Source of the DNA: Lyophyllum atratum
Taxonomy: Eukaryota > Basidiomycota > Agaricomycetes > Agaricales > Lyophyllaceae
Direction: 5' to 3'
Assembly: GCA_014905825.1 (NCBI GenBank)
Contig: JACGCN010000024.1
Location: 124,001 to 188,000 of the forward strand
DNA length: 64,000 bases
A model generated the notes under the pieces. That model was not told the origin of the DNA and searched no databases. It saw nothing but the letters and a program-made list of their open reading frames with translations. This document shows, in pieces, positions 1 to 64,000 of this stretch. Both the position numbers and the translations under genes were made by a program. The first letter of the stretch is position 1, and every line of letters begins with the position of its first letter.

Positions 1-381
1 GGCGTATTGATAGGCGGGTGCGCTTTGCAATCGTAGAACAAAACCCGACTGGGCGCCGGATGGCCATGTCAAAAACCAAGTACGGATCGGAGACCCTTTT
101 CCTAATCTGCACACTCAACCTCCTTTGCAGCTACAAGGCCCCGAAATCCACGAGCACCCGGTCAAGCCCCGTCTATCCTGCAGTTCTATCTAGGGAGGCC
201 CCCGAAGCAGTGGCACACTTCCGGCCCGTTCAGCAACGGACGTCCGCCAGGCAGGAACGGGTTAGCAGCAGTCCTGGCAGAGAAGGTCACATTGGTTTAA
301 ATTCCGACCCCGAACTATGCACCGGCCCAGTCCGACCCCATCCACTGCGCTTTCCCAGTCCGCAGGTGCAATTGCCTACAG

Positions 382-1510
382 ATGAAGGGAATTCGTGCAA
401 AGGGTTATCCCAGTCGAGAGCCAATGATAAGTACGCATCTCTTGCCTCATCGCCAGTGCTGCATGCTCATCCATATCTCTAGACCGCTCACCCGCAAAGA
501 CACGACCAGTACTCCACCATTCGACGCGCCCGACATGGCCGCTATACATCTCCGGGAAGTGGTTTTCCCTGACGTCAAACGGGACCGCGTACTCCGAGTA
601 CCAGACATGAAAGTAGATATGAACCCGTGGGCATCCGAGTCGAGAGACGATGAGTATGCATCTCTCACTCCTGTCATCAGTACTCCGCGCTCACCCCTAG
701 TTTCCAGGACACTTGCCCAGAAAGACCTCACCACTCCACCATTCGGCGCGCCCTACAAGGCCGCTACAGATCTCCTGCCTCTTCAGGAAGTCATTCTCCC
801 TCACGAGCCCTTGGATCGTGGCAGGTCGCAGGAACCGTGCACTAACGCAAATGATACTCCGTGCGAGCTCTGGGTTCCAAGTATCGAAGAAGATTCGAAA
901 CCTTCAGCACTTGAGTTAGGCGATAGACTTCGTCAGGACCCGACGAAACCGACCCGAACGACGCATCAAGCTACCAACAGTCTGGGAGAGACAGTAGTCC
1001 AACCGGCGACAGGGGCTCCGCATCAAAGCCAGAACCTCGTTGTCAACGTTGGTGTTATGGCGATCGGCAAATGGACTAGTTTCGGTGCTTTGGGAAGCGG
1101 CTTCTTCGGTTATACTTTCAATCTCTCGGTTTTGGTCCCTAACCGCCATTGCTTCCCAATTATGCTGTTGCTGTTCGTCATGGTCATATTACTTTGGGGA
1201 ATCTATGTCACGCTCAATCGTAAAACCATGGACGAGGAGTTATATCAGCTTATTCGAGCATCTCAGCAGATAGAAGAGTTCAGACGTATGTAAGCCTTGT
1301 CTACTTATGATAATGTGTGATGTGATCAGGCACGACCTTGACGACGACGGAGCTTTCCACTTGCCTCGTCTACTGACTTGGGAGCTGAAGCACGCCCGTC
1401 AATTTCCTTGGCACAAAAACTTTCTACTACTGAATCTGACTTATATTATCAATCTCTCTGCGCACGCTCTGTGGACACGAGAGCGTCTGCCTTACATGTT
1501 TTGCATGTGA
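382..1510 (+). CDS. Predicted single-pass membrane protein, unknown function
   Basis: I do not recognise this gene. The frame from the ATG at 382 stays open for 303 codons to a stop at 1293. Near its C terminus is a strongly hydrophobic stretch (about residues 256-276, with the core IMLLLFVMVILLW), followed by a short charged tail, so it looks like a tail-anchored or single-pass protein. The N-terminal two thirds are low-complexity and rich in Pro, Thr and Ser, and contain two diverged copies of a 222-bp segment (from about 427 and 649). A 40-nt intron (1290-1329, GTAAGC...ATCAG) would join it in frame to 1330-1510, adding 60 residues; that intron is short for this genome, so the protein may simply stop at 1293. 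The first ATG of the frame was taken as start. Confidence 0.4.
427..800 (+). repeat. Diverged 222-bp tandem duplication inside the first gene
   Basis: Two segments 222 bp apart share blocks such as ACTCCACCATTCG.CGCGCCC followed by AAGGCCGCT or ATGGCCGCT, and TA.GCATCTCT. The period is a multiple of three, so the reading frame is preserved and the protein repeats motifs such as TPPF.AP and YASL. Confidence 0.6.
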
Positions 1511-1744
1511 GCTTGCAGCCATCATTCTCGAGGATGAGCACCAGGATCAAACCGCGTGACCTGCTAAGTCGGATCAGGTGACATAACGCATGCCGCCTCG
1601 AGGCTAGCGGTCACCGTGACGGTACATCACAGAACAAAGGACTCATCAAAGTATTTATTTAAGCCACTCAAGTCAGAATGGAAATGCGCTCATATTCTCA
1701 TTCCACCCAATTTTCCGCAACACCAAGAGCTCATTCTCGACGTG

Positions 1745-3212
1745 ATGTACGATTATGAAAAGGAGTTTGACTTTGACACTCCAGACGAAACGACGTGCGT
1801 GGAATACTTCACGAAAGGACGACTGCTTGCTGTAGGATCTGGCATCTACGTGACAGTGCTGGACACAGAGTCTGGCTCCCCTGTCGCCATATACGAAGGT
1901 TTAGGTAAAGTTACCTGCCTCTGTAGGGCTCAGAACGAGTACTCGATGTACTGCGGCTTTGAATGCGGTGTGATAACTTACCTGACGGTTGATGTGCTCA
2001 ATATGGTGAGCCCTTGAGCCTTCTACGTCGCACAATTATCTGATGAGTCGTTGAAAGATTGTACTCGATGCGGCTTTGGATGCTTTCTCCTTTGAAACTG
2101 GTACCGTGGCTGCAATCGCCGTCCATCCATCAGAACTCATCATGGCTGCCGGTGGGGATGACGGAAGCAACGAAGGACAATACATAAAGATCTGGAAGCG
2201 GTCATGCATCGATGGTGCGTTTACATCCTCACGCCGTCAATTGTCACGAATGAATCCAATTGCATTACTTGCCTTAGACCCATGGGTGGATGACTTACGA
2301 TTGGACCCTCCCGCGGTGATTCCCAACTCTACAGGGAATGCTTCAGTCAAGGTTCATGGCATGTTTTGGCCAGCTAATGGCGACAAAGGCACGTTAGTCG
2401 TTGGGTATCAAAATCACGGTTCACTGTCAGTCGCCTGCACACAATCCCGTGAAGTAAACCGCTCACGCAAATCCACAGGATATGGGACCTCAGGAACAAC
2501 CAACCACTCAATGTGCTCTCAGTAGGGCGAGCGATGTATGTCCCGACGAAACATGTAGCCCTTCTAACCTCATATGTATTGGTAGCCAGGATATCTCCCC
2601 GACGGGAAAATATTTTCTGGTCCCAAATGACCAGAAGGGTTTTGATATCATTGATATAAAATCTCTGCTCACCATTGCGACGATAATGCCTGGCCCCCTG
2701 GTCGCCTTAACGTGCGCACAATTTGTTTACTCGCACGATGACATGGTTCTCTGCGGTGGCACTGGTAAATCTGCCATCTGGCAAGTTACTACTCCAGGGG
2801 AACCTGCCAAGCGAGCGCGTCATTTCAACCACGAAGGTATGTCTTCGCATAACTATGCAAATATCTTTCCCTTGATGGCTCACTTCTTTGCAGATATCTT
2901 ACCGGTTTCATGTGTCTCTGTGAGTTGGCTAGTGGTGGTTTGAATGTTGACACTGAATACATGTAAATGCAGTCATCGATCAAGACCAACTGCAACGGTC
3001 AGGAGTTTGAAACGGTCGCGACTACAGGAGGAAGGAAACTCGTTCTCTGGAGGGCGAAAGGGGATGGCGACGGCAACCCTTCAATTTTTGCGACGTTGAA
3101 TGCCTATATACGAGATGTCGCATCCTTCAACGGATTCTGGGCAGCTATCCTCATAGTTGCTGCTGCCGTCTTGCTTTATTTAGCGCGGCCACTGCGTGTA
3201 TTCCTTGAATAA
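1745..3212 (+). CDS. WD40-repeat protein with C-terminal membrane anchor
   Basis: A seven-exon model (1745-2005, 2058-2214, 2278-2425, 2479-2521, 2590-2836, 2894-2919, 2973-3212) gives 373 aa with every junction in frame. WD40-like blades are visible from strand patterns such as IAVHP...IKIWKR, GSLIWDLR, DISPTGKYFLV and VATTGGRKLVLWR. WD40 propellers usually scaffold protein complexes; no enzyme motif is seen. The last exon ends in a hydrophobic segment (FWAAILIVAAAVLLYLA) and a short basic tail, so the propeller is probably cytosolic and tethered to a membrane, an arrangement also found in Sec12-type proteins. Specific identity with Sec12 is not supported. The frame is open upstream to about 1610 without an ATG, so an unseen 5' exon is possible; 1745 is the first in-frame ATG. 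Confidence 0.65.
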
Positions 3213-3794
3213 TGTAGGAGAATGTATTCCCTTGTTGTTTTACTATGTCCGGAGTCTTCTACTATCCTTTGCCAGGAGCTACTTGTTGCTCATTTCGCTA
3301 CAAATATGGAAATATCTACGCCTGCGTCTCCGTAGTGGATGGAGTTCAAGAAATCCGGGTGTGATTAGGTACTTTTCATCCTCTGTGAGCCTAAGACTCG
3401 CTTCCCGAGCAGCACTAGATGTCGCGTGTAATGCCATAAGCGACGGAATCGATGCACTCCAAGCCTTGTATGCTTCCGCCATAGTCCTCCGAAATTCAAA
3501 ACATCAAGTTAATCGATCATTCGTCATATAGAAGCTTGTTGGACCTTGCTTGTAGCGCCATGAGGCATTCTTCGCTCAAGACCACTAATACTGTTATGAA
3601 ACTGTTATTATACTGAGTTCGACGCCGACGGTCAGGAGTCTAGAACATCGATACAATTGATCAGTCCAATCTTGAGGACACTGGCTGCAGCAGAACGTAA
3701 AATAATGACAGAAGGGAGAAAAGGTGACGACGAGAATTACATAGCAGTTAGCAAAGGTGTAAATGGTCGTACGATCAAAAAAGGGCAAGTATTT
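3213..3794. other. Intergenic, 3' flanks of the WD40 gene and the CACTA transposase
   Basis: The two genes converge here. Short open frames (for example 3196-3531) have no recognisable product. A CACTA string occurs at 3582-3586 and could belong to a transposon end, but no matching inverted TAGTG end was found beyond 7940. Confidence 0.4.
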
Positions 3795-6700
3795 TCATCT
3801 ATCCAAAGGAAGGCAATGAATACACTCTCCAACCACAGCCATGGTTAAATTGCACGCTGAAGCATGGCAGATAACGTCATCGATGTTCAGTAAAATAGGA
3901 TGTGGTCTCGGCGCGCAATGGAAAAGTCGGCCACCGGCAAAAGAAAAGCGACGGAAAGGGTCGTGATTGGCTTCCGCGGCGGAGAGAGGTTCGAACTCGT
4001 CGACGACAAAGAAAGTCCGGGTCGTAGAGCCGGTGGTCGTAGTATGTGTATGCGAAAATACTTGACGGATCTGCCCACAAGACCATTCGGCATCGGAATT
4101 TGCGTATATCACATGGCAATCGTTGGTTGAGGTCGAAAAGACTTGGCCCAATCGTTTGACGTGAGGCCGAACGAACACCTGCCGAGTTATCGGCTGTCCA
4201 CCTGACTGTTCGCTATCAGACAACCACAAACGTAGCAGTGCATATTCGAGCTCTGGGAGCGGAGAAAGATCTCGATATGACCATGTCACTTCTTCCGGTC
4301 GTTTCTGGAAAGACTCGTTGAAAGTGAGCATGTCATGAAGATATGTGCCCCGTATGTCATGCTCGAAAGTCTGTTGATAGGCATCGATTATCTCGTGGAT
4401 AGAGCTTGGAAGGTTTTCAGATTGGATTAACGCGCGTAGTTTTTGACCCTTTGTGAAATTGTTGAACATCGTTTGCTCCAACTCGCCTATTAGTCACTTG
4501 TAAGACAAGAAAATCCTGAAGTGATTGTGGCACTTACCAAACTTCTGATTTGTTGGAATTTGTTGCAACAGGTAGTTATATCTTTCGAAAGGGAAACAAC
4601 GCCAACCATGTGTAGGTCCGAAGCGAGTGAGCAAGTCTCCAAAATGGAGGGACATGTGTTGGTAAGGTGTAATGTTCGTTCCAGGATAGAGAAGCAAGAG
4701 AGTTTTCAGATATCGCAGCATATGAAACTGATACTGCTGAATGCGCTGAGGTGTCATGCATCTCATAGACCCCAACTTGACGGCAGTGACAAGATGCATA
4801 AAGTTTTCCAGCATCATGGCATCTCTACTTCCCTTCTCCGCATTTCCCCAGAGTCGAATGACCGTAATGGGGAGGTTGATGGTGCAGAAAGTACGCCATT
4901 GATCAGCACTGAATTTTCCATACTTTTTTTCGCCAGGATGCGATGTCGCACGGGAAACCCAAGACGGTAGGCTCACTCGTTGCAGATCTTTTCTGACCTC
5001 TCCCAGTAAGCCTTTCCCAAGAACACGTGTTTTGTTCTTGGTGCGTTTGGTCTTGGAGCTTTTAGGCTGCGTAGAAACCTTTCCCTTCGTGTTGAGAACA
5101 CCTTGCTCTATCCGCTGTAAAAGCCAAAAAAAATGAGGATAAACGACGGACACATTGAGATAACAGCACCACATTACGATGAATGAGCTCCATCAACGGG
5201 GGCTTTGTAATCTTCTTCCCTCCCTCCGTCAATTTCCTTCTCCAATCGTAAGGAGTGCCGTCGTCGTTCTTGCATTTGGCATCACAGAGTAACTCTAGAA
5301 TCTCTTTCTTTTGCCTCTCGATGGTACTTTTGCTTGATGATTGCCAAACGAGGTCGATGAAGTCCTCCGTCATCATCGCGACCTCCCACTGCTTATTCGA
5401 TTGTTTTGGCTCCGAAGGGGTTATGGTACCTTTGGGACTCGGGGTTTTTTTCAATCTTCCCGAAGCATCTACCCATCCTTTCTCCACTTTCTATTAGACG
5501 AGACGGGAAGCAGGCGAGTAAGTATTCGTTCCTAGAAGACAATGAAAGTGCTCACGTAGTCAAGGAGAGCCTTCAACAGCTTCACCTTTCCCATCCCGAA
5601 CGGCAACTCACACTCTCGACATAGTTGTCTCAGAGTCGCCTTGCCCATTTTACCCATCTGAGCCTCTGTCCCTGTTTTCAGGACCTCGTGGGCAGCTTTC
5701 ATATCGTCTTCCGAAGGTTGATTGGGATCACGATCGAATGTAATGCCATCTCCATCATCGAACCGGACATCCATTCCCCAGATCTCCCGACAATGGCGCT
5801 GCAAGATGCGCAGGTAGAACATGTGCATAGAATCTATCACAGTGAATTTCGTGACGTCCCAGTACGGAAGGCGCAGGAGCTCAGACCAGCGTACTCCACT
5901 AGACTTGAAAAGGGTATCACGTTCCACCTCGGTCTTGGCATTGAGCCATGCTCTAGCATGCGCTTCATGTTCATCGCGTTGACGTGGGACCCATTCTGGA
6001 TAATTAAGATCCATGATCTGATCAAGCGTCTGGTTACATTCAGAACAGAAATGCGTGGATGAGTGGTGTGCAAAGCCAGACATGGTGCGGGCGGCTGGAA
6101 GGTCACAGACGAGAGGCACGAGCGCAACACGGACAAGCCGCCCATCCGGATGAAGGGACGTTTTTGTGAAATAGACACCGTGTTCCCAAAATATCATGAG
6201 GTCATCGACAAGGGGCTGAAGGATATAGTTGATTTGGTGCTGGGAAGGTTCTTTTGGTCCTGGAATGATTCCTACAAGAAACATGTTTTCGACTTTATAC
6301 CGAAGTGCAGGGGGAAGGTTCAGCACAACCATATATATGCCACCAACCGATAGCTTTTTCCCTGCGGTGCGGTTTCCATACGGGTTAAAGCCGTCCATAT
6401 TCAAGCTGAGGAGCAGCCTGCCCTCGTTTCCGTGTTTCTCCGTGAACGGCCGACCATCAGGCCCTAGAAGGTCCCGAAGAGAGGGCGAATCCCAAATATC
6501 CCACGTTTCCGTCTCCGAGGTCTCCTCCGGCAGGTCACTTGGATGGGTTTTGTCTAGGAAACTTTCAAGATCGGAGCGCCCGTATAACCACCCCACCCAA
6601 TGTTTTATATCCTGGTATAGAAACTGACTTGCTGGCAGGCGGTCTTTTAAGTCATCTGACCCGTCCGAGTCCGTCTTTGAGTTATCAGCCTTGTTCTTCT

Positions 6701-7940
6701 TTGAGTCGCCTTTGCGTAGACGATTTGAGCCGCCTCGAGGCTTGCGCAAACGATAATTGCATTCACGACTTCCTTTAGCCGCCTTATTTGTGCACTGATC
6801 GGGGAATTGTGGATTGTCTGGATCCAAACGATAGAGGAAGAAACATCCCGGACAGCAAACGAATGCTTGGGTTTCGGTCTCCAGCTCCTGAGCCATGGTG
6901 TTTAGTATAGTGCGGGGATCTTTTGGAATCGCAAGCGTTGCCCGTAATGTAGAGGCTGGATCCAGTCCGAGTCGAAAACCAACACGGAGGAATGACAGCA
7001 CCAATCTACAGTGTTGCAGGGAGAGTCCGCAAAGGAGATGTAGAAGTGAAACAAGCAAGTAGGCGACCATGGTGATTGGTTCGAAGTGAGCGAAAGGCCG
7101 TGCGACATAGGCAGCTTGAACAATCTATCATCAGGTGATGCCCTTGAACCCAGAAAAGTACTCACTAGTGTCGACAGAGACCTTGAAACGGGCTGCGTGG
7201 ATAGCGACCTGACGCTGGCGTTCCCATTCCGATCGGATTGTCCCATCGATGTCCTGGTTTTCCGACTCGAAATGCGCCGCCAGAAGTTTCTTGATCAACT
7301 TGAGATTTGTTGATTTGACTTTCCGGTGATCGACCTCGTCGCAAGCGGTCACGCAGCTGCGAACCCATGCCGCGTAGTCGACAAATCGAGCATTGGATAA
7401 TGAATGGGGATTTAATGTGGGTAATACTGAACTATCTGCCAGAGGAGCAGATCTAGAGGAGGGGGGTTCTGAGAAGACGAGTTTGGTGGGATCTGGTACA
7501 GCGATCCTTATGCTTTGAACTCGGGTTTGCGCTTCTATTTCCCTTAATTTCTTAAGAAGAAAATCTTCAGGAAGAGTATTGACGGGCGAGTAGGGTGCAA
7601 TAGGAGGGGTTCTCGGCAGGCTTTGTTGGGACTGGGTGGAGATCGGATCTTTGGGTAGAAATGGCGCAAAGAATGTAGGGGTCGACCGAGGTAGTTCGAC
7701 ATGCGGGACAGCCAGACTTTCCAGAACGGCACGAGCAGTTTTTCTGTCTTTATCCCTCCTCTGATGCTTCTTGTACTCGTGGCTCCCGACATACTGCCCT
7801 TGTACAGGCTTTATAATGTTGGCGGGGTCGATCGAAGGTGGCAGGAGAATGCAAGCCGTGCATGTGCATAACCTGAGGTTTGAAGGGGGGGCATGGAAAT
7901 TTTGATCGACAGGCTGCCCATGACGCAGACGAGGGGGCAT
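3795..7940 (-). CDS. Tnp2-family (CACTA/EnSpm) transposase, apparently intact
   Basis: Five exons (7940-7166, 7114-5556, 5490-5170, 5114-4538, 4486-3795) sum to 1307 codons plus stop without interruption. The N terminus has a cysteine motif (CTCTAC) and a KKHQRRDK basic patch typical of fungal Tnp2 proteins. The large second exon contains CCPGCFFLY, then the transposase core with LLLSLNMDGFNPYGN, VCDLPAARTMSGFAHHSS and FCSECNQT, and the motif SMHMFYLRILQRHCREIWGM. The C-terminal part carries the conserved MSLHFGDLLTRFGP and FPFERYNYLLQ blocks. It should catalyse cut-and-paste transposition of a CACTA element. All splice junctions are canonical and phases agree, so the copy could be functional. 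Terminal inverted repeats were not identified by eye. Confidence 0.85.
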
Positions 7941-8799
7941 CCTGAGGGTGTTTCCTGAGATGCGGTCAAGTCGCTATGTGGCTGCTGGTATATCTGCCAG
8001 GCCTGTCATCAGATCTGATTATCAATGAATCCGAGTTTGTTGCGTAGGACCCAAGTTAAAAGCCAGCGAGCACAGAGTCCTTTCCTTGCTCGACATTAAT
8101 CCACAGTTGAGCAATTGAGGAACTCGCTGGCAGTGAAGATGGCTCACAGGGGACTTGTGGTTTATCGGGCGGAGAGAAAATTGTTTTTAGAAACATCATT
8201 GAGGCTAGACATTTTCAACTTTGTGCAGTTGCCATGCACGATTGGCGGTTTATCGAGGTATCGAGGTCTGTCAGCAGTCGATACGACGTGTCGTATAACG
8301 GTATAAAGGACAAGGTTTCATCTGTAGAATATAAAACGGCCATTAGAATAGCTCATGAACTGTACTGTCAGACGCGGTCGTCACCGTCACGTTTTTAGGT
8401 GAAGTGCATCATGCACTGGCTAGGCCTATCTCAGAATCTTTCTCCGGAGCGCGGAAACGTTGGGCAATTTGCATTTAACTTGCTCAGTTCTCGATGGGAT
8501 TCGGAAGTGAAGTGATAGGAATCGTCTGGGTGGCTTCAACTACAAGGTGGCTAGAAGTCATCACTCCCAGGTGTGTTGCTGACAGACTCGGGATATATCG
8601 ATAAACTATGACCATATTTGGTCATGATGTGAACGTTGTCGGATCCCAAACGTTGCACGACTCTGACGGATTTGGTGAGATTTTGCGAGCACAAGCTCAG
8701 GCTGCAGCTGCGGAGTCTCCAGCAACATTGTGGAGAAATTATCACCTATGGAAACTGTGCTGACACTGCGAGGTTTTGGGACGGGTTTATAGAGGTTTA
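7941..8799. other. 5' flank of the CACTA transposase, no gene recognised
   Basis: Short frames only. The stretch would hold the transposase promoter and probably the 5' terminus of the CACTA element. I see no convincing TATA box and no TIR. Confidence 0.35.
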
Positions 8800-9195
8800 T
8801 AGGTTGCAGACATGTCAAGGCAAGGTCTATGTCATCGACGGCGATACTAGTAGTTTTGTCGCGGATGAGGATCCAATGGGCAACAAGAAAATTGTCCCCT
8901 CTCTGGCGTTCTTCTGCATGGTGGGTCTGGTCTTTTCGGCTGCTCGCGTCGCCGATTGATTTTTCTTCTTTCTACAGGCCGCAGATTCAAAGCATCCACA
9001 TGTATGCTACCTAACAGGCACCCTTCCCGTCAATATGTGCTAGCCATCGATACGGCTCGGGCTTTTGAGTCCCGCGACTCGCTGCATTACTTTCGACGAA
9101 ACCCACTCGCGTTCATATTAAATGCTAGCCAACCCGAAAAGGACCACCTGATCGCCGAGGGTAAACTCGATCCCGCGATAGCCGGGCTTCTATAG
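8800..9195 (+). pseudogene. Truncated Rsc7/Swp82-like (Npl6 family) fragment
   Basis: Two stretches resemble the RSC/SWI-SNF accessory subunit family Rsc7/Swp82: VIDGDTSSFVADEDPMGNKK (about 8829-8890) and, after a probable intron ending near 8980, GRRFKASTCMLPNRHPSRQY then LAIDTARAFESRDSLHYF and RRNPLAFILNASQPEKDHLI. In intact members this block continues through a longer C-terminal region; here the frame stops at 9195 right after AEGKL, and the upstream frame is broken. These subunits act in nuclear chromatin-remodelling complexes. I read this as a 3'- and 5'-truncated gene relic. The family assignment is from memory of the motif order. Confidence 0.5.
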
Positions 9196-10679
9196 TTTCC
9201 GGTGTAAGTGCTGTTATTGTCATTGAGCAAAGGGTGCTTACGGGGTGCCGGGAAGAGGGGCACGGGATGGTCGGGGCAGAGAAGAGGACGACCGAGAGGT
9301 GCGACGATTGTGACGCCAATCTCGAACATGTGAGAGAAAAGTTCGGGGATAGCAACGATGTCGACTGAATTAGGGGTACGTAAGGAGGCGGTGGTGAAAT
9401 GGGGGGAAAAAGTAGAAAAGAAAGGGGGCAAGAGCTGATCGTTGATTTAGGTTGACTGTGGAGAAAGTGCAAGAGTATTTGCCAGCTGCGACGTCTAAAG
9501 TGACATGTGTGATGACCCGGGGACCCGGGGCCACCTATAGCGCAAGATTAGAGTTTAGTCGACAGAAGTGCTGAACTCGCCTCACCTCCGCGTCATGCCA
9601 ATGATGCTCTCGATAAGCCATTTGTGCGAAGAGACGTATCAGCTCAGCAGAAGACTAGAGACATAAGAGCGCATAGCCGATGAGGTAGCTAGAATACGGC
9701 TCCTAGGAATAAGGCTCCGTCAGAATCTGAGCACTATGTAACAGAAAAATTCACTGACGGACTTAGGTCGAGTTCCTCCGGTCGATGCTCGGAGTATTAT
9801 GTACCCCAGCCACCAAGCAACCAAGGCAGCAAAACTTCTAGGGTGCATTTGATGAACGTCGCCCTGGTGAAGGCAGCCCAAAAAGATATTCGAAATGAAT
9901 TTCCGGTGGCTGCCGCAGAGCGCAGCAACATATGACTGCCAGATCGGCTTGAATACCGTCGAGTTGTCGATGTATTTAGTTTCGTGCAGAATGCTTCAGA
10001 CCAAAACGTGCCAGACGACCCCGAGACTCATGTACCATGTCCACGCCCCAGCAAGCTGTATCTACCAGCTCGTGCAAAAGGGTGGGTAAAATCTTCACTC
10101 TCGGGCTGTGAGCATTTGCGAGGAGGGGCGGTCGTACATCCTGAGCCGTGGGACGGATTGAAGTATTATTGCTCAAGCGGGGGTCGTGGTGTGAGTGGAA
10201 CAGGACGCACTTAAAAACAAGAGAGATAAGAAGATGTTGAAGAGGGGGGCCAGCGTCAGTATGGCAAGAAGCGAAGTAACAACAGGAGATATGTATTAGC
10301 AAGTGACAAGTCAACCCTGCATTATTTGCTCTTGTTGTTTTGACTGGACCGGTGAGGACCGCCGATGGTCGATGATCGATATCGAATGATCCATGATCTC
10401 CTAAGACTCTCCTTCCTCCTCCTTATTTAAGACAAAAGTATTCCTCCCCTTGACTGTCTGGTGTTATAACGCGAGACATTTCGAGACTTTCTGCACCACG
10501 ACTGTTCCGAAGGAGGAACGATCTCCAAGTTATTCTTCGTTGATGACGACTACCTACTGCAACACGTGTATGGAGGAACAAAGAAAGTAGTTGACCTTTC
10601 TGGTATTTAAGAAGACGCTCACCTGTCATAACGTTTTGAAAACATCTTTCATCTATTCACAGTACCTTCGCCAAGTGCG
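9196..10679. other. Intergenic region with an LTR-like fragment and the FKBP promoter side
   Basis: At 9507 a string beginning TGTGATGACCCGGGGACC resembles the 5' edge of fungal LTRs and is followed by several hundred bases of non-coding DNA; no matching 3' LTR edge or internal retroelement coding was found, so this is at most a solo-LTR fragment. The last 250 bases before 10680 hold an AT-rich TTATTTAAGAC (10424-10434) that could act as a TATA-like element for the FKBP gene. Confidence 0.3.
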
Positions 10680-13600
10680 ATGCCCAAAGTTTGGTGTGCT
10701 GTTCCTCTAGAACCGGATACATCGTCTCCATAACTGACATACCGTCTTGGTCATCATTAGGGGTGTGCTCGTCCGTGGTAACACTCGGAAAGCTGTTACG
10801 CCACCCGACAACCTCACCATTGTAAATGTGGCCCTTGGACCAAAGCCGGAGAAGCCCTTCGACCGGACTTGCCTAATGATGGCATATCCTGATGATCAGG
10901 ACTCTGCTGGTGTTGTCACCCTTGCAATATGCACTCTAGACACGAGAGTGGTACGTGCTATTGGAAGCCCTTCCTTATCCGGCGGACATTGACTACCTGA
11001 CCAATCTAGTCTGAATGCTACAGCACTTGCATTGCTGTGGAAGGCGGGGTGGAATACGTCTTTGTTGCCGATGGGCCTAAGTAGGTCCTGTTTTTTCATC
11101 CTTGTCCTCAGTCATTTATATTCAAGGTTTTTTCTGCAAGCGACATTCACATCTTCTTCAATGGCTCTGGTATGTTATCCGTGTAAACACCAAGATCATG
11201 AATTGACGCCTTCTATAGGGACCACCTCCGACACGCCTCTCAACCATCCGACAGAAAGCGCTCCCATCATCAGCCCCGCATGCACTAGGCCCTTTTCTAC
11301 CATTGCTGAAGAGAAGTCCTCCAGCGCCTCCAGACCCCACAAGAGAGCGAAGGCAGAGTCAAGCAAGGGCGAATCCTCGTGGTGGGTCCTCACCTTCCCA
11401 GACATAAATATAGTCACTTCATATACCTGAAAATATTAGGAATGCGGAAAACAAGGGGAAAGCGAAGGAAAAGGACAAGACGCAGGAAAACCAAAAACGT
11501 ACGTCGCTTTGCCAACTCGCTTGTAATGGCGAGCCTGACGTGATTCCCTTGGTCCCAGCAAAAAAGGACCATGTTAGGCGATCATCCGCGTTTCCGTCGT
11601 TGGCGCTGACAAATGCGTCGGGACAGGTAGCTGCCACCCAGTCGGCTTCACCCTTCGCCATACCGAAGACGCCACCCACGCCGGCAAATGCGTCGGGACA
11701 AGCCACTGTCGCCCAGTCGGCGTCACCCTTCGCCATATCGAAGACGCCACCCCCTGCATGTGTGACTTTTGAAGATGACACAATCGGAGAGGGTGTTGAA
11801 GTCCGCAAAGGCAGCCAAGTCAAGTTTTGGCACGTCATAACTTCAAACGGCAAGGAGCTCGCCAGGCTGATAGATGGCAAACCGGTGAGCCTTATGTGTA
11901 CTCCTCTTCCGTCAATCATCTCACTCTTCAATAGCAAGGAAGCACGGTCGGACAAGACACATTTATCAAAGGTAAGCATACACGCCGTACCTTGAGTCCC
12001 ACACAGTCTCATAATCCTGCAGGGTTCGACCAAGGTATCATTGGGATGAAACCTGGCGGCGTACGGAGAATCGTGATCCCAGTCTCCATATACGGCAAAG
12101 GACGAATCCCTGGAGCAGTCAACGACGTATTCGTTGGTACGTGAGTAATTTCTGCGCAATCAATAGTGGCTGTAGCGATATTATAATGTGGTGTGCAAAT
12201 CTCACTTTTCCACATTGTTATGTACCAGCCAACCTCTAAGGCCTTGATGACATTAAAATGTCTCCTATCCCAGGGGGGGTAGGCCTCCCCGACATTATAA
12301 TGTGCAGTTTTTTTGTGCCCCCCCACATTATAATGCAAGTACATCTACCCCACCCACCCCAAAGAACAGTCGAAAATTCCCCCCCCCCACATTATAATGC
12401 TGTTCTACATTATAATGTGGGTATCTCTACCCCCACTCCCTCCCAAAAACCTACATTATAATGCCTCAGCTATCACATGATCCCGTACATTATAATGCGG
12501 GTATCCCTACCCCCACATCCCTCCTCCAAATCCTACATTATAATGCCTCTTATAATGCCTCAGTTATCACATGATCCTACATTATAATGTGGGTTCCCCT
12601 ACCACCACCCCTCCTCCATGCCCTACATTATAATGCCTTCAAGCCTTGACCATCACATGATCCCCTACATTATAACGTGGGTATCCCTACCCGCACACCC
12701 CTCCCCCTCCATATCCTACATTATAATGCCTCAGCTATCACATGATCCCCTGCATTATAATGTGGGTTCCCCTACCCCTACCCCTCCTCCATATCCTACA
12801 TTACAATGCCTCAGCTATCACATGATCCCGTACATTATAATGTGGGTTCCCCTACCCCTACCCCTCCTCCATATCCTACATTACAATGCCTCAGCTATCA
12901 CATGATCCCGTACATTATAATGCGGGTATCCCTACCCCCACATCCCTCCTCCAAATCCTACATTATAATGCCTCAGCTATCACATGATCCCGTACATTAT
13001 AATGCGGGTATCCCTACCCCCACATCCCTCCTCCAAATCCTACATTATAATGCCTCAGCTATCACATGATCCCGTACATTATAATGCGGGTATCCCTACC
13101 CCCACATCCCTCCTCCAAATCCTACATTATAATGCCTCAACTATCACATGATCCCCTACATTATAATGTCAGTATCCCTACCCTCATCCCTCCCAAAAAT
13201 TCTGCGTTATAATGCCTTGACTATCACATGATCCCCTGCATTATAATGTGGGTTTGCCTGCTCCTACCCCCCTTCAAATCCTACATATAATGCCTCGATT
13301 ATCACATGATCCCCTACATTATAATGTGGGTCTCCCTCCCTCCTACCCCCCCTCTGGATCCTACATTATAATGCCTCGACTATCACATGATCCCCTACAT
13401 TATAATGTGGGTCTCCCTGCCTCCTACCCCCCCTCTGGATACCACATTATAATGCCTGTAATGCTACCAACTTAAGTTTCAATGGTTTCAGGATGTCCGC
13501 AATTCACTCTGGATGTAAGCTCGAGGAGTTGATTTACTTGAAATTTATTAGCTACCATTAGACCGCATATTCTAATGTTCGCAGCTGTCCATCACGGTAT

Positions 13601-16600
13601 CTACCTAAAAGTACAGCTTACGCTGACATCATGAGTTCTTGATCACATATGTGTGCTTGTTTCTATTGACATCCGGCCCATCTCAATCGGACCATTCCTC
13701 TTCTTCGCTCTCCTCAATGTCTAGCTCAACCTCTATGACATCAAAGTGTTCTTGCAGCTTGTCTCGTAGGGCCTCCTTTGCCCGTTCGCGAACCGGAGCC
13801 CACCGTTGGCGCCACAGCTCAGCCCTTGATCTTTCAACTTCTACCTGCTCGGCTGCGTACGCGCGTAGGCCTTCATTGAGACTAGCTGACCCTGATTCCC
13901 GATGGCTACCCTCCTTCTCCCACCAGGACGCTCGCCATTCGCAGTATTCAAGGACACGCCTCATTTCCTCCTCAAGCAACATTACCTCCTCCCTCCACCT
14001 CTCCGCCCTCGCACGTGCCTTTACCCATTCCAAGCGAATACCCTCATGCAGAGAGTCATCTGCGTCGTCCTCCATTTCTGCGGCTGTCACAGTGTACCAA
14101 ATCCATGACATGTTTCGGTGTCCGTCCCCAACCCGAAGCCGCAGGGTCGAGAGTGTGCGTAACCCTACCTCGCCATCAGAATTCTCATCAGCATCTCCAA
14201 CAATAGCGCGCGCCCGTTTGCCCGTCACCGCCTCCTCCTCCAAAACGGTCCACTCATTGACAGCCCGAATGTCCGCAGCATTCAATGTCCTATACGTCTC
14301 CTCCCATTCTCCACTTCCTCTCAGCTTGAAAAGGGCGTCGCGGGCAGCGCAATAGCGGTCACGAGCAGATCGAATCTTTCTTTCGATTTGATCTTGAAGC
14401 GCGCGCATCCTCGTGTAAGCACCCTGACTCTTGGCGTTGTCGTCCTTGAATTTTCTTGCGAATGTTCTAGTGCGGAGCTGTCGACGCAAATCACCCAAGG
14501 CTTCGGAAGCGTGAGCTTCACGTAGACGATCTTCGATTTTGGGAAGATCAGACATGCAGATGCGCGATCGGCTAGCAGCATCCAGGGATGATGGCAGCTG
14601 TATATCAATCTGCTCGGGAACTACGCCGGACTCCTCAGCTCGCACAAGTCCAGGCATGTAAGTCGTTTGGACTTCGCGAAATTTCTGAATTTTGCGGAGG
14701 AGCGAGGTGCGTTTCTGTTGTAAAGTAGCCTCTTGAGCTGGTGTCCGATTTTTTTTGGCTGCTTCTGGACGCAGGGACAGCCTGTGTAATGAATAAATCA
14801 ATGATAGAAAGAAATCCATATGTCAGGATGCACGCACTGATTATCCGCAATTGCCAGGCCGGAAATGATGAACGTGGCTGGCGTGACATCCAGGGAAGCG
14901 CCGCCACTCTCAACGTTTTGATGGTCTTCTTCGGCAAGTTGTCGTCGGATCTCGTTGACAGATACGGCTAAGTTCAATGTGGTGGTCAGCGGAAAACTAT
15001 CCACCGTGAGTTCCACGTACTATCTTCCTTGATCAGATACGGGTCAGGCTGCATATGGTCCGCCTCCCAATCCTTGACCATTTTCTCCCAGCTCAATAAT
15101 TCCTCTCGATGCTCCTTACGAATAGAATCTGTAAAAACGTCGAACGCCTGTCGATGAATGATGGCTTCAGGGATAGCCGCAACAAGATTCTTAAGGAGTG
15201 TTTGCCCTCAAAGTGAGAGAATGCATTCAGGTACTGATACAAATCTGACGTGAGGCACACTTACCGAAATCGACTGTTCGCCGGTAGTTCCAGTAGGACA
15301 TGAAATCATCCAGTGTATCGTGGCGAGCACCTGGACCCATCTGGCTAGTACTTGGTGCCGCACCGTTGAGGAAAGCCCAGTTACGCTCAACACCCTCACC
15401 ATCCGTTCGGCCGACGCCCTGCGTATAGTTCAGCGAGTAAGGACCGTGGCATCCAGGTTTATGCGGCGGCAAATGGAATTTAGGGACTTTCCACCAGATC
15501 CTCGGCATGTTAATGAATTGGAGGTCGTCAGGGAGGTGTGACAACCGGGTCCAGAAGTTTTTGGAATATTGGCAGGCTATGTCGTAGGAGAGTACCACCC
15601 ACATCAAAAGAACACCAGCCATGCTCGATAGAAAAATCATGTCCATGTTCGCATACCTGGAGGGGACTGAGTATATTCAAGGGGACGGTACGATATCAAT
15701 AAACTCACCTCTCTCCTTTCTGCAGGTCCCCAGTTCCCGTCGGTCTAAAAAATTGATGCCGGGAACAACTAACCGAGCCGACACCAGTCGCACGAAGCCC
15801 CTTAGATTTCTTGCTATTCGCGAGCCAAAGCGCCGCAAACCCAACACAGTGAGAGATCTACAAGGACGTCTGTCATGATCTGCATTTGGAGGGAAGCAAC
15901 TTGGCGTACCTCATCCTGATCAGCATACTGCGAGACATGACGCAAGTATCGATCACTCGCCAAGAAGTACGCCAGCCCTGGCTGGAGGGATGGATCTTTC
16001 TCGTCAGATGAACGAAGGCGGTTCTTGAGCCGAAAGTTTGCATCCTCCGAAAGGAGTAGGGTATAGAGCCAGCTTAGGGACAGAGTGAGTATGTAAAATC
16101 TATTATTCGTTGCATGACGTACGCTATAAAGGGTGGAGCCTTCTCCCAACCAACGGGGAGGTTGATCCCAGGCTGGGGACAGGCCCGACAATTAATGGCT
16201 AACCCTCCCGAAGGAGTACCCAAAATCCCTCCAGGGTCATGACCACGCCCAGCACGCTTAGATGCTTTCAAATGCCGCCATTCTCGAACAATCAGCATGA
16301 ACGCAGAGAGCCGATCAGGGATGTTCGTGAGGCCAGTGGCATCTGTCAGTTGCAAGATCGATTTGTAGAAATCATAACCGGCGATTTTGCCCTGAAGGTT
16401 GACGGTATGGAACAGCCGGAGGACTGCAAACGTCGCAGATGTTTGAGGTTCAAGTGGTGTTGCAGGGAACCACGCGACATCCAAAAGTTGCTGAAACGGC
16501 TCATATTTTGGGTCGCAACCGCAGAAAAAAAGGTTTACGAAATGGACGCCGTTATCATGAATGACCTGAAAGTCCTTCCGTGCGGCACGAGAAAATGGAC

Positions 16601-19600
16601 AGATCTTCCGAGGTGCGTGTCCGAGTTGAAATTGGAGGCCCAGACTTGCGAGAGAGATCTTCTTGAAATGACGATCAGCCCAGATCTACACACGAAACAT
16701 CAACACACGAATTATGACATTCAATCAAAACTCACCTCAATTCTATGCAGCGGCTGGTCACCATGATCACGGAGCAAGCAATGTCTGCATACCACACGCC
16801 GGCCGTGACAATCAATACAGCGGTATATTGGCTCAATGTCCCCGCATGATGCACATTTTTCGGCAAATCGACCACGTCCCTCTAACTGCAGCTTAGCATC
16901 AAGATACCTGTCGCGATAATCAATCCATGTCAGAAGCGGAGTATCCTTCAAGTTGAAGAGATTGAATCAGTTTGAGTATCAACTGGGTCAGATAGCTTTA
17001 CTAGTAGAGAACATACCGAGTTCTTGTACCGTTTCGCTTGCACCTTCACGGAAATCCCAGCTGTTAAATCAATGTCGCCAGCTTCAGCCGAATCCCCTTG
17101 TGGGTCAAAGCTATCCCAGTCGTTGACAAGCATTTCCCCTTCTACTGCATCGGATACCGATGGCCCCGCGATCGTCTCGGTCCAAGACGTTACAGTCCGA
17201 ACTTGTCCACTCGAACTTGCTGTGGTGGCCGTGGTAACCTCTACCGGGTTGTGGTTATAGACGCCCCGATTCCCTTGGTACTTCTTTGCGCGTTTCGGTG
17301 GCATAATGAAGGATAACGATGAGCAAACACTTGCAACGCAATGGAGTCCCGGGCTCGAGTCACCTTTGACGTTGCAAGCAAGTGCACAAGTTCAAAACCA
17401 AGAGTCACTGTTTTTGCATTTGCGATCAACACCTGATGCTGACTTTGATCATGATTGCAGACTCACCAAATACACACTATGCGTCTTCATCGATTCGTAC
17501 TCCAACCTCAATCCCATCCATCGCTCATCATAACAGATTGTCACTGAACATGTCTTTCCTTTGCAGAGACAGTCAAAGATCATCTATAGGTTATTGGACC
17601 ATTGCAAGATGTATCGAACATGGTATATTTGGTATCGCGAACTCACTACGCCGTGCATCAAGGCCCGACTCGGAGGGCCAGTTCCTGTCTGACAATCGCC
17701 ACCCACACTTCAAATTCACCACTACAACCACCAGCAACAGCAGGACCATGCCGGCACCTGTAACCGACGATGATGATCGTAAAGTATACCGTAAATGGGT
17801 TCTCCAGGACTATCGCGCAAAGTGAGTTCCTGTCACACCGTCTGGGGTATATATTTACTAATGATATGAAGACATCGGGAGCGATTGAACCAGAAAGCAA
17901 AAGAAAGGGCTGCCAAATCACGAGCCTCTCTGAAGGATCTCCCGGTTCAGGTCCAAGAGGCGAAGCGGCTCGCAAAACTTGAATACGCTCGTCGATACCG
18001 GGAGAAGTAAGTCATTGTTATTTTCCTGAAGCTGGAGCATCGAACTGACTGACTTTCATCAGAAACAGGTCTTATTTGAAAGCGCAAGCAAGGGATAGAA
18101 GAGCCGCGTGAGTATTATGTTGTCGTCTACATATGTTGGGCTAACTGTAATGACCAGGAAATATATTGACGAACATGGATATGAGGCTTACTGTACCTCT
18201 TACCGAGGTCAGAAACCATTGGAGGATTCGGTGGATGCTTCTCTGTAGTATTAGACCCTGTATACCCGACTGTTGGGCATCTTACTGCGTATACAAGTTG
18301 AACCACCCCTGCTTTTTTGAATAAGCCTTTCCGCCCACGCCACATAATGTGCAATGACATAAAAATGATGATTGACAACGAAAATATATCGGAACACTGC
18401 GGATAAGTCTATGGCAAGATTACGGTAAGATTCACCCTGCAATTCGGTTCATTGTACTCTAAGGCTCAGAGCTAAGGCGGTAGCGAGATCAGCCTCCTCC
18501 CTGGCAGCTAAGTCATCATCCCGGTGAGCTCGGTTCTGAGCATCGGCCAGGGCCTGGGCGGCAGCGATTGCAGCTGCGATGTTGCTAGGTTTCGAGAAAG
18601 GCCCGTCGAGTAAAATTTTGACCTTGACGTGCTTCTCGTTATAGAGTCGCGTGTAGATCTTGTGAGCCGTCTCCCAGGAGTCGAAACCCTCCTGAGCAGC
18701 GCAAGGAACGCCGTTAGTGTGGCTTCCAACTGTGCACCTGCAACAAATGTGAGTAGTTGAAAGAGGAGGCCGAACATGAAGCACACCAGTCGTAAAAAAT
18801 CCCCACAGCCTGGCCAACAGTTACGACGTAGTAATTCTTTACGATAACATTCAGCCCGGGCCTGGTGAGCTCAGACGGCGCGACAGGTCGCCCTACAATG
18901 TACCTCACAATTTTCCCGCGGTGATTCCGGGCGCTCTCGATGGTGAGGTCTTCTAGCGTGAGGGAGGGGCGAGGAGGGACGGCAGGCACGATCACAGTGA
19001 CAGGCTCACGACGCCAAAGAACAGGTTCTCCGCGACGTAGACCGGGTTCTCGACGACGCTGTGCAGGCTCACGATGCAGAGCACCGGCAGCTAAAGCTAT
19101 TTAGGAACAGTTGAGGCTTCATCATATGCAGACAGTAGCGACTTACCTTCTGTATAGGTGGGGGGAGCCTCGTTTGGAGGGTCTTCGTCGTCGTCAGATA
19201 TAACGACGACCCGGCGAGGTGTAGCGTTGTTGGAAAAAGGGCGAGCAGTGGGCATGGTGTTCGCAACCGGTAGAATGCTACGCCGGTGGTTCGTAATTAA
19301 GCGGACTTGACAAACAACGTAAGTTTAAATACTTTTGAAATGAAAACAAGGAGTAAATACCATTGAAAGTCGAAAGCAGGGTGTTGACACGTGTCCTAAA
19401 CAACACTCCGAAAATGACCAAAAAACAGGGTACAGGCAGAGGTTCGACCGGTCGGCACAGCTGGGTCAAGGGTAGCAAACTCGAGTTCTTCGAGGCTCGC
19501 GAGGAAGAGTTCTTCGACGCCCGAGACGCTGGTCCGCATGCGACCGGCAATTTCTACCATAAGATGGCACGTTTGTTCATGCTTCGTTGGGGGTGGGATC

Positions 19601-22600
19601 TACCATTTGACGAGGATGGCCCGGTCCTTGTCGAAGCCTCTGAGAGCAGCGCAGCAGTGCCGTTGGATTGGTCTGACGTCGACGAGGGGGAGCAGGAGGA
19701 ACGAAGCCAACGGTACAAGCTTTTACAAAAGGTAAGTCAGCCTTTACTTCAGCCATGAATAATGACGATGTACTCATGTCATCCTTTTAGAATGTTGGAC
19801 AATGGTTCCGTTATCGATTCACGCGGATCAAGAAGACAAAAACGCACGACTCCGTGCAGCAGATCCTTGAAGCCTTTCAAGATATGTCGGCTGTTCGACC
19901 TCGGAAGCAAACCGCGCTTCACCTATATTCAAACCGCAACTATAAAACGAGGTTTAAGAAACCATTCGACGAGCTATGGAACACGATCAAGGACAACATA
20001 CCTAAACCAACAAGAGTTACGGCCAGTAACGAGTTTGTACGTCAGGCATGGCTCAACGAAACTGAGGAGTATCGCCTGGCAATGGAGAAGGAGACGGAAA
20101 CTCTCTTCCAAAAGGAATTGAACGAGTACAAAGGCGACGGTGTATGGACACCTCGGACCCCCGAGGAGTATGATCAGTGAGTCTTAAGCTATATAGTACA
20201 ACGTCATGTGAGCTCATTGGCGGACAGGGCGATGGCGGATTCGGCCACGACCCTAATCCCATTTGCGGATGCAATCGCCCAGCGGCTCGGTGTCTATGTC
20301 ACGATAATGCTTTGCGGACCGATGGCCGAGGGAAAAGTTGAGCTTCGAAGGTACGTGGGGATGTCCCTGTCTCTAGAATGCTGCTAAACCAACCGTATCA
20401 GTATCCACTCGACGACTACAGGAGGTCGCACCTCCAAGATTTGGCCGGAGCTCGATCCTGATGGATATTCCCTAGCCCAAACATCAATAACTGCATATGG
20501 GAACCGATTCTTTGGTCAGTTGTCGCAAGCTATCCCAGGGTAAAGATTCTCACATGTTCAATCCAGCAAAAGAAGATATTGAAGCACGAAAGCTGGGGAC
20601 TCCAGCACCCGATGGTGAAGCTGGGCTTCGTGCTGAACCTGACAAGGAGGCAGCAAAGCCTCTGTTCGTGATGCAAGACCTGGATATCGAGATTGAGAAG
20701 GCCGCTCTGCCGACCTTGTCCTCTAAAACCCTGCCCACGTCTTCCCCTTCCGAGGCTCCAGGCCCAGAGATTCCGATGGCGACAATCCGATTCAGCAATG
20801 ACCCGGCTGCCCCTGCATCTCCAAAGCTCGGCCCTGGCGTCAATAGCGAGGGGAAACAGGCTCTGATGGGGGAAGCGATGCCTAAGACATCTCTAGGTAG
20901 AGCACATGGTCCCACTGCCATCCACATGGAACATCCGAGTGGGGCTGAAACGAATGGAGGTAGAACAATTGATGGTGGTGCCGCTACGATGGGAAAAGGT
21001 GGTGACGGTCCAGGTCTTGGGGTGGATGGGAAGGGTGCTAATGGCGGGGATGGGCCGGAAGTTACGAAGACGGCTGTCCGAGGGGACGGCGGAAGTGACA
21101 CGGAGAGGGATAAGCCGGAAATTATCAAGGCCCTCGTCGAGAAGGATGGTGGAAGTGACACGGAGATGGATGGACCGGAAGTTATGAAGACGCCCGTCGA
21201 AGAGGACGGCGGGAGTGAGGCAGAACGACGCCCAGAACACGCTAGGGTGAGTGATGACACGGGAGAAGAGGGTGAGAACCCAGGGGCGGCTGGTACGAGT
21301 GACGAGGGAAGCGTTATCAAGGCCCTCGTCGAGAAGGATGGTGGAAGTGACATGGAGATAGATGGACCGGAAGTTATGAAGACGCCCGTCGAAGAGGACA
21401 GCGGGAGTGAGGCAGAACGACGCCCAGAACACGCTAGGGTGAGCGATGACATGGGAGAAGAGGGTGAGAACCCAGGGGCGGCTGGTACGAGTGACGAGGG
21501 AAGCGGCGCCGTGGACAAGGTCTCCCAGGGCAGCGCCGACAACATTGACCTGGAAACATTAGTACCTGCTGAAAATCGAGGGACCCTGGGTGCACTCACC
21601 TTTCTGAAAGGGAAGGAATGGGGACCCGTGTGGACTCAGTGCCTACACGCGTGGATCACGTTCGAGGCTATCCGAGGATTTCCAGTGCGTAGTAGTGCTT
21701 GTTTATCCTTAGCAAACGGGCTGATGATATTCTAGCGTGAAGACGGGAGGTTGGCGACTCAAGGGAGGCCCGCTGTGATTGGGCAGTGGATGAAGGGAGG
21801 CCGTCGATGGGTTGACCAGAACGTAGGCAGTAAATTTGCTGCGGAATGGGCGAAATGGTGGCATGTCTTGAAGGGCGGTGACGACGCGAACGTGGATTGG
21901 GAGTCTTTAAACAAGGGTGGCTCGACAGGTTTGGTCCTTGTGGTGCTGGGCCTGGCCTGGTGGGGTGAGAAGATCGAGGAGATAGGAAGGACTTGTGAAG
22001 ATCCAGGGACTTGGCTGGCGGCTGTGCGCGACGTGATCATGATGCTTGATGGTCTTCTGTCAAATCAGCCGCAGGTGGACAGTCCAGGGGGAAGTATAGA
22101 ACCCACCTCGAAATCTTCAAAGTAAGTGGCATCAGCGTCGGATTCCTGCGCCGAGATGATTGACTTCCAGTGTTCATAGACGCAAGCTTCATAATTCAAA
22201 GAAACAGGATGAGTCCCCGGCTCCAAAGAAAAAGAGGTATGAAGACACACCTTCCGCGCGTATCTCGCTCATGGCGCGTTATTCCCCCAGAAAATGAATC
22301 TATCAACTTCCTGAATCATGCCCATTCCCATCCTAACACTCCTGTAGACCTTAATCTTCTCCATTTAATACATTGTGACTCGTATGTGCGCTGATGGTGT
22401 GGCCAATGGATGACGATGGTCAATGCTCGTGTTACAGATAATCGGTGGACTTGACGCACTGACTGATGTTAACCGTTGTTTGGTTCGGAGGCTCTGAAAA
22501 TTATTATCTTATCTGATGTGTTCAGATTGACGGATGTGGAATGAGGAACAATGATGTCACGCCAGTTCAAAACGCTTCGAAGTCTGGTAAACTTGAAGGC

Positions 22601-23562
22601 ATATGACATCATGCACAATGATGTCATTTTTTTGAGGGGCAGATTTGCGCCCGGTGTGCCCAAAATTGCCCCTCATGTTTACAGGCATTTACAGTTCTGA
22701 CTATTACTACCAATGAACGTTATTGTCTTATTAGTAAACATAGTAAACAGTCTAGTAAACATAGTTAACATTATAATGTAGGGGATCATGCGACAATCCA
22801 GGCATTATAATGTAGATAGGATTTTGGGGAGGGGTGAGGGTAGGGAGACCACATTATAATGTAGCGGATCATGTGATGCTTAAGGCATTATAATGTAGGT
22901 TTTTGGGAGGGGGTGGGGGTAGGGGAACCCACATTATAATGTAGGATCATGTGATAACTGAGGCATTATAATGCAGGTTTTTGGGAGAGGGTGGGGGTAG
23001 GGATACCCACATTATAATGTAGGATCATGTGATAACTGAGGCATTATAATGTAGGTTTTTGGGAGGGGGTGGGGGTAGGGGAACCCACATTTTAATGTAG
23101 GATCATGTGATAACTGAGGCATTATAATGTAGGTTTTTGGGAGGGGGTGGGGGTAGGGATACCCACATTATAATGTAGGATCATGTGATAACTGAGGCAT
23201 TACAATGTAGGTTTTTGGGAGAGGGTGGGGGTAGGGATACCCACATTATAATGTAGAACAGCATTATAATGTGGGGGGGGCGGAATTTTCTACTGTTTTT
23301 TGGGGTGGGTGGGGTAGACGTACTTGCATTATAATGCGGGGGGCACAAAAAACTGCACATTATAATGTCGGGGAGGCCTACCCCCCCCTGGGATAGGAGA
23401 CATTCTAATGTCATCAAGGCCTTAGAGGTTGGCTGGTACATAACAATGTGGAAAAGTGAGATTTGCACACCACATTATAATATCGCTACATGGACACCTC
23501 GCGCAATCGGATATAATCTCACGCCTTTGGTAGCTTGTAAATTGCTAGAAATTCTTAATTAA
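10680..23562 (+). CDS. Nuclear FKBP peptidyl-prolyl isomerase with nucleoplasmin-like domain; last intron hosts a KDZ transposon
   Basis: Ten exons (10680-10693, 10761-10950, 11010-11080, 11141-11169, 11219-11381, 11440-11498, 11559-11884, 11935-11971, 12023-12136, 23534-23562) give exactly 343 aa. Residues 1-100 form a nucleoplasmin-like fold (VTPPDNLTIVNVALG, acidic strand, VEYVFVADGP, DIHIFFNG). A basic linker (HKRAKAE, KGKAKEKDK) looks like a nuclear localisation signal. Residues about 240-343 are the FKBP catalytic domain (GEGVEVRKGSQVKFWHV, FDQGIIGMKPGGVRRIVIP, ending CKLLEIL). Proteins with this layout (yeast Fpr3/Fpr4 type) are nucleolar prolyl isomerases acting on histones and ribosome assembly. 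The ninth exon stops before the final beta strand; that strand is encoded 11.4 kb downstream in phase. The intervening intron contains the whole transposon, so expression needs removal of an 11,397-nt intron. Confidence 0.85.
12154..12161 (+). repeat. Left 8-bp target-site duplication, GCGCAATC
   Basis: Identical to 23501-23508. It lies immediately outside the transposon within the last FKBP intron. Confidence 0.85.
12171..13456 (+). repeat. Left terminal array of the KDZ element (palindrome-rich 80-bp satellite)
   Basis: The outer 300 bp (12171-12470) is a unique TIR. Inward lie about 12 tandem units of 78-82 bp, each marked by CACATGATCC (near 12474, 12654, 12739, 12819, 12899, 12981, 13063, 13145, 13225, 13303, 13384). 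Each unit has about two copies of the perfect 10-bp palindrome CATTATAATG, a C-rich tract (CCCTACCCCCAC) and the spacer CTCAGCTATCACATGATCC. Several neighbouring units are nearly identical, implying recent expansion. Confidence 0.9.
13683..17304 (-). CDS. KDZ transposase with CxC2-type cysteine cluster
   Basis: Nine exons (17304-17017, 16945-16736, 16685-16123, 16072-15910, 15857-15709, 15656-15265, 15206-15021, 14967-14838, 14781-13683) sum to 1059 aa, a usual length for the family, with no stop. The start MPPKRAKK and the order of blocks match fungal KDZ proteins. The zinc-binding cysteine cluster uses C127, C130, C139, C142, C149, C152 and H157. Then come GLQFQLGH, a REWRHLK..KRAGRGHDP block, and LLSEDANFRL. 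The catalytic core has SYDIACQ (D483), VPKFHLPPHKPGC and GVGRTDGEGVERNW (D543, E545, E548), followed by GPGARHDTLDD. The C-terminal half is a long Glu/Arg-rich helical region ending in an acidic tail. It should move the surrounding 12162-23500 element. Its start lies 443 bp from the divergent small gene, which may share a promoter. Confidence 0.92.
17748..18248 (+). CDS. Small basic helical protein, KDZ cargo
   Basis: Four exons (17748-17821, 17872-18006, 18063-18107, 18158-18248) give 114 aa with consistent phases. The protein is dominated by Lys/Arg/Ala/Glu helical sequence (RERLNQKAKERAAKSR, EAKRLAKLEYARRYREKNR, LKAQARDRRAAKYIDEHG), probably a coiled coil or nucleic-acid-binding helix. I do not recognise a named domain. 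It sits inside the transposon, head to head with the transposase, so it may act in transposition or regulation, but nothing in the sequence proves that. The ATG at 17748 is the first in frame and has a purine at -3. Confidence 0.65.
18449..19255 (-). CDS. Protein with RNase H1 N-terminal / viroplasmin-like domain, KDZ cargo
   Basis: Three exons (19255-19147, 19096-18787, 18737-18449) give 235 aa in frame. Residues 1-60 are basic and acidic low complexity with repeated RREP motifs (REPAQRRREPGLRRGEP). Around residues 118-170 is the signature of the RNase H1 N-terminal domain, also called the caulimovirus viroplasmin domain: YYVVTVGQAVGIFYDW, then GSHTNGVPCAAQEGFDSWE and AHKIYTRLYNEKHVKV. In cellular RNase H1 this domain binds RNA-DNA hybrids or dsRNA. 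No RNase H catalytic domain follows; the C terminus is Ala-rich and helical. A role in handling R-loops or transposition intermediates is inference. It shares a 158-bp divergent intergenic region with the 853-aa gene. Confidence 0.75.
19414..22297 (+). CDS. Large agaricomycete-specific protein (conserved N domain, repeat linker, WWGE C domain), KDZ cargo
   Basis: Seven exons (19414-19731, 19791-20176, 20228-20350, 20402-20514, 20567-21684, 21736-22121, 22180-22297) give 853 aa. The N-terminal 310 residues contain the blocks GSKLEFFEAREEEFFDAR, FYHKMARLFMLRWGWDLPFD, NVGQWFRYRF, FADAIAQRLGVYVTIMLCGP and SIHSTTTGGR. The middle is a Gly/Glu/Asp-rich linker with a 192-bp in-frame duplication. The C-terminal domain has WTQCLHAWITFEAIRGFP, GRPAVIGQWMKGGRRW and VLVVLGLAWWGEKI, then a basic KKKR tail. 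I recall many paralogues of this architecture in mushroom genomes without a known function. Its location inside an intact KDZ element suggests it travels with such elements. A 52-nt intron with donor GTCAGT (20515-20566) is required to join the N and middle parts. An upstream in-frame ATG at 19363 is an alternative start. Confidence 0.75.
21122..21505 (+). repeat. 192-bp in-frame tandem duplication in the KDZ cargo gene
   Basis: Two copies start with TTATCAAGGCCCTCGTCGAG at 21122 and 21314 and run through the string GAGGGAAGCG; they differ at only a few bases. The period is 64 codons. Confidence 0.85.
22298..22764. other. 3' flank of the KDZ cargo gene inside the element
   Basis: No gene. 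It is AT-rich and ends in short repeats of TAGTAAACATAGT just before the right palindromic array. Confidence 0.5.
22765..23490 (-). repeat. Right terminal array of the KDZ element
   Basis: Inverted counterpart of the left array: about six units of 78 bp marked by GATCATGTGAT (near 22868, 22946, 23024, 23101, 23179), each with CATTATAATG palindromes and G-rich tracts, followed by a 250-bp TIR nearly identical in reverse complement to 12171-12470, ending in ATATCGCTACA. Confidence 0.9.
23501..23508 (+). repeat. Right 8-bp target-site duplication, GCGCAATC
   Basis: Exact copy of 12154-12161; the FKBP intron resumes here and ends at 23533. Confidence 0.85.
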
Positions 23563-23759
23563 TTAGTCAGGTCTTGTACAGATTCTGCGCCGCATATTCA
23601 TTACCACTTGTTATCTCCTTGCGATTTAAGCATGTTCTTTGTCCTTGGTGGATTTCTTTGGCTCATGTACCAAGGTGCTTTGTTGCGTGCCGACAAAGGG
23701 TCATGCCACCCATACCCTCATCCTTTAAATAACCGCCGGTGATGCTCACCGTCGTCAAC

Positions 23760-24851
23760 ATGGAACCCTCGTTCTCTCCTCGGGCACTGCGCGCCAATGC
23801 ACGTTCCGCCAAGCGTGAGCAAAGGCAATCCTCCCCGATTTCGGTCTCTCCTCGGCGCCCAGCATTGCTCACGCCACCTCCCACGATCCGTACATACGCA
23901 GTTTCACATAGAAGTCACCAGCGAGACCCTGTCCTCTCATCGCCCACGACTAGGGCAAATTTGTCTCCCGATCCTGCTGGGCCGTCTTCTGCCACTCACT
24001 CGTGTCCTGTTATCATCCACACCCCCACGCCACATGATGTCAGGGAATCAGAAATATTGAGAGTGCTGGAAGGTATACTAGAAGAGTGCGATGACCTAAA
24101 GGTTGGCCAGGCTGTGCCCTACAAGTTCCAAACATCACTAACTGATTTTCCAGAGCTCTTCCAAGGTTAAGAACGCTGTCAATAAGGCGAAAGACGATCT
24201 TATAGCAAGAGAGGAGAATTCGCTCCGCAAGGTATCCATCCATACTTTCTGACTACAGCTCGTAACAATACTGACTAGTTGGCAGGTCGCGGACGGACTC
24301 CAAGCTGCGACTCAATGCCCGATTTGTGTATTACACTCCAGACGACCCTTTATGTATGTTCTAGATTCAAACTTTGAATCCCACATTTTCTTATCACTGG
24401 AGACAGGCTTCCAAGATGCGGGCATACTTTTTGTGGGCCTTGCCTCCGAATTCTTTTCTCAAAAACCTTGGAGAAGAAGCTCAAAGCTTTAAGGGCCTTA
24501 TCCCTCACAAATACCCGGTTGTTCGACACTCAAGTCGTACCGACCTCTATCGAACACTTCGAGGTTACTTTGGAAGGCCTCAAGCAGTTTAATCGCGATC
24601 ATTGGAGGTACTTCTGCTATAATTGCCCCACGTGTGCCTTGCCCGTCAGTACATCTCCCGTCGATGTTGCAGAATTCAAGAGATTCATTTCCGACACTTG
24701 GGAAGCATTGGCTGATTGGCCCGGTCTTCTTCCAGGATCTGGAGACATGGTAGATGAATCCAGCGTTAAATATGGTCGCGAATACTTTTTCGGCCTTTTC
24801 GTAGATACGTTGGACTATAGGAAGAAAATGTTGGCTAGATCACAGTTATAG
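23760..24851 (+). CDS. RING-finger protein, probable E3 ubiquitin ligase
   Basis: Four exons (23760-24101, 24154-24231, 24286-24353, 24407-24851) give 310 aa. The first 110 residues are Ser/Pro/Arg-rich and disordered, followed by a short helical segment. A C3HC4-type RING is split across introns: C151-P-I-C154, C167-G-H169-T-F-C172-G-P-C175, then a long insertion and C236-P-T-C239. RING domains recruit E2 enzymes; the substrate is unknown. The long spacing between the central and last cysteine pairs resembles a group of agaricomycete RING proteins I recall with this layout. A TTTAAATAA box at 23724-23732 lies about 30 bp before the start. It begins 197 bp after the FKBP stop. Confidence 0.75.
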
Positions 24852-25492
24852 ATAACACGGACTCAGATGCTCTCATACATACAGTGCTGTCGGTGATAGA
24901 ATGAGATCATTAGGGGAGGGTTGGCACCATGAAACGTTCCGGGCCGATCCCGACCATGCGAAGTTTTGGACCGCATCTGCATCACCTGATCAGCCACCTT
25001 CCTCCACTTAACATATAACTCCTCCTTCCTCCTCTTCGTAGATATCTCCGATCCTGCGATATGCGCGCATACCACTACAATAACATTCCAGCCTGAGGCA
25101 ACCAGCAGGTTCCCCACGACCACATCCCCTCCCCGTCCGTCGCATCAGAGGTCCTCCTCAGCATCAAATTATGGACGATCCCAGTCGCGGGCGGCGGGGC
25201 CGCGTCCGACAAGGACGCGGCGGTGGCGGGGCACAAGAACTGCGGCACGATTGATGTCTCCAAGGAGGGGCTCGGGGACGTGAGTGCCCTTAAAAGCGAG
25301 TGTGGTCTGGGCGCAGTCCAGCTGACGTTTACACGAGGATCAGAACCCACTTCGACGCGTACCAGGACATCATCATCGTGCCAAAGCGACTGCGTCAAAG
25401 CGACATCCAAGTCGTTCTCCTCTCCATTAAAATGTCGGATTGCACCTCAGGTCCTGCCACTGCTTTCCCGTCTCCTCTGGCACGTCGCACAT
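24852..25492. other. Intergenic stretch with an unassigned coding-like fragment
   Basis: On the plus strand 25100-25440 reads as GC-rich coding-like sequence (for example SIKLWTIPVAGGGAASDKDA, and later HFDAYQDIIIVPKRL in another frame after a possible intron). I cannot place it in a family. It may be a gene fragment. Confidence 0.3.
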
Positions 25493-27859
25493 ATGGCTTC
25501 TGTAACCCCATCTTCCTCAGCTCCCGCCACTAAGCCCGGCGCCAAACCCTCGCGATTCCCCTTCACTATTGAACAAGAAGCTTACATGGACAGCTTTATT
25601 CCGGAGTTCGAGCAACAAGTCCGCACCCACGATCCGAAATTTGATGGTCGCCGCAAGGCTGTTGCAGATTCGAAGACCAACACGGCCGATACTATTCTGC
25701 ACAACAAGCTCTTCGAAGACCTTCCAGGTAGTGAGGAACGGAGCGAATGGCGGAAGGTATGTCATAAAGTCCATGATATTGACTTCTTTTTCTCACCGCA
25801 TATTATAGGCTATCTTGCGCCGTTTTACGAATCACTTCGTCAACAAGATGAAGAGGAACCATGTGTCTGCCACAGCACCCACTGCTACGCCTCGCAAAGG
25901 TGACGAGATCAACAAGCTTATCGACACCCATGTTCTTCTGAGCGCAGAATTTTTTGCCCTCAATTACTTCGCGCTAGAGATCGACGACGAGATCATTCGG
26001 TGCTATAGAGAGCTCTCTCGTCAGGAGAACATACCAGGTGGTGGCGCCCGTGCTCGGGTAACTAAACAGATGTGGGAGGAGGCGGATAAGGAGGTATGGA
26101 TTCAGAAGGCAGAGGCAGCGAAGAAGGATATCTACAAGTACGTTTCAACCTTGCACTCATTGATGAAGTTACCCTAATCCCTCGTACAGGAACCAGAGGG
26201 AGTATCCACTTCTTGTAAATGAAGTCATCCCAATGTCCTCGGGCATAAAGTCGTCGGCTCTATGCTATCCATACATGCATGCGCTTTCCGTGATCAGGAT
26301 GGCAAGATCAAGACCGAACTGTGAGTACCTTAGGGCGCGTACATGGCATACGTGACAACGGTCATAGAACGAAACACGGGTTCGATGTTCAAGACGATAC
26401 GGAAATAGATTACACGCTCCCTGGAGAAGACGGAATTTCGAAGAGCTTAGAGAGTCGTGCGGATATGGTGCTTCCTCGTATGTGTCTTCTTCTCCGCAAT
26501 CGCTCGTTACTGACCATACATAGGTATTCCCAAGTCCACTCCAGCGGTGTTTATCCCAGCAAACGAGGCCGGAATTCTGATTTTCCCTGCCATTGATGTC
26601 ATGGCGACGGCGCCGCCCGAGTTGCAGCAGGTCCCGGATGACTATCTTACAGCTTTGTGGGGTAAGTACACATTACCGTTCCTTTTCCTTACACGCACTC
26701 ACAGCTATTCTCTACAGCATTCTCCTGGCCCGCAGACCAACGGATGCCTGCTACATATACCTTGGGCCGACATCGCTGCCTCTCCATCCATCTACCACGA
26801 CAAATCCTCATTCTGTCTTCCCACCACATTGACGAACCCCGAGTTGTACAGCAATAGCCCGGCCACTTGTATTCTCTCGCAGAGTTCCTCTTCCGGATCT
26901 CGACATCACCCCTTCCGTTTCGCTTTCGATCGAAGGACGACATCATCCAGAGGACCTTCGAGTTGCAAAAGGGGATCGAAGCCGAACGCACAGCCGGCGA
27001 TGATGCAGACGGTGCCATGGAAACCGATGATGTCGAGGAACTCCAGCTTAACCAGAACACGGAAGGGGATCGGCACGTCACTCCACCTTCAGCAGAGTTC
27101 GATAGCAACAGCGCTACGACCAAGGATAGAATCGAAGGATCTCCTGGTGCGCGATCACGCACTGGTGATGCTGAAGCGGAGAATCCTATGCCACTAGGCA
27201 GTGCAAAGAACGGTACCAATCTCGACGCTATCTCTTACGCCCGACCTGACTTCATGACTGCAGCCCCCGTCCCCGACTCACCCTCATCTCAATCCCCATC
27301 AGCATCACTCTCGAACAATGCTGGCCCAGATGTCGAAACCAATCAACCGAGTTGTGGTGCAGGAATCCCGGCACCATCAACTGGGGGTAACAAGGGCAAG
27401 TCCCGAGGCAGGGGAGGAAAGGGTAAACCAAGGAGTAAGTACACTTTCTTCCCAGGTAAGAATGCGCCGGCGACTCACCATGCGTACACTATGCAGAGAC
27501 CGCCAATAATGCAACAAAGTCCAACGTAGGCGTCGCTCAGGTCAACAGTACAGCTCCTATCTCTGCCACCTCGACGACTCAAGTTCGAGGCGCCGTCACG
27601 ACAAACATTCCTGCAAGCGATCGGCGGGCGGCCGCCGAGGATGCTGGAAGCGTCGCATCTGCCATCAGCGCACCAAGACGCAGCGCTTGTTCTGCCAAGC
27701 GTAAGGAGCCAGACAGTTGGAAGAATGATGAAGAGCTTAGGAGAGCGCAACCGGCTCCAAAACGGGTCAAGTGAGTTAACTGAACTTATAAACTGTTCCG
27801 TGCACTCTCAAATCGATGATTATAGACCCTCTTGGACGATGGAAGTTGTTCTCGATTAA
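25493..27859 (+). pseudogene. Agaricomycete-specific multicopy family gene, likely frameshifted
   Basis: The first two exons are clean (25493-25756 and 25809-26137) and encode FPFTIEQEAYMDSFIPEFEQ, EWRKAILRRFTNHFVNKMKR and an acidic/helical continuation. Further on, family-like segments appear in conflicting frames: HKVVGSMLSIHACAFRDQDG (around 26246-26310) needs a one-base shift relative to the frame entering from 26190, and IPWADIAASPSIYHDK (around 26759-26810) needs another. The 3' part (26860-27770) is a Ser/Pro/Gly-rich disordered region with KGKSRGRGGKGK and a KRK-type basic patch, ending after a last small exon at 27859. Function is unknown. Two apparent frameshifts suggest decay, although a splice variant or sequencing error could explain one. 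Confidence 0.5.
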
Positions 27860-28710
27860 CCGCTTCCTGTAACGTTTTCAGATTAATCTCTATTTCAACG
27901 TCCTTGTTTAATCCCAACGTGAAATCTCCTGTTGAATCTCTGTATCCAACCTGCCACTACACTCGCAATAAACGTCTTTATTTAATCCCTGCTCAAACTG
28001 ACCTATTTAGTCACTTCTCGTACATTCATTGCTAAGTTTCAAATACTTTTACTGTGATTAATCGTGTTTTTTGAGCCTCAAGGCTGACCCGCAATATGCA
28101 CTGCGCGCGGTAGGATTAATCGCAGGTAACGGTTAATCACATTTCTTCATCGAAGGCGTGCGATCAATCGAAAACCATGCGGATTTTTACCAAGTTGGAA
28201 TTGGTGGGGTCAGACCTGGGGGAGGACGGGTCCGGGCTTGTGATCGACCGAAAGTTGGGTGGGATACTGCGCAGGAGAAAGTAAATGACCTGGAAATCTA
28301 TCAGAATGAAGGCCATACACCTCGAAAATATGGGCCACGAGATCCTTGCCTTCAAACTGCTTCTTCATGATGCCATCCTGGTACACACTGACAGTAACCA
28401 AGATATGTATCTAGGGCCCTCTTGTCCGACTGGTCCAACCCATCTACGACGAGTGCAACGGTGATCTTTCGCCCGTTTGGGAGATCTTCCTCCACGTCTT
28501 TGGGCTAGAATAATTCTTCGTTGGCCTTGCAGATGTCGCTTGTGTGGAGTGTGCGCAGACAGCGTCTTCTGGGTTCCGGCCTCCTGTATTGATTCGTTAT
28601 TGGCAAAGTTACGTAAGTCATGCCATCAAAGCTCCGTATTTGGGCATGATGTCAAAACATCACCCTTTGAAGCTATCGCATCAGTCTGACAACATTTTGC
28701 CAAAACAAGC
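27860..28710. other. Intergenic, AT-rich, with a small minus-strand fragment
   Basis: 27870-28150 is AT-rich with no gene. On the minus strand 28401-28210 reads [20 protein letters not shown], possibly a 5' exon or a relic of a larger gene; no partner exon was identified. Confidence 0.35.
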
Positions 28711-31154
28711 ATGCCTGGCATGCGGTTTTGCTATGTCTCTGTGAACGATCAAGGCAAGCAAGAAAAGACTTTTAATGCAGAAGAGTAAGTGCTGTATCTA
28801 TCGCCTCCTGACATGCGATGAAGCGTTCCTAGACAAAAGGAGCATCATGACAGGCAAGAAATGGAACGGCGAGCCAGAGCGAAAGCCAAGCTTCAGGCAG
28901 CTAAACGTGCCCGAAGCGCAGGCAAGCGAGAAAAGGCATCCCATGAAGAACTGTAAGTGTGGTATTTATTGCCTCTTCAACTGCGATGACGCGTCCGTAG
29001 ACAAAAGACGCATCATGAGTGGCAAGAGAAGGAATGGCAGGCCCAGAAAGCTGAAGCAGTACTGCCAAACGCGACTTCCCCATTCCAAACGTTGCATACC
29101 ACCGCGCCCAATGTCCCTGCAGGCCTCCCTGCCTTTGAGCACGACAGCCACGATATGTCGTTTCAACACACCAGCGATCCTCCCGCGATGGACCTAGATA
29201 TGCCAGTTACTGAAGATCACAATGAGCCACAGATGAGCCATAGACGGATACTCACCGAGCCACCTACTCGGAGACTCCTGTATGAGCCCCTCGAGCGATC
29301 CACCGCCGTCTCACCGCCTCTTCCCTCAGTTGGAACTGAACTCACGTCGATAGATGCTCCTGATGAGGTTGGGATGGACAAGATAGATTATGTGACGCCC
29401 GTCCTTGGCGTCGAACTCTCAGATGCCTCTCCTCAGGTAGAATGGCCCAGTGGGGCAATCACTGTGGTACCATTCATCCCGCACCCAGAGAATCCCAACA
29501 CCAATATCCTTACCCGTGTATGATTCTTATGTTTTGGTCATATTCCTCTCATTACTGAACGCGACTTTGGCAGGATGCGCAGTTCGTTACTAATATCACA
29601 CTTGCTATGGACGCTAGAAAGAGCTCATTCGTTCGTTACCTTGAATCTACCGGGAGCAATGAGGAAAAACTTATAGAAGTTTGCCGCAACGAATTAGCGC
29701 ACGGCAACGTCGTTGTTGTCACTGACAGCGGCAACTTTGCGGGGCAGCTTGGGGGAGAATTCGATGAATCTGTTTTCCGAAATTTGGGCTATAGAGGAAA
29801 GGGGCGGTCCTTCGACATTCACGGTACGTGGTTCCTGCGTTATCTTCAGTTTCCAGATGGCCCATGCTGTTTTTTTTCCAAGATGCGCTGAGACGCATAG
29901 ATCACCCAGAAGCGCCTCAATTAAAGGGCCAGCAGCTCGATGTACTTCTTAAAAGCGTAACAGATCATAGCAAAGTGCAATGTATACTGGATATGCCGTC
30001 CCGAACCTCACTAATCCCACCTCTTATTGAGTGCGTACATGCTCACTGCCCCTGTTTTCAACCATTGACGACACATATCAGTTTATTGAATGACGGATCT
30101 ACCTCATTTCAAGAAATTCAAGACATTTATCCGGAATCGATCGTCCAACAAAACATCCATGACAACCGGTCCTGGCTTCTAGCTCACACTGCCGGGTTTC
30201 TCACATATCCACATCGTGATGCTGGCGGACTCTGCACGTTCATAAAAGGCTTTAAGATGTGGGTTGTATATCGCGCAGGTGGCTATTTGGCTGCGAGAAA
30301 TCGAAAGGAACTTGACCATCAACAAAAGAAGTTCGAGGATAAAGAGGGTGGTCCCGGCGAGCCCAGTGGTTTTGGAATTGAAGAAGACGAACAGTGTGAA
30401 GTTGCCGTGATCCATGCCCAGCCCAATTCAACGGTGTGCGTCCTCCCTGCCTTTTTCACCTTCACCGCAGTTCATCACATCTCGCAGGATCATGCCACCT
30501 GGGGTCTTTCACGCGGTATACACCCCAATACGTAATGTCGCTAAAGGAGGTCATCTCTTCTTATACGACGCCCTGCATTTGACGGAAGCGGCCAGAGCAT
30601 CTGACCATAAACGTGCCAAGTTTGTCACCAACACGGAACACGTTAGTGTTGGTAGAACACTGGCGCGGATGGCAATAGCATTGCTTCGACTCTCCTCTGA
30701 CATGAGTGAGTTATCAGACTTTTTTGGCGATGCAGCGGTTTATCTACCTTTTTCAGTCTTCTATCGAAAGCCGATTATTGCGTTGTGCTTGATGGTGAAG
30801 TACCCAAAACGATATGCACCAGATAAACGCACGTCCACCCACACCAAGCAGCCTGAGGCTTGCCAAGAACTGAAGGACAGCGTTGTGGTGGTAGACGCTT
30901 TGATTAAGGGCCTCGAGATAGCTTCATATCTCCGCGCAGGTGGTCCGGACTATCTTTTCGAAGGTGATGTATACTGGATGAACCCCGGTCCTGTCATCGA
31001 CATCGCCCCAGCTCTCGCTGGATTCGATCCGCAAGATCCTTTTCATGAGCCGCCTATCAGTTTACCCGACCCTTCCTCTCCGCCTGAGGACGATGTCATG
31101 GAAAACGGGGAGAAGCGCAAGCCTGCCAAGCGCCGACGCAAAGCAACGCCCTAA
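28711..31154 (+). CDS. JmjC-domain protein, putative 2-oxoglutarate/Fe(II) oxygenase
   Basis: Seven exons (28711-28784, 28833-28952, 29001-29517, 29574-29823, 29883-30030, 30082-30435, 30488-31154) give 709 aa in frame. Residues 20-90 are a basic, Glu/Lys/Arg/Ala-rich helical segment (likely DNA-binding or coiled coil), followed by a disordered stretch. The JmjC-like core spans about 245-560. The iron-binding triad is visible as H414-R-D416 in LTYPHRDAGG and H496 in MPPGVFHAVYTP, and the pattern continues with GGHLFLYDALHLTE. The C terminus ends in a nuclear-type basic cluster (KRKPAKRRRK). JmjC enzymes mostly demethylate histones or hydroxylate proteins; this protein belongs to a fungal group without a defined substrate as far as I know. 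Complete triad and clean splicing argue for a functional gene. Confidence 0.8.
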
Positions 31155-31505
31155 AAGACATCAATCTAGTCCGAGCCATTCACGCCCATCAATCGTTATT
31201 CATCGCATCACATTCAAAAGCTACCTGTAGATAACATGTGCATATATACTTCCATTCTCCTAATGCTATGCAGTGTGATACTTCAGGAGAATTATGATAA
31301 ACAACGCTTATGGGAGCAGCCTAATTATGGAGTCTGACAGTGAGAGTCAGACTCGTCAGACCATGACATGTGATGCGGTCACGTGATGCGGTCACGCCAA
31401 AGGGAATTCGCGTTAAACTCTGTGTCACTGTGCTGTGTGCATCGAGTGTCGACTGATTTAGAGGCAGAGTTGCGATATATAACAAAGCTATACAATGAAT
31501 GAGCA
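31155..31505. other. Convergent intergenic region with a 14-bp tandem repeat
   Basis: 3' ends of two genes meet here. Two copies of GTGATGCGGTCAC lie side by side at 31370-31396. There is also a short inverted repeat GAGTCTGACAGTGAGAGTCAGACTC at 31330-31354 that could form a small hairpin. Confidence 0.5.
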
Positions 31506-33170
31506 CTAATTATCATCATCACTATCAGTATCAGTATATAAAGCAGCGTCAGCTTGTTTTCGTGTGGCCAACCCCTGGAGGTACTTCTTCCAAACTCCAA
31601 CCAAGCGGTTGGAGGTCACAAAAGCGATGCCTCTCTGGATAAACGATGGTTCAGCCTCGGATGGGTGAAAGTCTTGCAAGCTCGTTCCGTGTGCATCACG
31701 GGGAACCCACACGATGAACGTGTTTGCTGCAGCTTGAATGCGAACACCGTACTTGGCAAGGTAAAAGTGACCACCACAGTCCAAGCCTCCATTGCGGGAG
31801 ATCGTCCACGAAGCAGCAAACTTGTGGGGCTGGTGTTCTGTGTGGGATGCACTGATTAAGTGCTGCACAGTGAGTTGCATGAGACACAGGTAAAATAATG
31901 ATGTCTTACCGGGAATATCGGACCCCCATGACCCCTCCAGGCGGGGCGAGTTCAACGTGATGAAAATCAAACTGATCAGCACCTATGTTTACGGTGTACG
32001 TGCCAGTGCTGCCGGACCCCTCTGCAAGTCGGCCATTGGCATCCATGCGCTTGAGCTTCGTCGTCTCCAGGAATTTATCAAAGTCGTCGATAACCTCTGG
32101 CGGCAGTCGACCGCGCATCAGTTGCCATGTCAGAGCAAACAGCGAGCTAGACTTGATGTCTGACTCGCTAGCGTCGTGCTTTGCTGAAGTCACATTCCGC
32201 ACCCAATCGAAGTGTGCCCTACTGCGCGAGCCAGCTGAATACCCCATCTGTATGAGCTTTCCGGGATCCTCTTTCTAACCCGACACAATCAGCATGATTT
32301 TCAGTGGTATGCAAGGAGTGCGGCACTTACTCTGATGTTCTGGCGGTAAGGAGTGGTATCTGAAACGACCTGGTCTCCCCACGCAACTACTCTTTGATCG
32401 GGGCAGGCGTCCCGGATAGCAACCCCAATCAACTCTCTGGTTTCACTGTCTCGCAAGATAACACTTTCATGCGGAAGGATGTCCAACTGCAGCTTCGATT
32501 CCTGAAGCAGGTGGACGCTAGGGTACGGCTTGCGAACATCAGGAGGCTTTGCACTGCGGAAGAAGGGATCCCACTTGTCAAAAATGGGGCCAGTCTCTGC
32601 GATACCTTCGCCAATGGGTGGATACGCCTCTGGCAGTGCAGTAACTGTTTTTGTGGGGATGTCTTTGAGGAACGCGTCGCGGTCAAAGGATTTTGGATCC
32701 AGACCAAGGTTCTGGACGAACCGCCGCCTGTCATAGCGCTGTTGCTTCGAATCTGCCCGTCGGCCATCGACAACCTTGGCCAACTCCTCTGGAAGGCGAG
32801 CCCCCGGGTTGCACCAAGAGAGGAATGTGCGGAGCCCGCTAACCTGGTCTAAGTCGCAGTGAATGTGATCTTCTGCAGCAAGTTCACAGACGCGAGCAAT
32901 AAAATCTCGATCCTCTCCCCGGCGGAGCATGTCCAGCGCAGCAAGATTCTTGCTAACAAGTTCAATGGTCCTATCGCGAGCGATCTTGGCCTCTGCGCGG
33001 CTCATCGTGGTAGTCGCTATGTGTTTGTTTTTTCCGTGCTGCCGGGTACAACAAATCCACGCGAACTTCTTCCAATTTGCCATGCCAACAACCACTCTCA
33101 TGTAGTGAGTTTTGAATAACACTAACCATTTTTGCGGTTCTTTTGACGCAACTGTGCCTTCAGCTTCCAT
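31506..33170 (-). CDS. Fungal multicopy-family protein with a possible 2OG-Fe(II) oxygenase-like C domain
   Basis: Three exons (33170-32331, 32274-31910, 31851-31506) give 516 aa in frame. The N-terminal 90 residues are poorly defined; residues 90-280 are charged helical sequence. The C-terminal domain has the blocks YTVNIGADQFDFHHVELAPP, ASHTEHQPHKFAASW, GGHFYLAKYGVRIQAAANT and VPRDAHGTSLQDF then FIQRGIAFVTSNRL. The H405-x-E407 pair, H456 and R475 are placed like the metal- and 2-oxoglutarate-binding residues of double-stranded beta-helix oxygenases, including TET/JBP enzymes, but this is a pattern argument only and the second ligand would be Glu instead of Asp. The gene is tail to tail with the JmjC gene. 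The ATG at 33170 was chosen as the first in a frame open further upstream. Confidence 0.5.
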
Positions 33171-33999
33171 CGATGCCGTCAATTTTGGTGCGGTACACAA
33201 TTGATCACATTCGTGCAATCTTCCAGACGTCCACAAGACGGTAATCTAATTGCTCGTTTATTTACAGGCACCTGCTAAATTGCTAATGTCTCTTCGCCAG
33301 ACCCGACGTTGAAGACAGTCCACGTTTGCTGAAGTCCGGTCAGCTTCACCCAGACGAACGATGGATATCCACTCACATCGGTCAACGGTCAGTACACATG
33401 GGGCTCTACACATGGGACAATCGCCATTTCCCCTCTTCTGCATCTTTACGAGACATCACACGCAGAACAAACGCCCGCAATTCAGGCGTATCGGCTTACC
33501 GATCGAGGTGCAGATGAGCGTCGTGCGTTCATGATCCGGCGTGGTTAGGGTCAGGTTCAGGGGGTGTAGACACATAACTAGATCGTGTAGAGATATCAGT
33601 CGCAGCTCAAAACCGAAGCAGAATGAAATCAACTAACTGTTCGGAAGAGGAATCGACCTCGGTGATTTGCGCGGTGGTCTGCCTGGTCCTCTGCCCTTCG
33701 CTCTGCTACCGCCTGCCATGCCTGCCTCTGCCACACCCAGAGGGGTTGGGTTTGAGGATGGGGGTGTGGGAGAGGTGTGAGCGAGAAGAGCCCGCGCATG
33801 AGCTCGAGGAGGGCGAACTTGACGGAAGCTGCGGTAGCGGTGAGGGGTGGCGCGGAGAGGATGCGGAAGAGGTCGGGGTCGAGGGGGGCGATGTGGGATG
33901 AGGCGAAGGATGGGGTCGTCGCTGGATAGGGAGGTGAACTTGCAGATGTGGATGCGTTAGTCAGGGGGGGAGGGGGGGAGGGAGAGGGTGGGGGTACTT
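33171..33999. other. GC-rich intergenic stretch with a coding-like minus frame
   Basis: 33640-33940 on the minus strand can be read as an Ala/Pro/Leu-rich frame with LDPDLFRILSAPPLTATAAS and KFALLELMRGLFSLTP. It may be the displaced 3' end of the GTPase relic just downstream of its splice donor at 34001, but the phase does not match. Confidence 0.35.
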
Positions 34000-34809
34000 A
34001 CCGAGGTTTCTAAACTTCGCTTTCATCATCTCCTTCTCCTTAGGGTCTGTTTCATTTATGAGCGGTGGGATATCGGCGGGGGGAGCTGCAGGCGAGGGCG
34101 ATGTGCGGCGAATAGGTCGTGTTGGGTGCAAGTCGGAATCTGCCTGTCGTGAAGTTGGGGCAGGAATGGCCGGAAGCGGCGCTTCTGGCTCGGATTCCGA
34201 GTCTTCCGATGAAGACGAACAAGTCGAGGATTCGGAGGAAGAGGATGTCGCAGGCTGAACCATAACTGGCTTCGCGATAGGTTTGATTGGCTCCCCTTCT
34301 GACTCGGATTGCGACGACGAGGACGGAGAAGACGAAAGACGGCGTCCTGAGGCGAGGAGGAGACGGTCCGTCTGTAGGTTGACAACGAGCAGCAAGGTCA
34401 TTAACACTGAGAGTGATAGATTGACTCCGGGTTTTGGGAGAGACAGTCCTGTATAAGCGAAGATTCAATAAGCTTGCAGACATTTAAAGGTCAAAACGAT
34501 AGCCCACGCACCCAAAACATATGGGGATCTTTCAAACTGATAAAGGAGCCGGAGGTGCTGCTGAAGACCCAATCCCGCAACCGGAGCTCGGCCCACCACT
34601 TCGTGAGCGCGGTCATTGTCACAGGCGCGTTCACGTCGAACTTGAGTAGTGCGGCATCTGCCCCCCGGAAGAAAGCTGTAGAAAGACTCGAGCATCTCTC
34701 CTGCCCGGCTGTATCCTGCATGCAGATTTTGATAAGCAAATACTTCGGAGTACGGCAGGCATGGCTTACCCATATAAGCAGAGTCACTGAGTCTGCTCCA
34801 ATAGTCGCC
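34000..34809 (-). pseudogene. Rab-type small GTPase relic with serine-rich C-terminal region
   Basis: Reading minus from 34809, an exon ATIGADSVTLLIW joins across an intron (34716-34769) to DTAGQERCSSLSTAFFRGAD and KFDVNAPVTMTALTKWWAEL. ATIGAD and WDTAGQE are the switch I/II hallmarks of Rab GTPases, closest in style to Rab7/Ypt7. The upstream P-loop (GxxxxGKT) exon could not be found, and the downstream G-box NKxD is not seen. A Ser/Glu-rich tail (34000-34400, for example SSSSESSTCSSSSEDSESEP) follows in a different frame. The missing nucleotide-binding loop means it cannot be an active GTPase as read. Confidence 0.5.
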
Positions 34810-34875
34810 CTGCATAGAGAGCGAGTTTAGTAAAAGGAGATGATCGAGATGAGCGCGATCACGAGGAGCATTCAA

Positions 34876-35389
34876 GTTGCGCGTGCAGCGCGCTTTGAAG
34901 TTTATTGATTGGTGCCACGCACAAATTTAAACTCGCGCTTGAAGTTTGAACGACCACCATCTAAGAAACTTCGGGCTCGGTTGGACCGTTCTTGTTCTTC
35001 ATAGGCCTAGCACCAGCGACGAAGTCACGCTTGAGCGACCACCAACTAAGTAGCTTCGGTACCTACTCTTTGCGTTTGCGGGACATGGGGTGACGAAGCT
35101 TACTGGGTTGGACCGCTCTAGCTCTTCGTACGACTGCGCCCCCAGGCACCTCTCGCAGCTGCCGTGCAATTCCAGGTACATAACCACTTCTTTCCCATTT
35201 TTTAATGCTCATCAACCACACTGTGTAGTCCATCCGACTCTGCTCCTCGGTGAAACTGGCCACCGGCACGGTTCTTTCAGAGTCAGTGATCAAACCATTT
35301 CCGGTGGCTTCTGCCTGGACCTAGGACACCACACTTGTAAGTCGCCGCCGAGCAGTATATAAGTAGAACGATAACCAACTTCTTCGCGC
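34876..35389. other. Intergenic, no gene recognised
   Basis: Contains two similar blocks CTTGA..GACCACCA.CTAAG.A.CTTCGG (about 34939-34980 and 35030-35062) that look like diverged repeat copies, each followed by TTGGACCG.TCTTG or similar. No coding signature is visible. Confidence 0.35.
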
Positions 35390-36240
35390 ACTTCCTTCTT
35401 GCTGCTGCAAAAGAGGATAACCATGAGGATGAGTACGAGGACAGTGATGATGAGAAGGAGAAGGGCAAGCGTGGTGGGACGAGTCAGAAGGACAAGGCTG
35501 CTGATAGTGAGGAGGTATTGACAGCTGTCGGAAAGGTGCGTCAACCACCCAATATCTGTCTTTTGCTTCCGATTGAATGAATGATGTTTTAGCTGCGGAC
35601 AATTGTTTGTGTGGTCCGGTCGAGTCCCCAGCGTCGGCAAACATGGGCGAAGGAGATTGCTGTGATGATGAACTGCTTATTCTGGACGTCAAGACACGCT
35701 GGTCTTAAACTCACCAGATGCTTCGTACGTCTACCCCTTTCTTTCCGTGCACTAACATCATCGACTGAATATGACATAAACTATAGGTTGAGCCCTCGAC
35801 TACCGCCCTGTAATGGACTCGTTTGCTTCCCGCAACAAGGATCTTCGCTTGAAATACGAACTTTCGGACGCCGACTGGCAGGCTATCACTCTTGTGGCCG
35901 ACTGGCTCAAGTCTTTCCGCGCTGCGACGGCGCAAATGTCAGCTACCACGAAGCCCATGCTTTACACCACCCTTGCGATTTTTCGGGGGCTTCAAGACGA
36001 GCTTAAATCAATCCTTCGCACTCTCCCATCCTCTTTTATACTTGGTCGGCATGTACGTAATTGTCATGTTTTTGGACCCGGTGTCGCACCTGATTCACTG
36101 CTTGACATAGTACTCGACCCCCAAATCTCGAACGAAGGCTTGAAGTATGACTACGGTGATGACATCGTGCTGTCCGACTACCTCGAGGAATCAAAGATAA
36201 GGCTTCACAAGTACTTCAACGACTATGCAAAGAAGCACAC
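35390..36240 (+). pseudogene. hAT-family transposase relic
   Basis: The segments read in order like a fungal hAT transposase: an acidic linker, RTIVCVVRSSPQRRQTWAKE, LLILDVKTRWS-THQML, ALDYRPVMDSFASRNKDLR, YELSDADWQAITLVADWLK, SATTKPMLYTTLAIFRGL, and SDYLEESKIRLHKYFNDY. An in-frame TAA replaces a codon inside the conserved TRWSSTHQM motif near 35708, and the next exon join (around 35789) runs into a TGA just before ALDYRP. The N-terminal BED finger, the last catalytic acidic residue and the C-terminal dimerisation domain are not seen; after about 36240 the frame becomes Ala/Pro/Ser-rich and ends. It is a dead, truncated copy. Confidence 0.75.
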
Positions 36241-36249
36241 TTCTCCGCC

Positions 36250-36720
36250 ACAGGCTGCCCCTGCTCCGCAGGCAGCATCAGCATCAACATCAGCCTCACC
36301 GCGAGCATCTGGCCTTTGGATCTTCCACGGCGGTGTGACTTCTCCGACGAACTAAACGAGGCCTGGTCGGTGAAGTCGCATAGACGTTCGAAGGCGAGAT
36401 CTGCAGCCGCGAGGTGCGATTCATCGTTGAATCGATCGACCAGCACCGCAAAGACGCGGTCGTCGTGTTCGACTAGAGGACGAGGGCAACTACGCGGGGC
36501 ATCAGAAACGAATGGGAGGAGGGGGGACAGAGAAAGGACGCACTCTCCCTCCCATGGAATCAACTCAAACCCTTGGCTAATCAGGTTCTCTACGTTGTGG
36601 GCTTTCTTTGTGCCCGGGGGTGCTTCATTCTTTTCCCACATAGCCTCCTCTGGCAGATGGGAGACGAGCCCTGTCGAGCCCTGTGAGCAATAGGGGACGC
36701 TCCCTCGCGCGTGAGATCTA
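36250..36720 (-). pseudogene. Fragment of an agaricomycete multicopy family gene
   Basis: On the minus strand the frame includes LISQGFELIPWEG, then RPLVEHDDRVFAVLVDRFND, ESHLAAADLAFERL and SSSEKSHRRG. This matches my memory of the first part of a large agaricomycete family (pattern ...VLAGRPDD...A...HRRG.F) whose later, beta-helix-like part is absent here because the hAT relic begins. It is a truncated piece. The function of the family is not established. Confidence 0.4.
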
Positions 36721-36929
36721 GAAGGCTTAAGGGTCATGCACGTAGGCGGCGCGTCGAGGCGAGGGGTTTTAGCCGAAGAAGAGGAGCGAGATCGAAGGGC
36801 GGAGGGGCGAAGATAGGGGACAGACTGCTGAATGGGGAGAAGATCTTGCCCGACCCGCGTCTTGTTTCGCAAAATCAGCTCCATTCTGGAGAAGAACACC
36901 GCATGACTCACCCCACGCAAGCCAGGCAT

Positions 36930-37574
36930 GAAGTTACGCGACCTGTGAAGGGAACTGGGGCTGAGCGCTGAGCGCTGCAGCTAAGTGAAAAGCCGGTTGA
37001 GCCGGATTATGTAAGACCGAGGCAGACATGAGCCAATCGATCAATCGAGACATACCGGGCAGTGATACCGAGTCTTGCTCGACACCCTCCACCAACTGCT
37101 CCAGCTAAAACACAAAGTAGCGGTGCCTAGCGGATCCCCGCGAGTCCCATCCTCGTAGGGAGCTACTGTTTTTGCTTCCCCCGTCAACCCTCTTCTTCCG
37201 CCGCTCTCTATTTCCACACCGATGCATAGCGCTCGCCTAGGCTCGTGCCGCCTTCAGTTGTTTTCCGTCCCGGCACGTGGTGCACGACGCAGAGCGTGTA
37301 CATCCCGCTGCCCACCATGATCGAAATTCCGGCGACGGGCGGGAATGAAATTCTTAGGGCCTGCGGGAACCACTGCGACGGGCGCAGTCGGGGGCCACCC
37401 TATCTGTGAGGGACCCGGGGTTTCCGCTGATGATGCTGCTTCCCAGACATCGCATGGCTCCCCTCCTGGCCGCAACCCTGCACTGCAAACGATCGGCGGT
37501 GGCCTAACACCCCTAAAGTATGTCAATGTCGTCCCCGATGCGGCGCAGGGCTGGCCGACTTCCGCTCACAGATC
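36930..37574. other. Intergenic, GC-rich, no gene recognised
   Basis: Several overlapping short open frames occur on both strands without a recognisable domain or splice structure. Confidence 0.35.
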
Positions 37575-38114
37575 ATGAGCGGCCGACTTGGCAGGGACGT
37601 ATTGACCGTCCAGCCTTTGGAGGTTAAGGTAGCGGTGGCGATTACGTGGGTAATCGGATGGAAGAATGGCGTAGGGCGGCAGAGCTGGTTAGGAGATCAG
37701 GTCAGGAAGACTGGCGACGTAGGTCTTGCTCACCAGATCGCGATCCTTCGCATGGAACGTGGGTTCAACGACCAGCTCATGCAGCGGTTCCACCGGCTCG
37801 CCTGCCTCCCTGGCTTGACCGGTTCGGTCTTCGCAGGCATTAATAGCACAAGCCCAAACGTGGTGCCCTTCGATGCCGAGGAGCTTCAAATGAACGGCTT
37901 GGATGACACGGGGGAACCGAGCTGGCAGAGCGGTGAGGGCGGTGATGCGTCGCAGGAGGGTCCCCAGGACGGCAGATCATTAGACGACGGGGATGAGGGA
38001 GGCGAGGGCGACGAGGAGGAGGACGCCGAGCTCGCATGCAACGTTCTCCGTATCGTATCGATCGAGACGAGGATTTCCCCCTTGCAAATAGGACTGTGCT
38101 GTAAATATATTTAA
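37575..38114 (+). CDS. Hypothetical protein with acidic C-terminal half
   Basis: A single open frame of 179 codons from ATG 37575. The first half has alternating hydrophobic and charged residues (LAHQIAILRMERGFNDQLMQ), the second half is Gly/Asp/Glu-rich (EGGDASQEGPQ, DEGGEGDEEEDAEL). I do not recognise it. It may be the 3' part of a larger gene or non-coding; no intron signals support either reading. Confidence 0.25.
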   Translation: MSGRLGRDVLTVQPLEVKVAVAITWVIGWKNGVGRQSWLGDQVRKTGDVGLAHQIAILRMERGFNDQLMQRFHRLACLPGLTGSVFAGINSTSPNVVPFDAEELQMNGLDDTGEPSWQSGEGGDASQEGPQDGRSLDDGDEGGEGDEEEDAELACNVLRIVSIETRISPLQIGLCCKYI

Positions 38115-38577
38115 CTTTAATTTTTACGACATATTTTAGACATTTATTCTCGCAACATTGAGCGGGAGTCGGGACTTGGTCGGGACACCCAGCTTGAATA
38201 GGCTTCAAGGTAGGGTTAGGGTTATGCAGGGGTCCAAAGTTCAACTCGTCAGGTAAGTCTAATCTAATTAGGCACAACATCACCAGTAGTACTACTACTA
38301 GCTGCACCGAGGTTAGCAACCGTGATTAGTAGGTATCCTTTTTTCACTGGCAGATCTCTATACACGCTGACAGACGCTCAAGAGATCTTTCCGACAGAAC
38401 CCGATCCTTCCATAAGCGGCCTCTGCAGTGTTCAACGCTATTGATTGCCCGTGCTGAAGCCTGAGAGAATACCTCAGAATACACTTGCATTCGTCATTAT
38501 TCACCGTCAACGACCGAATCTCATTGGAACGTATGACTATTCTTACCCCCAGAAAGCAAATACTGACAGCTTTTAAG
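38115..38577. other. Upstream region of the 900-aa gene
   Basis: AT-rich, with two overlapping TAGGGTTAGGGTTA-like units at 38212-38224 that resemble a fragment of a telomeric repeat but are too short to be one. The open frame continues upstream to an ATG at 38485. Confidence 0.35.
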
Positions 38578-41332
38578 ATGTCCTCTCCTCACACACTCAT
38601 CGGTGGCCAGGTAATCACACGAATCAAAGGCTCAGTAAATGCCTCGATCACGTTGAACCACGCCGTTCACGATCCTGAAAATCCTGACATTGACTTGAGC
38701 TACCTCACCGAGTTGGGTTGGGCTTCCAACGAATTTCCATTCTTGATGTTTATTCCCATTGGAAAGCCTTACCATTTGCCCCTTTTCGATCGCTTGGACT
38801 ACCTGGACAATCGGTTCCCGCTCGTTCGTTATCGTTCTAATCATTGGTGTTTACACCCTGAAGTCAAGCAGGGGTGGGAGACCTTGGAAAAAAATCTTCA
38901 AGCCACTGTGCATGCAATGCTAGATCTCTGCGGAGGCGACTTTCCCAAAGAGTTTCGATTCTGGGCCTTTCCGTCGAGGTATGGCTACCGGCGGCCTTTC
39001 GCGTCCCTAGAAGTTGGGCAAATAGTTGCAAAACGCTCTCGGAATGCATTCCTCCCTCTCATCGCCACCGTGACTTTCCTATTCGTTGCTATGGACCGGA
39101 AGGTCGAGCTATTAGCCGGCAGGAAAGATGCCACGCCACCTTTCATGTGGCGAGAGAAAGTGGTAGCGCGCACGGGCATCCATCATCAGTGGTTGAGTGA
39201 TTTGGAGCTTTCCATAGCAGGGGATATACATACTCAACGGGTCGGTGGGATTTTGGATATCAAAGACTGCCGTTTCTTCCACCTCCTGCCATACTTTCCT
39301 TCACTTAACCTGCCTCTGTATGTTTGCTGGGGCCCCATAGATTGTACACCTCATCGGCCACCAAAATTCATCGACAAAGAACTTATTCCAACCACCTCCG
39401 AGATTCGGAGTTTGCAGTCCAATGCTGGGCCACTACGACGAGGCGTCCACGTACCGTCACCGTTGCCGCCCCCAATTCGAGAATTAGACTCTTCGATCCC
39501 TGACCTTGAAACGTTAGGACCGATTTCTCATGAAAGATTAAACGCCCAACTGTCCCTACCAACATTGACTCCACCAGCCCGGGACTTGACTACCGCAGTG
39601 GAACGTGGATCCATTGCGCCACCCCGAGCCTTCCCTCCGGTCGAGAAACTCAGTGGACAGAAGCCCGGTGAGGACTGGAAATCCTTCTTCAGCCGTCGAG
39701 AGCAGGCCAACAATCAAAAATATGAATCGCCGATGGAACGACAACGACGCGAGCAGAGGGAGGCCAATGCATGCCGACAGGTTGCACCAGGTAAAAGAGG
39801 CGCTCGCGTGTATGTTTGGGACGATGTCGATGGTTACCTCATACGGAAGGCAGCCGGCCGTCGACACATCGATGACATCTGGGAGGATTATGGAACCAAG
39901 CAACGCAAATACGACGCATTTCGTGATGAATGGGATCTTTGCTACGAGTTCGGCGAAGACGACCCTGAAAGCGATGAAGAGAGGGAGGGTGACCAGGTGA
40001 CACCTGAGGTTGGTGGAGCAGAGGAGTTCAGCCGCGACGAAGCTTTCCTCGAACCACCCTCCCAGCTGCTCCCTCAAGAGCCCTTGGAAGTGCCTTCAGG
40101 TCTCCATAGTTCTGTTTCTGACCTACAAAGGATTCACAATGACGAAGAGGAGTCTTATAAAGAGGCGTATAGATTCTGTGATGCATCAGAAGACAGGGCC
40201 TATTACCGTTTTGGCTTCGTCGATCCTCCCAGTGTCGTGCCTCACCTTTCTACCGGCCTAGTAACGACCTGGAGCCTTGCTCGCGAATTCTTGGGAAATG
40301 GGCTTTGGCTTGATGTCTCAGTCCATAGTCCCCACTCAACTCCATCAACAACTATTCAGAACTCGATGTGTAATTTCTTCGATTACTTCCTGGCCAGCAG
40401 CGGTATCTGGGAAATTCCCTCTGCCTTCTATGATGCCCGATTTCAGTCCCCAGATCTGGAATTCTTCCATGTTCGGTCCGAGGTTTACCAAGGGGTGAAA
40501 TATTACTTTCTTCGCCCAGCGCCATCCATGGTGACGAAAAATATACACTGGGAACTCGCTCTAACGAGTGCCGCTGCTGTTGTCGAGGTTCTGAGGCATC
40601 AATGGCGTCTAGATCTTGTCGGGCTTGCTCGGGAGCTCTTGGGTAGGGGTATCCAATTTAAGACCTGCTTGTCTGGCCCACTCACTCCACCTCCTGCTGG
40701 GGTTCCCCAGCGATTCAACGGCCTTGGATACCGACCATCTAATTATAAACCTGACAAGACAGACTATGACACCTATGAAGACACGCGAAACAAATTCCTC
40801 CGGTCCCAGAGGGGACGTGCCGCCCTGCTCTACGGAGGTATTATATCACGCCTTGCGAAGGATATAGCCCCATACCAGCACGTTTTCGATGGGCCGACGC
40901 AGGACGTCCTTGAAAACGGTGTCTTGATTTCTGGCAAAGACTCTGGATATTGGGATGACGCCATGACAGAGCATGAAATCAACCTCATCTGTGGCGTATA
41001 TAAAGTCGACACAGGTGAGGCTCACCGCACAACATTTGCTATTAATTATATTCATATGAATCTCAGACCAAAGAAAATCTACTCAAACATCGGACTTGTC
41101 ATGGTGGCCGAAACCATCGGCTTGGACTTCTGCAGGCATCAATGTGGGCTACTGGTCTGAGGATTGCGAGAGGTGGTTCCAGAATCGCCTCGCCAGGATC
41201 AACGAGGGGAAATTCGACTTGCGGAGTCCTGCAAAATGGAAGAGCGGCCTGAGTTTTAACAAACGAACATCAAAGGTGACGGCTAGGAACGAGCAGTATG
41301 CAGCAGAATATCTACGTCGTCACGGCTTGTAG
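38578..41332 (+). CDS. Agaricomycete multicopy-family protein, 900 aa, unknown function
   Basis: Two exons (38578-41014 and 41067-41332) give 900 aa; the 52-nt intron restores the conserved end LSWWPKPSAW...YWSEDCERWFQNRL. Blocks in order: YRSNHWCLHPEVKQGW, FWAFPSRYGYRRPFAS, RNAFLPLIATVTFLFVAMD, REKVVARTGIHHQWLSDLEL, VGGILDIKDCRFFHLLPYF, then a proline-rich linker, FPPVEKLSGQKPGEDWKSFF, GKRGARVYVWDDVDGYLIRK and an acidic stretch. I recall very many copies of this family in mushroom genomes, usually annotated as hypothetical. No enzymatic motif is recognisable. The frame is intact, so it may be expressed. An alternative in-frame start is at 38485. Confidence 0.7.
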
Positions 41333-41767
41333 AAATTAGCTCAATATGAATTTTGCTTGATATATTGCAGAATAGAGTGCTGGATACTCGTGATACCGCT
41401 AGTGTGCGATTAGGCTGAACTTGGTGAAGGGCTCGGACTCCAGTGACACTATGACTACCAAGTAAACTACAAGCAGAACCGTGTCGTCGCTAAGTACTTG
41501 TAGCGGTGTGTGTTATATTTCAGGTCAGCGGGTATCAAGATACCTACTCCAGCAACCCATGTGCATATCAAGTCAGTGCATGTGCCAAATTCCGTGGATC
41601 GATGGGCATTGGACACTGCTTGGAGTTGGCTGCTCGAAATATTGATGGCACGTGCCGTGATAGGGCGGGGGGAGCGAAAGCAAGCGGTGAGGTTTCAAGA
41701 GGACCCTTCTATACAATCTGTACCAATTAGGTTGTTGAAGAGGGTTTATGAAGTCAAATATATGATT
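41333..41767. other. Convergent intergenic region
   Basis: 3' flanks of two genes. Open frames at 41506-41776 overlap on the plus strand but show no domain and no splice context. Confidence 0.4.
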
Positions 41768-42902
41768 CTAGGCTAATTCCTGGGGGAAATTGGCCGCTTC
41801 CCCATGAATTCCCATTTTATATACACAAGTTGTCCCCGCACCCCAATTACTCATAACCTCTATGACCATTGTCTCCAATGATAAGTTCCGTGATTGATCG
41901 CATAATGGAAAAATTTGCTCTACAGGATGAGGGGTGGCGGGGTTGGCAAAGATGAACTTTGTCAATGGAAGAAGTACGGAACTGCCGAGAGAAGGTTTGG
42001 GAATGGCTGAAGATCCTGCCTGGCTGAAGTTTTCGATGTCGACAGAGAAGCGTTGGGGTGGCACAGGGGGTGATAGGTGGGGCTCCGATCCATTTTGAAG
42101 GAGCTCGGTCCAGGTGTCGACAGAAATCAGTCCGAAGACAACGACATCCCTTGGTGCCTGCTTGAATGAATCGGGGGAGAGCACCTCCGCTGGGGGATAA
42201 TACATGGTGATTTCGGAGACACGAATCGGCTGAGGAAGTAAAACCCCAAAGTAGCCATGTGAACCCGAAAATTCCCAACATGCACCCACACTGGAATTAT
42301 CCTGAAGGATAACAGTCGGAGGTTGTATGTGTACGCTGGACTGATCGTAGCCTCGATGATTTTTCATTAATCGAGCTGTCCACTTCAGCGGGGATAAGCC
42401 AAGGGTTGGTGATGTGAGCTCCCTTACGATTCTAGCACCAGAGGAGTGCAGCGCGAAATTACGTTGCGGGGGTCTAGGGGGGGGCTGGTGTTCGGAAGTG
42501 GGGGTTGAGGTGGGTGGGTGACTGAATTGAGGTTTATCTAAGGCGTGCTGCCCGCCCCTGGAAATACTGAGAATGATCGTGGTCGCAGCAGCGATAAATA
42601 CCAGGATAAAGATCGTCCTGCTCAGATTCCACACCGAGTATCCGCGAGTCCTGGGCTTCTTAGGGCGGTAGAGTTGGACGGGTATCGAATTTGAACTTTT
42701 GGGCCCCTTGAATTGCTAATCAGGGTATGTTCTGTTAGTGGGAACTTGTCGCAAACCGCAATTGACCTACCCAGAGTGGCCTTGGTCTTACAGCCTTCTC
42801 TGATTGCGTGACCTCAAAGCTCAGGGTGATCGATTCCGCCTCAGCGAGCAAGCGACCTGGCGCTACAGATTTGGACTTTTTCTTGACGGCAGATGCAAGC
42901 AT
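41768..42902 (-). CDS. SUN-domain nuclear envelope protein
   Basis: Two exons (42902-42771 and 42715-41768) give 359 aa. The start ATG at 42902 is the only one in a frame closed by stops just upstream. Residues 1-78 are basic and would face the nucleoplasm; residues 79-96 (IFILVFIAAATTIILS) form a single transmembrane segment; a proline-rich linker follows. The SUN domain covers about 140-350, with LQDNSSVGACWEFSGSHGY, FGVLLPQPIRVSEITMYY, SFKQAPRDVVVFGL and the closing VIEVMSNWGAGTTCVYKMGI. SUN proteins span the inner nuclear membrane and pair with KASH proteins to anchor chromatin to the cytoskeleton. It is shorter than typical Sad1 and has little predicted coiled coil between membrane and SUN domain. 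Confidence 0.85.
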
Positions 42903-43250
42903 CAAGAAGCTTCTTCAAGGTCAAAATGAGAGATGGAAGGAAGGTTGGACAATGAATCAATCTATACGTCCTGAGTCCTCACAAAGTCAGGCGTTAGTCA
43001 CGGGCGTGTGATGCTCGTGTTATAATGTCATGCCATGTGATCATGAGATCACAATCCCTTTGTCTTGCCATCCGACGTTGCTATTGCAGCAATCCGAAAT
43101 GCCATTAAATTTATACTATATATCGTTTCACTCTATCCTTCCACCGCTGTGGTTCCTCAGTTGATCTGAGCGAATCTTTTCTTGCCATTCATCCCTCCTA
43201 CATATCCTATTTAGGACCTCCGAATCTCGTTCCTCATCATAACACACGTC
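42903..43250. promoter_or_regulatory. Divergent promoter region between the SUN gene and the 1424-aa gene
   Basis: 348 bp separate the two divergent starts. An AT-rich TATACTATATATCG at 43115-43128 is a plausible TATA-like element for the plus-strand gene, about 125 bp before its ATG. Confidence 0.4.
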
Positions 43251-46200
43251 ATGCCAAAGGATGGAAGCTCGAGCCTCAAACCTCTGCAGGAGAACAGAAC
43301 AGGGGAGGCGTCAAGCTCTTCTGCAGTCCCATTGAAGAGTCATACTCCTCAATCTGGAAGCCGCAGAGCTCCGGCCAGTCGTTTTGCACCTTATGAACGC
43401 CCGTCAACGACCGAACATAACTCGGGTCCTTCTTCACATTCTGCCCCGCCACCACCACATTCTTTACACCCATTGGCCACCAAAACAAAGACAAGTCTAT
43501 CCACCACTCCTAAAATCAAAAGCAAACCAAAATCAATTCGATCCCGCCGAAAGCGCAAACGCCCCAGTTCTCCTCCACCTTCTGTCCCAACCGCACCACT
43601 TGAAGTTCAAAAACCTCCTGAGAGGCCGCCGCAGAAAAGGAAAAAGTTTAATTTCGAAGATACGGAGCAGCCCCCACGGCAACAGCAAGGCATCCGCCGG
43701 CGGCTTACGCTGTATCTTAACTCGGAACGAACCCGTTCTGTCCAAAGTTTCTGTAAGTTACTTTCCTCGCATGTCTTTCGACAATAAGTGACAGAAATTA
43801 TGCATAGGGGACCCAGTTGCACTCGTCCGAGCAGAAGAGCCAGTGCCGGCACCGCTTGAGGCTGCAAAAGCCGAGGCCACTATCCCAGAGCTAGGAGCCA
43901 TGGAAGAGGATCCAGAGGTCTCCTTAGCTGCACTGATAGCAGCAAACAACATCGCCCTAGCTACACTCGTAGCGGGAGATAACGTCGCAATACCCAAAGG
44001 GCGTACCCTAGCTACCGAAGCTGAAGAACCTACGACCTCCGGTCTCGAAGCCCATGACATTGAAGCCGTCGCAAATGCGTGTGGGGGCCAGTCCCAGAGT
44101 GCTCTCACCAACTATCTATCCCACGAGTCGTCAAAAAAACTTCGATGTTTGACTCAGCAAGGGCAAGAGGCTGCAGCTGGAGTAATAGAACCGCGACACC
44201 TAAGGATCGATTCCATTACTAGGAGAGGTATGTGGCCTTTTCATTTGTTCTTATCTGAACACTAAAACTTGGCGCAGATGATCCTCGCTTGGATTCCGAG
44301 ACGGCGACAGTCCTCAGCATGCCATCTTCCTTTCGACAGGACGAAGTCAGTGGTCTGCCTGACGGCCCATTGTCCGATTCTCGTGTTACAATGGCGGACG
44401 ATGCTCAAATTTCCCCTCTCCATAACTTGCCGCCAGCCGATGCATCCGAAGACGGCTGTCAAGACCCCAGCGTCAACGCAGCGAATGACGTGGCTAGTCG
44501 CACGTCTGCCAGCGCCGAGGAGGAATTGGAATCTTCCAGAGCTTCCGGTAGTTCCGACCCTTGCCCCGCCGTTGATGAGAAGGTCATTGACACCGACGAG
44601 GAGTACCATGAAACTCCGTTCCCCGAGAGGTCGCATGTTGTAATGCAGGGATCGGTGCGCGACGAATCCTTCTCTTCTCCCTCCGCAACTTGCGCCGTCA
44701 CCTCGTCGTCTACGGAGGAGCAAATAAATCCTTCTGAGGCCCGTAATGGTTCCACAACCTCCAGTGCAGGTGCTGATATCGCGATAGAAGGCATCAGCGG
44801 CAGCGAGCGCCAAATGACGCCGAACAGGGGGCACGCATCTCAAGCGCAGGTCATCACCATCTCTGAAGATTTCGTCTGTATTCCCAGGACTTCATCTAAT
44901 GCTTCCCAGACGTTTTCTGACGTCGCCTCAGGCCTCGAACATGTCCCAAATGAGCGCTCCATGGATGAGGACACATGGTCAGACCCCAAGGATGTGGTGG
45001 ACATACATTCAAAAGAGGGCTCTCTGGCGGATGGGACTTCCTTATCATACGAAAGCTCATCGATGTTTGAAGGCTCCTCGTTGGAAGGAAACTTCGCGAC
45101 GGACGGGGACCATACACCCGCACCAATCCTTCCTTTCTCTTCATCGTCCATGACATCGATCGTAGATGATGCCGACACCACACCCGCTTATCCCATACAT
45201 GAAGATTCCATCTATATTCCGAGGACTTCATCTAACACTTCCCAGACGTTTTCTGGCGTCGCCTCAGGCCTCGGACATGTCCCGAACGAGCGCTCCATGG
45301 ATGAGGACACATGGCCAGATCCCGAGGATGTGGTGGACATGCATTCAAAGGAGGGCTCTTCGGCAGATGAGACTTCCTTATCACACGAAAGCTCATCGAT
45401 GGTAGAAGGCTCCTCGTTGGAAGGAAACTTCGCGACGGACGGGGTCGATACACCCGCACCAATCCTTCCTTTCTCTTCATCGTCCATGACGTCGATCGTA
45501 GATGATGCAGAGACCACACCCACTCGCGTCATACGTGCAAAATCCTCAGGATCCGCGTTCCAACCATGGCATTCTTATGTCAATAAAGACATTGAGCACG
45601 AGCCGATGCCAACCAGGCTCAATGCTGTAGACGAGGACTCCGCAACGGACGAGGGCTTATCAATGGATGAGGGCTCCCCAGTGGATGAGGGCTCAATGGA
45701 TGAGGATCATTCTACGGAAGACGGCTCTGCAACAGATGAGGGCGAGGGCTACTCAATGGATGATGATCGTTCTACGGAAAAGGGTTCTACAATAGATGAG
45801 GACTCCTCATCGAGTGGTAGCTCTTCGATGCATGAGGGCTCCTTAGTGCGTGAGGACTCTTCGTCGTTGAGTGATGAGACACCCGAACCGGTCCTGCCTT
45901 TTTCTTCACCATTCATGGCGTCAACCATATCAGCTCACTCCATCCATACCAAACCCTCAGCACAGGAGTTCCAGCCATGGAACAGTCCGCTCATGACACA
46001 TTTCGACCAGAATCCGATACCAACATGGCTTATCACGGGCCAGAATCCGCTGTCTGAACCAAGAGTTGCGAGCTCATCAGGTTGCACAAATCCTCAGGAT
46101 GCTTCCAATAATGTTGGTTTTCCGGCATGGGATATCGGCTCAGATATGGACATAGACGACAACGAAGATGCCTGCACCGGATCGCAAGCGTATTCGAAGA

Positions 46201-47903
46201 GTTTCACAAGGAAATCTCTTCCTCATGTCGATGATGACTCGCAGCAGGAATACATCGACATTGATCACGTTTTGGGTGCAAGCGACAGCGAAGACGGCCC
46301 TTCGTTCCATCAGGAAAATGGGACCACTTCAATTGGAAACGGCTCCAGTGGTTTCGGTTGGTCTGACATGCCCCAACGCTCGCGAAATAGGACTATCCGC
46401 GATAAATCTGATGCCGAGGCGCTGGATTCCTCCGAGGAAGGGGATGATCCGGCCGCTCGCCGGTTTCCATCCTTTGGCGATGCTCGCCTCGTAGGAGTCC
46501 TTCGTTTCTTGGACTCAACGCGCATGAATTAATTTCTTATCTCAGGACAAATACTACGCGAACCTATTGAACAGCCCTGACGTACGTGTTGCTATCACCA
46601 CCGCTGCCTGCTCTTTTTAACTTCGTCTTGGGAAACTATCAGGACGCCTGTGCTTCTAAACACGACGTAGCATTACTATTCAACGAAATTAGGAAGAATC
46701 AAGATACGCCCTCTCCCGAGGATTCTACTACCTCTTCCAAGGGAAAATCAAAGCAAGGTTGTTCAACAACCCAGTCAATAATGATAGACACCATCGTTAA
46801 CCACCGTCCTGGGTATTTAATCGAGCTACAAGTAAGGCCATCCTTTTAACACCTTTGTGGAACTGACCCGCGTATTTATAGGATAACGTTCGGGTCCTTG
46901 CCAGGGCTTTAATGAAACGGCAACGTAAGGACTCGCCGATCACGTCAGTTTCACTAGAGCTGGCGGATCGATATAAGAGGACCAAGCATGATGCTGACGG
47001 CCCATCCCTCGAGGATTTCGGCATTGACTTTGGCGGGAAGAACCTCGCTTCAGATTGGAACAGGCGTGCTACGGAGTTATTCGCAGAGAAGTTCATTGCT
47101 TGCGATGAATACCAATGCCGCGATATCAACTTGATCGAGGCAACGTTCAGGACACACCTGATCCAACTCAAAGAGCGCTATCGTGCCTCGTTGAAGGAAC
47201 CTACCCACGAGGAATGGAATTGTGTACGAGAGAAGAAACGGGTTGCTAGGCGTTATGGGGTCAGTGTCAATACCGATGCTCAAGCACCATATTTAACCGA
47301 GCATGATGACAGCTCTTCCGCCGACGAAAATCGGCCTTCCATGCTTACAAAAATGTCCCTAGCATGAAGCATTTCGAGCGTGTTTGGTCAGCACTGAAGA
47401 TGAAAGCTATGAGTGGGGACGAAAGCGTTTTCGACGGGGATGCATCCGATAGCCGGCGCTACATTACCACCAAGCTCCGATGGCGCGACTCCTCCGTTGA
47501 TGAGTGGCTTAAAGTCTTCGACAAGCTACACCTTTCCACTAGATTCAATTTGGCCAATGAACCAGGGCCAGGACAATTCCCCCATCGTCGGGTCGTATCG
47601 ACGGAGCTCGCACGTCGTGGGGATGATCCTGTCAAAGGCCTCCCACGCAATTTTTATGACGAAGAGTGGCTACGCGGACTGAACAAGTCCACGAGAGACA
47701 AGCTAAATATTCAGGATGCGGTGGACCTCTCGTTTTCAACCGAGATCTTGCGGTTTGTTCTTCCAGTCTAACCGTCCAACAATCCGGCCTAATATACACT
47801 TTCCAGGGTCGCACGAAGATTCCGCGATGTCACTAGTGGAAAGACGCCGCCCTTAGCTGATAGCCATTGCGCTCTAGCCGATATCGTTGGGAACGATGCC
47901 TAG
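43251..47903 (+). CDS. Large disordered protein with conserved agaricomycete C-terminal domain, 1424 aa
   Basis: Eight exons (43251-43752, 43808-44227, 44278-46490, 46546-46581, 46643-46831, 46882-47259, 47313-47752, 47807-47903) join in frame to 1424 aa. The first 950 residues are disordered: a basic Pro/Ser-rich start with KIKSKPKSIRSRRKRKRP (nuclear signal), then Ser/Asp/Glu-rich sequence with a 336-bp tandem duplication and MDEGS-type repeats. The last 400 residues are a folded domain: NLLNSPDDACASKHDVALLF, DNVRVLARALMKRQRKDSP, KKRVARRYGLFRRRKSAF, MKHFERVWSALKMKAMSGDE and PHRRVVSTELARRGDD then GLPRNFYDEEWL. The latter matches a mushroom family I recall with a conserved M-S-x-D-E-S core and unknown function. 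The 36-bp exon at 46546 is what ties the disordered part to the domain. Confidence 0.65.
44862..45533 (+). repeat. 336-bp in-frame tandem duplication
   Basis: Copies begin near 44862 and 45198 and share AGGACTTCATCTAA, CAGACGTTTTCTG.CGTCGC and TCATCGTCCATGAC. The period is 112 codons; the copies are about 90% similar by eye. Confidence 0.85.
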
Positions 47904-49429
47904 ATTCCGCGGAGTGGGCCAACTTCGAGTACATATATCCTTACTATTCTTTTACTGCATAATTAGTTGTTGCATTGAATGCACTGAGGGCATTAGTCTC
48001 ATACCAAGAACGTCCGTTTCACGTTTGAGGGGCTGATGTGAGCATAGGAACGTCGAGCGTCGTCGCCGGGTTCCCTAGCACAACTATCAAGATCTGTGGC
48101 TGTACATGACCGTGACCGTGCATATTCATAGACCCACGCGTCAATGACAGCTAAAGGCGCGATAAAGCCCATACACAAGGCGTCTATTCGCCGAATCACC
48201 TTGCAAGGAGCTCGTCGAGAATTTTGGATGCTGGAGCGACGAATTTAGACGAGTTGCACGAAAACTTGTGTCCTTCTAAACGAATACCAAGTCTGACACG
48301 TCGCTAGAAGTTCGGTTTAAGCAATATGGGCTGACAAGTATCGAGGTTATCTACAATGGTAGTGATGTCGCGGAGGAATATCGTGATAGCATTGGTCTGT
48401 TCAATCACGCGTGCAGAGAAGTGGTATTGACCCCGGTCTACAGCATTATGATTCAAGCATCACACGTCAAAACTCATACGTATCGTTTTCGGACCTTGCC
48501 TTGACCTTGCCACTGTACGAATATTTAGTTTCAGAGGCGAGGCTCTCTCATCACTCTGTGCTCTATCAGAGACCCTTGTCGTTACGACGGTCACCGAACC
48601 GCTCATGGGGTGTCCTTGGAGATGGAATCGAGCGGGACGGTTGGAAAGCGGACGAGAGTTGCCCGGCAGGTAGTGATAGTGATATCCCCAGTCCGCCGCA
48701 GAATCATTGACGTCGTACTTTATGCAGCGTGGAACGACTGCCGCATTGACAAATCTTTCTGCGCCTCTCCAGTCCGGCGAAAGGAGTTCGAATGTAACTC
48801 GAAGCCGCGAGTTCGGAAAGGCCCTTGCCCTGCTCAACGCATACTTCCTGCGGCCCTGCTACAGGCTAGAGCGGTGGAGCGGGCGTTCGTTCAGCTTACC
48901 GTCAGCAACCAGATCAACAAAGGGTATATATTCCTCGAGCTAAGACCAGACATCATCGATTTGACCTCTTTGCAAGCCAGAAAACTGTACCACTTCGCAC
49001 ATCCGCTGCCTCTTCGACCCGGGCGTCCGTTTCCGCTCCGTGAGAGGGAAAAGCTCCGGATAACGTCGTTGATCTCAACTTGACGTTGGAAGTAGAGAAG
49101 GATAAGGCATCGCTCTGGAGGATCTAACATTAAAGACCATCTGGTCATATACCGACGTCGCATCTGAAGGAAGAACGGGGACTTATTCTATATCATACTG
49201 TCGGCCGTGCAACCTTACCAAGGTATGAGGGCCCTAAGCTTGTCATACATGCTCTAACCGTCGCGGGTCCTACTTAGATCCAAAAAGCATTTAATGAAGT
49301 CTACCGCTCGTTCAGCCCTAATGAAGCCCCATTTATCCTGGCTGAGTTTATCCTCCCCACTGGAATGCGCTCCAGCCTCTGTACTGCCTTGCGACCACTG
49401 ACCATTGGTCTAATCTCGCGTGATATCCA
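47904..49429. other. Intergenic region without a recognised gene
   Basis: Overlapping open frames on both strands (48411-49163) lack domains. At 49270-49450 a plus-strand frame reads FNEVYRSFSPNEAPFILAEF and RDIHASPDK just before the fucosidase remnant; it could be a decayed upstream part of that gene or unrelated sequence. Confidence 0.35.
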
Positions 49430-50318
49430 CGCGAGCCCGGACAAACGGGCGATTTTCAGACTCCCGAATTCGTAGCCAAGTTCTACAACAACGCGTTGGC
49501 CAACGAGCGACAAGTCACAAGGAACAAGAGAGACTCAGCCAATTTAGGCTTTGGACTGGCCTGGTGGTCCTTAATTTCTGCAGGATGTGGAGCGGTCCCA
49601 GCTTTAGACACGCCCAAGTATGCATCCTTCGGGTCGACCCAAACACAGCGATGGGAGTGGGTTGAAGGTATGGATTCCTTCAGCTACGGCCTCAGCTCCA
49701 CTACTCTGCCAAGCCAGTACAAGAACGGATCATCTATCGTCCAAACCCTAGTTGACATCGTGCCCAAGCACGGGAATTTGTGAGTGCCGGTCGTGTTCGT
49801 TAATTTGACTGTTTGGTGCTGAACATTGACTGTTCCAGGCCTACTAGATGTCGGTCCGACGGCTGAAGGCGAGATCATTGCTCCGATGGCAAACAATCTC
49901 CTGGACACTGGATCCTGCCTGAAATACTCTGGAGAGTTTACGACACGGTGAGTCTCATGATGCAACCCTCTCACGCACCAAAACTATAGAGCACCTAAAG
50001 AATCCTAGGGATACTGGTTTCCCACCTCTCAAGAATTCCTACCTGGGCAGTCCGTCCGCCATGACATTATGCATCGTCGCCTTCAACCAGCCACAGAACG
50101 GGCAGCTGACGATCCAGAAACGTTTGCCGATCCTAGCGCAGGATCAGATTAGGACGCCTGATAGCGCATCGCTCCCTTGGTCTGTGGACAGCAGCAGCGG
50201 GAAGCTCACTGTCAACGTTTCCGATAGTGCGGTGGCGAGTGGAGCTTCGCGGGGGATTCCAGGTTTTGTACAAGGCGGGGTGGATGATAGTTGTACAGAA
50301 TTCGATATAGCTTCATGA
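49430..50318 (+). pseudogene. GH29 alpha-L-fucosidase, 5'-truncated remnant
   Basis: Plus-strand segments match the C-terminal half of fungal GH29 fucosidases in order: TGDFQTPEFVAKFYNNALAN, DTPKYASFGSTQTQRWEWVE, GMDSFSYGLSSTTLPSQYKN, IVQTLVDIVPKHGNL joined over an intron to LLDVGPTAEGEIIAPMANNL, and the C-terminal beta domain QNGQLTIQKRLPILAQDQI, LPWSVDSSSGKLTVNVSD. GH29 enzymes hydrolyse alpha-L-fucosides and are usually secreted. The N-terminal catalytic barrel with the nucleophile Asp and a signal peptide are not found upstream, and a 17-residue insertion after RQVTRNKR looks like an unspliced or degraded intron. The final 30 residues diverge. I take it as a relic. Confidence 0.6.
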
Positions 50319-50822
50319 TCAAGTCGTATGGAATTTGACTATTCTGCATCTCCGAGTCTGCAATATCTCTATAGGCTGCACTTTGCCTGCAGAGTCAGTC
50401 GATACACCATAAATTATATTTAGTGACTTTCTGTCGCTTCTTAACGGTTACCATATGTGGTTACTGATTGACTTGAACAAAGATACGCAACAAAGCCCTG
50501 TCAAGGCACACAAACATAGCTTGTCTACTGGCCGAACCGTCATACTCCTGAATGTCGACGAGAGACGCATCTTGCCTGCACTCTGTGCGCATTGCGAAGA
50601 TGCTGGCGTAGTTGAGAGCTCCTCCAAACAGTTTTCCAGGCCTGTGAGTGAGCGTACCTGCCAGTGGAGGACGCGCAATATTATCAGTCACCTTGCAGAT
50701 CTAATGAACACAAAGAACTATCTTTCAACGCGCTTTGCGCGGCCTCGTTGATAAGTACAAAGGGATTAGAAGGTGCATTGCAGGTATAAGAACTCCTAGC
50801 AATATTGATACTCGCTGAACCA
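50319..50822. other. Upstream region of the SNF2 helicase
   Basis: A 98-codon frame at 50455-50751 has no recognisable domain and may be a non-coding shadow or a 5' exon of the helicase. No TATA box is clear. Confidence 0.35.
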
Positions 50823-53461
50823 ATGTACCAGATTACATCCCACCTAAATTTTGCGCAGAACGTCACCCCAATTACGCGTCCAAACGCCCCTTGGTCCCGC
50901 AAAGTTCGAGGACATCCGACTTGGGTGGAGGTCAGTGATGATGATGAAGAGCCGGTCACTCTGCTGGATGGAGTAATACCTGCCCTCGATGCGGGGATGA
51001 GGCACGTCCTGCTCAGCGACCGCGGGCACAGGCTACGATCGACATTGGTTCTTCTCGAACACCAGAAGATTGGCCTCAATTGGATGAAGGAAAAGGAGGT
51101 TGATAATGCTGGAGGCATCCTCGCAGACGAAATGGGGTACGTACGCTCTGCCATTCTTTCATGACTTTGAATATTTATATCTCTGTCCAGACTTGGCAAA
51201 ACCATCCAAGTCCTTGCTTATGTATTGACGCACCCTGCACACATCGAACCATTGCCATCACCTGGACGAGGGCGCTTGACGCGTGCAAATTCTACACTGT
51301 ACAGTATTTCTCGTTGCATGAGTGTGCGGTCACTGATCGAGAACCCATGCAGAATCATAGCTCCTGTGGGGCTCATCAATCAGTGGGCGTCGGAGGTGCT
51401 GAAAGTCTCCGATACCGCCACCACCGCTCTTTATCATGGACCTCAAAAAATTCAAGGCATTACACCTTTTTCTTTCATATTCTCAGGCTATACTGAGCTA
51501 TTTTGAAAGCTTCGGATGAGCTCTGTAAATTTGATGTCGTCGTCACCTCTTACACAACTCTGGCCAGAGAGTATTCTAACTACAGTGCCGGTCATCAAGA
51601 CAAGCCGAATGCTCTATTCAAGATCCATTGGGCCCGTATCGTATTGGGTGAGGAGCCAGATGCTATGGTAACGGAGGTACTGACGCCCCGCAGACGAAGC
51701 TCATGTCATCAAAAACCACAAAACCCTGACGGCTTCTGCTTGTTTTGCCCTCAGTGGGACATTTCGGTGGAGCATCACGGGTACGCCCATGTTTGTGAAT
51801 TCCTTTTCAAATGGTCATGCTTCATAGCTCATCATGTCTTTAGCCAGAATAGGGTGGAGGAAGTATATTCCATTGTGAAATTTCTGAAAATTGCACCCTT
51901 CGATGAGGTCAAGTACTTCAAGAAACACATAACGAAGCCGATGAAATCATCTTGTATATTGTCTTGCGCGAATGCAAGGCGCCAGCTTCAGGTGCTTAGG
52001 CCACTCATTTCAAACGAGGATTCACTGACCTTCTATCCATCGTGTAGAGCCTTCTCGGGGACATCATGATCCGAAGGACGAAGAATCAAAAGATCAACGG
52101 GCGCCCAATTCTTATAATCAAGCTCCCACCTAAGACCATACACCACGTCCAATGTGCATTCATCGCCGCCGAACGGAAGTTTTATTCTGCGCTAGAAGCA
52201 AAGTTCCAAACCGTCGTTGGTGAGCTTATGGAGAGCCAACGCACGCCATCGAGCTATACGTCGATCTTGACTCTATTGCTCAGGCTCAGGCAAGGTACGA
52301 ATGCCGTGGTCACTGGATATCGCTTCGGACTTACCATGCATTCTAGCGTGCTGTCATCCTACCTTGGTGTTCCCTCCTCTCAAGCGCACCTTGGCAGAGG
52401 ATGGTGTGATCACGTGTGGACTCTGCAGCGGTGTGTGAGTGTTTCTATCTACTTGATGTGTCAAGCCATGGTGGATGGTTGACGGATTTGCTTTCACAGC
52501 GTCCATGAGGCATCTGGACCCGATTATTGTCGCACATGCCGGTCCTTGAGGCGCCTGGCTTTCACGCTCCAGTCGAAGGATTCTGCTAAGCTTACTAAGC
52601 TAGTGGAAATCGTGAAGGCAATCTTTCAACGATCTGGAGGCGCTGAGAAGACCATCATCTTCTCAGAATTCATATGTATGCTACGTCTGGTCGGGGAGCG
52701 CCTCGCAAGAGAGGAAGTGGGATATGTATTTTGTGCGTATAATTATTTCGTTAAGCCTTTACGGATGATGAACAGTGTGTTCCTTAGACATCGGGGAGAT
52801 GACTCGCGCGGAACGCGAAGCTAGTCTTCAGAAGATGCAGAACGACCCCACCATCTCGTGTATCCTGATATCCACGAGGGCTGGAGCTGCTGGCAAGTCA
52901 TGGGGAGCATGTTTCGTGTTGTGCGCTGATCTCATTGGCTTCAGGTCTCAACCTGACGATGTGTAGCAACATCATTATGATGGACATGCCGTGGAATCCT
53001 GCTGTCGAAGTCAGTCTCGCGTTTCATGCCGTGCACCTGAGCCATGCTAATGATTTCCAGGATCAGGCATTCGCACGCGCTCACCGCATTGGCCAAACAA
53101 GAGCCGTGGAAATACACAAACTAGCAGTTCCGGGGACGGTCGAGGACCGGATTCTCCAGGTATTCTTTTGGACTCCGTCTTCCTCCACGACTTTCCTGAC
53201 CCCTTAAGCAAGTTGCAAGGCCGGAAGCGTCGCCTAGCCAGCAATATAATTGAACGCAAGCATAAGTCGTTGTTCGACGATGCGTACGGCAGTGAGTACG
53301 ACGAAGATGAGGGAGACGACGACGAAGGCAGCGGCGAAGACGATCACGACGGGGAGGGCGACCAGAATGTCGAGCATGATGCCCGAAGACCAGTTCCCGC
53401 CGATGAAACCGCTCATGTGCTGGGGCTCGATGAGATTGCGCACCTGTTCGGTTTAGAGTAG
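50823..53461 (+). CDS. SNF2-family ATPase/helicase (Rad5/Rad16-like) with small zinc motif
   Basis: Twelve exons (50823-51136, 51191-51456, 51510-51647, 51694-51790, 51844-51991, 52048-52294, 52347-52434, 52500-52732, 52788-52892, 52945-53009, 53061-53159, 53213-53461) give 682 aa. Motif I ADEMGLGKT spans an intron (K108, T109); Ia IIAPVGLINQW; motif II D240-E-A-H; III LSGTFRWSITGTPIQNRVEE; then IMIRRTK, KTIIFSEF, ILISTRAGAAGLNLT and motif VI RAHRIGQTR (residues 573-581). Between the lobes lies C427-x2-C430...C443-x2-C446, a reduced RING-like zinc motif at the position where Rad5/Rad16 proteins have a RING. Such proteins remodel chromatin or act in DNA repair. The C terminus is acidic. Two introns (51457-51509 and 52893-52944) start with GC rather than GT yet keep the frame. 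A longer N terminus with further exons cannot be excluded. Confidence 0.82.
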
Positions 53462-56349
53462 TCTACCATTTCGACGACCACTTTTGTTTGTAATAGAAAC
53501 CTTTGTGTCAGTATTAAATAAATCTCAAGAACGTCGGCTCCCGCTCGTCATTCATCGACATCAATGAAGCTAGCTCATGTATAACTCAAAAAGCATGTAA
53601 TAAATGCCAATACAGAGACAAGTATCTTATGGACTGGTTTTGTCCTGTTCTAATGGTAATCGCATCGACAGCAGTCAGAACGACGATTGTGAAGTCCTTG
53701 GAAACTGGCCGAAAGTTGAACGTCGAGGGGTGGCCCGCTTTCGACTTTTGATGGCGAGCAAGTGGTTCCTTCCTCAACTTAGTAGATCTTCGGAACGTTT
53801 TATAAGTATACAATTGCCAGTTGAAAAAAATGACAGGTACGGATACAGATGGCTCGACGACCCTTGATATGGACGAACTGTTTTGTACGGGTCCAGTGGG
53901 GCTGCGTCGAGGGTCGTCGGATGACTCAGGTATGTAGTACTGAAGTCAAAAGAGAGTGATCGAGACGCAATCTTGTTCAGAGGTGGGATCGTTGAGTTCA
54001 CGGAGTCGTCACTAAGTTCGCCTACGATTTTGTCGAGGCCTCACCGGGGCGTTGCTCAGCAGCGACCATCTCTGGTTTAGTGTGTTTCTCAAAATCGGAA
54101 ACGATTTCGTGAGGTATAAAAGCGTATACCGCGGGCCGTTGAGTACGCCTTCAAGCGGCGCTCAGCGCTCATGGCTGAGCCCCAGATCTACCAGCCGTCG
54201 TAGGTATGAGTGAGAGCGAACCACTAGTGCGGTCGCTCGCGACTGCGCCAAAGGATCCTTGCAGAAACAAGGCCGTGCCGCCATGACGAGGCTTCTTCGT
54301 AGGCAGAAAAGCTGGCAGATAGTGCGGCTGAAGGCGGAATCAACAAACTCACGGCGTGAGGCCACGATTTCAAAACAGTCCGTACAATATCCCTAATTAC
54401 AGAATTGTGAGGCTAAGAAAGCTTTAACTTCGGCGGTACGGTTCTCTTATCCTGGGAGCATCTTAAGAAAAACTTATGACGTGATGAGGGAAACTTTTGT
54501 AAGAGATCACGATACGAATAGCGTATGTATTTCAAATTTGTTCTTGTCTGAAGTGACCCTCTGTGAATAGCGTGCAGCCGTGTACACGTAGGTCGCCAAC
54601 ATGAGCCAAGACGATGATGTGTGGGATGGAATCGTGGACCATATTAGGTCATGGTTTGACAAGGCAAGATCTTACCGGATTTAGCCATAGATTATCTTCA
54701 AGGAAATTTATTAGTAAGCTCATATACGCGCGGAACGGCCCGCTGTTGAACCCAAGGCTGCAGTCGAACACCCATGGGTGGTTTTTGTATTTTGCAGTTT
54801 ACATGTCCTGTATGGCGTTGGTCGCCGTACACTGACTGTTCGTCTCCCTTACGCTGCGTTTCCAATGGCTGAAACTGGATTTATGAAAATCCATGGGATA
54901 AATCACAAGGTAGACGACCTGCCTCACTTGTCTCTTTCCGCTATGGACTGAAGCGACCCTAAAAACAGATGTTGTAAGGTGCTGATGGGGTTGTGCAAGC
55001 ACGCCTCCCGGAGATCCAGAGGGCTATGGCAATTTTGCGGGGTTCCGTGCTGAGAAGAATGGAAGTCGGCGGCGAGGGAGAAGACGGTGACGCTGTTGGC
55101 GGAGAATGCGGAGGGGTTAGACGGTGCGTCTGCTTGGGGTATCGTTCCCGATGAGCCTCACGTTTCTGATTCATCCTTAATCTGCGGGTTACAGTCCGAC
55201 TGCAACACCCTCCATCATCAGCCCGCTCTTGGCATACCACCTCTCCATCCAAGCCCCGAATCGACCTACACGCTCCTTCGCCGCGTCCTGACCACGTTCA
55301 TCCACCACGTCATTAATGCAGACCAATTCTCCCCCTTGCCAGCCTCCTCGTGCGGCACTTCTCAACGGCTGTAAAATCGTTGGACACAGTGACACCGTCT
55401 CGCCTGGCGCCGAAACTGACTTAGAACTATACGAAAGATGCTGCAAATTCTAGCCGTCCCGATTGCGGTCCGCCAGGGCTCCCGATTAACCCGTAAGCCC
55501 CCTTTGCTTGATGGCAATGACAGCACTCACACCAGCGGCTTTAGAAGCCCAGCTATCCCTCCTCTTTGCAGACCTGCCCTCCATCCCCTTCTGCCAAGCT
55601 CACCCGCCACCCTCCTAAAATTCAGCACCGCAGCTTTCCGTCCCCTTCGAAGACATCTACACCCCCTTTCAGCCGACCCTCCTCTCGCACTCGCATCCCG
55701 TACGCCTTGGACGTCCCTCCGCCTCCTCGCCTCGGGCGTGGTCCAATCACTTCCGGGTGCAAATGAGGTTATTCATCTGTCGACAAGCTTTTGAGCGCAG
55801 ACGGCCCTCCTGAAATTGCGCGCCTTGCAAATGCTCCTACCGATCGGGACGATCGTCATAGCTCTCCCACGGATGACGAGGACAATGTTGACAATTATTT
55901 CCCACTCACGAACCCCCAGAGTCCCAGCGATTAGAGATAACCCCCTCGTCACTTTTTTCGGCCCCCCTTCAGCAGCAACGCAGCAGCACCCATCGCAGGA
56001 AGTAATTACGTTCACTGTCTGCAGCCATCCGTTCACGGCGAATGGCGCTTATGCAAGGCCGTGATTTCGATGCTACGAACCGCATAACTTTCCCAACCGG
56101 TGCAACGGCGTTTTGTATGCATCTGGAGTAATGCTTCGATCTTAGTACATCTCGTTTGCCGCCGTTGATGACTCGCGCTGATCGAGCTGGATTTTCGGTT
56201 CGAAAGACAACTGAGGCCCGACCTCACACTCCGTCATCGCTTGCTCCAAACCCAAGCGTCGAATATCGACCTTCGAATGCGTACTGGAGCCCGTCAAGAT
56301 TTGGAGTGATTGCTGTGGGCGCCGGACGGATGCAGAGCTTCGTCAGGAG
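53462..56349. other. Mostly non-coding region with decayed proline-rich pieces
   Basis: 53462-55430 shows only short frames. 54100-54370 is GC-rich without a domain. From 55500 a plus-strand Pro/Ser-rich reading (SPSKTSTPPFSRPSSRTRIP) and at 55790-55935 SADGPPEIARLANAPTDRDD with DEDNVDNYFPLTNPQSPSD look like coding remnants that may belong to the FG-rich relic downstream. Confidence 0.35.
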
Positions 56350-57390
56350 ATGAGAGAGGCCAACCGCAACCTTGAGGAGGAGAAAGCGCAAAAGCTTAGA
56401 GAGGAGAAGGAAAAGGCTGAGAAGCTGAAGAAAGAGCAGGAGGCTGCTGCGGCTCGCAAGTTCATACCAAGAGTTACAGTGACGAAGCCCGAGGATGGGA
56501 AGAGCAAGCCGCCCACCGTATCCTTTGCGCCGCCTCTTGACTTGAAGGCCACTCCTCCTAAGGCGGCATTCGGTGGTCCATCGGGCCCTTAACAACAACA
56601 ACAGCCCCGCAACACCATCATTCTCGTTCTCAACCCAACCTTCACAGTCGGCTAAGCCTTCTGAATCCTCCCTAAGCACGTCTCCGCTAGGAGGTGTACC
56701 CTCGCAATCTGCGAATGCTTTTTTGGGAACAAGCCGGACCAGCAGTAAGCGAAGCCTCCGTCATCTTTCGCATTCCCTCCAGCTTCTACACCGGCATCTT
56801 CCCATCCTGCGAAGTCGAATCCTCCATCTTCCAAGCTTACAAGTGCCTCGTCTACCACCTCATCTCTATTCTACTTCGGTCCTCTTTTCCAGCCCATTCA
56901 GGCATCATAGCCAGCAGTCGAGAAGGAGGAGGCACCTGCCTCTGGCACTGGTTGTTCTCTGTTCTCAAGACTCGCACCTGCTACTTCACGGCCAGCAACG
57001 CACACGAACCACATCTTTCTTTTGATCTGCTAAACCCAACGTGATCGATTTCTCCAAGCCTCCGCCTTGCATCGGGGACCTGAACACTCTCAGCATACCT
57101 CAGAATATGACTCCGCAGGCCTGCCACCTTTTGGATCTGGCGCTCCGTCCACACCTTCGACAATCACGTCTGCTGCTGCTCCTACAGTTAGCAAGCCGTC
57201 GTCCTCGTTTGGAATATCTGGTGCTACGTCCGCCTTGTCGTTGTCAACTTTCGCGACTGCCTTTAACGGTTTCGGCTTTGGTGGTGCGGCAAAGAACCCT
57301 AGACGGCTCAGGCGGTATTTGGGAAGCCGTCGACAGGACCTTACGACAGGCACCTCCAATGGTCGTCATAGTAGACGGTTGTGGCCTTGA
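56350..57390 (+). pseudogene. Decayed FG-nucleoporin-like gene
   Basis: At 56350-56592 the frame encodes a charged coiled-coil segment (LEEEKAQKLREEKEKAEKLK) followed by RKFIPRVTVTKPEDG and Pro-rich sequence. Beyond it, Ser/Thr/Phe-rich FG-type sequence appears in alternating frames: SPATPSFSFSTQPSQSAKPS (56600), SSLFYFGPLF (56875 region), LPPFGSGAPSTPSTITSAAA and GFGFGGAAKNP (57120-57300). FG nucleoporins line nuclear pores and bind transport receptors. Frame changes without convenient introns suggest decay. The identification rests on composition and FG/SF dipeptides only. Confidence 0.4.
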
Positions 57391-57534
57391 TATCGTTTTA
57401 GTAATATAGTAAAGTCGTAGAAGCAAGCAACCTCCACCTCACATCTTCTGTCTGGTTCCATTCACCGTTCGAATATGAGCAAGGCAAGAACTACTCATTC
57501 ATAAACAACAATGCCATCTTATAGCATAAGGAAT

Positions 57535-58300
57535 CTACATCAAATACATGATGGTGCACAATAATAGCAAGATGTTAAGGCCCTTGGCTTTGCGCATCAC
57601 ATCGATTCGATACTTCAGAACTTCTTCAACTTCGAGGAATTTAATCACAAGGGAATGTCGATAGCTGAAGGCTATGCCTAGGAGCGTCAAAAAGAGAAGG
57701 ATGCTAAAAAACTTGGCTATCTGAAACCCGTAACTCATAAGAAGGCAAAGCCGGACAGAAAAACTGGATGCTCACCATAGCTTTTTCCCTACGACAGGCA
57801 CGAAGGTTATCATCCAATGAATTGAGTTGTCTTTGAAGACTATCCAGTTCCTTCTCCCAAAGAGCTCCAAGTCTGTCGCACTCCCTACGACAGGCACGGA
57901 ATCTATCATCGAATAATTTGAGTTCTCGTTGAGCGCTATTCAGTTCCTCCACGCTAAGAGCTAGGTCCTTAGAGAGATCCGCTGCATGCTAAAAGATTCA
58001 CAAAGAGATGCAGTCTCAGCTAATGTCCCAAGATTGTGATACATGATGGAAAGCCTCACTCTGATAGCGGCACGCGCGAGGCACAAGACAACCATGGCGT
58101 CACGGTAGTGGGCATTAGCGGGTGCGGCCGGCTGATCAAGGTGTACGTTGACTGGCATGAAATGTACGCTTCCGTAGAGGGCTTCAGTAGATGAGCTGAG
58201 GGGATATTGTGTAGCGAGGTGAAAAGCTGAACAGACTTTAATACTACGGCCACATCTCCATCAGGAGGAATAAAGGATTCAAGCACCTGTCAATAGGCTC
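57535..58300 (-). CDS. Coiled-coil protein with C-terminal membrane segments
   Basis: On the minus strand an upstream exon reads VHLDQPAAPANAHYRDAMVV and RVRLSIMYHNLGTLAETASL (about 58180-57990). It joins through an intron to DLALSVEELNSAQRELKLFD, two similar 26-residue heptad units (FRACRRECDRLGALWEKELD and LRACRREK), and then across a GTGAGC...TTTCAG intron to IAKFFSILLFLTLLGIAFSY and a final GLNILLLLCTIMYLM. The last two stretches are hydrophobic, so the protein is probably tail-anchored. The 5' end is not resolved; frames up to 58524 may add exons. I do not recognise the family. Confidence 0.4.
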
Positions 58301-58524
58301 TTTCTAACCCTTTCAATGTCAAGGATGTTCACCAAGCCGATTGTTCTTATCAGGACAAAGCACTGTTGGATAATTGAACAGTCCTTCATGGTCGCGGGCG
58401 ACATTTTCGAGTGGTGGCATGATAAGGAAGTGGACGGCAAACTGAACGCATGAGAGGATATGGGAGGCAGGCCCGGATGTATGATATCAGCAACACTGGA
58501 AACAATATCTATATCTGCGAGCAA

Positions 58525-59239
58525 TCTTCTCTTAGGGGCTGAACAGTATGGAAAGCCGGACGGTCGCGCTCTGCTGATGCCGTCGGCAACGCAGATGCCG
58601 CGGGTAGATCATTCAACCAAGGAGTAAGACCTCGTGCACTCGGTTGAGATGTTAATGGTATACGTATATTGTACAGGGAGGGCACTGTTCTTCTATAATC
58701 TAGCGGACCTGATTTACTCCGAGTCAAAGTGTATTCTCAACAATGGCGAGCGGGTCAGAGTGGCTTAAACAAGGGACACAGAACCGAAACTTGAGAAACA
58801 AGATACAAGATACGGGCAAGAGTGCATGGCCGAGTAATCGACATTACAGGTACTTCGGCTGAACACTGACAGTATCCAACCATTATATATATAATACATA
58901 TACTGATCAAGCAAGAGTATAACTACTTAGACGCGTAAGTACGGCTGACATCGTCCATGCCCGCACTTCTCCACACACTTTCTGTCATTAAACCTCCCGG
59001 GCATCTCATACTGCCGGCATATCTGCTGCCCTTGCTCGTTCTTCGCATGGTGCGTCGTGCCCGGTACACTCCCGGCCCGTCGGCCCCTCAGCAGCCGCAG
59101 TGTAGTAGTTATTCGTCGCATGGTACACCGTTCCCAGTGCACCCCCCCAGCCCAGTCGACCCCTCAGCAGCCGCATCCGTAGTAGTAATCGTAATGATCG
59201 CAGGCGACGAAACCGCTAAAAAAACACGACCTCGTCAAT
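58525..59239. other. Intergenic, no gene recognised
   Basis: AT-rich around 58880-58910 (a TATATATATAATACATATAC tract). 59060-59170 contains two similar copies of CCCGTCGGCCCCTCAGCAGC-type sequence about 77 bp apart. Confidence 0.4.
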
Positions 59240-60180
59240 ACCCTCAAATCAACATTAAAAGAAAACAAGGGAAGTACTTACCCCCTCCCCCGAACTTTCT
59301 CTTCTTGACGGGTGCACCCCTAATCGACGGCCGCGAACATATGTGTTTGGAGCTCGAGCGGGACCCATAGTGACAGTCTTGGGGGCGAGTCGTGCTCGAA
59401 GGAGTGGTGCTGGTGCCGATGATGTTGTGGCTGATGGGCGGCAGTGTAAACTTGGGCGCGGGAGTGGGCGGGCGAGGGGAGTGCGGTTGGTATGGCCCAC
59501 GTGCTTGTCACATCTGAAACGGCGGTGGGAGCGGTGGTGGTGCGAGGGCACGCTGAGGATTTGATGCTGCTGCTACTGTTGGGGGTGCACCGTTTCCATT
59601 TCCATCGGGCTGGATGCCATCGGTAGCTTGGAGGATCGTTCCATCGACGCTGAGGGAAGAGGAGAGGAGCGGGAACACGAACGGAGTTGGCGCGAGTCAG
59701 AGCGGGAGCCTGGGCGGCGGTGGCCTGGGTTCGAGTAACGGTGGTGATGGGTGGGGTGGAGGTGGGAGGTGGAGAAGGCGGTGGAGACTGGCTCTGAGGC
59801 GACGTGATGTTTGCCTGGAGAGAGAATCATACGTCACGATACGTGGCGTGGATGACACCTGCAGGAGATGATGCGTGTTGTTTTGTGCCTGCTTGATCAA
59901 CATACATCGTGTTCTAGAACAATAAGTATCAGGAAAATAAACATACAAATACTTACAAAATCATAGTCTCCCCTTGAACGTCTATTCGGCAGCTTCCTAT
60001 ATGCATCACCCTCGCCGTTCTCGGGCGCCTGGACCCAGTAGTGTTGGGATGCGGAGGCAAAGGCAATCTATGAAATGGTCCCGGCGTCGCAAACACCGTA
60101 CCCCTATGATGTCCCCCTCCCATACCCAGAACAGTTCCCAACACCAAATGTCACCCTCCCTCAACTGTTGAATTGCGCGA
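59240..60180 (-). pseudogene. Proline-rich coding remnant interrupted by a stop
   Basis: From about 59820 the minus strand reads ITSPQSQSPPPSPPPPTSTP, then TQATAAQAPALTRANSVRVP, ILQATDGIQPDGNGNGAPPT and APPPLPPPFQM, then a TGA near 59508, after which the same frame continues QARGPYQPHSPRPPTPAPKF and ends in a basic VKKRKFGGGGK near 59280. The continuity of composition across the TGA suggests a once intact disordered nuclear protein with one nonsense change. Upstream exons (59850-60147) are possible. No family is recognised. Confidence 0.35.
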
Positions 60181-60534
60181 GGTGCTGGTTCAGCGGTATC
60201 CAGCGGTCAGTGAGCGCAGCGTGTCGTGCATCCGCCGCCGTCCGGGGGCCGGATCCGAGGCACCAAGGATTGCCCAGCCCGTTTCCACGACTATGGGGCG
60301 CGGGTTGCCAGTTGGTGTCGTTGAAGGGGATACCTATAACGAGTGGTCAGTCCTCGTCGTTTTGGCGCCGCTCTGGGACACACCGGTTAATGCACTAGAA
60401 ATGGGGGAGGCACTGTAAGTTAAGGAAGGGAATCACAAAAAAGAGGGTGTACGTACCTCGATAGTAATATTTGTTGAGGTTCGAACTTCAGAAGGGCCCG
60501 CTCGAGGCGAGAGTCGACTTGCCTGTGAGCCGTG

Positions 60535-60597
60535 GAATTATGACGTGTCTCAGTTGCGCAAAAAGTGGTTTTGCGCGTTGTAGACACGTCATAATTC
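60535..60597. repeat. Near-perfect 29-bp inverted repeat (hairpin) with 5-nt loop
   Basis: Left arm starts GAATTATGACGTGTCT and ends GCGCAAAA at 60563; loop AGTGG; right arm is its reverse complement except for about three central positions, ending ATAATTC at 60597. It may be a fold-back element or a small MITE core; it is not associated with a gene end I can identify. Confidence 0.85.
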
Positions 60598-60849
60598 GCA
60601 CCCCTGCATGCTATACACTATGATGAGAATTGACATGAATTGACTGGCAAAAGAGAAAAAGGTGGGCTCACCGTGACCGACAGTCTTCACGCCGAAAAAA
60701 CTTCAAGCGCAGCGTGCTCGAAATTGAGGAGGGGGAGATTGATGAGCTGACGTACGATAACGCTTGAGTCTGAGATTAGAATGGGTCATTATAACAAAAC
60801 ATATATGCTAAGGATTCTCACGGATAAGTTGCAAGGCGTATTCCCCACG

Positions 60850-63060
60850 GATTTGTGAGGCGTATGCATCTTGGATTTGCAAGGTGTATACATCACAGGT
60901 TCTCAAGGTGTATACTCCATGGATTCTCTCGGATTTGCAAGGTGTATTCATCATGGATTTGGAAGGTGTATACGTCACAGATTCTCTCAGATTTAGGTGT
61001 ATGCATCTTGGATTTGCAAGGGGAATACATCACAGATTTGCAAGGTGTATAGGAAAGGGAATACATCATCACGCATTTGCAAAATGTATTCATCACGTAT
61101 TTGCAAGGTGTATGCATCTTGGATTTGCAAGGGGTGTACATCACAGGTTCGCAAGGCGTATACCTCAAGGATTGTGCCAGATGTGCAGAGTGTATTCATC
61201 ACACATTTGCAAAGGTATATTCATCATGACCTTGCAAGGCGTATACATCACGGATTTGCAAGGTGTATTCATCATGGATTTGCAAGGTGTATTCATCATG
61301 GATTTGCAAGGCGTATATATCACGGATTTGCAAGGTGTATTTCATGAATTTGCAAGGTGTATTCATCGCGCATTTGCAAATGTATATTCATCATGACCTT
61401 GCAAAGCGTATACATCACGGATTTGCAAGGTGTATTCATCATGGATTTGCAAGGTGTATTCATCATGGATTTGCAAGGCGTATATATCATGGATTTGCAA
61501 GGTGTATTCATCATGAATTTGCAAGGTGTATTCATCACGCATTTGCAAAGGTATATTCATCATGACCTTGCAAGGCATATACATCACGGATTTGCAAGGT
61601 GTATTCATCATGGATTTGCAAGGTGTATTCATCATGGATTTGCAAGGCGCATACATCGCGGATTTGCAAGGTGTATTCATCATGAATTTGCAAGGTGTAT
61701 TCATCGCGCATTTGCAAATGTATATTCATCATGACCTTGCAAAGCGTATACATCACGGATTTGCAAGGTGTATTCATCATGGATTTGCAAGGTATATACA
61801 TGACCGATTCTCTTAAATTTGCAAGGTGTATTCATCATGAAATTGCAAGGCATATACATCACAGATTTGCAAGGTGTACTTGTCAAAAATCACAAGGTGT
61901 ATGCATCTTGAGTTTGCAAGGCGCATACATCACATATTCTCTTGGATTTGCAAGGTGTATTGATCATGGATTTGCAAGGCGTATCCATCCCGGATTCTAT
62001 CAGATTTGCAAGGTATATTCATCATGGATTTGTAAGGTGTATACGTCATGGATTCTCTCAGATTTGCAAGGTGTATACATCCCAGGTTTGCAAGGCATGT
62101 ACGCCTACATGACGGATATCTTGGATTTGCCAGGTGTATGCATGTTGAATTTGTGAGGTGTATACATCTTGGATTTGCAAGGTCACGGTGTATTCATCAC
62201 GGATTCGCAAGGTGTATTCATCCCAGGTTTGCAAGGCGTATACGTCACAGATACTCTTGGATTTACAAGGTGTATTCATCACATATTTGCAAGGTGAATA
62301 CATCATGGATTTGCAAGGTGTATGCATGTTGGATTTGTGAGGTGTACACATCTTGGATTTGCAAGGCATATACATTTATCAATTTGCAAGGCGTATACAT
62401 TATGGATATGCAAGGTGAATACATCATGGATTCTCTTAGATTTGCAAGGTGTATTCATCACGCATTTGCAAGGTGAATACATCACGGATTCTCTCGCATT
62501 TGCCCGGTACCCACGGGAATACCCGTGCCATTCGCATGCATCATAGATTTGCAAGGCGCATACCTGCCAGGTTTGCAAGGGGAATATATCACCAATGTAC
62601 AAGGTACATGTGCCGTGGATTCCCTCGGATCTGCAAGGTGTATTCATCGCAGATTTGCAGTGGAAATACACCGCGGATTTGCAAGATGTCTTCATCATGG
62701 GTTGGCAAGGCACATACTTCACAAGTTTGCAAGGCATGCGGTATACCTGAATACATCATAGATTTGCAAGAGGTATACATCATGGATCTGCAAGGGGTAT
62801 TCATCATGGAGTTGCAAGACGTATACACAATGGATTCTCTTGGAATTGCAAGGTGTAAAGGTCTATGCATCACAGGTTTGCAAGATGCATACATCATGGA
62901 TTCGCAAGGCATATCATGGATCTCATCAGAATTGACCAATGATGGTAAATCTGAGGCATATTTGTCTTCCGAATCTGAGGATGATAAGTCTTCCAAATTG
63001 GAGATGCATACACCTCGCAAATTCAAGATGTATATGCCTTCCTAACTTGACATGTGTATG
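60850..63060. repeat. 2.2-kb minisatellite, 24-bp unit with 7-unit higher-order repeats
   Basis: The unit is TTTGCAAGGTGTATTCATCA plus TGGA with many variants (24 bp), repeated about 80-90 times, with occasional longer units carrying GATTCTCTC. Between 61221 and 61735 a marker (TCATCATGAC) recurs at 61221, 61388, 61557 and 61726, giving a higher-order period of about 168 bp (7 units). As 24 is a multiple of three, long open frames exist in several frames on both strands (peptides such as FARCIHHG, MDLQGVFI or LQIHDEYT). These are a by-product of the periodicity; no start context, intron or domain supports a gene. Decay increases towards 62.5-63 kb. Confidence 0.9.
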
Positions 63061-63119
63061 CCTTGCAAGTATGACAGGTAGCTCATACCTTCCAAATCCC
63101 AGTTATCTTCATCTTTTGA

Positions 63120-63460
63120 GTCAGAGATTAGGGTGTTTTGCGGTAGCCAACTTCGTGCCAAACTTGAGTCCCAACTTGTTTTTCAACTTTGATCAAGTTG
63201 GAATGGCAAAGTTGGACTGATTTGCGAAGTTGGAATGGCAAAGTTGGACTGATTTGTGAAGTTGCACTGCAAATCACGCCTTTGATCCCGACTTTGCTCC
63301 CAACTTCACCACCCAACTGCGCACGAGTACCGAACATAAAAATAATTATGCTAGCCGGTGCATTTTGATCGCAATTCACTCAAATCTCTTGTCCTGGGTG
63401 TTTCGCGGTTGGCGCTCTGGCTTCCTCTAGATCTCCAACTTTGGCAAAGTTGAGCATCAA
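63120..63460. repeat. AAGTTGGA/CAACTT-rich region with a 32-bp tandem repeat
   Basis: Units of 32 bp starting AAGTTGGAATGGCAAAGTTG occur at 63195 and 63227 and a partial one at 63259. Surrounding DNA is rich in CCAACTT in the opposite orientation, including the palindrome-like TTCAACTTTGATCAAGTTGG. Confidence 0.75.
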
Positions 63461-63732
63461 GTTGCCAGAATATCTCGATACTGGAAAAGCCGCCTAGTCC
63501 GTCCATCCCTCCGCCGGTCCGTCGATTCGTCCACCGCCATCGCGACCGATCTCAGCCCAAGTGCTTGGCACCTGTCAGAGCCTGGTCCCCAGCTGTGGTC
63601 CGTGCACGTCCCTTCCTCGTTTCCCACCGTGTCGCCTTTGAGCTGAGAAGCTAACGCCATGAAGTGAATGACTTGTCCCAGGGTGGTTGTGTTGGTCTCA
63701 GTGTGTCTTTGCAGGAATGTATATACTGTACC

Positions 63733-64000
63733 GGAATGAATGGAGGCAACCGCTCTTAGACCGTGACAGGCTGAGATTTGCGGAACAATGCAACCGGGCA
63801 CCGTTGGTGCGTGACAGACACAAAATAAGCAACCATGTCCGCCATCTCTCATTATTTTTTGAGCAATTTCTCGAGATTTTTAACACTTATTTTATGTCAC
63901 GATGCTTCACAAGCAACCAGCCTTCTGTTCGCCGTGACATAGGCAGATCTGGCAACGCAACCAAGCGGTCGTGACCGCGACGGTTGCCTCCATACATTCC
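63733..64000. mobile_element. MITE-like element with about 20-bp terminal inverted repeats
   Basis: GGAATGAATGGAGGCAACCG at 63733 matches, with one mismatch, the reverse complement of the last 20 bases of the window (GGAATGTATGGAGGCAACCG). Similarity continues weakly inward (ACCGTGACA versus GGTCACGACCG). The 268-bp interior has no coding. The right end coincides with the window edge, so a target-site duplication cannot be checked and the element could extend further. Confidence 0.6.

Follow-up and report, generated by a model that had tools for sequence, protein, structure and literature searches.

The window, that is, the whole 64,000-nucleotide stretch analyzed here (C69:124001-188000), is one contig piece of the 64.8-Mb assembly of the agaric Lyophyllum atratum. 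On its forward strand lies an NPL-FKBP gene whose exons 1 to 9 (10680 to 12136) are open when spliced: 10680-10693, 10761-10950, 11010-11080, 11141-11169, 11219-11381, 11440-11498, 11559-11884, 11935-11971, and 12023-12136. Exon 1 follows the public model P0001, which, mapped on the DNA, gives a first intron of 67 nt (10694-10760, forward strand). A start of exon 4 at 11127 was rejected because it breaks the frame, which the start at 11141 restores. The encoded protein matches the NPL domain (PF17800, 38.3 bits) and the FKBP_C domain (PF00254, 34.2 bits), each above its Pfam cut-off, and the two together assign it to the NPL-FKBP type. The FKBP_C score is 34.2 bits with or without the last exon, because the domain match stops short of the last strand; likewise, the best solved-structure match of the protein, FPR4 chain 4bf8_A (E 2.7e-11), ends ahead of that strand. 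Elsewhere in the window, a 24-bp unit makes up a tandem array of ~2 kb (60829 to 62836), and a 336-bp unit is repeated twice in tandem at 44864 to 45521 (91% matches).

The last base of exon 9 is 12136 (phase 1), and joining the exon to 23534 yields ACKLLEILN followed by a stop. Exon 10 (23534 to 23562, forward strand, stop included) comprises the remainder of an alanine codon, CKLLEILN, and the stop, and it has counterparts in paralogues on contigs C80 and C108. In its present state, the last intron measures 11,397 nt (12137 to 23533, forward strand), with the donor GTACGT and the acceptor GGTAG. It contains a KDZ transposon of 11,339 bp (12162 to 23500), recognized by its domains and delimited by ends common to the copies on contigs C71 and C66. 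Two copies of the target-site repeat GCGCAATC (12154 to 12161 and 23501 to 23508, both on the forward strand) directly abut the element ends. By itself, the 8-mer is not rare (chance alone predicts 2.53 occurrences in the window, and 3 are present); the pair is meaningful because both copies abut ends fixed independently by other genomic copies, and the chance of an exact abutting 8-mer is, arithmetically, 4^-8. When the element and one repeat are subtracted, an intron of 50 nt is left (17 nt, the 8-nt repeat, and 25 nt), running from GT to AG with a CTCAC motif 12 nt ahead of the acceptor. The initial annotation had placed a complete ~11.3-kb KDZ element with an exact 8-bp flanking repeat in the last FKBP intron, with an original intron of 50 nt ("25 + 25") and a last exon downstream in the right phase, and our analysis confirms this architecture. 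Its statement that 50 nt is the usual local intron size also holds: the 21 other introns at hand measure 47 to 71 nt (8 from this FKBP gene and 5 from the C80 paralogue, as given by the public models, and 8 from our own transposase model, the scoring of which favored 45 to 75 nt).

The element carries an inverted-repeat arm with a tandem array at each side. The left one (12171 to 13457) holds 24 CATTATAATG palindromes and the right one (22768 to 23490) holds 14; the 38 palindromes found in the window are all located in the two arms (12293-13454 and 22769-23367), with none elsewhere in the window. These arrays are likely transposase-binding sites. The outer inverted repeats (12171-12279 and 23382-23490) are 99% complementary over 109 nt, so that terminal inverted repeats are present, but they start 9 to 10 nt inside the ends. 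The left-end sequence is AATAGTGGC in the window and C71 copies and AATAGATGC in the C66 copy, and the right end, read inward, is GAGGTGTCCA. In all three full copies compared, the two outermost ends differ in sequence (AATAG... versus GAGGTGTCC...). The direct repeats are 8 bp long in the window and 9 bp in both C71 and C66. All of them end in C, and they become 7, 8, and 8 bp if this terminal C is counted as part of the element; the original FKBP intron is 50 nt under either assignment.

On the reverse strand, the element encodes a transposase with an open frame (13683 to 17304; 9 exons and 1,060 aa in our own model). Within the first 694 aa of the spliced model, the KDZ domain PF18758 is complete (1-217 of 217, E 5.2e-62) and is preceded by an equally complete CxC2 domain, PF18803 (1-107 of 107, E 4.5e-36); parts of the KDZ domain were also matched exon by exon. 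What appears to be a frame break near 15858-15909 reads as a 52-nt intron. Two further element genes were observed. In the spliced draft of the first (18449-19260, reverse strand), PF01693, the N-terminal domain of ribonuclease H1, is matched at 33.9 bits against a cut-off of 21. The second (19400-22250, forward strand) has internal repeats of 192 bp, and its first part (185 aa) matched no Pfam family at E 0.01. No TET/JBP domain was found among the element proteins scanned, which covered a subset of the frames.

KDZ-matching stretches number at least 109 in the assembly, exon pieces being counted separately. The full sister copies lie at C71:388717-399966 (11,250 bp) and C66:279091-300844 (21,754 bp), and the latter's length includes 9,778 bp from a nested LTR-like insert, itself carrying a frame of 2,316 aa. 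The window element and the C71 copy differ by 39 mismatches in 11,084 aligned columns (99.65% identity over aligned bases) and by 9 gaps, 8 of which are in the arms; their transposases are both open, with 3 amino-acid differences. This near-identity points to a recent movement of the KDZ family. Pairs of ends on contig C76 were also considered as elements and were rejected for want of a matching target repeat. By our own reading of the sequence, the C71 copy has an MFS-like gene beside it, and a Copia-like frame surrounds the C66 copy; a preference of the element family for introns was not seen in these two other full copies.

The identity of the last exon could be assessed by comparison with the paralogues. 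No uninterrupted allele of the FKBP gene was found in the assembly, the part of the gene ahead of the element matching one place only. A search for orthologues with the whole protein returned its own record and four distant proteins (three of them named Colletotrichum), and a search with the FKBP region returned nothing beyond its own record; the comparison therefore rests on the paralogues. These were at first weak matches (E 0.0027 for C80 and 0.0129 for C108) and were then checked by reading the DNA. The C80 paralogue is uninterrupted: its FKBP gene is followed at a distance of ~200 bp by a gene homologous to the one that comes next in the window, and its public protein P0006, mapped on the DNA, has introns of 52, 61, 50, 47, and 50 nt. 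Aligned without gaps, its last intron (C80:371262-371311) and the joined window intron are identical at 31 of 50 positions; with the splice consensus left out, 22 of 41 positions agree, a value reached by none of 20,000 shuffles. The match is uneven: 18/25 in the first half, within which a local BLAST alignment stops, against 13/25 in the second. The last exons match at 12 of 24 positions, a value reached by 313 of 20,000 shuffles, and encode CCKVVKVI-stop in C80 and ACKLLEILN-stop in the window. In the C108 paralogue, according to our own reading, the last intron falls at the equal place and in the equal phase (ATLIF-G/AG-VKLMEIK-stop). The sequence evidence thus indicates that exon 10 at 23534-23562 is the true last exon, in line with the proposal of CKLLEIL as the final exon in the initial annotation. 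A block similarity also links window positions 23501-31120 to positions 2824-6625 of the C80 locus L029, and the portion at 29572-31120 is 75.5% alike on C80, where it is inverted; judged from these alignments, the similarity is an old duplication with rearrangement.

We consider it probable that this structurally complete KDZ transposon, lodged in the last intron of the NPL-FKBP gene, inactivates its host. The element would have transposed recently into the 50-nt intron. Since the host's 21 other introns are 47 to 71 nt long and splice sites would be paired across such short introns, the native acceptor, now 11.4 kb away, would be out of reach. Splicing in fungi is reported to rely for the most part on intron definition, a mode that restricts how long introns can be (PMC2397502). 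Transcripts may instead be spliced or ended in the left terminal repeat, through nearer AG sites, intron retention, or early polyadenylation. Retention of the last intron leads to a stop after VFVGT. An acceptor at 12166 defines a 30-nt intron and a VAVAIL tail, and one at 12175 defines a 39-nt intron and an AIL tail. A hypothetical 92-nt intron (12137 to 12228, forward strand), in which CTCAC precedes CCAG by 24 nt within the left repeat, would give the tail ANL. Twenty donor-acceptor combinations of up to ~230 nt were listed in this region; such motifs are common by chance, and the nearer acceptors are a possibility from which no single site is forecast. In every one of these cases the protein would end without CKLLEILN, the strand expected to complete the FKBP fold, and the allele should therefore be null or weak; the C80 and C108 paralogues, uninterrupted at this place, may cover the loss. 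The interrupted gene is, accordingly, likely to be a loss-of-function allele, and the balance leans against its survival. Several observations speak against inactivation or weaken the case for it. The native splice signals (donor, CTCAC motif, and acceptor) are all intact, which makes long-intron splicing compatible with the sequence, and the need for the last strand has no support from any tool result, the Pfam match ending before it. The nine upstream exons are open, but this tells little because the insertion is so recent.

Loss of function through an intronic KDZ element has a parallel in the FRR1 gene, which encodes FKBP12. This gene is the common target of rapamycin and FK506, and in drug-resistant mutants of Cryptococcus neoformans its introns as well as its exons have been hit by KDZ2 and KDZ3, the two elements counted jointly (PMC12810828). 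Because these insertions came from resistance selection, an intronic KDZ insertion can, by analogy, probably inactivate an FKBP gene; the screen, however, selects losses, and insertions that were spliced out would be missed.

The contrary reading, that the gene still works because the entire 11,397-nt intron is removed, perhaps with the help of arm pairing in the pre-mRNA, seems unlikely to us. It draws on the intact splice sites and phase of the native last intron and on the arms, whose outermost 109 nt are 99% complementary; in a folding restricted to the two arms, keeping them together gains ~754 kcal/mol relative to folding them apart. From the donor to the perfect part of the stem there would be 34 nt, and from its far end to the acceptor another 43 nt, which adds up to 77 nt, close to the normal intron size. 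In its most specific form, the transposon would act as its own splicing scaffold: the arms would zip together, the intron would shrink to an effective 77 nt, and an intron-definition spliceosome would remove a KDZ element that is complete and possibly still mobile from the host gene. We regard this version as decidedly improbable. In the same fold prediction, some of the donor and acceptor bases are themselves paired; the right arm is transcribed ~11 kb later than the left one; and the element's own genes lie between the arms. Moreover, inverted repeats (139 to 241 bp) are likewise carried by the Cryptococcus KDZ elements described in PMC12810828. Fungal intron definition and short introns (PMC2397502), the nearer acceptors available in the left repeat, and the FRR1 insertions all point against removal of an 11.4-kb intron, and the suggestion in the initial annotation that the host gene is kept alive in this way finds no support in our analysis. 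The locus opens a directly testable question: can inverted repeats, by drawing the two ends of a very long intron together, allow its removal by a fungal spliceosome?

A different ending is given by P0001, a public model of 340 aa that has exactly such a structure: a last intron of only 30 nt (12137 to 12166, forward strand) uses the element's first 5 nt, AATAG, as the acceptor (AATAG/TGG), the last exon lies inside the terminal repeat of the transposon, and the protein ends in VAVAIL instead of the lost strand. We give little credence to this as the real end of the protein. The predicted P0001 structure does show a strand at residues 332 to 338, but with a mean pLDDT of 49.9 it is too poor for the tail to be judged. 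At 30 nt, the intron is below all 21 others (47 to 71 nt), and it has no CTNAY motif, although 2 of the 8 other introns of the gene also have none. In addition, both paralogues use an ordinary last exon, and a gene finder unable to cross 11.4 kb would yield the same model. We read the P0001 ending as what a gene finder put in place of an exon lying 11.4 kb off. The initial annotation had named, as counting against its reading, a lack of spliced 12136|23534 reads together with an alternative final exon; of these two, the public model supplies a putative case of the second, inside the terminal repeat. The locus illustrates an annotation trap, in which a public model takes a transposon end for the last exon of a host protein. 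Finally, a misassembly that placed a repeated element in the FKBP gene deserves almost no weight, even though a near-identical second copy, the usual cause of mis-joins, exists, since a target-site repeat is present at both element ends, the sequences on either side join in phase into a single gene, and the C80 paralogue has the two corresponding genes in equal order, ~200 bp apart.

Returning to a recent and probably inactivating insertion as the preferred reading, the locus offers an unusually clean natural case, a recently moved complete 11.3-kb transposon in a 50-nt intron. A useful contrast is found in the same genome, where two paralogues are uninterrupted at that place, one of them with a matching 50-nt intron. 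In the literature searched, no title or abstract opening described this insertion. The host protein resembles the Fpr4 type in having an NPL domain and a C-terminal FKBP domain, but it is divergent, the four distant proteins being the relatives found besides its own record.

Among known fungal KDZ elements, Zisupton is similar in its KDZ transposase and terminal inverted repeats, and its target repeats are 8 bp, to be set against the 8 or 9 bp (7 or 8 bp without the terminal C) of the Lyophyllum copies, as summarized for Zisupton in PMC12730594. Kyakuja shares the KDZ transposase but, as characterized in the same source, has 7-bp repeats, CA..TG ends, and no inverted repeats; the Lyophyllum element differs from that description in its ends and arms. 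In Pleurotus ostreatus, a CxC2 region precedes intact KDZ copies, as it does here, while the insert reported to break MSH4 is a non-KDZ one (PMC7641404). The closest parallel in setting comes from KDZ1 to KDZ3 of C. neoformans, which, as presented in PMC12810828, are ~9 to 11 kb long (KDZ2 ~9.2 kb and KDZ3 ~10 kb), carry long inverted repeats, make target repeats of 8 bp (KDZ1) or 4 to 8 bp (KDZ2 and KDZ3), and likewise sit inside a basidiomycete FKBP gene, FRR1. They differ in having CxC1 where the Lyophyllum element has CxC2, in their host, the rapamycin/FK506 target rather than an NPL-FKBP gene, and in being new mutations selected in a laboratory assay, whereas the Lyophyllum insertion is a resident allele. 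Seen beside these systems, the insertion into the FKBP intron is a clear-cut case of a type of event already known.
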